From contig CAKQEI010000014.1 of the NCBI GenBank assembly GCA_934230115.1, positions 1 through 38,043 of the forward strand: 38,043 nt of DNA. The letters run 5' to 3'. The notes under the pieces are model-generated. The model made no database searches and had not been told where the DNA came from. It worked only from the letters and a program-made list of their open reading frames with translations. Numbering within the stretch: position 1 is the first letter of the stretch; every line of letters begins with the position of its first letter. Position numbers and translations under genes: made by a program. This stretch comes from an uncultured Prevotella sp. (lineage in GTDB: Bacteria > Bacteroidota > Bacteroidia > Bacteroidales > Bacteroidaceae). Shown in pieces: positions 1 through 38,043 of the stretch.

Positions 1-189
1 GACAATGGTATGGACAATTCTATGGCAAAAGTTAAGTCGCTGATGTTCAATGCGAACTATACGAAATTAATTTTCGGTTCGGTATGCTCCGACACTTGTC
101 GAAAATTAATTTAGCGATGTATGTGCTTGCCAATATGAATAAATATAAGAAAAGATTATATACCAAGGCAAAGTGAAAATAAAAAGTAT
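1..189. other. Left-edge region, no gene assigned
   Basis: No gene can be assigned. One + strand frame is open from the window edge to a TAG at 112-114 and another ends at a TAA at 33-35. Either could be the tail of a gene that lies mostly outside the window, but neither tail is recognisable. The region contains the inverted repeat listed separately at 64-112 and AT-rich sequence leading to the promoter of the response regulator gene. Confidence 0.4.
64..112 (+). terminator. Inverted repeat, possible terminator of an upstream gene
   Basis: The 13-base arms at 64-76 and 100-112 are perfectly complementary. The 23-base spacer holds a smaller stem (tcgg/ccga, 79-82 with 89-92). The outer arms are AT-rich and there is no clean T-tract, so it may be a terminator of whatever lies upstream or a protein-binding palindrome. 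Confidence 0.4.
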
Positions 190-197
190 TAACTTTG
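190..197 (+). promoter_or_regulatory. Bacteroidetes-type -7 box for the response regulator operon
   Basis: TAACTTTG matches the Bacteroidetes primary-sigma -7 consensus TAnnTTTG and lies 22 bases before the ATG at 220. No TTTG was found at the expected -33 distance, so only half of the promoter is supported. Confidence 0.5.
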
Positions 198-219
198 TAG
201 CTGTTAATACTAATAAATC

Positions 220-1659
220 ATGGCAATAGATAAATGTGGAAAGATACTGATAGTAGACGACAATGAGGATGTGCTCTTGTCGCTCAATATGCTCTTAAAG
301 CCACACGTTGAGGCAGTCAGAGTAATCAATACGCCCGAGCGAATCATAGAATTTATGGAGTCGTTCGGGCCTGATGTTATTATGCTCGACATGAACTTTC
401 ATCGTGATGCAATCAGTGGTGAGGAGGGATACGAATGGTTGGAAAAGATATTAAAGCACAACCCTAAGAGTGTGGTGCTATTCATCACAGCATACGTTGA
501 TACTGAGAAGGCGGTAAGGGCTATTAAGGCTGGCGCCATCGACTTTATACCAAAACCTTGGGACAAGAAAAAGTTGCTCGACACAGTAAAGAGTGCCGTA
601 GAACTGAGCAAGGAGAGAAACCGGAATATTAATGCTTTTCAGAATTCTGATGTCAATCCTAATATTTGCGATAACAAAAAGCAGGACTCTGCCAACGAAG
701 TCAGCCCGCAAGAAGCGTTTGTCCGTTTCATCGGCGAATGTCCTGCCATGCTTGAATTGAAAGCTCAAATCAAACGTGTGGCTTCTACCGATGCCAATGT
801 GTTGATTACGGGAGAGAATGGCACAGGAAAGGATGTTGTGGCCCACGCCTTGCATAATCTTTCGGCAAGAAACACGAAGCCATTTGTGAATATAGACTTG
901 GGATGCATACCTGAAAATCTTTTTGAGAGTGAGCTTTTCGGTTATGAGAAGGGGGCCTTTACTGATGCCAAGGGGGCAAAGGAAGGTAGAGTAGAGTCTG
1001 CCAACGAAGGCACTCTCTTTCTTGACGAGATAGGCAACCTAAATCTGCAGACACAGCAAAAACTACTGACGATGATAGAGAAGAGACAGACACAACGCAT
1101 AGGTTCAAATGAGGTGAACAATGTGGATGTGCGCATTCTTGCTGCCACCAATGCCAACTTGTGCAAAAAGGTCGGTGAGGGCGAGTTTCGTCAAGACCTC
1201 TTCTATCGTCTTAACACTATCGAGTTGCATCTTCCTCCATTGCGCGAACGTGGCGAAGACATCATCTTATTGGCAGAGCATTTCCTGAATATATATTCCG
1301 GCAAATACAGTGTGGGAAAGGTTGTGCTTGGAGCTTCTGCCAAAAAGAAACTCATGCAGCACACTTGGCCTGGCAATGTGCGCGAGCTGCAACATTGCAT
1401 TGAGCGATCAATTGTGCTGAACGATAAGCCAGAGCTATCAGCTGAAGACATCCGACTGGAGACTTCTTCCACAGCCTCAGCTTCCTACCTAACCATCGGA
1501 GGCATTGAGAATGTAGAATCGCTCAATCTGCAAACATTGGAGCGCGAGGCAATAAAGCGAGCAATATCCTTGAGCAACGGCAATCTGACGCAGGCTGCCG
1601 AAATGTTGGGCATAACACGATTCGCACTTTATCGCAAGATTGAGAAATTAGGAATATGA
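220..1659 (+). CDS. NtrC-family sigma-54-dependent response regulator
   Basis: Cytoplasmic response regulator predicted to activate sigma-54 RNA polymerase after phosphorylation by the adjacent kinase. The receiver domain (about 8-125) has acidic residues D13/D14, phospho-acceptor D57 and conserved K112. The AAA+ domain (about 170-400) has Walker A GENGTGKD at 198-205, a GAFTDA version of the sigma-54 contact loop GAFTGA at 245-250, and Walker B LFLDE at 266-270. A Fis-type helix-turn-helix ends the protein (about 450-479). At 479 residues all three domains are complete. The kinase gene follows after 30 bases. Phased palindromes and a sigma-54-like promoter at 2918-3031, directly before the efflux operon, are its likely target. 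The role in efflux control is inferred from this arrangement; the family is certain. Confidence 0.95.
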   Translation: MAIDKCGKILIVDDNEDVLLSLNMLLKPHVEAVRVINTPERIIEFMESFGPDVIMLDMNFHRDAISGEEGYEWLEKILKHNPKSVVLFITAYVDTEKAVRAIKAGAIDFIPKPWDKKKLLDTVKSAVELSKERNRNINAFQNSDVNPNICDNKKQDSANEVSPQEAFVRFIGECPAMLELKAQIKRVASTDANVLITGENGTGKDVVAHALHNLSARNTKPFVNIDLGCIPENLFESELFGYEKGAFTDAKGAKEGRVESANEGTLFLDEIGNLNLQTQQKLLTMIEKRQTQRIGSNEVNNVDVRILAATNANLCKKVGEGEFRQDLFYRLNTIELHLPPLRERGEDIILLAEHFLNIYSGKYSVGKVVLGASAKKKLMQHTWPGNVRELQHCIERSIVLNDKPELSAEDIRLETSSTASASYLTIGGIENVESLNLQTLEREAIKRAISLSNGNLTQAAEMLGITRFALYRKIEKLGI

Positions 1660-1689
1660 TGAACCTAACCTCACACAGATATCACAACA

Positions 1690-2910
1690 ATGTCAATAAT
1701 CAGCAATATATTAAACAACAAGAGCGACGAGCGGATGCGCCAACTGATTGAGGCCATACGCACACGCGATTTCTCGCTACAGTATTCGCTCGACCATCTA
1801 AAGGGCGAAGAGCGAAGGCTTGCGCAACAAATCAATGAGGTGGTGAATGAGTTTCGCGAGACCACCATGCGCCAAGAAGCCAAGTATCAATACTTCGGCA
1901 CTATGCTCGACACCATCAACGCCTTCCTGATAGTGGCTGACGAACAAGGCATAGTACACTGGATGAACAGGGCCGCAGTGTATGGACTATGCGGTTTTGC
2001 CATCAATCGCCTGCATGACCTAAAGGTTGTTGACGACACACTACCTGAAACAATGAAGGCATTGAAGCCCGGACAACAGAGACTTGTGCAACTGATAGCC
2101 AACAACAATAATCGGAATGAGGAGAAGGCAGACTTCATGTTGAGTGTTGTAAACTTTTTCAACAAGGGATTTGCCTACAGACTCTATACTCTCCAGAATG
2201 TGCAACCCGTGATTCAAAAGAATGAGACCGATGCCCAGCAACAGTTGGTGAGAGTTTTGACTCATGAGATAATGAACTCGCTCACTCCTATCATATCTCT
2301 TGCCGACACACTATGCGAAGGTGTTGAACAAAACACTCTTGAGCACGATGATTTGCGCATGGCCCTGCAAGCCATCAACCGTAGGAGCAACGGATTGCTG
2401 CAGTTTGTCGAGAATTACCGCAAGTTGCAACATGTGTCTCAGCCTCTATTGGCGAATGTGATGATAGGCGACATTATTGCCGACTTGCAACACCTTTACC
2501 CTGCCCCTATATTCCATTATGATATAGAAAATGCGGAGCAAGTGCTGAGCATCGACCGCTCACAAATAGAACAAGTGCTCATCAATCTGCTGAAGAATGC
2601 GCAAGAGGCTGTTGAGAACAACTATCAGCAATCCTCAGACAATGCTAAAGGCAAAGAACCTTGCGTAAGACTGTCAACTCATCTTTCAAGCAACAAGCGC
2701 AACTTTATCATTTCCATTACTGACAATGGTAAGGGTATCTTGCCTGAGGTGTTGAATCGCATATTTGTGCCATTCTTCACAACCAAAACAAACGGTTCGG
2801 GCATAGGGTTGAGTATTTGCAAGCAGATAGTAACCTTGCATGGAGGCACTATTACAGCCTCATCACAACCTGGCGACAAAACAACCTTTAATGTGGTGCT
2901 GCCTGCATAA
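1690..2910 (+). CDS. Soluble sensor histidine kinase (NtrB/NtrY-like)
   Basis: Predicted partner kinase of the upstream regulator. It begins with a charged helical region (about 1-65), then a PAS-like segment (about 66-170). The dimerisation/phospho-acceptor helix has the H-box LTHEIMNSLTP with H192. The C-terminal ATPase domain shows an N-box (INLLKNAQEAVENN), a G1 box (DNGKGI) and a G2 box (GSGIGLSI). No transmembrane segment is visible, so it should be cytosolic or loosely membrane-associated, unlike most envelope sensors. The input signal is unknown. The 30-base gap to the regulator gene indicates co-transcription. Confidence 0.93.
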   Translation: MSIISNILNNKSDERMRQLIEAIRTRDFSLQYSLDHLKGEERRLAQQINEVVNEFRETTMRQEAKYQYFGTMLDTINAFLIVADEQGIVHWMNRAAVYGLCGFAINRLHDLKVVDDTLPETMKALKPGQQRLVQLIANNNNRNEEKADFMLSVVNFFNKGFAYRLYTLQNVQPVIQKNETDAQQQLVRVLTHEIMNSLTPIISLADTLCEGVEQNTLEHDDLRMALQAINRRSNGLLQFVENYRKLQHVSQPLLANVMIGDIIADLQHLYPAPIFHYDIENAEQVLSIDRSQIEQVLINLLKNAQEAVENNYQQSSDNAKGKEPCVRLSTHLSSNKRNFIISITDNGKGILPEVLNRIFVPFFTTKTNGSGIGLSICKQIVTLHGGTITASSQPGDKTTFNVVLPA

Positions 2911-2917
2911 TATATGT

Positions 2918-2961
2918 GTGCGCACCGTGCGAAATCGCACACTATTCGTGCGGTTTCGCAC
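2918..2961. promoter_or_regulatory. Phased palindromes, likely enhancer sites for the NtrC-type regulator
   Basis: Three GC-rich palindromes sit in an AT-rich intergenic stretch: gtgcgcac at 2918-2925, gtgcgaaatcgcac at 2927-2940 and gtgcggtttcgcac at 2948-2961. The two 14-base sites share GTGCG-N4-CGCAC and start exactly 21 bases apart, two helical turns, as expected for dimers binding one DNA face. They lie about 60-100 bases upstream of a sigma-54-like promoter, the usual geometry of upstream activator sequences. Binding by the regulator at 220-1659 is inferred. Confidence 0.75.
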
Positions 2962-3016
2962 ACATACCCAAACCTCATTTTCTATCATCTTCTTCATAAT
3001 CAAACAGTTACACTTA

Positions 3017-3031
3017 TGGCATAGCTTTTGT
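3017..3031 (+). promoter_or_regulatory. Sigma-54-like -24/-12 promoter of the efflux operon
   Basis: TGGCATAGCTTTTGT fits the sigma-54 pattern TGGCACG-N4-TTGC at 8 of 11 defined positions. It keeps the GG doublet (3018-3019) and the TTG of the -12 element at correct spacing; the final C is T. Transcription would start near 3043, only 8-14 bases before the two candidate start codons (3051 and 3057) of the TolC-like gene. No TAnnTTTG box competes with it here. Confidence 0.72.
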
Positions 3032-3050
3032 ATAGTGTTTTACAAAAGTT

Positions 3051-4526
3051 ATGAATATGAAAACGAAGTTATATATATTAATAGGTGTAGCTTTCTGTGC
3101 CATGAATCTACGGGCACAGACAGACACATTGCTGCTTGATTTACCAGCCACCATAATGATGGCTCAACGGCAATCGCCGTCTGTACAAAGTGCGCGCAAC
3201 ACTTTTCTGTCGGCTTATTGGGCATACAGATACCACAAGGCCAACTATCTGCCTTCGCTGTCGCTATCTTCTTCACCTTATATTAATAAGGAGGTGAACA
3301 AGATAACCCTTTCGGATGGTACGGCAAACTTTATCAAGCAAGACCAGTTGGGTGCCGACCTTGCACTGAAGATTAACCAAAACATTGCCCTCACGGGAGG
3401 TAGCCTCTTTATGAAGAGTTCGCTCAACCGACTGGATGAATTGCGCAACAAGACAACAGTTTACAGCAGCAATCCATTTGTCGTAGGATATGAGCAGAGT
3501 CTTTTTGGCTACAACTCATTGAAGTGGGACAGACGTATAGAGCCTATCCGCTATCAAGAATCCAAGAAGCGGTATGCCGAGACATTGGAGATTGTATCAG
3601 CCAAGGCATGTGAGCATTTCTTTGCTTTGGTATCGGCACAAACCGAATTGGAGATGGCACGACAGAACTTCGCTTCGGCCGACACTCTCTATCAGATGGC
3701 AAAAGGAAGATATGACAATGGCACTATCTCGGAAAACGAGATGCTGCAATTGGAGATAAACCGACTGAATGAGGAGACCAATGTGATGGATGCCCAGGTG
3801 ACATTGCGAGAGAAGATGCAAACCATACGCTCCTTTCTTGGATTGGAACAATCGCAAGACGTGAGGTTGCAGATTCCCGATGAGGTTCCTGCCTTTGAGG
3901 TTCCATTACAACAGGCAATGGAATTGGCTTTGGCCAACAGTCCCGACCCCGACTATTATCGCAGGGTTCTAAAGGAGAGCGAGAGCCGTCTGTCGCAAGC
4001 CCGTGCCAACGCAGGATTAAAAGCCGACCTATATATGCAGTTCGGACTATCGCAAACTGGCTCTGACATAGGAGCTGTATATCGCAATCCTATGAGTCAG
4101 CAATCGGCAAGCATCACCATAACACTGCCTATACTTGACTGGGGAAGGGGCAAGGGAAGAGTGAGAGAGGCGAAATCGCAATTAGCCCTTACCAACACCC
4201 AGGTGGAGCAAGGCATGAGGGATTTTTATCAGAATGTAGAAAAACTTGTGCTTCAGTTTAATATGCAAGCAAGAAAGGTGCATGTGGCTTCGCTTACCGA
4301 CCAACGTGCCGAAAAGAGACACTTGGTGGCACGAAGACTATACATCATGGGGCGCAACTCAATACTCGACCTCAATGCCGCAATCAGCGACAAAGACTCT
4401 GCCCGACGCAATCATATAGCCACGATGCAGACTTATTGGAGCTTATACTACATGCTCCGAAGTATGACTGGATATGATTTCGAGCATAATAAAGAACTTA
4501 AAGAAGAACTGCCTGTCAACGATTAA
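3051..4526 (+). CDS. TolC-family outer membrane efflux protein
   Basis: Outer-membrane exit channel for the adjacent transporter. A signal peptide (MKTKLYILIG..., cleavage near LRAQ) is followed by two similar halves rich in long amphipathic helices, as in TolC/OprM proteins. Typical motifs are A-x-x-x-SPSVQSAR near residue 40 and QSASITITLPILDWGRGKGRVREAKSQ-like sequence around 350-375, where the second beta-hairpin enters its helix. At 491 residues the length is normal. The start may be ATG 3051 or ATG 3057; the shorter form begins with a more standard signal peptide. It is the first gene of a four-gene operon and ends 12 bases before the adaptor gene. The substrate cannot be read from sequence. 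Confidence 0.9.
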   Translation: MNMKTKLYILIGVAFCAMNLRAQTDTLLLDLPATIMMAQRQSPSVQSARNTFLSAYWAYRYHKANYLPSLSLSSSPYINKEVNKITLSDGTANFIKQDQLGADLALKINQNIALTGGSLFMKSSLNRLDELRNKTTVYSSNPFVVGYEQSLFGYNSLKWDRRIEPIRYQESKKRYAETLEIVSAKACEHFFALVSAQTELEMARQNFASADTLYQMAKGRYDNGTISENEMLQLEINRLNEETNVMDAQVTLREKMQTIRSFLGLEQSQDVRLQIPDEVPAFEVPLQQAMELALANSPDPDYYRRVLKESESRLSQARANAGLKADLYMQFGLSQTGSDIGAVYRNPMSQQSASITITLPILDWGRGKGRVREAKSQLALTNTQVEQGMRDFYQNVEKLVLQFNMQARKVHVASLTDQRAEKRHLVARRLYIMGRNSILDLNAAISDKDSARRNHIATMQTYWSLYYMLRSMTGYDFEHNKELKEELPVND

Positions 4527-4538
4527 CAACAATAGAAT

Positions 4539-5789
4539 ATGGACATAAAGAAACAACCTAAACCCTGGCACATACGCTATCGCTATCATATATTGGCTGC
4601 TGCCACGGGCTTGGCACTGCTCGTATATACCATCTTTGTGATAATAACATCCGGCACAAAGCGTGTGGATAAAGACAGTGTCGTGATAGCCGAAGTGACG
4701 AAGGCTCCTTTTATGGAATATGTGGATGTGGAAGGATTGGTGCAACCTATCAAGACCATCCAGGTGAACGCTATGGAGAACGGATTTGTGGAGCGTGTGG
4801 TGGCTGAGGAAGGAGCTATGCTGCAACAAGGCGACACGATACTTGTGCTTCAGAATCCTGAACTATACCACTCTATCGACGATGAGCAGGACGCTTGGAG
4901 CAAAAACCTGCGCAACTGTCGTGAGCAGGAGATAGAGATGAATCAGAAGAGCATCAACCTTCGGCAACAAGCCTTGGACGCTAAGCACCAGATGAACAGC
5001 CTGAAGAAGTCGCTCAAGCAGAGCCGCGAGGAATATCGCATGGGCATAAAGAGTAAAGCTGAACTGGAAATGGCTGAGGAGGATTACGAATACCAACGCC
5101 AAAAAGTGGTATTGCAGATGCAATATCTCAAGCACGACTCTGTGTCTACACGACTGAAGCAGGAGATGATTGCCGCCAACAGAACTGAGGCAGACAAGAA
5201 GCTGTCGAGAGTGAAAGGACGCACAAGCAAACTGGTGGTGCGTGCTCCCGTAAGCGGACAACTTAGTTATGTGGGCGTAACACAAGGTCAGCAGGTTGCA
5301 TCGGGGGCAAGCATCGGTCAGATTAAGGTGATGAGCCAATTCAAAATGCAAGTGACGTTGGCTGAATATTACATCGACCGCATCACAACTGGTCTTCCTG
5401 CCAATATCGAATACGAAGGTCGTAAGTATCCGCTTCGTGTGTCGAGGGTGATTCCTGAGGTCAAAGACCATAAGTTTGTTTGTGAACTGACCTTTGCCAA
5501 GCACACTCCCTCCAACATTCGATTGGGCAAGAGCTATAGGGTACTGCTGGAACTGGGCAAGCCAGAGCAAGCGTTAGTGATACCTAATGGCGACTTCCTG
5601 CAAACCACCAATGGTTATTGGATATTCCGAGTGTCGGCTGACGGCAAGAAGGCAAAGAGAGTGAGCATAACTGTGGGCAGACAGAATCCGCAGCAATGTG
5701 AGATAACCTCAGGCTTGGAGGCAGGCGACAAAGTAGTCGTTAGTGGATACGACAAAATTTCAAATAAAGAAGAGTTTGATTTAAAATAA
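4539..5789 (+). CDS. HlyD-family periplasmic adaptor subunit
   Basis: Membrane-fusion protein expected to link the FtsX-like permease to the TolC-like channel. One N-terminal membrane anchor (about 15-37) is preceded by positive residues. A lipoyl/barrel segment follows (VDVEGLVQPIKTIQVNA, then VERVVAEEGAMLQQGDTIL). A long charged coiled-coil hairpin spans about 105-220, after which the second lipoyl half-motif (VVRAPVSGQLSYVGVTQGQQV) and beta-barrel/membrane-proximal domains complete the fold. At 416 residues it is typical. It is packed between the TolC gene (12 bases) and the permease gene (14 bases). Confidence 0.92.
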   Translation: MDIKKQPKPWHIRYRYHILAAATGLALLVYTIFVIITSGTKRVDKDSVVIAEVTKAPFMEYVDVEGLVQPIKTIQVNAMENGFVERVVAEEGAMLQQGDTILVLQNPELYHSIDDEQDAWSKNLRNCREQEIEMNQKSINLRQQALDAKHQMNSLKKSLKQSREEYRMGIKSKAELEMAEEDYEYQRQKVVLQMQYLKHDSVSTRLKQEMIAANRTEADKKLSRVKGRTSKLVVRAPVSGQLSYVGVTQGQQVASGASIGQIKVMSQFKMQVTLAEYYIDRITTGLPANIEYEGRKYPLRVSRVIPEVKDHKFVCELTFAKHTPSNIRLGKSYRVLLELGKPEQALVIPNGDFLQTTNGYWIFRVSADGKKAKRVSITVGRQNPQQCEITSGLEAGDKVVVSGYDKISNKEEFDLK

Positions 5790-5803
5790 AAACCATTATA
5801 GAT

Positions 5804-8179
5804 ATGAACATGTTATTACACAACCTGAAGGTTGCCTTGCGCAACATTCTAAAGTACAAGGTGCAGACTTTAGGCAGCATCCTGTCGCTTGCCATCGGTA
5901 TGGTGACGCTTGCTGTGGTGCATTCGTTTTTGCAGAATTTCCGTATGCCATCAATTAGCCATGAAGCTTATTATGACAGAATTTATACCATCCGATTCGA
6001 TTCCATCCAAAAGCGTCAAACCGACGATCCTATTAACGCCAATGGTGATATCATAAGAGCAATAAAGGCGAATGGAGGACTTCGTTGCATTGAACAAGGT
6101 CCTTACGCTTATGGATTAATGTCTGGCGGATCTGCTGAGTTTACGCTAAGCGACAAGACAAAGCGCAAGATGCAGTTGGAACCCATTCTTATTGAACGTC
6201 ATTATCCCAACTTTGCAGGTTACCGTTCTGCCATCACGGGAGAGAAGATAAAGGTGCTTGATACGCATGATGCCATTATCAGCAAAAAACTGTCACAGCA
6301 AATCTTTGGAGACAGGAATCCTGTGGGAACAAGCGTCAACTTAATGAAAGGCGACGATAATTATCAGTTGAGAATAGTGGATGTTTATCAAGACTTATCA
6401 TTGAATGAGATTAATGGAAGACCTACTGCTCTATACTTCTCGCCATGCGAGTTTGAGGATATGGATTTTGATCAATATTTTGCCCGGCAATTGTATGTGG
6501 TATTGAAAGAGGGTTCTACTCCACAACAGTTGGAAGCTGAGGCGAACGGCAGGTTGAAACCTTTGGGATTGAAGACTAATATACGACCATTGAAAGAGCA
6601 GTTGGATGAAGAAAACGCATCTTCTGCCACAGGTTGTTCCATCACTTATCTTATAAGTTCACTGATTCTGCTGGCTGCCATCATAGGTTTTATGAGGATG
6701 CATGCGCAGTTGTTCTGGATGCGCAGACGTGAAATCTCGCTTCGAATCACCAATGGTGCCACACGCCTCCAACTCTTCTCAATGTTTGCTACCGAGGTGG
6801 TGATGATTGTGCTGATGGCTTATATTATGGCTGTGTTTATGGGAGCCTGGATTTGTGATTATCTGGCAATGCCTCAGTTTGCTGAAATCATGTTTGAGCT
6901 TGGAACAATCAGTCATCTGTATCTCTATAGTTTAGTGATTGGCTTGGTGGTCATTGTGCTGTGTCTCGCCGTTATCTGGATTGTGCTGAGTCGCATTTGC
7001 CGACGTACGCAAACGCTCGATTCTGGAATGAGACGAAGCCATAACCATTGGTTCCGCAACACGATGCTGTGTGTGCAGGTGATGATCAGTATGTTCTTCC
7101 TGGGTGTTACTTTCTGCCTCTTGTGTTGGGCGGGCAAGATGGCTGAGTACAACCATATACCTGACGACGAGAGACCATACAAGCAGAGTCTGTATATGCA
7201 GACCTATGATGCAGAAAACAGCCAGCGCCTAAGAGACAAACTAATCCATTTGCCGCAGGTGGAACGATGGATTCCTTATAGCTGGGGATATTGGAAAATT
7301 GACGAACTGGCTGAGAACGAGGAGTTCAGCAAGGCAGTTTGGCAAGGTGACAGAATCGTGACACATTATTGCATTCGAAACACATCAGACACATCGTTGC
7401 TCGACTTCTTGAAGATCAAGGTGAATTGGAAGCCTAAAGCCGACAAGAAGAAATGTATTTTGGTGAATGAGGAGTTGTATAAGCACATGCGCCAGCATCG
7501 TGTTGCTCCTAATGATATGTTGACCATAGATAATGATTCGTACAAGATTGCCGGCACATTCCAGTCGATACCTTATGTGCAGAATATGAAGTACGACATG
7601 TATACGTTCATCGTTATTGACCCAAAATTCAGCTATGAAACCAATGATTATATTCTTGTGGCAAAGCCGGGAGAATATAAGGAGATGGAGGTTGCTGTAG
7701 ATAGAACCATCCAGCAATTGGAGCCTACAGTGGTGGCACAGATGTCAACCAATCTGCGTAATAGAATAGCTTTTGAGATGTTTATGGTAGAGATACTGCA
7801 ATCTATTGCGTGGGCCCTGGCTGTAGTGAGTCTGGCTATCTGCATGATAAGCATCTTCAGTACGGTGATGTTGGATACTGAGACTCGCAAGAAGGAAGTG
7901 GCCATACGCAAGGTGAATGGTGCCTTGACAAAGGATATTGCCAAGCTGTTCGGACGCACATATATGTTGATTTGCATCATTGCTATGGTGTTTGCGGTGG
8001 TAGCCATGCTGCTGTTCCACGTCGTTCTGAGTCAGATATTCGATATGGTAGAAATAAATCCAGTAGTACCTATACTCATGGGTGTATTGGTAGTGGCTGT
8101 CTTCATTGTTGTCATCATAGCTTGGCAGGTGCACAAGACGATGAAGGTGGACCCTTCAGAGATTTTGGCTAAGGAATAA
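5804..8179 (+). CDS. FtsX/MacB-like ABC transporter permease
   Basis: Inner-membrane permease of 791 residues with the duplicated FtsX arrangement. TM1 is at about 20-42, followed by a periplasmic domain to about 275. Four hydrophobic segments follow between about 280 and 430 (LISSLILLAAIIGFM, VVMIVLMAYIMAVFM, LYSLVIGLVVIVLCLAVIW, MLCVQVMISMFFLGV). A second periplasmic domain leads to three C-terminal segments. The motif KKEVAIRKVNGA after TM6 is the usual cytoplasmic coupling region of MacB-type permeases. Such transporters act mechanically on periplasmic substrates or peptides rather than carrying substrate across the inner membrane. It works with the ATPase encoded 23 bases downstream. Confidence 0.92.
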   Translation: MNMLLHNLKVALRNILKYKVQTLGSILSLAIGMVTLAVVHSFLQNFRMPSISHEAYYDRIYTIRFDSIQKRQTDDPINANGDIIRAIKANGGLRCIEQGPYAYGLMSGGSAEFTLSDKTKRKMQLEPILIERHYPNFAGYRSAITGEKIKVLDTHDAIISKKLSQQIFGDRNPVGTSVNLMKGDDNYQLRIVDVYQDLSLNEINGRPTALYFSPCEFEDMDFDQYFARQLYVVLKEGSTPQQLEAEANGRLKPLGLKTNIRPLKEQLDEENASSATGCSITYLISSLILLAAIIGFMRMHAQLFWMRRREISLRITNGATRLQLFSMFATEVVMIVLMAYIMAVFMGAWICDYLAMPQFAEIMFELGTISHLYLYSLVIGLVVIVLCLAVIWIVLSRICRRTQTLDSGMRRSHNHWFRNTMLCVQVMISMFFLGVTFCLLCWAGKMAEYNHIPDDERPYKQSLYMQTYDAENSQRLRDKLIHLPQVERWIPYSWGYWKIDELAENEEFSKAVWQGDRIVTHYCIRNTSDTSLLDFLKIKVNWKPKADKKKCILVNEELYKHMRQHRVAPNDMLTIDNDSYKIAGTFQSIPYVQNMKYDMYTFIVIDPKFSYETNDYILVAKPGEYKEMEVAVDRTIQQLEPTVVAQMSTNLRNRIAFEMFMVEILQSIAWALAVVSLAICMISIFSTVMLDTETRKKEVAIRKVNGALTKDIAKLFGRTYMLICIIAMVFAVVAMLLFHVVLSQIFDMVEINPVVPILMGVLVVAVFIVVIIAWQVHKTMKVDPSEILAKE

Positions 8180-8202
8180 TATTAATTTACTAAAAAAACA
8201 AA

Positions 8203-8883
8203 ATGATTATGATTAAGTTAGATAATATAAAGAAAGTATTTCAGACAGAAGAAGTAGAGACTTGGGCACTCCGCAACGTCAGCTTGGAGGTGAAGGAAGG
8301 CGAGTTTGTAGCCATTATGGGACCTTCGGGTTGCGGCAAGTCCACATTACTTAATATAATAGGTTTGCTCAACAATCCCACAAGCGGCAGCTATCTGCTC
8401 AACGGCAAGGATGTGAGCACGCTGAAGGAGAGTGAGCGCACCTTGATAAGAAGAGGCATGATAGGTTTTGTGTTCCAGAGCTTCAACCTTATTGATGAGT
8501 TGAATGTGGTGGAGAATATCGAGTTGCCGCTTCTTTATATGGGGGTGTCGGGCAAGGAACGCCGCAAGCGTGCCGAGGAGGTGATGGAGCGCGTGGCCAT
8601 ATCCCATCGTGCCAAGCATTACCCTTCGCAGCTTTCGGGTGGTCAGCAGCAACGCACAGCCATTGCACGAGCCATACTTCCCCGACCGAAACTGATTCTT
8701 GCCGATGAGCCTACTGGTAATCTTGACTCAAAGAATGGAAAGGAAGTGATGGACTTGCTTTCGGAATTGCACAAGGAGGGCACAACCATCGTGATGGTGA
8801 CCCACTCCCTACACGATGCGAATTATGCAGATAAAGTAATTAATATGTTTGATGGAGAGATTGTTAATCAGGTAGAAATGTAG
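8203..8883 (+). CDS. ABC transporter ATP-binding protein (MacB/LolD type)
   Basis: Cytoplasmic ATPase that should power the preceding permease. All motifs are intact: Walker A GPSGCGKST (40-48), Q-loop FVFQSFNLID, signature LSGGQQQR, Walker B LILADEPTGNLDS and the switch histidine in MVTHS. At 226 residues it matches the MacB/LolD/FtsE subfamily. ATG codons at 8203 and 8209 are both possible starts. It is the last gene of the operon and is followed by a hairpin terminator at 8956-8982. Confidence 0.94.
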   Translation: MIMIKLDNIKKVFQTEEVETWALRNVSLEVKEGEFVAIMGPSGCGKSTLLNIIGLLNNPTSGSYLLNGKDVSTLKESERTLIRRGMIGFVFQSFNLIDELNVVENIELPLLYMGVSGKERRKRAEEVMERVAISHRAKHYPSQLSGGQQQRTAIARAILPRPKLILADEPTGNLDSKNGKEVMDLLSELHKEGTTIVMVTHSLHDANYADKVINMFDGEIVNQVEM

Positions 8884-8892
8884 TATGAAAAA

Positions 8893-8916
8893 GGCTATGG
8901 CGATATCGCCATAGCC
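8893..8916 (-). terminator. Perfect 24-base palindrome, likely - strand terminator
   Basis: A perfect 12+12 palindrome (ggctatggcgat and its complement). On the - strand it is followed directly by TTTTTC, so it can end transcripts from the convergent lipoprotein gene at 9025-9480. Confidence 0.7.
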
Positions 8917-8921
8917 CATAA

Positions 8922-8947
8922 CATTGTGGCAACAATATCCCACAATG
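8922..8947. repeat. Small inverted repeat between convergent operons
   Basis: Perfect 8-base arms cattgtgg (8922-8929) and ccacaatg (8940-8947) enclose a 10-base loop. It is the middle of three hairpins in 8884-9024 and has no T-tract, so its role is unclear. Confidence 0.45.
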
Positions 8948-8955
8948 CCTTTGTA

Positions 8956-8991
8956 ATAGCGGAGGTCTTTGGCCTCCGCTATAGTTGTTTT
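8956..8991 (+). terminator. Hairpin terminator of the efflux operon
   Basis: Perfect 10-base arms atagcggagg (8956-8965) and cctccgctat (8973-8982) with a 7-base loop, followed by agttgtttta. The T-rich tail is imperfect, but the position 70 bases after the ATPase stop fits a + strand terminator. Confidence 0.65.
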
Positions 8992-9024
8992 ATTGCAGTC
9001 AGGCTATTATCTTGCTGTGTGTGT

Positions 9025-9480
9025 TTACTTCTTTGTCAACACATAGAGCTTAGCCATTTCTCCTTCAGGCTCATTGCCAAGAGAATCGGTCATGACAACA
9101 CTTTTAGCATCCTTCACCTTATAGAAAGTATGCTCGCCGCTTGAAGGACGCACAAGCATCAACACGCTGCCGTCAAGAACCTGCAACACACCGCTTGCCT
9201 CGTCGTGTCCGTCTTTACGGTCGATATAGTCCTGCTTGATTTCATAAGTGCTGTCGGCATTAATGGTGAGTACGGTCTTTATGCCCGGGCAGTCGGCAGC
9301 AGGCAATGTACCCTCGTAAGTGCCTGCAACAGCGGCCAAATCTACATTCTCGCCAGCAGCAGCTGTGTCTGCTATGCTTGTAGAATCATTGCTTGTTTCG
9401 TTCTGAACAGTCTTTTTACCAGAGCAGGAAGCCATCATAACGATAGCAGCAACTGCTAAATACATCATTTTGTTTTTCAT
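9025..9480 (-). CDS. NlpE-like N-terminal domain lipoprotein
   Basis: Small predicted lipoprotein of 151 residues. The signal peptide ends in the lipobox MASC (acylated Cys near residue 19). A low-complexity Ser/Thr/Ala linker leads to one NlpE N-terminal-type domain containing YEGTLPAADCPGIKTVLTI, which matches the NlpE core. E. coli NlpE has CADC here; this protein has AADC, so the first cysteine of the CxxC pair is absent. A role in envelope stress or metal sensing is therefore only suggested by family. It is last in a three-gene - strand group, 39 bases after the thioredoxin-like gene. Confidence 0.82.
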   Translation of the reverse strand: MKNKMMYLAVAAIVMMASCSGKKTVQNETSNDSTSIADTAAAGENVDLAAVAGTYEGTLPAADCPGIKTVLTINADSTYEIKQDYIDRKDGHDEASGVLQVLDGSVLMLVRPSSGEHTFYKVKDAKSVVMTDSLGNEPEGEMAKLYVLTKK

Positions 9481-9519
9481 ACTTTTTCTTTATCGTAGTG
9501 TTTATTTGTTAAATGTCTA

Positions 9520-10029
9520 TCATTTATTGTTTTCTACAGCTGCAGGAGTCCAGTTCTTAAAGAATCGCAGCACCTTCTTCTCGCTGTAGCTTTTGTCTTC
9601 CTCAAGGAAACTTGAATCCTGAATGTGCAACACCTTGCCGTTGCTGTCAAGTACAACGAAAACGGGGAAACCGAAGCGGGCAGGATTGCCCAAGCGTTTC
9701 ATCATTTCAGCTGCCTTGTTTGAAGATTCGTCGCCTGAGCTCTTGTGAGGATTGTAGTTGACGTGGATAAGTTCAAAATTGTCGTTCACAGTTTTGTTTA
9801 CTGCAGTGTTTGTCTCCACAAAGTCGGCAAAACGCAGGCACCAAGGACACCAATTGCCACCTACCTGACATACAACATATTTGTTGTCGGCCTTAGCTTT
9901 GGCGAGAGCTTTATCGATTTGCTCCATCGGGTCTATGTTTTCGTTGTACACTTTCTTTAATGCTCCCTGGGCATTGGCTATTGTCACTGCTACAGTCATG
10001 AGAACAGCTATGATAAATGATTTCTTCAT
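9520..10029 (-). CDS. Exported thioredoxin-family protein
   Basis: Predicted periplasmic thiol-disulphide protein of 169 residues. The signal peptide MKKSFIIAVLMTVAVTIANA precedes a thioredoxin fold. The active site is GNWCPWC, with C61 and C64, and the cis-proline region appears as GFPVFVVLDSNGK. It resembles short DUF255/thioredoxin-like proteins of Bacteroidetes rather than classical DsbA or TrxA. The nitroreductase gene lies 22 bases upstream and the lipoprotein gene 39 bases downstream, so the three are probably co-transcribed as a redox or envelope-maintenance unit; that role is inferred. Confidence 0.85.
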   Translation of the reverse strand: MKKSFIIAVLMTVAVTIANAQGALKKVYNENIDPMEQIDKALAKAKADNKYVVCQVGGNWCPWCLRFADFVETNTAVNKTVNDNFELIHVNYNPHKSSGDESSNKAAEMMKRLGNPARFGFPVFVVLDSNGKVLHIQDSSFLEEDKSYSEKKVLRFFKNWTPAAVENNK

Positions 10030-10051
10030 CGTGTATTTCTTATAATGTCTT

Positions 10052-10561
10052 TTATATTTCCTCTACAATCTCCTCAATTGCCTTTCTCTTCTTCTCGGCA
10101 CGTGGGCAGTCTTCTGCTATGTGTCCGATAGGGATGATGGCAACAGCTTCAAAGTCGTCCGAAGGCAACAGTTCGTTCATAATCTTAGTGTCGTAGTTGC
10201 ACACCCAGCAAGTGCCCAATCCTCGTTCTGTTGCAGCAAGGCAAAGATGCTCAATGGCAATCGCTACGTCGATGTCGCCATGAGGTTTGTCGTCATAGCG
10301 TCGTGTCCAGCATTCCTTGTTGTTCTTCATGCACACGATATAGAGTGGGGCAGAGCGAAACCATTCGCGGTCGTAGGCTTGGCATAGTTTGCTCTTTGCC
10401 TCCTTGCTACGCACGACGACGAATTTCCAAGGTTGCTTGTTTACTGCTGATGGTGCAAGACGCACACATTCGAGGATATAGTCAAGATCGGCTTGACTTA
10501 CAGGTTCGGCAGTGTATTTGCGTGCCGAGAAACGCTGTTGTGATAGTTCGAGAATATTCAT
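10052..10561 (-). CDS. Nitroreductase-family flavoprotein
   Basis: Predicted FMN-dependent NAD(P)H oxidoreductase, cytoplasmic, 169 residues. The N-terminal motif SQQRFSARKY and the following APSAVNKQPWKFVVV segment are the FMN-binding features of the family; ERGLGTCWVCNYD near residue 120 is also typical. The frame stays open further upstream, but ATG at 10561 is the best start: it lies about 17 bases after the predicted transcription start of a strong promoter and just before the first family-conserved residues. An earlier start would overlap the DUF4249 gene. Substrate unknown. Confidence 0.88.
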   Translation of the reverse strand: MNILELSQQRFSARKYTAEPVSQADLDYILECVRLAPSAVNKQPWKFVVVRSKEAKSKLCQAYDREWFRSAPLYIVCMKNNKECWTRRYDDKPHGDIDVAIAIEHLCLAATERGLGTCWVCNYDTKIMNELLPSDDFEAVAIIPIGHIAEDCPRAEKKRKAIEEIVEEI

Positions 10562-10584
10562 GTCTTTACTTGTTTTGTCTATTG

Positions 10585-10616
10585 CAAATTTAGATAAAAG
10601 AATCCGTTTTGACAAA
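10585..10616 (-). promoter_or_regulatory. Consensus promoter for the nitroreductase-thioredoxin-lipoprotein group
   Basis: Read on the - strand: TTTG at 10616-10613, a 20-base spacer, then TAAATTTG at 10592-10585. This matches the Bacteroidetes -33/-7 consensus. The expected start near 10578 leaves a very short leader before ATG 10561. Confidence 0.8.
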
Positions 10617-10674
10617 TAAATGGTGGAAAATATCTGTTTAGCAATAAGATTTAAAATTACAATAAGTAAATCAT

Positions 10675-11619
10675 TTATCTCATCCATTCCCCTACTACCT
10701 CGGCATACGCCCCTATGCATCCATATCCACCATGTACGTTAGTGTAGGTAGAGTAGGCGAAGGCGAGTCCGTATTTACCGAAGTCGTTGTTGCTGATGTC
10801 GTTTAGTGAGCGCAGCATATTGTTGTATTCAGGCGACAGAGCGAGTAAATGCGGACGATAGTCACAGAATTCATTGAGCCATGTCGCTATGTAAAGATGT
10901 AGTGTGGCCTTGTTGCCGACAAACGAACTGTTGTCGAAATTGTATATGTAGCGGTAGAAGTTGCTGTCCCAATCACTTAGGTCGAGGTCGATATTTGATG
11001 AGTTGCTCAGCAGAGGTTCGGCAGCTACAATAAGAGGCATATATTGGGTGAGGTTGTATCCTTTTGTATTGTTGAAATCGTTGTAATAAGAATCATCCTT
11101 ATGCTTGCCCTCTATGCGTGTTGCATAGAAGGGTGTGGATTTATTGTCGTGCATAGTTAGGCGTACAGCAGGATAGTTGACTCCCTTGAATGACAACGTG
11201 TCGAGACGTGCGTTCTGAATTGTTGGTCTTTCGGGGATAATGCTACTGCCGTAAGCTTCGGCAAATCCAGTTGCCTTCACCTTTATATATATATTGTCAC
11301 CGCTATTGTGGCTACCTATTGCTGCAAATCTTGCTATAGGAATGCCGCTGCCTGTAATGGTGTCGTTGAGCGATATGATTCGGTCGGCTATACCATTTGT
11401 TGTGCAGTTGAGGTCTTCGATATAGAGAGTTGGCATATTACCACTTATAGGATAAGTGGCAGATATGGTTATCTGTATGGTGTCGTTCTCGCTTGGAAAG
11501 GCGTACACCACCAACTTGCTGGGGTTTTGTGACAGTTGGTTGAGGTTCACACTGTCTGTGCATGCTGTTGTAAGTAGCATGACGAGTGTGGAGAGTAAAA
11601 GAGTTATTGCCTTTTTCAT
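10675..11619 (-). CDS. DUF4249-family outer membrane lipoprotein
   Basis: Predicted lipoprotein of 314 residues. The signal peptide ends in the lipobox TTAC (Cys near residue 20). The body resembles the DUF4249 family: an N-terminal beta-rich domain beginning KLVVYAFPSENDTIQITIS, an AEAYGSSIIPERPTI-like middle strand, and a glycine-rich C-terminus (GGYGCIGAYAEVVGEW). DUF4249 genes usually directly follow STN-type TonB-dependent receptors, as here, where the gap is 10 bases. It probably forms a surface or periplasmic partner of that receptor. The ligand is unknown. Confidence 0.83.
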   Translation of the reverse strand: MKKAITLLLSTLVMLLTTACTDSVNLNQLSQNPSKLVVYAFPSENDTIQITISATYPISGNMPTLYIEDLNCTTNGIADRIISLNDTITGSGIPIARFAAIGSHNSGDNIYIKVKATGFAEAYGSSIIPERPTIQNARLDTLSFKGVNYPAVRLTMHDNKSTPFYATRIEGKHKDDSYYNDFNNTKGYNLTQYMPLIVAAEPLLSNSSNIDLDLSDWDSNFYRYIYNFDNSSFVGNKATLHLYIATWLNEFCDYRPHLLALSPEYNNMLRSLNDISNNDFGKYGLAFAYSTYTNVHGGYGCIGAYAEVVGEWMR

Positions 11620-11629
11620 ATTCTCATTG

Positions 11630-14272
11630 TTAGAATTTCAGAGTATAGCTTACCGATAGTATTATTGGTATGTAGCCATAGTTCTTTATTTGAAACTTGT
11701 TGTTTTCGTCGAGTCTCACCTTCACGTACATCGTGTTCAGATGACAATAAGCATTGTATAAGCTCACGTTCCAGATGCCTTCTTTGCCGTGGCGTGTGGT
11801 ATGGCGGAAGTTAGCTCCTATGTCGAGGCGATGGTAGGAAGGCATACGGAAGTTGTTAGGACAATCGAAGATGTAGTCGTAACTGTAGCCGTTGTCGCCA
11901 GGAATGTTGGGTTGCAAGGCGTAACCTACAGGCATGGTGAGGCGGTTGCCTGTGTGGAATGTCCATGCTGCGTACATTGATATGCGTTGTGTGAAACTAT
12001 GGCTGAGCGAGATGTTTATTTTATGGCGGTTGTCAAACTGGTCGTCAAACCATCCTGGGTATATCTCCTTGAACAGCCGTCGGCTCCACGACAGCGTGTA
12101 GGCCATTGACATAGAAGTGGAACCTTGTGTGTAGGTGGCATCAGCCTCAATGCCGTAGCTCTTTCCTTTGCCGTCTGCCACATCACGGTTCCATGTGGCT
12201 GCCGACGGTTGGAATCCCATCCAATGTCGGTATTGCAGCAAATGAGACGATTGCTTGTAGTAGGCTTCGAGCGACAGTGTGAGTCGTTGTGTGGGCTGAG
12301 TGTAGATGCCTGCTGCTATTTGATGCGACATAGTAGGCTTAATCTCATTGGTTGTTGGCACCCAGAAGTCGGTAGGCAGTTCAAGGAAGCAGCTTGACAT
12401 GCGGTGAATGCTCTGCGACATATGAGTGTACGACAGTTTCAGCGATGCGTTGTTGGCTATTTGCCATTTTAGAGCCAAGCGAGGGTCGAGCATAAAGTAT
12501 GTGCGGCTGTTTACTGCTGTGGCTGTAAGGCTTGTACCTATATTGGCTGACAGTCGTTCGTTTATCCTCATTTCATCCTCGGCGTAAATCGTTGCCTCAT
12601 GCGACACGGTGTTTATTCTTGAGATCACATTCGTGGTGTCGCATCCTGTTTGTGGGTCGCCATAGTAGTAGGATTGTCGTTTGGTTTGTGGCCGGAACTG
12701 GTGGCGGGTGACACTTGCTCCGAAGTGTATGTGATGACTGCTTGTGGGTTGCCAGTTGAAATTAGCGTGGGCGGCAAAATCAATCATCTGTGTGCTGTTG
12801 AGTCGTGTGTCGAGATAGTTGCGGCGGTGTCCGCCCCTCTCTACAATGTCGTAGTCTTCCTCATTATACTTTTGACGCGAGTAACTGTAGGTTGCTGTTA
12901 GCATAGTCTGCATCAAGAGAGTGGATGATATTTGGAAATCTCCGCCTAATGTAGCATTGAGGTTACCCCATGTCATTCGGTTCTCAGTGTCGTTCACATT
13001 GTCTCCCCACATGCTTTTGTCAATCACACTATAATTGTCGTAACCTGAATAAAGGCTCGTCCACAGTGTTGTGTGGTTGTTGACGTGATGGGTGAGTTTG
13101 GCGTTGAAGTCATGAAACATATAGCCCAAGTTGTATTTTTCCTCATTGCCTTTGTTGGCTATTGCGCAAGCAGGCCGCAGCAAAAGGTCCATCCAACTTC
13201 TCCTAAGTGAGATGTTGAACGAAGTGCGGTTCTTGCTTATCGGTCCTTCCACCTGTATGCGCCCGTCGAGCAAGCCTATTGATGCAGTGCCTTTCACTTT
13301 CTCCATATTGCCGTCGCGGGTGCGTACATCGGTTATTGACGATATTCTGCCTGAATAGCGGGCAGGGAATCCACTCTTATAGAAGTCCACATTCTTTATG
13401 ATGTCGGAATTGAATGCAGAGAAAAGTCCAAGCGAGTGGTTGGTCTGGTAGAGTGGGGTGCCGTCGAGCAGGAACAGATTCTCATCGCTGCCTCCTCCGT
13501 GTACGTACAATCCTGATACAAGGTCTACGCCTGAAGCTACTCCCGATGTGTTCTGGATTGTCTTTACAAGGTCGGGTGAAGATAGCAGGGCGAAACCATT
13601 GTTTATGTCCTTTGCTGTAAATGTGCGCTTGCCCGTCTGTGTGGTTAGCACGGGCGAGTTCATGTCCTCAGTCACTACCACCTCCTTTAGTTCTACTGTT
13701 TGTGCCAGTTGGAAGTTGTGTGAGCTGTTTGAACGTATGTAAACATCCAACGTGTCGGCTTCGCATCCTATGCTTGACACACGCAGGCGATGTCTACCCT
13801 CTGGCAGATGCAGCAGATAGCGTCCACGACTGTCTGAAAGAGTACCGTCTTTGGATATGAGGTCGAATATAGTGGCATTGACAATAGGCTCGCCTTGTGT
13901 GTCGGAGATGAGTCCTCTTAAGGTGAATGTGGCTTTGCGTTCAATTTCTGTCTGTTGTACTGGCTTAGCCGATAGCCTCAGCATGATGTTATTGTTTATT
14001 TGCCTGTACTCTATTCCGCTTTGGTGGAATAGATATTTCAGAGCTTTGCTTAGAGTCATCAGGCTGAGGTCGGGACCATTGTAGGTTTTGTCGAGCTGCA
14101 ATGCAGAGTCGTAGACAAAGTGAATGCCGTGTTGCTTCTGCAAACGTAGCATCTCTGTTAGAAGAGTGGGGCGTGTGGTTGAGACGCTGGTGTAGAGAGG
14201 AGTTGCTGATGAGGATAGGCAGACGATATTTATGGTAAGTAAAAGGAGTAATATTTTTGAAGATAAGTTCAT
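11630..14272 (-). CDS. TonB-dependent receptor with STN signalling domain
   Basis: Outer-membrane TonB-dependent transporter of 880 residues. Order: signal peptide (1-23), STN/secretin-like signalling domain (about 36-100, HGIHFVYDSAL...), carboxypeptidase-regulatory-like beta-sandwich (about 115-195, LRGLISDTQGEPIVNATIF), plug domain (about 215-320, including VASGVDLVSGLYVHGGGSDENLFLLDGTPLY), then a long beta-barrel ending in an aromatic residue (SVSYTLKF). The STN domain fits regulation through the anti-sigma and ECF sigma factors encoded upstream. The neighbouring DUF4249 gene, not a SusD gene, suggests a substrate other than a typical SusC/SusD glycan; peptides or metal complexes are possibilities, but the sequence does not decide. 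Confidence 0.92.
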   Translation of the reverse strand: MNLSSKILLLLLTINIVCLSSSATPLYTSVSTTRPTLLTEMLRLQKQHGIHFVYDSALQLDKTYNGPDLSLMTLSKALKYLFHQSGIEYRQINNNIMLRLSAKPVQQTEIERKATFTLRGLISDTQGEPIVNATIFDLISKDGTLSDSRGRYLLHLPEGRHRLRVSSIGCEADTLDVYIRSNSSHNFQLAQTVELKEVVVTEDMNSPVLTTQTGKRTFTAKDINNGFALLSSPDLVKTIQNTSGVASGVDLVSGLYVHGGGSDENLFLLDGTPLYQTNHSLGLFSAFNSDIIKNVDFYKSGFPARYSGRISSITDVRTRDGNMEKVKGTASIGLLDGRIQVEGPISKNRTSFNISLRRSWMDLLLRPACAIANKGNEEKYNLGYMFHDFNAKLTHHVNNHTTLWTSLYSGYDNYSVIDKSMWGDNVNDTENRMTWGNLNATLGGDFQISSTLLMQTMLTATYSYSRQKYNEEDYDIVERGGHRRNYLDTRLNSTQMIDFAAHANFNWQPTSSHHIHFGASVTRHQFRPQTKRQSYYYGDPQTGCDTTNVISRINTVSHEATIYAEDEMRINERLSANIGTSLTATAVNSRTYFMLDPRLALKWQIANNASLKLSYTHMSQSIHRMSSCFLELPTDFWVPTTNEIKPTMSHQIAAGIYTQPTQRLTLSLEAYYKQSSHLLQYRHWMGFQPSAATWNRDVADGKGKSYGIEADATYTQGSTSMSMAYTLSWSRRLFKEIYPGWFDDQFDNRHKINISLSHSFTQRISMYAAWTFHTGNRLTMPVGYALQPNIPGDNGYSYDYIFDCPNNFRMPSYHRLDIGANFRHTTRHGKEGIWNVSLYNAYCHLNTMYVKVRLDENNKFQIKNYGYIPIILSVSYTLKF

Positions 14273-14317
14273 GTTGTATGAGTTTTTTATGATAAGTTGA
14301 TATTTATCTGTTTGAAA

Positions 14318-14794
14318 CTACTTTCTTTCAATTCTCACCCCCAACGTCGTTTCAAGTACCTTGATAGCATCCTCAACCTTTGCTGCCTCAATCTCTCCCG
14401 ACACACTCTTCGTCGTGTCATTTGTTGTGAGCTTAGTATTATAGTGGCGCGACAGCTCGTTCAGCACTTGGTTGATAGGTGTATTGTCGAAGCGGAAAAC
14501 TTCTGTTGTGTCGCATTCTTCATATTCGTAAATTGTTATGGCTGAGTCTGCCCATATTTTATTTTGTATAGGTTTTTGTGGCAACATGTAATTGTGATAG
14601 CCGATAATTCCAGCAGCCACGGCAAAGCCTATTGCAAGTGTGATGGATGCAGCCACGGCTATTTTGCGTTTACCACCCCATCCTTTTATTCCACGTCTTT
14701 CCTTGAAACGTTGCCATGCTTGGTTGGTGTTGAGGCAGTTTGGTTTGTAGTGTTTTGCTACAAATTGCAGTTCTTCGTTATTTTTATTGTTCAT
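14318..14794 (-). CDS. Short FecR-type anti-sigma factor with DUF4974-like C-terminus
   Basis: Predicted inner-membrane anti-sigma factor of 158 residues. It has a cytosolic N-terminus (1-43), one transmembrane helix (about 44-66) and a C-terminal STN/DUF4974-like domain (about 98-158, VFRFDNTPINQVLNELSRHY... then VEDAIKVLETTLGVRI). Usual FecR proteins of Bacteroidetes are about 300-350 residues with a FecR beta-domain between helix and C-terminus; that domain is missing here. ATG 14794 is preferred because the longer open frame runs back into the sigma gene with arginine- and histidine-rich, non-membrane-protein-like sequence. It lies 47 bases after the sigma gene and 45 before the receptor gene. 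Confidence 0.8.
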   Translation of the reverse strand: MNNKNNEELQFVAKHYKPNCLNTNQAWQRFKERRGIKGWGGKRKIAVAASITLAIGFAVAAGIIGYHNYMLPQKPIQNKIWADSAITIYEYEECDTTEVFRFDNTPINQVLNELSRHYNTKLTTNDTTKSVSGEIEAAKVEDAIKVLETTLGVRIERK

Positions 14795-14841
14795 AAATTC
14801 CACCTTATTATATATATGTGCATGTTTCCAACTCCCGATAG

Positions 14842-15345
14842 TTACAGTTGTAACAACAGAAGATATATAGCCTTCGCCCGTCCGCGAAGTGTTGTGTAAG
14901 CTTTGTGCATGTGTGCCTCCACTGTCTTGATGCTTATGCCGAGCGTGTCTGCAATGTCGCTGTTGCGTTTGCCGTCGCGCTTGCTCATAAGGAATACGCG
15001 GCGGCACATCTCCGGCAAGTTGTCAATCTCAGTCCATAGTCTTGCTTCGCGCTCGCTTCGTTCCTGCAGTTCGTTGTCATCTGCAGTAAGATTGGCAAGT
15101 TCTGTGTCAGCAGAAGTTGTGTTGCTGAAAGGGTCGCGTCGTATGTGGTCAAGACAGGCGTTGTGTGTCATGCTGTATAGATAGCTCTTTGGCGCGGCAA
15201 ACTCCTCGCCGTTGTCAGTCTTTTCGGCAAAACGTACAAAGCAGTCCATTACTACGTCCTCGGCTGTATCAATGTCGCCAAGGAAGTGGACGGCATAGAT
15301 ACAGAGCGGACGGTAGTGTTGACGGAAAAGTTGTTCTATGTTCAT
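14842..15345 (-). CDS. ECF-family RNA polymerase sigma factor
   Basis: Extracytoplasmic-function sigma factor of 167 residues. Region 2 carries FRQHYRPLCIYAVHFLGDIDTAEDVVMDCFVRF and the -10-binding segment around SYLYSMTHNACLDHIRR. Region 4 has the helix-turn-helix KRNSDIADTLGISIKTVEAHMHKA. It should direct transcription of the receptor operon when released by the neighbouring anti-sigma factor. ATG 15345 is chosen over an upstream GTG (15363): it begins with the conserved IEQLFRQHY block and leaves a 4-base gap from the preceding gene rather than a 14-base overlap. Confidence 0.92.
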   Translation of the reverse strand: MNIEQLFRQHYRPLCIYAVHFLGDIDTAEDVVMDCFVRFAEKTDNGEEFAAPKSYLYSMTHNACLDHIRRDPFSNTTSADTELANLTADDNELQERSEREARLWTEIDNLPEMCRRVFLMSKRDGKRNSDIADTLGISIKTVEAHMHKAYTTLRGRAKAIYLLLLQL

Positions 15346-15349
15346 AATT

Positions 15350-15952
15350 TTAAAAAGTGACACCTACACCCAACGACAGCGAGTGTCGGGTCGCGTTGCT
15401 TTCGTAGAATATAGGCATATTGGTATCTGTGCTGATGTATCCATACCAAACATTACGGAAGTCCTTATAGTCGTAGGCAACCTGAAAGTTCAATCCAAAG
15501 TGTTTGGCTAAGTTAATGGTGTATCCCACGCCAAGTTTTCCTGTGAAGCCTTTGTAGAAATCGCCAAATGAAGGGTCTATGGCATAGCCCAAGTCGGTGA
15601 AGGCATAGGCTCCAGTAAGTTTCTTAAAGGGTTTATATCGCAGTGTGGCGTAGATAGGCATAGTGTTGAATTCGTCGCCTGTGTAGTGGTCGAGACCAAT
15701 ACCACCACCAACTGACCATTTCTCTGCCACATCATAGCGTGCGCCTAAGCGCAAAGAGTGGCCACCCATTTCGATGTCGCTGCGTCCGTAGTTGTGTCCG
15801 AACTTGTTTTCAGAGAAACCGAGATTGTAATGGTAATCGAGGTCTACATGAAACTTTGACTGTGCTTTTGTTGATACCACAGCAGCTCCGCTCAATGCTA
15901 TGCAGAGCGACATTCTGAGTAGATTCTTGTTGATTCTCTTGTCGATTTTCAT
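15350..15952 (-). CDS. Outer membrane beta-barrel protein
   Basis: Predicted 200-residue outer-membrane beta-barrel. ATG 15952 gives a standard signal peptide (MKIDKRINKNLLRMSLCIAL..., cleavage near STKAQ). The mature part alternates short hydrophobic/aromatic strands and polar turns (HSLRLGARYDVAEKWSVGGG, LGVGYTINLAKHFGLNFQVA) and ends RHSLSLGVGVTF with a terminal Phe, the usual assembly signal. It resembles small OmpW/OmpX-like barrels, but no specific family is claimed. Only 4 bases separate it from the ECF sigma gene, so it heads that operon. Confidence 0.78.
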   Translation of the reverse strand: MKIDKRINKNLLRMSLCIALSGAAVVSTKAQSKFHVDLDYHYNLGFSENKFGHNYGRSDIEMGGHSLRLGARYDVAEKWSVGGGIGLDHYTGDEFNTMPIYATLRYKPFKKLTGAYAFTDLGYAIDPSFGDFYKGFTGKLGVGYTINLAKHFGLNFQVAYDYKDFRNVWYGYISTDTNMPIFYESNATRHSLSLGVGVTF

Positions 15953-16070
15953 AATTTCCTTGTTCTTGTATATGATTATTATATGTTTCACCGCCGCTTC
16001 TTGTCGTCGGTTTCAACAGTAAGACGCAGACATAGTAGAAAACCCTTAGTCATTTTCAATAAAAAGTCCA

Positions 16071-16078
16071 CAAAGATA
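16071..16078 (-). promoter_or_regulatory. -7 box for the beta-barrel/ECF sigma operon
   Basis: On the - strand this reads TATCTTTG, an exact TAnnTTTG match, about 120 bases upstream of ATG 15952. No clear TTTG was found at -33. It lies 8 bases from the -33 element of the divergent hut promoter. Confidence 0.55.
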
Positions 16079-16086
16079 CATATTTT

Positions 16087-16119
16087 CTTGCGTTAATTCC
16101 TTTTTTTTTGCTATATTTG
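16087..16119 (+). promoter_or_regulatory. Promoter of the histidine-degradation operon
   Basis: CTTG at 16087-16090, a 21-base spacer, then TATATTTG at 16112-16119 fits the Bacteroidetes -33/-7 pattern. Transcription should start near 16126, giving a leader of about 60 bases before ftcD. Confidence 0.68.
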
Positions 16120-16187
16120 CAGCGTATCAGTAGATACCTATGTTTTGTATACTGATTTGCTACTAACAATTTAATACCCTTTATATT

Positions 16188-17894
16188 ATGGCAAAAATTA
16201 AGCAGATAGTAGAGTGTGTGCCTAATTTCAGCGAAGGCCGCGACATGAACGTAATCCGTCAGATAACGGATGAGGTAGAAAGTGTGAAAGGTGTGAAACT
16301 GCTCGATGTAGACCCAGGCGAGGCTACCAACCGCACGGTGGTGACCTTTGTGGGCGAGCCAAACGATGTGGCAGAAGCTGCTTTCAGGGCAGTGAAGAAA
16401 GCCGCACAGCTCATCGACATGCGTCAACATCATGGTGCTCATCCGCGTATTGGTGCGACGGATGTGTTGCCTATTGTGCCCGTAAGTGGAATAACGCTTG
16501 AGGAGTGTGCCGAGATTTCGCGCCAACTCGCCAAGCGCATTGCCGAAGAAATCAATATTCCTTGTTATTGTTATGAGGCTGCGGCTTTCAAGCCAGAGCG
16601 CAGAAACCTTGCCATTTGTCGCAAGGGAGAATACGAGGGCATTGCTGAGCGTATTGATGATGATGCTGAGGCTCCCGACTTTGGACGTCGTCCCTATGAT
16701 GAGCAAGTAGCTCGTACGGGTTGCACGGTGGTAGGAGCGAGAGACTTCCTCATTGCTGTGAACTTCAACCTTAACACCACTTCCACACGACGTGCCAATG
16801 CCATTGCTTTTGATGTCAGAGAGAAAGGTCGTCCAATGCGCGAGGGCAACCCTATTATTGGCAAGAAATTGCTCTATGCCGACGGTACCCCTATCATGAA
16901 GCCTGGTACGCTGAAATGTACTAAGGCTATTGGATGGTATATAGATGAATATGGCATAGCACAGGTGTCAATGAACATCACCAACATCAATGTTACTCCT
17001 TTGCACAAAGCCTTCGACGAAGTGTGCCGTTGTGCGCAGAACCGTGGAGTGAGAGTGACGGGTACAGAGATTGTGGGTCTTGTGCCAGAGCGTACGCTGA
17101 TTGAGGCTGGCCGCTATTTCCTTGCCAAACAACAACGCTCTGCAGGAATACCCAAGAAGGACATTCTCGACATTGCCATAAAGTCGCTCGGCTTGTCCGA
17201 CCTTAAGGAGTTTAAGCCAGAAGAAAAGATAATAGAATATGTGATGGCCGAGGGTGCAGAGAAGCAACGCCTGCTGGTTGACTTGACAGTAAAGGGATTT
17301 GCTGAGGAGACATCGCGCGAAAGCCCTGCACCTGGTGGAGGCTCTGTGTCGGCTTATATGGGAGCATTGGGAGCTTCGTTGGCTACAATGGTGGCTAACC
17401 TTTCAAGTCATAAGCCTGGTTGGGACGAGCAGTGGAGCGAGTTTGCATCAGTAGCTGAGGAGGGAATGGCTCTTCAGGAGCGTCTGCTTCATCTTGTAGA
17501 CGAGGACACTGAGGCTTTCAACCGTATTATGACTGCATTCGGAATGCCGAAGAACACGCCTGAGGAGAAGGCTGCACGTTCTGAAGCTATTCAGACTGCC
17601 ACATTGTTTGCAGCAGAAGTACCTCTTGAGACTATGAAGGCTTCGTACGAGGTGTTTGCAGTATGCCGCAAAATGGTGGAGAAAGGCAATCCTAATAGTG
17701 TGTCTGATGCCGGTGTGGGTGCGTTGGCTGCTCGTGCCGCTGTGCTTGGCGCGGGTATGAATGTGAAGATAAACGCAGGCTCGCTGAAAGACCGTGACAA
17801 AGCTGAGGCCTTGATAGGTGAGGCTGACGACCTTATAGCTAAGGCGAATAAGGAAGAAGAGGAAATAACGAAATTGGTAGAAGCTAAATTGTAA
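16188..17894 (+). CDS. ftcD: Bifunctional glutamate formimidoyltransferase / formimidoyl-THF cyclodeaminase
   Basis: Catalyses the last steps of histidine degradation: it moves the formimino group from N-formimino-glutamate to tetrahydrofolate, releasing glutamate, then cyclises 5-formimino-THF to 5,10-methenyl-THF plus ammonia. The transferase part (about 1-330) starts IVECVPNFSEGRD and contains HHGAHPRIGATDVLP with H82, the position of the catalytic histidine in the mammalian enzyme. The cyclodeaminase part (about 360-568) has the folate-binding ESPAPGGGSVSAYMGALGASL motif. The 568-residue fusion matches the animal and Bacteroidetes architecture. First gene of the operon; hutU follows after 5 bases. 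Confidence 0.96.
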   Translation: MAKIKQIVECVPNFSEGRDMNVIRQITDEVESVKGVKLLDVDPGEATNRTVVTFVGEPNDVAEAAFRAVKKAAQLIDMRQHHGAHPRIGATDVLPIVPVSGITLEECAEISRQLAKRIAEEINIPCYCYEAAAFKPERRNLAICRKGEYEGIAERIDDDAEAPDFGRRPYDEQVARTGCTVVGARDFLIAVNFNLNTTSTRRANAIAFDVREKGRPMREGNPIIGKKLLYADGTPIMKPGTLKCTKAIGWYIDEYGIAQVSMNITNINVTPLHKAFDEVCRCAQNRGVRVTGTEIVGLVPERTLIEAGRYFLAKQQRSAGIPKKDILDIAIKSLGLSDLKEFKPEEKIIEYVMAEGAEKQRLLVDLTVKGFAEETSRESPAPGGGSVSAYMGALGASLATMVANLSSHKPGWDEQWSEFASVAEEGMALQERLLHLVDEDTEAFNRIMTAFGMPKNTPEEKAARSEAIQTATLFAAEVPLETMKASYEVFAVCRKMVEKGNPNSVSDAGVGALAARAAVLGAGMNVKINAGSLKDRDKAEALIGEADDLIAKANKEEEEITKLVEAKL

Positions 17895-17899
17895 GGATT

Positions 17900-19909
17900 A
17901 TGACATTTGCTGATGAAATAAGAATGGGCATTCCTGATTTCTTACCCGAACCGATGCCCTACGACAACAATATAAATCATGCGCCAAAGCGCAAGGAGAT
18001 ACTTACACAAGAGGAAAGACAACTTGCCCTGCGCAATGCTCTTCGCTACTTCCCGAAACATCTGCATGCTCAGTTGGCTCCGGAATTTATCGACGAGCTG
18101 AATCGCTATGGACGCATTTATATGTATCGTTATCGTCCAAGTTATGATATGTACGCACGACCTATAGACGAGTATCCGCATCGCTCTGAACAGGCTGCTG
18201 CAATAATGCTGATGATTCAAAACAACTTGAATCCTGAAGTGGCACAGCATCCACACGAGCTTATAGTATATGGTGGCAATGGAGCCATTTTCCAAAACTG
18301 GGCACAATACCGTCTCACTATGAAATATCTTAGCGAGATGACTGATGAGCAGACTCTTGTAATGTATTCAGGACATCCGCTCGGTTTATTCCCTTCGCAC
18401 AAGAATGCGCCGCGAGTAGTGGTGACGAATGGTATGGTGATACCAAACTACTCTAAGCCTGATGATTGGGAGCGTATGAATGCCTTGGGCGTGAGTCAGT
18501 ACGGACAGATGACGGCAGGATCGTACATGTACATTGGTCCGCAGGGCATTGTGCATGGCACTACTATAACAGTGCTCAACGCTTGTCGCAAGCAACTTTG
18601 TGCAAAAGGCGAGGCAAAGGATATACGTGGTATGCTATTTGTGTCGTCGGGGCTTGGCGGTATGTCGGGAGCACAGCCAAAGGCGGGCAATATTGCTGGT
18701 GTGGTGAGTGTGGTTGCTGAAATCAATCCTTTGGCTGCCAAGAAACGCTACGACCAGGGATGGGTGGATGAACTTCACGACAATCTCGACGAACTGATAC
18801 CTGCCATTAGAAAGAGTGTAGAGGAGAAGCGCACTGTGTCGATGGCTTATGTGGGTAATGTTGTTGACCTATGGGAGCGACTTGCCGATGAGGGAGTACA
18901 TGTGGATATTGGCAGCGACCAGACTTCGTTACACAATCCGTGGGCTGGTGGCTACTATCCTGCCGACCTTACACTTGAGGAGTCGAAGACTATGATGGCT
19001 GAGAATCCTGATGAGTTCCGCAAGCATGTTCAGGCCTCTTTGTGCCGACAGGTGGCTGCCATCAACCGTCTTGCTGCCAACGGAATGTACTTCTTCGATT
19101 ATGGCAACGCCTTCTTGTTGCAATCCAAGCGTGCTGGTGCCGACATCTGCTTGGACAACGGCAAGTTCCGCTATCCGTCATACGTACAGGACATCATGGG
19201 CCCGATGTTCTTCGACTATGGCTTTGGTCCTTTCAGATGGGTTTGCACGTCGGGTTCTCCTGCCGATCTTGCCAAGACTGATGAGATTGCAGCACGTGTG
19301 CTTGAGGAAATCATGCAGAGTGCGCCAGATGAAATAAAGGGACAGATGGCCGACAATATACATTGGATTCGTGAGGCAAGTCGCAACAAACTTGTGGTTG
19401 GTTCGCAGGCTCGAATCCTTTATGCCGATGCCGAAGGACGTTCGAAGATTGCCTTGGCTTTCAATGAAGCTATAAAGAATGGTGAGATAACACGTCCAGT
19501 GGTGCTTGGACGCGACCATCATGATGTGTCGGGCACCGACTCGCCTTTCCGTGAGACAAGCAACATCTATGATGGCTCGCAATTCTGTGCCGACATGGCT
19601 GTACAGAATGTCATTGGCGACTCTTTCAGAGGTGCCACATGGGTGTCGCTGCATAATGGTGGTGGCGTAGGTTGGGGCGAAGTTATTAATGGTGGTTTCG
19701 GTATGGTGATTGACGGTAGTCAGGAGAGTGACTGTCATATACGAAAGATGCTCTTTTGGGATGTGAACAATGGCATTGCCCGTCGCGCATGGGCTCGCAA
19801 CGAGGGAGCTATCCATAGTATAGAGCGTGAGATGATGCGCTCGAATGGCTTGCAGGTGACTATGCCTAATATAGTCGATGACGATATAGTCAACAAGTTT
19901 GCCAACTGA
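17900..19909 (+). CDS. hutU: Urocanate hydratase
   Basis: Hydrates urocanate to 4-imidazolone-5-propionate using tightly bound NAD+. Urocanase signatures include YGGNGAIFQNWAQYRLTMKY, YSGHPLGLFPSH, the glycine-rich MLFVSSGLGGMSGAQPKAG segment, DQTSLHNPWAGGYYPADLT and a C-terminal SLHNGGGVGWGEVINGGFG block. At 669 residues it belongs to the longer urocanase type with an N-terminal extension, rather than the roughly 555-residue form of Pseudomonas and Bacillus. The 5-base gap from ftcD implies translational coupling. Confidence 0.96.
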   Translation: MTFADEIRMGIPDFLPEPMPYDNNINHAPKRKEILTQEERQLALRNALRYFPKHLHAQLAPEFIDELNRYGRIYMYRYRPSYDMYARPIDEYPHRSEQAAAIMLMIQNNLNPEVAQHPHELIVYGGNGAIFQNWAQYRLTMKYLSEMTDEQTLVMYSGHPLGLFPSHKNAPRVVVTNGMVIPNYSKPDDWERMNALGVSQYGQMTAGSYMYIGPQGIVHGTTITVLNACRKQLCAKGEAKDIRGMLFVSSGLGGMSGAQPKAGNIAGVVSVVAEINPLAAKKRYDQGWVDELHDNLDELIPAIRKSVEEKRTVSMAYVGNVVDLWERLADEGVHVDIGSDQTSLHNPWAGGYYPADLTLEESKTMMAENPDEFRKHVQASLCRQVAAINRLAANGMYFFDYGNAFLLQSKRAGADICLDNGKFRYPSYVQDIMGPMFFDYGFGPFRWVCTSGSPADLAKTDEIAARVLEEIMQSAPDEIKGQMADNIHWIREASRNKLVVGSQARILYADAEGRSKIALAFNEAIKNGEITRPVVLGRDHHDVSGTDSPFRETSNIYDGSQFCADMAVQNVIGDSFRGATWVSLHNGGGVGWGEVINGGFGMVIDGSQESDCHIRKMLFWDVNNGIARRAWARNEGAIHSIEREMMRSNGLQVTMPNIVDDDIVNKFAN

Positions 19910-19948
19910 AAATCATAATAACTATTAATCAGAAAAAAGCCTAAGTTT

Positions 19949-21433
19949 ATGAAGATTCACAAGATTTCAGCCGAGCACCTTTCGATAGAACGTATAGGTG
20001 AGATAGTGTATGGTGGCTACAAGATAGAACTGAGCGACGACGCGCAGAGACGCATTGTGCAATGTAGAGATTATCTTGACCATAAGATAGAGGAGTCAAC
20101 TGCTCCTATCTATGGAGTGACTACGGGTTTTGGCTCGCTCTGCAACGTTAGTATTGGTTCCGACTATCTGGCACAGCTTCAAATCAACCTTATGATGTCG
20201 CACGCATGTGGCACAGGCGACCGTGTGCCCAACGACATTGTAAAGATAATGTTGCTGCTTAAGATACAGTCATTAAGCTACGGTTTCTCTGGGTGTCAGC
20301 TTGTTACCGTCAATCGACTTATCGATTTCTTCAATAATGATGTCTATCCAGTGGTCTATATGCAAGGCTCGCTTGGAGCGTCGGGCGACTTAGTGCCGTT
20401 GGCTCATCTGTCTCTGCCGCTCGTTGGTTTGGGCGAGGTGGAGTATGATGGCATGGTAATCAGTGGAGCCGAGATGCTTCAGAAGTTTGAATGGCAACCT
20501 ATTCAGCTTGCCTCGAAAGAGGGTCTCGCCCTGCTCAATGGTACACAGAATATGGGTGCCTTTGCAGTATGGGCTTTGCTGCAGTCGCAACGGTTGAGCG
20601 ATTGGGCAGACAAGATAGCGGCTATGTCGCTCGACTCTTACTACGGACTTACCGCCCCATTCACCGATGCTGTTCATCAGGTGCGTCCGCACAAAGGACA
20701 AATTGTGACGGCTGCAAGAATGAGAGAACTGCTCGAAGGCAGTGAGATAATGGAGAAGCCAAAGTCGTATGTCCAGGACCCTTACTCATTCAGATGTATT
20801 CCGCAGGTGCATGGCACGGTGAAGGATACTATAGAATATGTAAGGTCGGTGGTTGATGTAGAGGTGAACTCTGCTACCGACAACCCTACGGTTTGTCCAA
20901 ACGAAGACCTTATCATATCTGCAGGCAACTTCCATGGCGAGCCTATAGCCATGCCTATGGATTTTCTTGCCATTGCCCTTTGTGAGTTGGCTAATATCTC
21001 TGAGCGTCGTATCTACAAGCTTGTGAGTGGCACTCGCGGACTGCCAAGTTTCCTCGTTGCCAATCCTGGAGTGAACAGTGGTTTCATGATTCCTCAATAT
21101 ACTGCTGCATCAATAGTGAGTCTTAATAAGACTCTCTCTACACCATCTTCTGTTGACAGTATTCCGTCAAGTCAAGGTCAGGAAGACCATGTGAGTATGG
21201 GTGCCAATGCTGCAATAAAGCTCTATAAGGTGGTGCTCAATACAGAGCGTGTGCTGGCTATTGAGCTGTTCAATGCGGCTCAAGCTCTTGACTTCCGACG
21301 CCCGCTCAAGTCGTCGCCCGCAGTAGAGGCTGTGCATGATAGCTACAGACGGGTGGTTCCGTTTATTGTAGACGACGAGGTGATGTATCCGCATATTGCG
21401 CATTCTATCGATTTTTTGAGGAGAGAATGGTAG
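19949..21433 (+). CDS. hutH: Histidine ammonia-lyase
   Basis: Deaminates L-histidine to urocanate, the entry step of the pathway. The MIO prosthetic group forms from A144-S145-G146 in the motif GSLGASGDLVPLAH. Other family features are YGVTTGFGSL near residue 55 with the catalytic-type Tyr55, and the substrate-site segment SATDNPTVCPNED. At 494 residues its length is normal. It lies 39 bases after hutU and 49 before hutI, so the four genes encode a complete route from histidine to glutamate. Confidence 0.96.
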   Translation: MKIHKISAEHLSIERIGEIVYGGYKIELSDDAQRRIVQCRDYLDHKIEESTAPIYGVTTGFGSLCNVSIGSDYLAQLQINLMMSHACGTGDRVPNDIVKIMLLLKIQSLSYGFSGCQLVTVNRLIDFFNNDVYPVVYMQGSLGASGDLVPLAHLSLPLVGLGEVEYDGMVISGAEMLQKFEWQPIQLASKEGLALLNGTQNMGAFAVWALLQSQRLSDWADKIAAMSLDSYYGLTAPFTDAVHQVRPHKGQIVTAARMRELLEGSEIMEKPKSYVQDPYSFRCIPQVHGTVKDTIEYVRSVVDVEVNSATDNPTVCPNEDLIISAGNFHGEPIAMPMDFLAIALCELANISERRIYKLVSGTRGLPSFLVANPGVNSGFMIPQYTAASIVSLNKTLSTPSSVDSIPSSQGQEDHVSMGANAAIKLYKVVLNTERVLAIELFNAAQALDFRRPLKSSPAVEAVHDSYRRVVPFIVDDEVMYPHIAHSIDFLRREW

Positions 21434-21482
21434 GAAGCCACATGCCTACTACAGTTACTAAATTAACTGATAAAAAACAACA

Positions 21483-22718
21483 ATGAAATTATTAGTAAAG
21501 AATATTCGTTCTCTCGTAGGTGTAGAATACATGTCTAAGCTACGTCTGCAAGGCAGGCAGATGGCAGAACTCAATACAATTGACAATGCATGGCTTCTTG
21601 TGGAGGATGGACGCTTTGCACAGTTTGGTAGTGTGGAGGATGGTATGCCGCTCTTGGAAGGTATAGATGAAATTGTAGATGCTGAAGGTGGTATGGTTCT
21701 TCCTTCATGGTGCGATTCTCATACCCATATTGTCTTTGCCGGAAGTCGTGAGCGAGAGTTTGTTGATAAGATTAACGGACTTAGCTATGAGGAGATAGCG
21801 CGTCGTGGAGGCGGTATACTCAATTCTGCCGATCTGTTGCACCAAACTTCTGAGGAAGAACTTTATTCTCAGGCAATGCGCCGACTTGATGAGGTTATAC
21901 ATAAAGGCACGGGGTGTATTGAGATAAAGAGCGGTTATGGTCTTAACCTCGAAGACGAGTTGAAGATGCTGCGTGTGATAAAGCGTATGAAGGAGACTTC
22001 AAGAGCGAAGATTGTTTCTACGTTCCTTGGTGCCCATGCTGTGGCAAGAGGTATGTCGCAGGATGAATATGTGAGTCTTGTTGTTGACGAGATGATTCCA
22101 GAAGTGGGACGTCAGCAACTTGCCGACTTTGTAGATGTGTTTTGCGACCGCGGATTCTTCACGCCTAAGGATACTACCCGTATTCTCGAAGCAGCCGCTA
22201 AATGGGGTATGCGTCCTAAGATTCATGCCGATGAGTTGGCGTCATCAGGTGGAGTAGAGGTAGGAGTGAAGCATGGAGCCCTTTCGGTGGATCATCTGGA
22301 GAGCATGACCGAAGAGGAAATCGAAATATTGCGTGGCACAGACACTATGCCTACAGTATTGCCAGGCACATCGTTCTTCCTTAATATGCCTTACGGCAAG
22401 GCACGCAAGATGATAGATGCAGGTTTGGGGGTGGCTGTTGCCAGCGACTACAATCCAGGCTCAACACCTTCTGGCGACATGAAGTTCGTCGTTTCGTTGG
22501 CTTGTATAAAGCTGCGTCTGCAACCGAACGAGGCTATTAACGCCGCAACATTGAATGGTGCCTGTGCCATGGGAGTGAGTGCCGAATATGGAAGTATTGC
22601 CAAGGGAAAAGTGGCCAATTTCTTCATCACACATCCTGTTCCATCGGTAGACTTCATTCCCTATGCCTATACAACTCCGATAGTGAAGAAGGTGGTATTG
22701 GCAGGTGAAATGGAATGA
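21483..22718 (+). CDS. hutI: Imidazolonepropionase
   Basis: Metal-dependent amidohydrolase that opens 4-imidazolone-5-propionate to N-formimino-glutamate, supplying FtcD. The metal-binding HxH is in CDSHTHIVFAGSRE (H80, H82). Further conserved pieces are the KSGYGLN segment, the metal-ligand KIHADELASSGG, VDHLESM and the aspartate in VASDYNPGSTPSG. At 411 residues it is full length. It is the last gene of the operon and is followed by a strong hairpin at 22773-22806. Confidence 0.95.
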   Translation: MKLLVKNIRSLVGVEYMSKLRLQGRQMAELNTIDNAWLLVEDGRFAQFGSVEDGMPLLEGIDEIVDAEGGMVLPSWCDSHTHIVFAGSREREFVDKINGLSYEEIARRGGGILNSADLLHQTSEEELYSQAMRRLDEVIHKGTGCIEIKSGYGLNLEDELKMLRVIKRMKETSRAKIVSTFLGAHAVARGMSQDEYVSLVVDEMIPEVGRQQLADFVDVFCDRGFFTPKDTTRILEAAAKWGMRPKIHADELASSGGVEVGVKHGALSVDHLESMTEEEIEILRGTDTMPTVLPGTSFFLNMPYGKARKMIDAGLGVAVASDYNPGSTPSGDMKFVVSLACIKLRLQPNEAINAATLNGACAMGVSAEYGSIAKGKVANFFITHPVPSVDFIPYAYTTPIVKKVVLAGEME

Positions 22719-22772
22719 CTCATGAAAATGGCATCCTAAGACCAGAAACAAATTATTTAATTCTAAAATTAT

Positions 22773-22812
22773 ACCGATGATGCCTATAGCAGAGGGCATC
22801 ATCGGTATTTTT
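22773..22812 (+). terminator. Terminator of the hut operon
   Basis: Perfect 12-base arms accgatgatgcc (22773-22784) and ggcatcatcggt (22795-22806), 10-base loop, followed by attttta. It lies 55 bases after the hutI stop. Confidence 0.8.
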
Positions 22813-22874
22813 AGTATTTCTACTTGCATATCTTGTAATTTTTATTTCACTAAGTTGTGAAAAAATTCTTTCAA

Positions 22875-22908
22875 ATTGCCTTTATGTGCGAGAAAATCAC
22901 TAAGTTTG
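22875..22908 (+). promoter_or_regulatory. Promoter of the MurF-Alr fusion gene
   Basis: TAAGTTTG at 22901-22908 matches the -7 consensus; ATTG at 22875-22878 is a reasonable -33 element with a 22-base spacer. The expected start near 22915 leaves a leader of about 20 bases before ATG 22935. Confidence 0.62.
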
Positions 22909-22934
22909 CACCATAATATCAATTTATCGGAATA

Positions 22935-25409
22935 ATGACTTATACTATTGAAAAGGTTACAACGCTCATAGGAGCCCACCGCTTCGGCACAGCTGATGCA
23001 AACATAGGGTTTCTGCTAACTGACAGCCGCTCGCTGTGCTTTGCCGAGGAGACTTTGTTCTTCGCCTTGAAGTCGGGACGTGGCGACGGTCATAATTATA
23101 TTTCCGACCTCTACAGGCGTGGAGTGCGTAATTTCGTGGTGGAGCATGTGCCATTGGATTATGCCTCTACCTATGCTGAGGCTAACTTCCTGCGTGTGGA
23201 GAATTCGCTTGTAGCTCTGCAGCGACTTGCCGAACGCCACCGCGACGAGTATGACATTCCTGTAGTGGGAATAACTGGCTCCAATGGCAAAACCATCGTA
23301 AAAGAATGGCTTTACCAACTCCTTTCGCCAGAAATCAATGTCACACGCTCTCCGCGTAGCTACAACTCGCAGATTGGTGTGCCACTGTCTGTATGGCTTC
23401 TTAACGAGCAGAGCCAGGTGGGAGTGTTTGAAGCTGGAATATCAGAGCCTGGCGAGATGCTTGCCTTGCGCGACATAATACAGCCAACTATTGCCGTGCT
23501 TACCTTCATCGGTGACGCTCATCAGAAGAATTTTGAGTCGCTTGAAGAGAAGTGCCGCGAGAAGGTTACTCTTTTCCACGATGCCAAAACTATTGTCTAC
23601 TGCAAGGACGACACCCTTGTAGACAATGTGGTGAAGAGTTTCGACTACAAGGGTGACAACCTTGCATGGTCGATGAAGGATCCTACGGCTGCTCTCTTTG
23701 TAAAGCAAGTGGAGAAGAAGGATTTCATATCCACTATACATTATATATATAAGGGTGAGGAAGGGGAGTACGACTTGCCATTTATCGACGAGGCTTCGGT
23801 GCGCAATTCTGTCACCACTGCCGTTGTGGCTCTGCATCTTGGATTGTCGCGCGAGCTTCTTGCAGAGCGCATGAAGAACCTTGAACCAGTAGCTATGCGT
23901 CTTGAGGTGAAGGAGGGACAGCATGGATGCACACTCATCAACGATTCATACAACTCCGACATCAATTCGCTTGACATTGCGCTCGATTTCATGAGTCGCC
24001 GTCCCGACCACAATGGTCGCAAGCGCACGCTCATACTTAGCGATATCTATCAGACCGGTGAGCCGCTTGATAGACTTTACAAGGAGGTGTCAAACCTTTG
24101 TTTGCAGCGTGGGGTGAACAAAATCATAGGTGTCGGTCCGCAGATTATGGAACATGCCGACTTGATAAAAGTACAGGAGAAGTTCTTCTTCCACGATGTC
24201 ACTTCGTTCATTCACAGTACAGTGTTTGAGTCGCTTAGGGACGAGGTTATCCTTATCAAGGGAGCACGCCGATTCGGTTTCGACAATATTACAGAATTGC
24301 TTGTGCAGAAAGTGCATGAGACAATTCTTGAGGTAAACCTCTCTGGCGTGGTGAAGAATCTGAACTTTTATCGCTCGTTCATGAAGCCTGAAACCAAGCT
24401 TGTATGCATGATAAAGGCTGATGCCTATGGTGCTGGTGCTGTGGAGATAGCAAAGACGCTGCAAGACCACCGCGTTGACTATCTTGCCGTAGCAGTGGCT
24501 GATGAGGGTGTAACTCTCAGAAAGAATGGCATCACATCCAACATTATGATAATGAACCCGGAGATGTCGGCGTTCAAGACAATGTTCGACTATGATCTTG
24601 AACCTGAGGTTTATTCCTTCCGACTGCTCGACGCTCTTGTGCGCGAGGCTCAGAAGAATGGCATCAGCAACTTCCCAGTTCATATCAAGCTCGATACGGG
24701 TATGCACCGCCTTGGTTTTGACCCATTGAAGGATATGCCTGAGCTTATCGACCGTCTGCAGCATCAGTCGGCTGTCATCCCGCGCTCGGTGTTCTCGCAC
24801 TTTGTTGGCAGCGACAGCGATTCCTTCGACGAGTTCTCAGCCTATCAGTTTGGACTCTTCAACAAGGGCAGCAAGCAGCTTTGCGATGCTTTCCCACACA
24901 AGATTCTGCGCCATATCGACAATTCTGCTGGCATAGAGCATTTCCCCGAACGTCAGCTCGACATGTGCCGCCTGGGATTGGGACTCTATGGCTACGACTC
25001 ACGCGACAACTCAATGATAAACAACGTGACTACGCTGAAGACAACAATCCTGCAGATTCACGACATACCGGCTAATGAAACTATTGGCTACAGCCGTCGT
25101 GGAACGCTGACACGCGACTCGCGTATCGCTGCCATTCCTATTGGCTATGCCGATGGACTCAATCGACATCTTGGCAACCGTAACTGCTATTGCCTTGTAA
25201 ATGGCAAGAAGGCAGAATATGTGGGCAACATCTGCATGGACGTGGCAATGATTGATGTTACGGATATCGATTGCAAGGAAGGCGACCAGGTGATAATATT
25301 TGGCGAGGAGTTGCCAGTGACTGTCTTGTCGGATGCTATAGACACTATTCCTTATGAAGTGCTTACCGGCATAAGCAATCGAGTGAAGAGAGTTTATTAT
25401 CAGGACTAA
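22935..25409 (+). CDS. Fused UDP-MurNAc-tripeptide:D-Ala-D-Ala ligase (MurF) and alanine racemase
   Basis: An 824-residue two-enzyme fusion for peptidoglycan precursors. The N-terminal MurF part (about 1-450) adds D-Ala-D-Ala to the UDP-MurNAc peptide; its ATP-binding loop is GITGSNGKT (112-120). The C-terminal PLP-dependent alanine racemase (about 455-824) makes D-alanine from L-alanine. It has the PLP lysine K494 in MIKADAYGAG and the second catalytic tyrosine Y719 in ETIGYSRRGT, plus PIGYADGL and GNICMDVAMIDVT. The fusion is a known Bacteroidetes arrangement that couples D-Ala supply to its use. It is transcribed alone, between the hut terminator and the hairpin at 25456-25503. Confidence 0.95.
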   Translation: MTYTIEKVTTLIGAHRFGTADANIGFLLTDSRSLCFAEETLFFALKSGRGDGHNYISDLYRRGVRNFVVEHVPLDYASTYAEANFLRVENSLVALQRLAERHRDEYDIPVVGITGSNGKTIVKEWLYQLLSPEINVTRSPRSYNSQIGVPLSVWLLNEQSQVGVFEAGISEPGEMLALRDIIQPTIAVLTFIGDAHQKNFESLEEKCREKVTLFHDAKTIVYCKDDTLVDNVVKSFDYKGDNLAWSMKDPTAALFVKQVEKKDFISTIHYIYKGEEGEYDLPFIDEASVRNSVTTAVVALHLGLSRELLAERMKNLEPVAMRLEVKEGQHGCTLINDSYNSDINSLDIALDFMSRRPDHNGRKRTLILSDIYQTGEPLDRLYKEVSNLCLQRGVNKIIGVGPQIMEHADLIKVQEKFFFHDVTSFIHSTVFESLRDEVILIKGARRFGFDNITELLVQKVHETILEVNLSGVVKNLNFYRSFMKPETKLVCMIKADAYGAGAVEIAKTLQDHRVDYLAVAVADEGVTLRKNGITSNIMIMNPEMSAFKTMFDYDLEPEVYSFRLLDALVREAQKNGISNFPVHIKLDTGMHRLGFDPLKDMPELIDRLQHQSAVIPRSVFSHFVGSDSDSFDEFSAYQFGLFNKGSKQLCDAFPHKILRHIDNSAGIEHFPERQLDMCRLGLGLYGYDSRDNSMINNVTTLKTTILQIHDIPANETIGYSRRGTLTRDSRIAAIPIGYADGLNRHLGNRNCYCLVNGKKAEYVGNICMDVAMIDVTDIDCKEGDQVIIFGEELPVTVLSDAIDTIPYEVLTGISNRVKRVYYQD

Positions 25410-25455
25410 AGTAAATAACTCCGCTGCTTTAGTGAGTGGACACTATTGGTAGAAG

Positions 25456-25521
25456 CAAATCCTTTTTGGTTGAGCGAAAGAACGCTCGACTAAAAAGGAT
25501 TTGTTATTTAAAGAAGTTTTT
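25456..25521 (+). terminator. Terminator of the MurF-Alr gene
   Basis: Arms of 21 bases at 25456-25476 and 25483-25503 pair throughout, with two G-U pairs, and close a 6-base loop (aaagaa). A long T-run (about 25518-25524) follows slightly downstream. It lies 47 bases after the stop codon. Confidence 0.8.
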
Positions 25522-25528
25522 TTTATTT

Positions 25529-25562
25529 ATTGAAGTTATAAAAAGAATTTCATAACTTCAAT
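25529..25562. repeat. Inverted repeat downstream of the MurF-Alr terminator
   Basis: Perfect 11-base arms attgaagttat (25529-25539) and ataacttcaat (25552-25562) with a 12-base A-rich loop. AT-rich, with no obvious T-tract on either strand; function unknown. Confidence 0.45.
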
Positions 25563-25654
25563 CAGGGAATAAGTCTTTGCCAATGAGTGTAAAGGCTCAG
25601 TTTGGACAATAGAAAATCAAGACATAAAACATACCCACGCTTGTCGTTTTTTTG

Positions 25655-25739
25655 AAGTATTATTAAGACCGAGCTTGGTCTTAATAATACTTGAGGGTTG
25701 GTCTTAATAGAAGACCAAAAAGGGTCTTCTATTAAGACT
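25655..25739. repeat. Two tandem hairpins sharing a common arm sequence
   Basis: Hairpin A has perfect 16-base arms (25655-25670 and 25677-25692) and a 6-base loop. Hairpin B has perfect 16-base arms (25701-25716 and 25723-25738) and the loop aaaaag. Both contain ggtcttaata or its complement, so strands can exchange: 25661-25670 can pair with 25677-25686 or with 25700-25709. Hairpin B is followed on the + strand by tcttttct. The pair lies about 210 bases beyond the end of the - strand caspase operon and could be a 3' end structure, an RNA switch or a small mobile-repeat remnant. Confidence 0.6.
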
Positions 25740-25948
25740 CTTTTCTGCCTATTATTATAGCAGGTGTTTATGTCTGTTTTTTTAGAATCAAGCAGTACAT
25801 TTATGATAAAAATATATGCAATATTTATATTAAATCATTTCTTGTTTAGTAAAAAACAAATAAACCATTGCTTTTTGTGACTGTGCCTTGTAAATGTATG
25901 TTGGTTGTTTTTACTTTACCATTTTCCTATTATCAGTATAGCCAAGTG
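25740..25948. other. AT-rich intergenic stretch, nothing identified
   Basis: The stretch between the tandem hairpins and the HTH gene holds no gene, consensus promoter or strong hairpin. No canonical intrinsic terminator for the - strand operon is visible close to its last stop codon at 25949. Confidence 0.5.
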
Positions 25949-26155
25949 TTATATATTGATTTCTTCCGAAATGATTTTGAAGAAATCTTTTTTCAATATA
26001 ATTGATATTTCGGCTAATATAGCAGTGTCGATACTGTTGCGCGCCACATAGCGGTAGACAGTGGAGCGGTTGCATTCAAGCTCTTTGGCAAGCCAACCGA
26101 CAGAATGTCCCTGTCGGTCGAGCTCGTCTTTTATCATTTTTCCTATGTTTATCAT
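25949..26155 (-). CDS. Small XRE-like helix-turn-helix protein
   Basis: A 68-residue protein that is little more than a lambda-repressor-like DNA-binding domain: IKDELDRQGHSVGWLAKELECNRSTVYRYV gives the first helices and recognition helix, followed by NSIDTAILAEISIILKKDFF. Short one-domain proteins of this type are common in Bacteroidetes. It lies 16 bases after the TPR protein gene and closes the seven-gene caspase operon, so it may regulate that operon. The palindrome at 33250-33267 is a possible target, but nothing in the sequence proves the pairing. It could instead be an independent regulator. Confidence 0.8.
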   Translation of the reverse strand: MINIGKMIKDELDRQGHSVGWLAKELECNRSTVYRYVARNSIDTAILAEISIILKKDFFKIISEEINI

Positions 26156-26171
26156 AGCGTCTTTTTATTTC

Positions 26172-27584
26172 TTAATAGCTTATACCAACACCAATGCCAA
26201 TACGCTGTTTGCCAATAAAATCCTTAAGGTTGGAATCCATAGCAAAGCGGTACTGATAGGTGAGCCTTACGGCAAAGTAAGAGTATTTCACGCAGATACC
26301 GATAACAGGAGATATAGCCCAACCAAGGTTGGCCTTGGTGTCGTTCTCTGTATATATGGCTTGTTTCTTGCTGTTTGTACTTTCGTATTCGGATGAGGGT
26401 TTCAATACTCCGTTAGGGTCGTTAGGTATTCCATCAGCACCAGGGAATATTTCCTCTATGTCAGAGTCGTTCTTCTTGTAGTCGCCATAATAGCACTTGG
26501 CTGTGACGCCAGGACCAAAGAACACCCATACTGGATTGACCACCTTCAAAGTCCAACCGAAGCTTAAATTCATTTCGGGCATATCGGGGATAGCACAGTT
26601 GCTGCGCATCATGTCAAACACTTGCTTGTTGAGGCTCATGTTGAAGAAGCCGCCTGCCTTGTGCATGTTATACTTGCCGTAAGAGAAGCCGATGGGCGAA
26701 TCCTTGAGATATTCATAGGTGAGCACACGAGAGTGGGTCTGGCGTTGGTTGAGAAGCAAGTTGATTTTGTTTCTCTGTTCTATGGCTTGTACCTTTGCCG
26801 GACAGTTGCTGTCGATAATGCGGTTGAACAGTTCAAGGGCTTTGTCATACTGTTTCTCGTTGAAATAGTAGTCGGCCTGACGGTATGTGGCATCACATTC
26901 TGTGGTGAATTTGGTGAGACAGTTGCTGAAGCGATTGGTGGCATAGGTGTCGTAGGGGTTAAGCTCTGTCACCTTTTCGTAGTAGTAACTTGCCTGTCGG
27001 TAGTCGAGCAACTTGTATGTTGCCTCTCCCTTCTCGCGGTAGAAGAGTATGGTGTCTACAAGTGCTATGTTTCTCTCGTTCTCTTCAGCGTCAACGTCAG
27101 AGCACTTGCGTGCAACGATAAACTGGTCGCGTGCCTCGTTGTAGTTCATATTCTTTAGTTCTTCCATTCCCTTGTTGCGATGACCGCGGTAGCAGCCGGC
27201 GTCAACCTGGCTGTTAGGGTCTATGGCTTGGAAAGTAGCTACTTGCTTGGGCTTTAAGTCAGAAAGAGTAAGTACCACAGTACTGTAGCCAGGCGACATA
27301 ACCATCACTTCACGACCACGATAGCGTGAGCCGGTAGGAAACTCAATGTAGTAGATAGAGTCTGAACCCTCGACCGTGGTGTTGTATGGAGTTGCCGACT
27401 TGTCCATTGTCGATTCAAATGTCAGGGGAATTGACTTGTTGCATTTCACCACTACAACAGCCTTGTTGTCCTCGCTTGAGTAAACGTCGTTGGGTTGTGA
27501 GATGTCTGTAATTTCAAGTACGTTCTGTGCAAATGCGGTGGATGCAAGCACTAACGCAAATACTATGGATAAGAATTTTTTCAT
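26172..27584 (-). CDS. Exported TPR-containing protein with beta-barrel-like C-terminus
   Basis: Predicted exported protein of 470 residues. The signal peptide MKKFLSIVFALVLASTAFAQ is followed by a beta-rich domain (about 21-125). Helical repeats of TPR character follow (about 140-285: YNEARDQFIVARK, KLLDYRQASYYYEKVTELNP, FNEKQYDKALELFNRIID). The C-terminal third (about 300-470) has alternating aromatic strands and ends RIGIGVGISY with a terminal aromatic, as in outer-membrane barrels. This suggests an outer-membrane protein with a periplasmic repeat domain for protein contacts. No named family is claimed. It is sixth in the caspase operon, 36 bases after the NTF2-like gene and 16 before the HTH gene. 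Confidence 0.78.
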   Translation of the reverse strand: MKKFLSIVFALVLASTAFAQNVLEITDISQPNDVYSSEDNKAVVVVKCNKSIPLTFESTMDKSATPYNTTVEGSDSIYYIEFPTGSRYRGREVMVMSPGYSTVVLTLSDLKPKQVATFQAIDPNSQVDAGCYRGHRNKGMEELKNMNYNEARDQFIVARKCSDVDAEENERNIALVDTILFYREKGEATYKLLDYRQASYYYEKVTELNPYDTYATNRFSNCLTKFTTECDATYRQADYYFNEKQYDKALELFNRIIDSNCPAKVQAIEQRNKINLLLNQRQTHSRVLTYEYLKDSPIGFSYGKYNMHKAGGFFNMSLNKQVFDMMRSNCAIPDMPEMNLSFGWTLKVVNPVWVFFGPGVTAKCYYGDYKKNDSDIEEIFPGADGIPNDPNGVLKPSSEYESTNSKKQAIYTENDTKANLGWAISPVIGICVKYSYFAVRLTYQYRFAMDSNLKDFIGKQRIGIGVGISY

Positions 27585-27620
27585 AAGTATGTATTTTAAG
27601 ATGTTAATGAATCATTGTTA

Positions 27621-28616
27621 TTATCTCACAATGCGGAACGAACCAAGATGGAACACCTCATCCTTTTGTGTCACTATGTTGCCCGCAGCGTCCTTGTATG
27701 GCTGCCATGTGCGTACTTGTATGAGAGGGTTGTCGGAATCGCGGAAATCTATCATAAGGAACAGGTAGCCCTCGTCGTGATAACGGTCGGTTCGCCAACT
27801 TTGTTTTAGTGTGACGCCATAGATACTGTCAAACTTGGGATGTTCGACAATTTCTATGTCCGAGAATTTCACATTGATGAATTTCACTGTCTTGAACACT
27901 TGTGCAAGCTTCGTGAGATACTCTTGTTTTGTTTGTTTAATGTATACCACACGGTTGTTGTTGAGTGTCAATCTTGTGAGGTCGGAGTTTGGCTTTTCTT
28001 TCACCACTCTTCCTGTGATAATAAGAGCCTTGTCGCTGAAGACGCTGTTGAGCATAGCATTGTCCTTGCGGTTGTATGCAGTGCGGAAGTTCTCTATGAA
28101 GTCGACTATTATCTGTCGGCGGGCATAGTCAAGATCCGACTGCTTTTGTGCCATCAGTTCTTCGTAGCGGTTCATCTCAATGGCAATGGCCACGTTGCTT
28201 ATTGTGCCTTCTGTGTCGAAGTTGATGGTGAGCTCTTGTCTTGCCTCGTCTCCATCTGCTGCAAGAATGTCGACGGGAATACCCCTCACTTGGTAGCCAT
28301 TGGATGTCTTGAGGCAACGGCAGTTAAGATTCATGGGCGGACAGCTCATAGCACTGCTTTTCCATATTTCCTTTATCTCTTCAATGGCAGTTTTTGAGAC
28401 ATTGTCTTTTGACAGTTTCACTGTTTTTTCGCCATTGTCGGCAGCTGTGCGGAAGGCGTCGAGCAGAGCTTTCACGTTGGTTTCCATGCGTGCCTTCACA
28501 TTAGGGTCGACTTCGCCATCAGTTATTTTGAATGATGTTGTGGCTAAAGCTTGGCTTAATGATATGAAGAAAACAAGCAAGCCGAGCATAAGTCTGTTGA
28601 TGATTGTTCTATTCAT
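27621..28616 (-). CDS. Exported NTF2-like domain protein of unknown function
   Basis: A 331-residue protein with a signal peptide (about 1-25, LSQALAT). The first domain (about 30-160) is unrecognised and has two closely spaced cysteine groups (SCPPMNLNCRC, residues 91-101). The second (about 165-308) resembles the NTF2/SnoaL cone fold: FIENFRTAYNRKDNAMLNSVFSDKALIITG, then YGVTLKQSWRTDRYHDEGYLFLMIDF and VRTWQP. In such folds the cone often binds a small ligand or mediates dimerisation. Its start overlaps the stop of the upstream gene by 4 bases (ATGA), so translation is coupled. Fifth gene of the caspase operon. Confidence 0.78.
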   Translation of the reverse strand: MNRTIINRLMLGLLVFFISLSQALATTSFKITDGEVDPNVKARMETNVKALLDAFRTAADNGEKTVKLSKDNVSKTAIEEIKEIWKSSAMSCPPMNLNCRCLKTSNGYQVRGIPVDILAADGDEARQELTINFDTEGTISNVAIAIEMNRYEELMAQKQSDLDYARRQIIVDFIENFRTAYNRKDNAMLNSVFSDKALIITGRVVKEKPNSDLTRLTLNNNRVVYIKQTKQEYLTKLAQVFKTVKFINVKFSDIEIVEHPKFDSIYGVTLKQSWRTDRYHDEGYLFLMIDFRDSDNPLIQVRTWQPYKDAAGNIVTQKDEVFHLGSFRIVR

Positions 28617-29305
28617 TTTTTGTTCTCTTTATTGCTATATATTGATGTTACGTTGTTTTGTGGAATGTTGGAGTATAGTTCTGCTGTGAACATGCCCTCG
28701 CTTTTGAACAATTCCTTTATCGGTATTCTTACTATAAACATGTGTATATAGTCGCTTTCTGGTTGGTGCATCACAAGGTTGGCCTCGATGTTGTCGGGGT
28801 CTATCTTGGTCACGCTACAGTATATTTCCTTGTCTGTTGCAAGTACTTGATAGATGGCATGCAGCGGTAGCATCACCTTCTTCTTCACGTTGCCATACTG
28901 GTGATGAATAATGGTTATGCGATGGGAGTCGTTGTTGATGGTGTTCATCAGCAGGTTCACAGCCGACTCCATAGGGTATTGCTTGCCGAATACCGGACGT
29001 CTCGTCTTGTTGTCAACATATATGTCCGAGCGCAGCGAGTTCACCTGAAACCAAGTGCCTTCGGCTATTTTTATATTATCTTCGTTGGTGTCGGTAAGTT
29101 TCGATTGGCTGAAGTCAAGAACTTTTGTCAACAATCGTCCTCCACTGTAGCTTGACAGCATGTCGAATACTTTAGCATCGGCAGTTGCCTTGTCCTCGGT
29201 TTTATGTATCACTTTGCTGTGTGTCGTTTGTTGTGCTGCTGCATTGTCGGGCATACACATTGACAATGCAGCGAGCATAGTCAGCGAGCTGTTGCGTATG
29301 TTCAT
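28613..29305 (-). CDS. Exported protein of unknown function in the caspase operon
   Basis: A 230-residue protein with a signal peptide (MNIRNSSLTMLAALS..., cleavage near NAAAQ at about 24). No family is recognised. A helical segment (about 40-70) precedes a beta-rich body with WFQVNSLRSDIYVDNKTRRPVFGKQYP and a C-terminal MFIVRIPIKELF strand, which suggests a soluble periplasmic domain. It starts 24 bases after the FecR-like gene and its stop overlaps the next gene by 4 bases. Function is unknown; context ties it to the neighbouring caspase and CHASE2 proteins. Confidence 0.72.
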   Translation of the reverse strand: MNIRNSSLTMLAALSMCMPDNAAAQQTTHSKVIHKTEDKATADAKVFDMLSSYSGGRLLTKVLDFSQSKLTDTNEDNIKIAEGTWFQVNSLRSDIYVDNKTRRPVFGKQYPMESAVNLLMNTINNDSHRITIIHHQYGNVKKKVMLPLHAIYQVLATDKEIYCSVTKIDPDNIEANLVMHQPESDYIHMFIVRIPIKELFKSEGMFTAELYSNIPQNNVTSIYSNKENKK

Positions 29306-29329
29306 GTTGTTGTATTTTTATGGTTGGCT

Positions 29330-30286
29330 TTATTTTGTAGATGTTCTCACGCGCGACATTCCTACACGCATCTTTGAGCCTGTGTGTTTTCCTGCAGTGA
29401 TGTCGTTCATCAGTATGCTGAAGTTCACTGGCTCTTCGGTAGCAACAAGCAGGAAGGCATCTTCCGACGGTATGTCAGAAGTGATGAAAGGCTCTGTTTT
29501 GAATCCCACCGTGCAACTTGCGGGAACCAGCAGATTGGAGCATGTCGCCTCTTCGTCCATAGGTAGCACAAGATATTTGTTGCCCTTGGCATCAATGTTG
29601 AGCACATTCACGTAGAGTGTCTCGTTGGTGTTGTTTCTCACTCTTACGTAGCATGCAGTATTTGGCTTGATGTCCTTAGGCAGGGCTTTGCCGGTCTGTG
29701 GATCTACAAGCTCAAGTGTCACGTCGAGGTCGGAGGCAATAATGCTGGAATTGTTTACTATCTCCTTTTCGGGTGTGCTGGCGTTTGTTGCTCCAGTGTT
29801 CATGATGTCAACAATACGAGCCATGAACAGCGAGTCGACCGACACGGCACGGTATGATGTGCCAGTCACCTGCATATAGGTGTCGGGGTGTGCCATCTTT
29901 TTTGTCTTGGAGTCGAAGAGTTGTTTCACAAGATATCCCATGTATTGTTTTGTAAGACTCTTGGTGCGCTGGCTCGACAATTCTATTAGTTCGCCTACAG
30001 TGCTTGTTCCTTCACGCGTGAAAGAATACATCTTAAGCTTAGCCTCGTCGAGTATGGTTACGGCACTTTCGCTTGTTATCTTAAGCCGCGAGTTTTTCGT
30101 GACGTATTTGCGGGTGGGCAGTGGCAGGAACTTTCCTCCTTGTTCCATGTAGGCTTTGCCAGTCACTGAATAGACTGCGTATTTCTGAGCGTTGGCTATG
30201 CTGCATGTGCCTATGAGCATAATTATTACAGCAACGAATATGGCGGCGGCATGTCCGCATAGTGTGGCAGATATGTTATTTTTCAT
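29330..30286 (-). CDS. Exported FecR-like / DUF4384-like protein
   Basis: A 318-residue protein beginning at ATG 30286; an ATG 30 bases earlier is less likely because it adds residues before the signal peptide or anchor (hydrophobic to about 33, ending SIANAQ). A FecR-like beta-domain follows (about 35-100: YAVYSVTGKAYMEQGGKFLP, then SRLKITSESAVTILDE). A C-terminal domain resembling DUF4384 (about 180-300) has CYVRVRNNTNETLYVNVLNI, a YLVLPMDEE strand and a FLLVATEEPV strand. DUF4384 and FecR-like domains are known companions of caspase-like and CHASE2 proteins in other bacteria. Its start overlaps the caspase gene by 11 bases. Confidence 0.74.
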   Translation of the reverse strand: MKNNISATLCGHAAAIFVAVIIMLIGTCSIANAQKYAVYSVTGKAYMEQGGKFLPLPTRKYVTKNSRLKITSESAVTILDEAKLKMYSFTREGTSTVGELIELSSQRTKSLTKQYMGYLVKQLFDSKTKKMAHPDTYMQVTGTSYRAVSVDSLFMARIVDIMNTGATNASTPEKEIVNNSSIIASDLDVTLELVDPQTGKALPKDIKPNTACYVRVRNNTNETLYVNVLNIDAKGNKYLVLPMDEEATCSNLLVPASCTVGFKTEPFITSDIPSEDAFLLVATEEPVNFSILMNDITAGKHTGSKMRVGMSRVRTSTK

Positions 30287-32003
30287 AATTGAAAATGTTA
30301 AAGTGTTCAATACCATTGGGGTTTATAAATATTGGAGTCTGCTTGAAGTCGGTAATCTTTCTCACCTCTTTATATAGGAAGTGTTCAAGTTCCTGTGTTG
30401 ACAGACCTTCGGATTGTTCCTCGCGTGCGGCTCCGTTGAAACTCTCGACAAGTGCTTTTGTGAAAGCACCGTTGCCCCATGATTCATCCTCGCGCGATTT
30501 TGTGTCGGACGAACTTGAGGCGTATAGCAGCATACCGTTTTTCGCGCGTTTCAGTTGTTCCACGAAATGGCTTGTGGCAGCAGAGCGTGTGCCCTCGAAT
30601 AGTGCTCCTGAGTAGCAAGCGTCGACAAAGGCAATGAGCTTGCCGTTGATGTCTTCGGCTTCGTTGCGGAAATCAGTTGCGCTGAAACAATCGTAGAGCT
30701 TGTCCGAATTGCATCCGTAAGGTATGAAGAAGAATCGGTCTTTCTCGTCGCGCAATCCATGTCCTGCATAGAAGAAAATGCACACATCGTTGGGCGATGA
30801 CTCTTGCTTGAGCCATTCCATAGCTTCGAAAATGTCGGCTCGTGTTGCCTCGCTGTCGCAAAGCAGTTTCACTTGCACGTCCTCGTATGGAAGTCCTTTC
30901 TTTGTGGCAACCACTTTAGCAAAGTCTTGAGCGTCCTTGCATGTGAATTTCAGCTTCGGTAGTTTCGGGTCGTTGTAGTCGCCTACGCCTATTGCCACTA
31001 CAAAGAGCTTTGGAAGCTCGAATTGTGATGTCTCGCGTATAAGGCGCAGAGACACTGGTTCGCTGTTGCCGCAACTGTTCTGCGCATACATCATTATAGT
31101 GCAGTCGTGACGTGGCAGGTCTACATCGATAGTGTTGGCAGCTCTTACTGCTCGTGTTGTTGGCAGTCGCTGTCCGTCTACCATCACCACAATGCGTGTG
31201 CTGTCTGTACAACCGTTGGTAAGTAGCTGATACTTAAGTTTCACCTGGTCGGTGTGGAATATCGACTGGTCTTCGGGGTAGAGTATGCGCAGTATAGGGG
31301 CAGTGGCTGTTGGGGTAGTGGCTGTTGGGGCAGTGGCTGTTGTATTAGCTTTTTTCAGCTCATTCGGACCAAGTATTACATTTTGTTTCTGTTGTGTCTG
31401 TGCAGTATCCTTAGGTTGTTCTTTAGGCTTTTCGCCAGGCATGTCCACTTGAATGTCAAAATCACCCTTAAGCGTCTCTTTCTGTTGCTTGGGTGCTTGT
31501 TCCGTATTTTTGCCTTCGGCCTTGTTTTTCCACTTGTTGTATTCATCCTCGTTTTTTTCCACAAGCACACCTCTTGCATAGCAGTCGGCAAGTGTGAGTT
31601 GCGCACGCTTGTAGTTGTTCTCAGCCGACTTAAGCAACAGGTTATATGCTTTGTCGTAGTCGCGTGGCACGCCACGACCGTTCATGTAGCAGTAGGCAAG
31701 GTTGTATTGGGCCTTGGCAAAATTCTGCTTGGCAGAGCGTTTGAACCACATGGCGGCAGATGTATAGTCGCGCTGTGTTCCCTCACCAGTATAATAGGCA
31801 TATCCAATATCAAACTGAGCCTCGGCGTTGCCTGCTTCGGCAGATTGAAGATACACCTCCACTGCTTTTTCGAAGTTTCCCATTCTGTATAGCGAGTCGG
31901 CTCTATGAAGTAGCTGTTCGCCATTGTCTGCTATGGCAGTAGCTCCCATACAAGTAGTTATGAGAAACATAGACAGACTTAATAAAAATCTATGGCTTGA
32001 CAT
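30276..32003 (-). CDS. Exported caspase-family (C14) protease with Sel1 repeats
   Basis: A 575-residue predicted periplasmic or envelope caspase-fold protein. A signal peptide (1-25) precedes Sel1/TPR-like repeats (about 30-145; AQFDIGYAYYTGEGTQRDY and AQYNLAYCYMNGRGVPRDY are textbook Sel1 units). A charged linker and a Thr/Ala/Pro tract (about 160-236) lead to a beta-sandwich-like domain (about 237-325). The C14 domain (about 331-570) contains FYAGHG with catalytic H415 and DACYSG with C463, both intact. Bacterial caspase-like enzymes usually cleave after Arg or Lys. The start overlaps the CHASE2 gene by 14 bases, and the stop overlaps the FecR-like gene, so expression is coupled. Substrates are unknown. 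Confidence 0.9.
   Translation of the reverse strand: MSSHRFLLSLSMFLITTCMGATAIADNGEQLLHRADSLYRMGNFEKAVEVYLQSAEAGNAEAQFDIGYAYYTGEGTQRDYTSAAMWFKRSAKQNFAKAQYNLAYCYMNGRGVPRDYDKAYNLLLKSAENNYKRAQLTLADCYARGVLVEKNEDEYNKWKNKAEGKNTEQAPKQQKETLKGDFDIQVDMPGEKPKEQPKDTAQTQQKQNVILGPNELKKANTTATAPTATTPTATAPILRILYPEDQSIFHTDQVKLKYQLLTNGCTDSTRIVVMVDGQRLPTTRAVRAANTIDVDLPRHDCTIMMYAQNSCGNSEPVSLRLIRETSQFELPKLFVVAIGVGDYNDPKLPKLKFTCKDAQDFAKVVATKKGLPYEDVQVKLLCDSEATRADIFEAMEWLKQESSPNDVCIFFYAGHGLRDEKDRFFFIPYGCNSDKLYDCFSATDFRNEAEDINGKLIAFVDACYSGALFEGTRSAATSHFVEQLKRAKNGMLLYASSSSDTKSREDESWGNGAFTKALVESFNGAAREEQSEGLSTQELEHFLYKEVRKITDFKQTPIFINPNGIEHFNIFNYEK
31297..31341. repeat. Three in-frame 15-base tandem repeats within the caspase gene
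   Basis: The unit ggggcagtggctgtt occurs three times without gaps (31297-31311, 31312-31326, 31327-31341), with one base change in the second copy. The copies encode the Thr/Ala/Pro linker at about residues 222-236. A 15-base unit keeps the frame, so copy-number change would vary only linker length. Confidence 0.85.
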
Positions 32004-33177
32004 AATATATTGACTTTTTTATGAAGTTCAACTTAGTATGCTTTGACAGCATCATTATAATCCATTTGTATTGCAGGCGGGCTGTCTCTATCAGGGCCAG
32101 TCCTACGAGTGGCAGCAGCAGACTGACATAGTAGTTGAACCTTGCAAACAGTATGAAATTCACTCCAACAAGCGCGGTGGTCACTCCAAAGTAGTAGAAT
32201 TTCATCCAGTAGATGCTTGAATAGGGTCGTTTCTTTGGCAATATTGCCCCAACCCATGCCGAAAGATAGCACACAAGGATAGCGATAATAAGGCTCACTA
32301 TGTTGCTTGCGGTGTACACTCTATGATGGGCCATTGATGATAGCATGGCGTATGCCTGTATCTTCATGCCTGCCATTTTGCCAAGTGGTGTGATGTGTGT
32401 GTCGGCTTCTTCGTTGATGGTGCCGAGTATTACAATCTTGTTTTTCAACAGTTCTCGGTTTTTCAGCACTTCGTTGTGCTTAATGGCAAGGAAGTCGGTG
32501 TGGGAATATTCAATGTTGCGTTGTTTGGGGCTTTGCGGGTAGGGCTTTGTGTCGGTGTATTTACATACAGCCATATAGGGCAGTGAATAAATGTTTTTAT
32601 TGACAAGCTTCTCGTTTTGTGAGTATTTGCGAATGCAACCGTAGCCTTCGCCTGAAATAACATTGCTGAAAGCCCATGAGTAGTCGCCCTCAATGCCATC
32701 GAAGAACGACGTGCGCACATTCTTGAATACATCTTTCTCGCTGTCGTAGTTGATAAGCTTGCAGGAAATAACTCCGTTTTTGATGTTGGCTATGGCATTG
32801 ATAAGCATCTCGTTTTCCTCCTCGTCATAGCTTGGACGCTCGAAGATAAGGTCGAGGACAAACACTTTTGGCTGGCATTTCTCTATGTCCTCAATACATG
32901 ATGCTATCTTGCGGCGGTCGTATAGCTCGGTCATGTCCACGAGCACAATGTCGTTGTTTATTTCCTTCACGCCGCTGCTGTTTTGTATCTCATAGTAGAT
33001 GTCGGTCATTGAGAAGTCGGCAAATGCTTTCTTTACAGGGTCGATGACGCTTAGATTGATTGACGCAAAAGCCAGAAACCATCCTAAAAACAGGACGATT
33101 AGCGTGACGCTCAAGTGGTCGACATTTACGAATCCTATGATGCGTTTTATGGTTCTGCTTAGCTTTGCTGTTTGCAT
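31990..33177 (-). CDS. CHASE2-domain membrane protein without cytoplasmic output domain
   Basis: A 395-residue inner-membrane protein from ATG 33177; the frame is open upstream, but the extra residues would put a second hydrophobic stretch before the anchor. TM1 is at about 21-41. An extracytoplasmic CHASE2 domain follows (about 50-285), with family-like NDIVLVDMTELYDRRKIASCI, KVFVLDLIFE, and NKIVILGT...THITPLGKMAGMKIQAYAML. Three transmembrane helices end the protein (about 291-313, 325-346 and 349-366), leaving a tail of only about 25 residues. CHASE2 proteins normally continue into a kinase, cyclase or other cytoplasmic enzyme; none is present. It heads the operon, so it probably senses conditions for the downstream caspase module. 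Confidence 0.87.
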   Translation of the reverse strand: MQTAKLSRTIKRIIGFVNVDHLSVTLIVLFLGWFLAFASINLSVIDPVKKAFADFSMTDIYYEIQNSSGVKEINNDIVLVDMTELYDRRKIASCIEDIEKCQPKVFVLDLIFERPSYDEEENEMLINAIANIKNGVISCKLINYDSEKDVFKNVRTSFFDGIEGDYSWAFSNVISGEGYGCIRKYSQNEKLVNKNIYSLPYMAVCKYTDTKPYPQSPKQRNIEYSHTDFLAIKHNEVLKNRELLKNKIVILGTINEEADTHITPLGKMAGMKIQAYAMLSSMAHHRVYTASNIVSLIIAILVCYLSAWVGAILPKKRPYSSIYWMKFYYFGVTTALVGVNFILFARFNYYVSLLLPLVGLALIETARLQYKWIIMMLSKHTKLNFIKKSIYYVKP

Positions 33178-33210
33178 AGTTAAAGATTGTTTAATGAAAC
33201 TCTTATTTTG

Positions 33211-33218
33211 CAAAAGTA
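33211..33218 (-). promoter_or_regulatory. -7 box of the CHASE2-caspase operon
   Basis: On the - strand this reads TACTTTTG (TAnnTTTG), 34 bases before ATG 33177. A TTTG lies only 12 bases further upstream, too close for the normal -33 spacing, so the promoter is likely but incomplete and may need an activator. Confidence 0.55.
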
Positions 33219-33249
33219 ATAAATATATGTCAAATATAGGTTTTTTGTA

Positions 33250-33267
33250 TGTCCCAAAATTGGGACA
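33250..33267. promoter_or_regulatory. Palindromic operator candidate upstream of the CHASE2-caspase operon
   Basis: tgtcccaaaattgggaca is a perfect palindrome with 8-base arms and a 2-base centre, about 32 bases upstream of the operon's -7 box. It has no T-tract and is well placed for an activator or repressor dimer. The binding protein is not known; the HTH protein of the same operon is one candidate. Confidence 0.6.
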
Positions 33268-33590
33268 GTTGTTGCAGAAAAGGAACACTTCGGTGTAGCT
33301 CCCTACTATTGCTTGTTGAAAGTTTATATTGTTGTATTTTGTTGGTTAAACGTTTGCACTGAAATAAGCACACTTTAAGCTATGTTTTTCTTATAATGTA
33401 TTTGTATAATTAGTAATTTTGCAGTACGAAAAGATGAAGATAAGTACGTATAGGTTATATAGTAAGATTTAGTTTTGAATTGGTAAATAGGTTTGTTTTA
33501 GATTTAGATATTGAAACATAAATAGGTAAGCTCTATTATGGTAATGATTTTTGTTTGATTGTTGGTAGGGATAGTATGAAAACACAATAA
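33268..33590. other. Intergenic stretch with only weak promoter-like signals
   Basis: AT-rich stretch without a convincing gene. A + strand TAATTTTG at 33414-33421 fits the -7 consensus but has no -33 partner. If active, it would give a transcript of about 200 bases ending at the hairpin at 33591-33630. No other structure is supported. Confidence 0.35.
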
Positions 33591-33630
33591 AAAAAAGGTC
33601 AGGGTTTCGTGAGAAATCCTGACCTTTTTT
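33591..33630. terminator. Strong bidirectional intrinsic terminator
   Basis: Arms ggtcagggtttc (33597-33608) and gaaatcctgacc (33613-33624) pair fully, with one G-U pair, around a GTGA loop. The A6 run before and T6 run after extend the stem and provide U-tracts in both directions. It can end purF-prfC transcripts on the - strand and any + strand transcript entering from the left. Confidence 0.85.
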
Positions 33631-33652
33631 ATGTCATAATAAGTGATAAAAT

Positions 33653-33689
33653 AACATAGGGTTGAGCAGCTGACGCTCAACCCTATGTT
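33653..33689 (-). terminator. Hairpin directly downstream of the PurF-like gene
   Basis: Perfect 15-base arms (33653-33667 and 33675-33689) with a 7-base loop, 50 bases beyond the stop codon on the - strand. The following tattttat tract is an imperfect U-tract; together with the stronger hairpin at 33591-33630 it forms a double terminator. Confidence 0.72.
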
Positions 33690-33739
33690 GTCTTGGTTTG
33701 TAAAACAGTTGTTTAAGAGAAACTTTTCTTGTAAAAGCC

Positions 33740-35176
33740 TTATTCGTCGGCTTGTTCTTCCAATGTATACTGGCTTGAACCGTCGAAGCAGTGTGTGCAC
33801 ACTTGGCATTTTGGCAATCCAATGGCTTTGATAAGCTGTTCGATTGTGTTGAACTTCAACGTTGTGAGTCCCAACTGGCTGCGTATCTCCTCCACCATGC
33901 GCTTGTATTGTGGCGAGTCGGTAGTGGCATATTTATCAAGGTCCTTGTTGGCATCGCCCTCAAACTTCTCGATGATGCGGCGTGTGATAAGTTCCATGTC
34001 GCTCTTGGATGAAGTAAATCCAATGAACGGACATCCGTAAACAAGAGGCGGACATGCAATGCGCATGTGGCACTCCTTAAGTCCTGCTTGGTCGAAGAGA
34101 ACCTTCACATTGTCGCGCAGCTGAGTGCCACGCACAATAGAGTCGTCGCAGAAGAGCACACGCTTGCCCCTGAGCATAGCTTTGTTGGGTATGAGCTTCA
34201 TTTTTGCCACGAGCGAGCGCATCTCTTGGTTGGCGGGAGTAAACGAGCGAGGCCATGTGGGAGTGTACTTGGCAATGCAACGCTGATAGGGCACGCCCTT
34301 GCCTGCTGCATATCCCATAGCCATGCCAGTGCCTGAATCGGGAATGCCAGAGCAGCAATCCACCTCTACGTCATCACTCTTGGCAAGGTTGAATCCGTTG
34401 GCGAATCGTGCCTCCTCTACATTCTTTCCCTCGTAGGTAGATGTCGGGAATCCGTAGTATACCCAAAGGAACGAGCATACCTGCATCTTTTTGTTGGCAG
34501 GACGCAATTGAGTCATGCTGTCAGCTGTCAGCTGTACAATTTCGCCTGGTCCAACGTTGTAGCACTCCTCGTAGTCGAGGTTGGGAAATGATGTAGACTC
34601 GCTTGATGCGGCATAAGCACCGTCCTTCTTACCTATTATAATAGGTGTGCGTCCCCATGCGTCGCGTGCGCAGATGAGCGAGTCCTCGGTCATAATCATA
34701 ATCGAGCACGATCCCTTCACGTTGTGAAAAACATTCTCTATGCCTTCCTTGAACGTCTTGCCCTGTATTATCAACAGAGCAACAAGCTCAGTTTGGTTGG
34801 TGGAACTCTGCGACAGTTCGGCAAAGTGCATGTTCTTTTCGAGCAACTGTTTGGTGAGTTGTTCAATGTTTGCAATCTTTGCCACCGTGCAGATAGCGAA
34901 CCTTCCAAGATGTGAGTTAATGACGAGCGGTTGCGCGTCGGTGTCGCTTATCACGCCAATGCCAGCAGTACTGCCTGCAAAGCGGTCGAGCGTAGGCTCA
35001 AACTTGGATCTGAAATAAGCGCTCTCGAGGTTGTGGATAGAGCGTACAAATCCCTTTTCCTTACTGTACATCGCCAGACCGCCACGGCGGGTTCCGAGAT
35101 GTGAGTTGTAGTCAGTTCCATAGAAAACGTCTGCCACGCAGCTTTTCTTGGAGATGGTGCCGAAAATACCTCCCAT
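33740..35176 (-). CDS. Amidophosphoribosyltransferase-like protein lacking the N-terminal catalytic cysteine
   Basis: PurF-family protein of 478 residues. PurF transfers glutamine-derived ammonia to PRPP in the first step of purine synthesis. Authentic PurF starts MCGIFG (or has a short propeptide before Cys), with that Cys as the glutaminase nucleophile; here the start reads MGGIFG, Cys replaced by Gly. The usual HNG oxyanion segment is also unrecognisable (TVAKIANIEQL in its place). The phosphoribosyltransferase domain is intact, with PRPP loop VLFCDDSIVRGTQL, GIPDSGTGMAMGYA and a Cys-rich end (CQVCTHC) suited to an Fe-S cluster. It may use free ammonia or have another role. It lies 48 bases after prfC and is probably co-transcribed. 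Confidence 0.85.
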   Translation of the reverse strand: MGGIFGTISKKSCVADVFYGTDYNSHLGTRRGGLAMYSKEKGFVRSIHNLESAYFRSKFEPTLDRFAGSTAGIGVISDTDAQPLVINSHLGRFAICTVAKIANIEQLTKQLLEKNMHFAELSQSSTNQTELVALLIIQGKTFKEGIENVFHNVKGSCSIMIMTEDSLICARDAWGRTPIIIGKKDGAYAASSESTSFPNLDYEECYNVGPGEIVQLTADSMTQLRPANKKMQVCSFLWVYYGFPTSTYEGKNVEEARFANGFNLAKSDDVEVDCCSGIPDSGTGMAMGYAAGKGVPYQRCIAKYTPTWPRSFTPANQEMRSLVAKMKLIPNKAMLRGKRVLFCDDSIVRGTQLRDNVKVLFDQAGLKECHMRIACPPLVYGCPFIGFTSSKSDMELITRRIIEKFEGDANKDLDKYATTDSPQYKRMVEEIRSQLGLTTLKFNTIEQLIKAIGLPKCQVCTHCFDGSSQYTLEEQADE

Positions 35177-35224
35177 AAATTTTTCTTATGTGCTTTTTTA
35201 TTAAAGATTTGGTTGGGTTGTTGC

Positions 35225-36793
35225 TTAGAACTCGCTTGTGAAGTGGAACTTTATATGCTTAAAGTCCTGTTGTGCCATTGACAGCACATATCCAGAGTCG
35301 GCAAGGAAAACATCGCGTCCGTCGCGGTCCTTAGCCATATATTGATACTTGCGCTTCTTGAACTGGTCGAGTTCTTCGGCATCGTCGCTCTCTATCCAGC
35401 AAGCCTTGTGCAAGTGTACGGGTTCCCAGCGGCATTTAGCGTTGTACTCGTTCTCCAGTCGATATTGTATAACTTCAAACTGTAGCTGACCTACAGTGCC
35501 AATAATCTTTCGGCCATTAAACTGGTTGACAAACAGCTGAGCCACACCCTCGTCCATGAGTTGGTTTATGCCCTTTTCAAGCTGCTTGGCTTTCATTGGG
35601 TCGTCGTTCTCGATGTATTTGAACATCTCTGGCGAGAATGATGGTAGTCCGCGGAAATGCAGTTTCTCGCCTTCCGTCAGAGTGTCGCCTATCTTAAATA
35701 TGCCGTTGTCGGGTAGTCCGACGATGTCGCCTGGCCATGCCTCATCGATGGTGCTCTTGCGCTGCGCCATGAATTGTGTTGGCGAAGAGAAGCGCAGAGT
35801 CTTACCCTGTCGCACGTGCAGATAGGGCTTGTTGCGCTCAAACTTGCCGCTGCACACCTTGCAGAAGGCTATACATGAGCGGTGGTTGGGGTCGATGTTG
35901 GCTGTAATTTTGAATATGAAGCCCGTGAACTTAGGCTCATCTGGTGTTACCTCGCGCTCCTCGGCCTTTGTCGGCTTGGGCGACGGGGCTATTTTTACAA
36001 AGCAGTTGAGCAATTCCTGCACACCGAAATTGTTCAATGCAGAACCGAAGAACACAGGTGCCACCTCAGCAGAGCGGTAGGTCTCTACATCGAATTCAGG
36101 GTAAACTCCATCTATAAGTTCAACGTCGTCGCGCAACTGCTGTGCGTCCTGCTCGCCTATATGTGCCTCAAGTTCGCTGGAGTTGATGTCTACCTCCACC
36201 TTTTCGGTCACACGTTGCTTGTCGGGCTTGAAAAGGTCGAGCTTATTCTCGTAGATGTTGTATACGCCCTTGAACTTGGCTCCTATATTGATAGGCCATG
36301 AGAGTGGACGCACACTTATCTTAAGTTCTTCCTCCAGCTCGTCGAGCAAGTCAAACGGGTCGCGGCCCTCACGGTCCATCTTGTTGATGAAGATGATTAC
36401 TGGAGTGTTGCGCATGCGGCACACCTCCATGAGCTTGCGAGTCTGTGTCTCCACACCTTTGGCTCCGTCCACAACAATGATGGCTGAGTCAACGGCAGTG
36501 AGCGTGCGATATGTGTCCTCGCAGAAATCCTGGTGGCCGGGAGTGTCGAGAATGTTGATTTTGTAACCCTCATAGTCGAACTCCATAACTGATGTGGACA
36601 CCGAGATACCGCGCTGCTTCTCAATCTCCATCCAGTCGGATGTGGCAGTCTTGCGTATTTTGTTGTTCTTTACTGCACCTGCCACCTGTATCTGTCCACC
36701 GAAGAGAAGAAACTTCTCGGTGAGTGTAGTCTTACCTGCGTCAGGGTGTGATATGATGGCGAAGGTTCGCCTGCGTTCTATTTCTTGATTCAT
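35225..36793 (-). CDS. prfC: Peptide chain release factor 3
   Basis: Translational GTPase of 522 residues that recycles class-I release factors from ribosomes after termination. GTPase motifs are intact: P-loop [13 protein letters not shown] (about 15-27), switch segment [25 protein letters not shown] (G3) and [11 protein letters not shown] (G4). The C-terminal region [20 protein letters not shown] and [17 protein letters not shown] match RF3 rather than EF-G. A consensus promoter at 36813-36843 lies just upstream. It is the first gene of a two-gene - strand unit with the PurF-like gene. Confidence 0.95.
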
Positions 36794-36812
36794 AATATCT
36801 GCTTTTCGGGTG

Positions 36813-36843
36813 CAAAGTTACAGAAAGTCTCGCATAATACAAA
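36813..36843 (-). promoter_or_regulatory. Consensus promoter of prfC
   Basis: On the - strand: TTTG at 36843-36840, 19-base spacer, TAACTTTG at 36820-36813. This is a near-ideal Bacteroidetes promoter. Transcription from about 36806 gives a leader of about 13 bases before ATG 36793. Confidence 0.82.
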
Positions 36844-36978
36844 ATAAGAAAGCGAGTAAGTGTTCAAAATATTCTTATATATAAACTGTATATTTATTTT
36901 TTTTGGCAGAATAAGCATGATTTTTGACATGATAAGCCATATGCAGAGCATTATAATCCTTTTTGAGAAAAAGTGATG

Positions 36979-37009
36979 TTGCGGCGAAGATTTATTTTTT
37001 GTATCTTTG
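36979..37009 (+). promoter_or_regulatory. Promoter of a candidate small RNA
   Basis: TTG at 36979-36981, 20-base spacer, then TATCTTTG at 37002-37009, an exact -7 match. No protein-coding gene follows on the + strand. Confidence 0.7.
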
Positions 37010-37015
37010 CAAGTG

Positions 37016-37121
37016 AAATAAAGAGTGGGGCAGTGATGCTCCTTGTACAACACAAAAACTATATTATAACATTTAAGGCGCATGCTTGGAGTATTGTAGC
37101 TCTCCGGCATGCGCCTTTTTC
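37016..37121 (+). ncRNA. Candidate small RNA with its own promoter and terminator
   Basis: A + strand transcript of about 105 bases is predicted between prfC and mscL, both - strand genes. It would begin about 7 bases after the -7 box at 37002-37009. It ends at a hairpin with perfect 11-base arms aaggcgcatgc (37075-37085) and gcatgcgcctt (37107-37117), whose terminal tt begins a T-run (37116-37120). The only open frame inside (ATG at 37037, about 31 codons) runs through the terminator and looks non-coding. The family is not recognised. The same hairpin sits 10 bases beyond the mscL stop and may also end mscL transcripts. Confidence 0.6.
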
Positions 37122-37127
37122 TGTCTC

Positions 37128-37565
37128 CTAATATTGTTTGCGCTCTTTCAGCAGGTCGCGTATCTCGGTGAGCAGCAACTCTTCCTTTGTGGGCTTTGGC
37201 TCTGCAGGAGCAGGAGAAGCCTCCTCTTCCTTCTTTTTCATGTTTGCAAGCTTGTTGATGCCCTTTACGAGCATGAACACACAGAAGGCGATGATGAGGA
37301 AGTCGATGATGGTCTGGATGAAAGCACCATAATTGATGGTGGCTGACTGCATAGTCTCGTTGCCGAGTTTTACGGTAGGAAGCTCAAACTTAAGGTCGCT
37401 GAAGTTCACACCACCAATAAGCCATCCGATAGGAGGCATGATAATGTCGTTGACTATTGACGATACGATTTTGCCGAAAGCACCGCCGATGATGACACCG
37501 ACAGCCATGTCTACTGCATTGCCTTTTACGGCAAATGCCTTGAACTCATTTAGAATTTTACTCAT
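37128..37565 (-). CDS. mscL: Large-conductance mechanosensitive channel
   Basis: Homopentameric inner-membrane channel that opens under membrane tension to release solutes during osmotic downshock. The N-terminal amphipathic helix and TM1 are unmistakable ([20 protein letters not shown], then [19 protein letters not shown]). A periplasmic loop (about 47-74) leads to TM2 ([23 protein letters not shown]), and a charged C-terminal helix ends with [11 protein letters not shown]. At 145 residues it is typical; an Ala/Pro/Glu linker (about 115-128) precedes the last helix. It is a single-gene unit; no clear TAnnTTTG promoter was found near its start. Confidence 0.95.
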
Positions 37566-37836
37566 TTTGCTTAATCTTTAATTATTATTGTTTGTTATCT
37601 GGTTGTCTATACATTGTTATGAAGTTTCACCCGTCTATATATCTATATAATAAGGTGGCATTGATTGTGCTCGCTTGTGATGTAATAACAGCAGATTTGC
37701 TAATGTGTTGCATTTTGCAATCTACAGTTGACAATTTGCGAGGTCGTAGTGGCTATCTCAAGCATAACTTTGTATGCAAATATATTTTTTAAATAATTTA
37801 ATACACAATATTACTGCAAAATTAGAAAATAATTAT
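37566..37836. other. Intergenic stretch between mscL and gap, no gene
   Basis: No convincing coding region. TAnnTTTG-type octamers occur on the + strand at 37765-37772 (TAACTTTG) and on the - strand at 37784-37777 (TATATTTG), but neither has a -33 element at normal spacing, so neither is assigned to a gene. Confidence 0.45.
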
Positions 37837-37844
37837 TATCTTTG
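37837..37844 (+). promoter_or_regulatory. -7 box of the glyceraldehyde-3-phosphate dehydrogenase gene
   Basis: TATCTTTG, an exact -7 match, 139 bases before ATG 37984. No TTTG lies at -33, but highly expressed Bacteroidetes genes may rely mainly on the -7 box. It implies a leader of about 130 bases. Confidence 0.55.
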
Positions 37845-37846
37845 CA

Positions 37847-37891
37847 GCGTAAAAAAGGAGAAATCCTACAGACGTGGCGGTTTTTTTACGC
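37847..37891 (+). other. Leader stem in the gap 5' untranslated region
   Basis: Arms gcgtaaaaaa (37847-37856) and ttttttacgc (37882-37891) form a 10-base stem. A small hairpin agga-GAAA-tcct (37856-37867) nests at its inner end and competes for one base. The stem starts at or next to the predicted transcription start, so it may stabilise or regulate the mRNA. Confidence 0.5.
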
Positions 37892-37983
37892 TTCTGTGCC
37901 TCATTAGCAGGAAAAACGGACTGAATCAAGACTTCTATACGGAAAAGAATATAATTTAACCCTTTAAAAATAATTAAAGTAAA

Positions 37984-38043
37984 ATGATTAAAGTAGGTAT
38001 TAACGGATTTGGTCGTATCGGCCGTTTCGTATTCCGCGCAGCT
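37984..38043 (+). CDS. Glyceraldehyde-3-phosphate dehydrogenase, N-terminal fragment
   Basis: Only the first 20 codons are in the window. They read MIKVGINGFGRIGRFVFRAA, the hallmark NAD-binding Rossmann start (INGFGRIGR) of phosphorylating GAPDH, the glycolytic enzyme that oxidises glyceraldehyde 3-phosphate. The frame is open at the right edge. Which paralogue it is cannot be told from this fragment. Confidence 0.9.
   Translation, partial: MIKVGINGFGRIGRFVFRAA

Follow-up and report, generated by a model that had tools for sequence, protein, structure and literature searches.

An apparent six-gene operon for a CHASE2 sensor and a predicted exported caspase in a Prevotella-like bacterium

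Seven open reading frames run along the minus strand from position 33177 down to 25949 of the window, i.e., the whole stretch of 38,043 nucleotides that was analysed, with start codons placed as in related copies. The first encodes a CHASE2 sensor (33177-31990, 395 aa) and overlaps by 14 bases the gene of a predicted exported caspase (32003-30276, 575 aa), which is overlapped in turn by 11 bases by the gene of a FecR-like/DUF4384-like protein (30286-29330, 318 aa, start 30286 as in relatives). A gap of 24 bases leads to the gene of a 230-aa protein (29305-28613), overlapped by 4 bases by that of an NTF2-like protein (28616-27621, 331 aa), and gaps of 36 and 16 bases precede the genes of a TPR/barrel protein (27584-26172, 470 aa) and a HTH protein (26155-25949, 68 aa), respectively. 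This seven-gene layout had been described in a first-pass annotation and was recovered with starts that are kept in relatives. The same annotation counted the HTH regulator as a module member, but tblastn found no match to its gene in 22 relatives and it was removed from the module on that ground. The conserved unit appears, on sequence comparison, to be a six-gene operon from the CHASE2 gene to the TPR/barrel gene in a Prevotella-like bacterium.

The operon lies between a purF-like gene (33740-35176; TIGR01134, 193 bits against a cut-off of 350) and a convergent murF-alr gene (22935-25409). Two hairpins on the minus strand (33691-33651 and 33630-33589, the second with a T run, found by direct reading) separate it from the purF-like gene, and two further strong hairpins (25700-25739 and 25456-25503) lie between the operon end and murF-alr. 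The -7 element of Bacteroidota promoters has the consensus TAnnTTTG, and a candidate of this form, TACTTTTG, is located on the minus strand at 33211..33218, 33 bases upstream of the start codon of the CHASE2 gene; the same site is covered by an E. coli-type TTGACA-17-CAAAAT match, both being consensus matches only. The two-box Bacteroidota promoter pattern matched three times in the window against 1.25 expected; one match is internal to the operon and on the plus strand, and none falls at the operon start. Promoter-like sites in the region were barely above chance (21 versus 15.7 +/- 4.0 in shuffles), terminator-like sites were in excess (16 versus 8.5 +/- 3.1), and Rfam gave no match at the gathering score. 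Gene spacing together with such sites may point to one transcript but is not proof of it.

The sensor protein contains a CHASE2 domain at residues 53-299 (Pfam, 58.6 bits against a cut-off of 26.3, E 9.2e-16), and hydropathy places hydrophobic segments at 16-46, 286-315 and 327-345, so that the domain sits between N- and C-terminal membrane segments, as had been claimed for a membrane CHASE2 sensor. In most CHASE2 proteins a cytoplasmic kinase or cyclase forms the C-terminal end. In this protein no further Pfam domain and no cytoplasmic output domain was found in the tail of about 28 residues that follows the last hydrophobic stretch. Since the protein ends so soon after its last membrane segment, use of the signal would have to take place in the membrane or the periplasm.

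The caspase is composed of a predicted signal peptide, Sel1/TPR repeats at about 30-170 (Sel1, E 1e-22, above the Pfam cut-off), a linker, an Ig-like region at about 234-325 recognised by eye, and a Peptidase_C14 domain at residues 335-559 (Pfam, 67.9 bits against 21.4, E 1.4e-18). Its catalytic dyad is formed by His415 (codon 30761-30759) and Cys463 (codon 30617-30615), and both motifs are present in all 23 copies, i.e., the window and 22 relatives. The earlier description as a caspase-fold protein is borne out by the C14 score, the intact dyad and an export signal predicted from hydropathy. In metacaspases and orthocaspases an acidic residue two positions before the catalytic cysteine is linked to basic P1 specificity. 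The equivalent residue here, D461, is invariant in 13/13 aligned sequences and aligns with the DSCHS motif of 7qp0, and the protein is predicted from its sequence to be a metacaspase/orthocaspase-type cysteine protease cutting after Arg or Lys. The protease domain is also the part of the caspase alignment densest in invariant columns. The pairs measured show purifying selection on the operon genes, with caspase dN/dS of 0.05-0.24 in the pairs printed (12 of the 38 whose dS was usable); for the CHASE2, FecR-like and NTF2-like genes the ratio rises to 0.4-0.5 in some distant pairs.

In 19 of the 23 copies the FecR-like gene shares 11 bases with the caspase gene. A firm naming of the FecR-like product as FecR/DUF4384 is not supported: the FecR Pfam family matched neither the window protein nor any of 13 copies, and DUF4384 scored 15 bits against a cut-off of 27, with 3/13 copies at E<=0.1, so that the name is best read as a resemblance. 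Three cyanobacterial orthocaspase papers (PMC7475262, PMC6426788, PMC8283722) contain both DUF4384 and caspase, and these may bear on the companionship of the two that the earlier annotation had asserted.

The remaining three genes form a tail. Structure prediction, which covered the 230-aa and TPR/barrel proteins, suggests a C-terminal NTF2/cystatin-like fold in the former, with a weak match to solved structures. For the latter, it recovered the outer-membrane barrel proposed earlier: the model (whole-model pTM 0.44) has a beta-domain at 24-121, TPR helices at 130-282 and, at 284-470, a small C-terminal membrane barrel of the OmpX type. Among the rows listed by VIA-align none belongs to the beta-domain. 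The NTF2-like label is tentative: the C-terminal part of the window protein stays below the Cds6_C cut-off (20.8 bits against 27), although 31 of 34 homologues match this family at E<=0.01. Of the six products (out of seven) said to be exported or membrane-bound, hydropathy supports five by a signal-peptide-like or transmembrane segment; the 230-aa protein has no hydropathy segment above the cut, its putative signal peptide being judged by eye.

Neighbourhood conservation in related genomes was found for the first three genes: the CHASE2, caspase and FecR-like genes follow one another in the same order on one strand in 22/22 readable relatives, at about 39-66% identity, although L002-L004 are near-copies of one another and so are L011 and L012, which leaves fewer than 22 independent cases. 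A caspase pattern scan of named species genomes, which depended on an exact match to a short peptide pattern and may miss copies, yielded at least 18 loci titled Prevotella, Prevotellaceae or uncultured Bacteroidales; whole-genome searches added four complete copies (L112, L132, L133, L134) and one cut by a contig end (L135). Because the 18 loci were found through the caspase, a CHASE2 search of 150 genus genomes is the fairer test. It gave seven strong orthologues (E<1e-100), of which six were readable, all six with an adjacent caspase and three of them new. The gene content of L132, L142 and L145 was read from tblastn and searches of all open reading frames.

The tail is variable. The 230-aa, NTF2-like and barrel genes follow in 11 of the 22 relatives (L001-L007, L017, L112, L133, L134) and are absent from the other 11 (L008-L016, L018, L132), which suggests that some copies do without the outer-membrane part. 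Caspases of tail-less copies are 672-816 aa long, compared to 530-685 aa with the tail. In 12/22 relatives the unit adjoins a GSCFA gene and murF-alr, and in the window it meets murF-alr tail to tail without GSCFA between. Moreover, L001 (with tail) and L132 (without) are flanked alike, by a fucokinase-like gene and, at the opposite end, by GSCFA, which indicates that gain or loss of the tail took place at this site. A tree of the three joined proteins separates the 11 tail-less copies from the 12 others with full support, as one gain or loss event would give.

Conservation across Bacteroidales, which had been raised earlier, is not supported within the candidates scored. The genus, family and order groups were those of genome G004, the search centre; only matches at E<1e-100 were counted as orthologues, and the searches score a limited number of candidates per genome, so that copies may be missed. 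On this basis, strong CHASE2 orthologues occur in 7/150 genus genomes (centre included), caspase orthologues in 2/151 family genomes (one being the centre), and the order-wide search returned 1/344, the centre itself. The family-wide caspase query (alignment A2) returned mostly Sel1 repeats. The caspase operon is, judged by sequence searches and within their sensitivity, narrow and patchily distributed. A total of 394 contigs in the protein database carry the window NTF2-like protein, which implies a common host.

The 230-aa/NTF2-like pair belongs, by sequence and gene neighbourhood, to a wider set of clusters. The NTF2-like query matched 117/399 family genomes at E<=1e-5, a count that takes in long LPP20/NTF2 proteins, and in the loci examined 67 of 71 NTF2-like open reading frames shorter than 450 aa are closely preceded, on their own strand, by a gene of the 230-aa type (missing at L128, L173 (second copy), L178 and L183). 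Classification of 99 loci by their neighbours gave 12 of the window's type (window included), 20 in which a Sel1/TPR protein replaces the first three genes and the tail is the same (type B), 30 with a Tubulin_2-type protein plus MORN-like and LPP20-like proteins (type C), six CHASE2-CHAT loci (type D) and 18 outside these classes; the 60 regions fetched for NTF2-like places are mostly the best-scoring matches listed, so that these counts are not population frequencies. A three-gene class had 13 loci by script and 11 after removal of L141 and L142, which are LRR-caspase relatives by Pfam. Type C was assigned by Pfam Tubulin_2 and GYF_2 at L124 and elsewhere by a model built from five of the loci. 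Loci L128, L182, L185 and L186 have a fusion of the MORN-like domain with a Ser/Thr kinase, and at L186 this fusion lies beside FHA-kinase, FHA-trypsin and PP2C genes.

Similarly, the genus search returned 15 non-orthologous CHASE2 places. Six adjoin CHAT (by model; by Pfam at L136 and L148), four adjoin C14 (L141-L144, Pfam), four adjoin FecR-like proteins (with a weak transglutaminase match at L150 and an LPP20/NTF2-type partner at L146, L147 and L149), and one (L145) has no classified neighbour. Such differing neighbours suggest a system built from exchanged parts.

Comparison with described systems gives partial likenesses. A survey of prokaryotic metacaspases and orthocaspases (PMC3501461) places Sel1 among the four commonest C14 partner domains and describes export-like N-terminal helices and OmpA-containing metacaspase operons in general terms, so that C14, Sel1 and an export-like N-terminus are shared features. 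One cyanobacterial CHASE2-metacaspase fusion appears there with its metacaspase domain thought to be cytoplasmic, whereas the window has CHASE2 as a separate gene and a caspase with an export signal. In the Burkholderia BiofilmReg operon, a FecR-domain protein with a predicted signal peptide adjoins a CHASE2 membrane sensor; unlike the window protein, that sensor has a C-terminal histidine kinase, accompanied by a response regulator, and the operon has no protease (PMC5192318). CHASE2 is also one variable domain of a partner protein in TRADD-N/EACC1-type conflict systems, and the window's other genes are unmentioned in the corresponding excerpts (PMC8195603).

Among the clusters found in this analysis, type D (L136-L140 and L148, of the same genus) shares CHASE2, a short FecR-like protein and a TPR-CHAT caspase-fold protease, but CHAT replaces C14 and the 230-aa/NTF2-like pair is lacking; an OmpA protein follows at L136, the sole locus tested. 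The type C clusters of Bacteroidaceae share the 230-aa-like and NTF2-like genes in the same order, but a Tubulin_2/GYF_2 or Ser/Thr kinase gene stands upstream and there is no CHASE2. A description of the caspase operon or of the pair was not found in searches of the open-licence PMC literature. The operon looks real and little described.

We favour a signal-gated trans-envelope protease system that would act on an envelope or surface protein, at a probability of about one half. The barrel and the localisation of the products are predicted, and we infer sensing, gating, interaction, cleavage specificity and substrate along the following lines. The inner-membrane CHASE2 protein would sense something in the periplasm, and its signal would be relayed in one of these two compartments, membrane or periplasm, the simplest route being by way of the exported FecR-like protein; the frequent 11-base overlap with the caspase gene makes this protein a natural relay, which is nevertheless a guess. 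The relay would act on the exported Sel1-caspase, predicted to cut after Arg or Lys. The Sel1 repeats and the TPR-OmpX-barrel protein would dock the caspase at the outer membrane, the barrel protein supplying the outer-membrane end where present, and the 230-aa and NTF2-like proteins may form a periplasmic pair binding a ligand or partner. As output, a protein of the envelope or cell surface would be processed or removed by proteolysis.

An unlikely alternative is envelope suicide or anti-phage defence, in which the sensor registers an attack on the envelope and the caspase then breaks down envelope proteins, so that the cell dies. The caspase domain matches the PADLOC 'caspase' (42.5 bits), the distribution in the genus is patchy (7/150), and CHASE2 neighbours exchange protease types (C14, CHAT) as in conflict systems. 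At L007, furthermore, the next gene after the operon, in the same orientation, encodes a large helicase protein that carries a REase_MTES_1575 nuclease domain, and the operon is preceded by an AAA-ATPase_like/PDDEXK_9 gene. However, PADLOC had no match for five of the other six window proteins (the HTH protein scored 14.9 bits), and no known partner gene of anti-phage caspase systems accompanies the caspase. Likewise, 12/22 relatives hold the unit at one site beside GSCFA/murF-alr with low dN/dS, and the operon differs from caspase-based defence modules, with which it shares the caspase domain, in its export signal; to our knowledge, known caspase defences are cytoplasmic.

PorU is a caspase-fold sortase of type IX secretion, and by analogy the caspase could serve constitutive surface-protein maturation or outer-membrane assembly, without true gating. 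This is rather improbable, as CHASE2 is found in every readable copy and the outer-membrane part is dispensable. It is most improbable that the caspase fold is a scaffold or regulated binder with proteolysis beside the point, since the His415 and Cys463 motifs are kept in 23/23 copies and the protease domain is richest in invariant columns, even though repeats and binding folds make up much of the gene set and type B (Sel1/TPR) and type C (Tubulin_2) loci have the pair with no caspase match. The gated periplasmic protease is favoured over all three.

More tentatively, and at somewhat less than even odds, the 230-aa and NTF2-like proteins, alone or together with the TPR-OmpX barrel, may be a hitherto undescribed exported unit of two proteins that Bacteroidaceae combine with four or more different signalling chassis (CHASE2-caspase, Sel1/TPR, Tubulin_2 GTPase-like and Ser/Thr kinase), the window version being wired to an exported caspase as a complete sensor-to-outer-membrane proteolytic circuit.

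Most discussion of bacterial caspase homologues treats them as cytoplasmic enzymes of cell death or immunity. If the gated protease reading is true, the caspase fold would here be put to another use, coupled to a sensor in the periplasm and a barrel in the outer membrane. As the operon occurs naturally both with the tail and without it at the same site, and a specificity is predicted, the role of the exported caspase becomes testable. Moreover, the shared 230-aa/NTF2-like pair gives a handle on several further clusters that await characterisation, among them one that has a tubulin-like protein.

The three-gene tail of the operon, made up of the genes for the 230-aa, NTF2-like and barrel proteins, is absent from the operon relatives at L008-L016 and L018, and the caspases encoded there are longer (737-816 aa). 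An extra conserved linker segment was found in all six of the tail-less caspases aligned and in none of the seven tail-bearing copies in the same alignment; this linker may stand in for some function of the absent tail genes. At L007, a relative that has the tail, the operon's last gene is followed 43 bases 3' and on the same strand by a gene (L007:9217-14775) whose 1,852-aa product combines DUF4011 and AAA helicase parts with a REase_MTES_1575 nuclease domain.

Elsewhere in the window, the + strand carries histidine degradation genes (16188-22718; FtcD, hutU, hutH and hutI), and the FtcD has an FchA-like C-terminal part that scores below the cut-off of the FchA model. The PurF-like protein (33740-35176) may be a divergent paralogue, since it reached 193 bits against an amidophosphoribosyltransferase cut-off of 350.

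CHASE2 genes also occur in other settings. At L146, L147 and L149, CHASE2 and FecR-like genes adjoin genes for long proteins with an NTF2-like part at the C-terminus (616-638 aa, found also at L130), and both of those scanned (L146 and L147) have an LPP20-like N-terminal part. At L143 (278-13909), one CHASE2 gene lies amid four or five C14 caspase genes, one of whose products has WG repeats by Pfam and another Sel1-like repeats, recognised by eye.

Of the 99 classified loci, 30 hold a cluster of Bacteroidaceae type that encodes a Tubulin_2-type protein (about 1,000-1,090 aa); this class count does not measure population frequency, and the loci were classed by neighbours, with Pfam on L124 only (L123-L125, L127, L129, L131, L169-L177, L179-L181, L183, L184, L187-L193 and L195-L197). 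Its other members are a MORN-like protein, an NTF2-like relative, an LPP20-like protein, a relative of the 230-aa protein (L183 excepted) and, in 16 of the 30, a PEGA/FGE-type protein. The same neighbourhood recurs at L128, L182, L185 and L186 with the MORN-like domain fused to a Ser/Thr kinase and no Tubulin_2 match at these loci; FHA-kinase, FHA-trypsin and PP2C genes lie alongside at L186. A small C14-like gene was seen near the L182 variant. The Tubulin_2-type cluster is possibly of greater interest than the window's operon.
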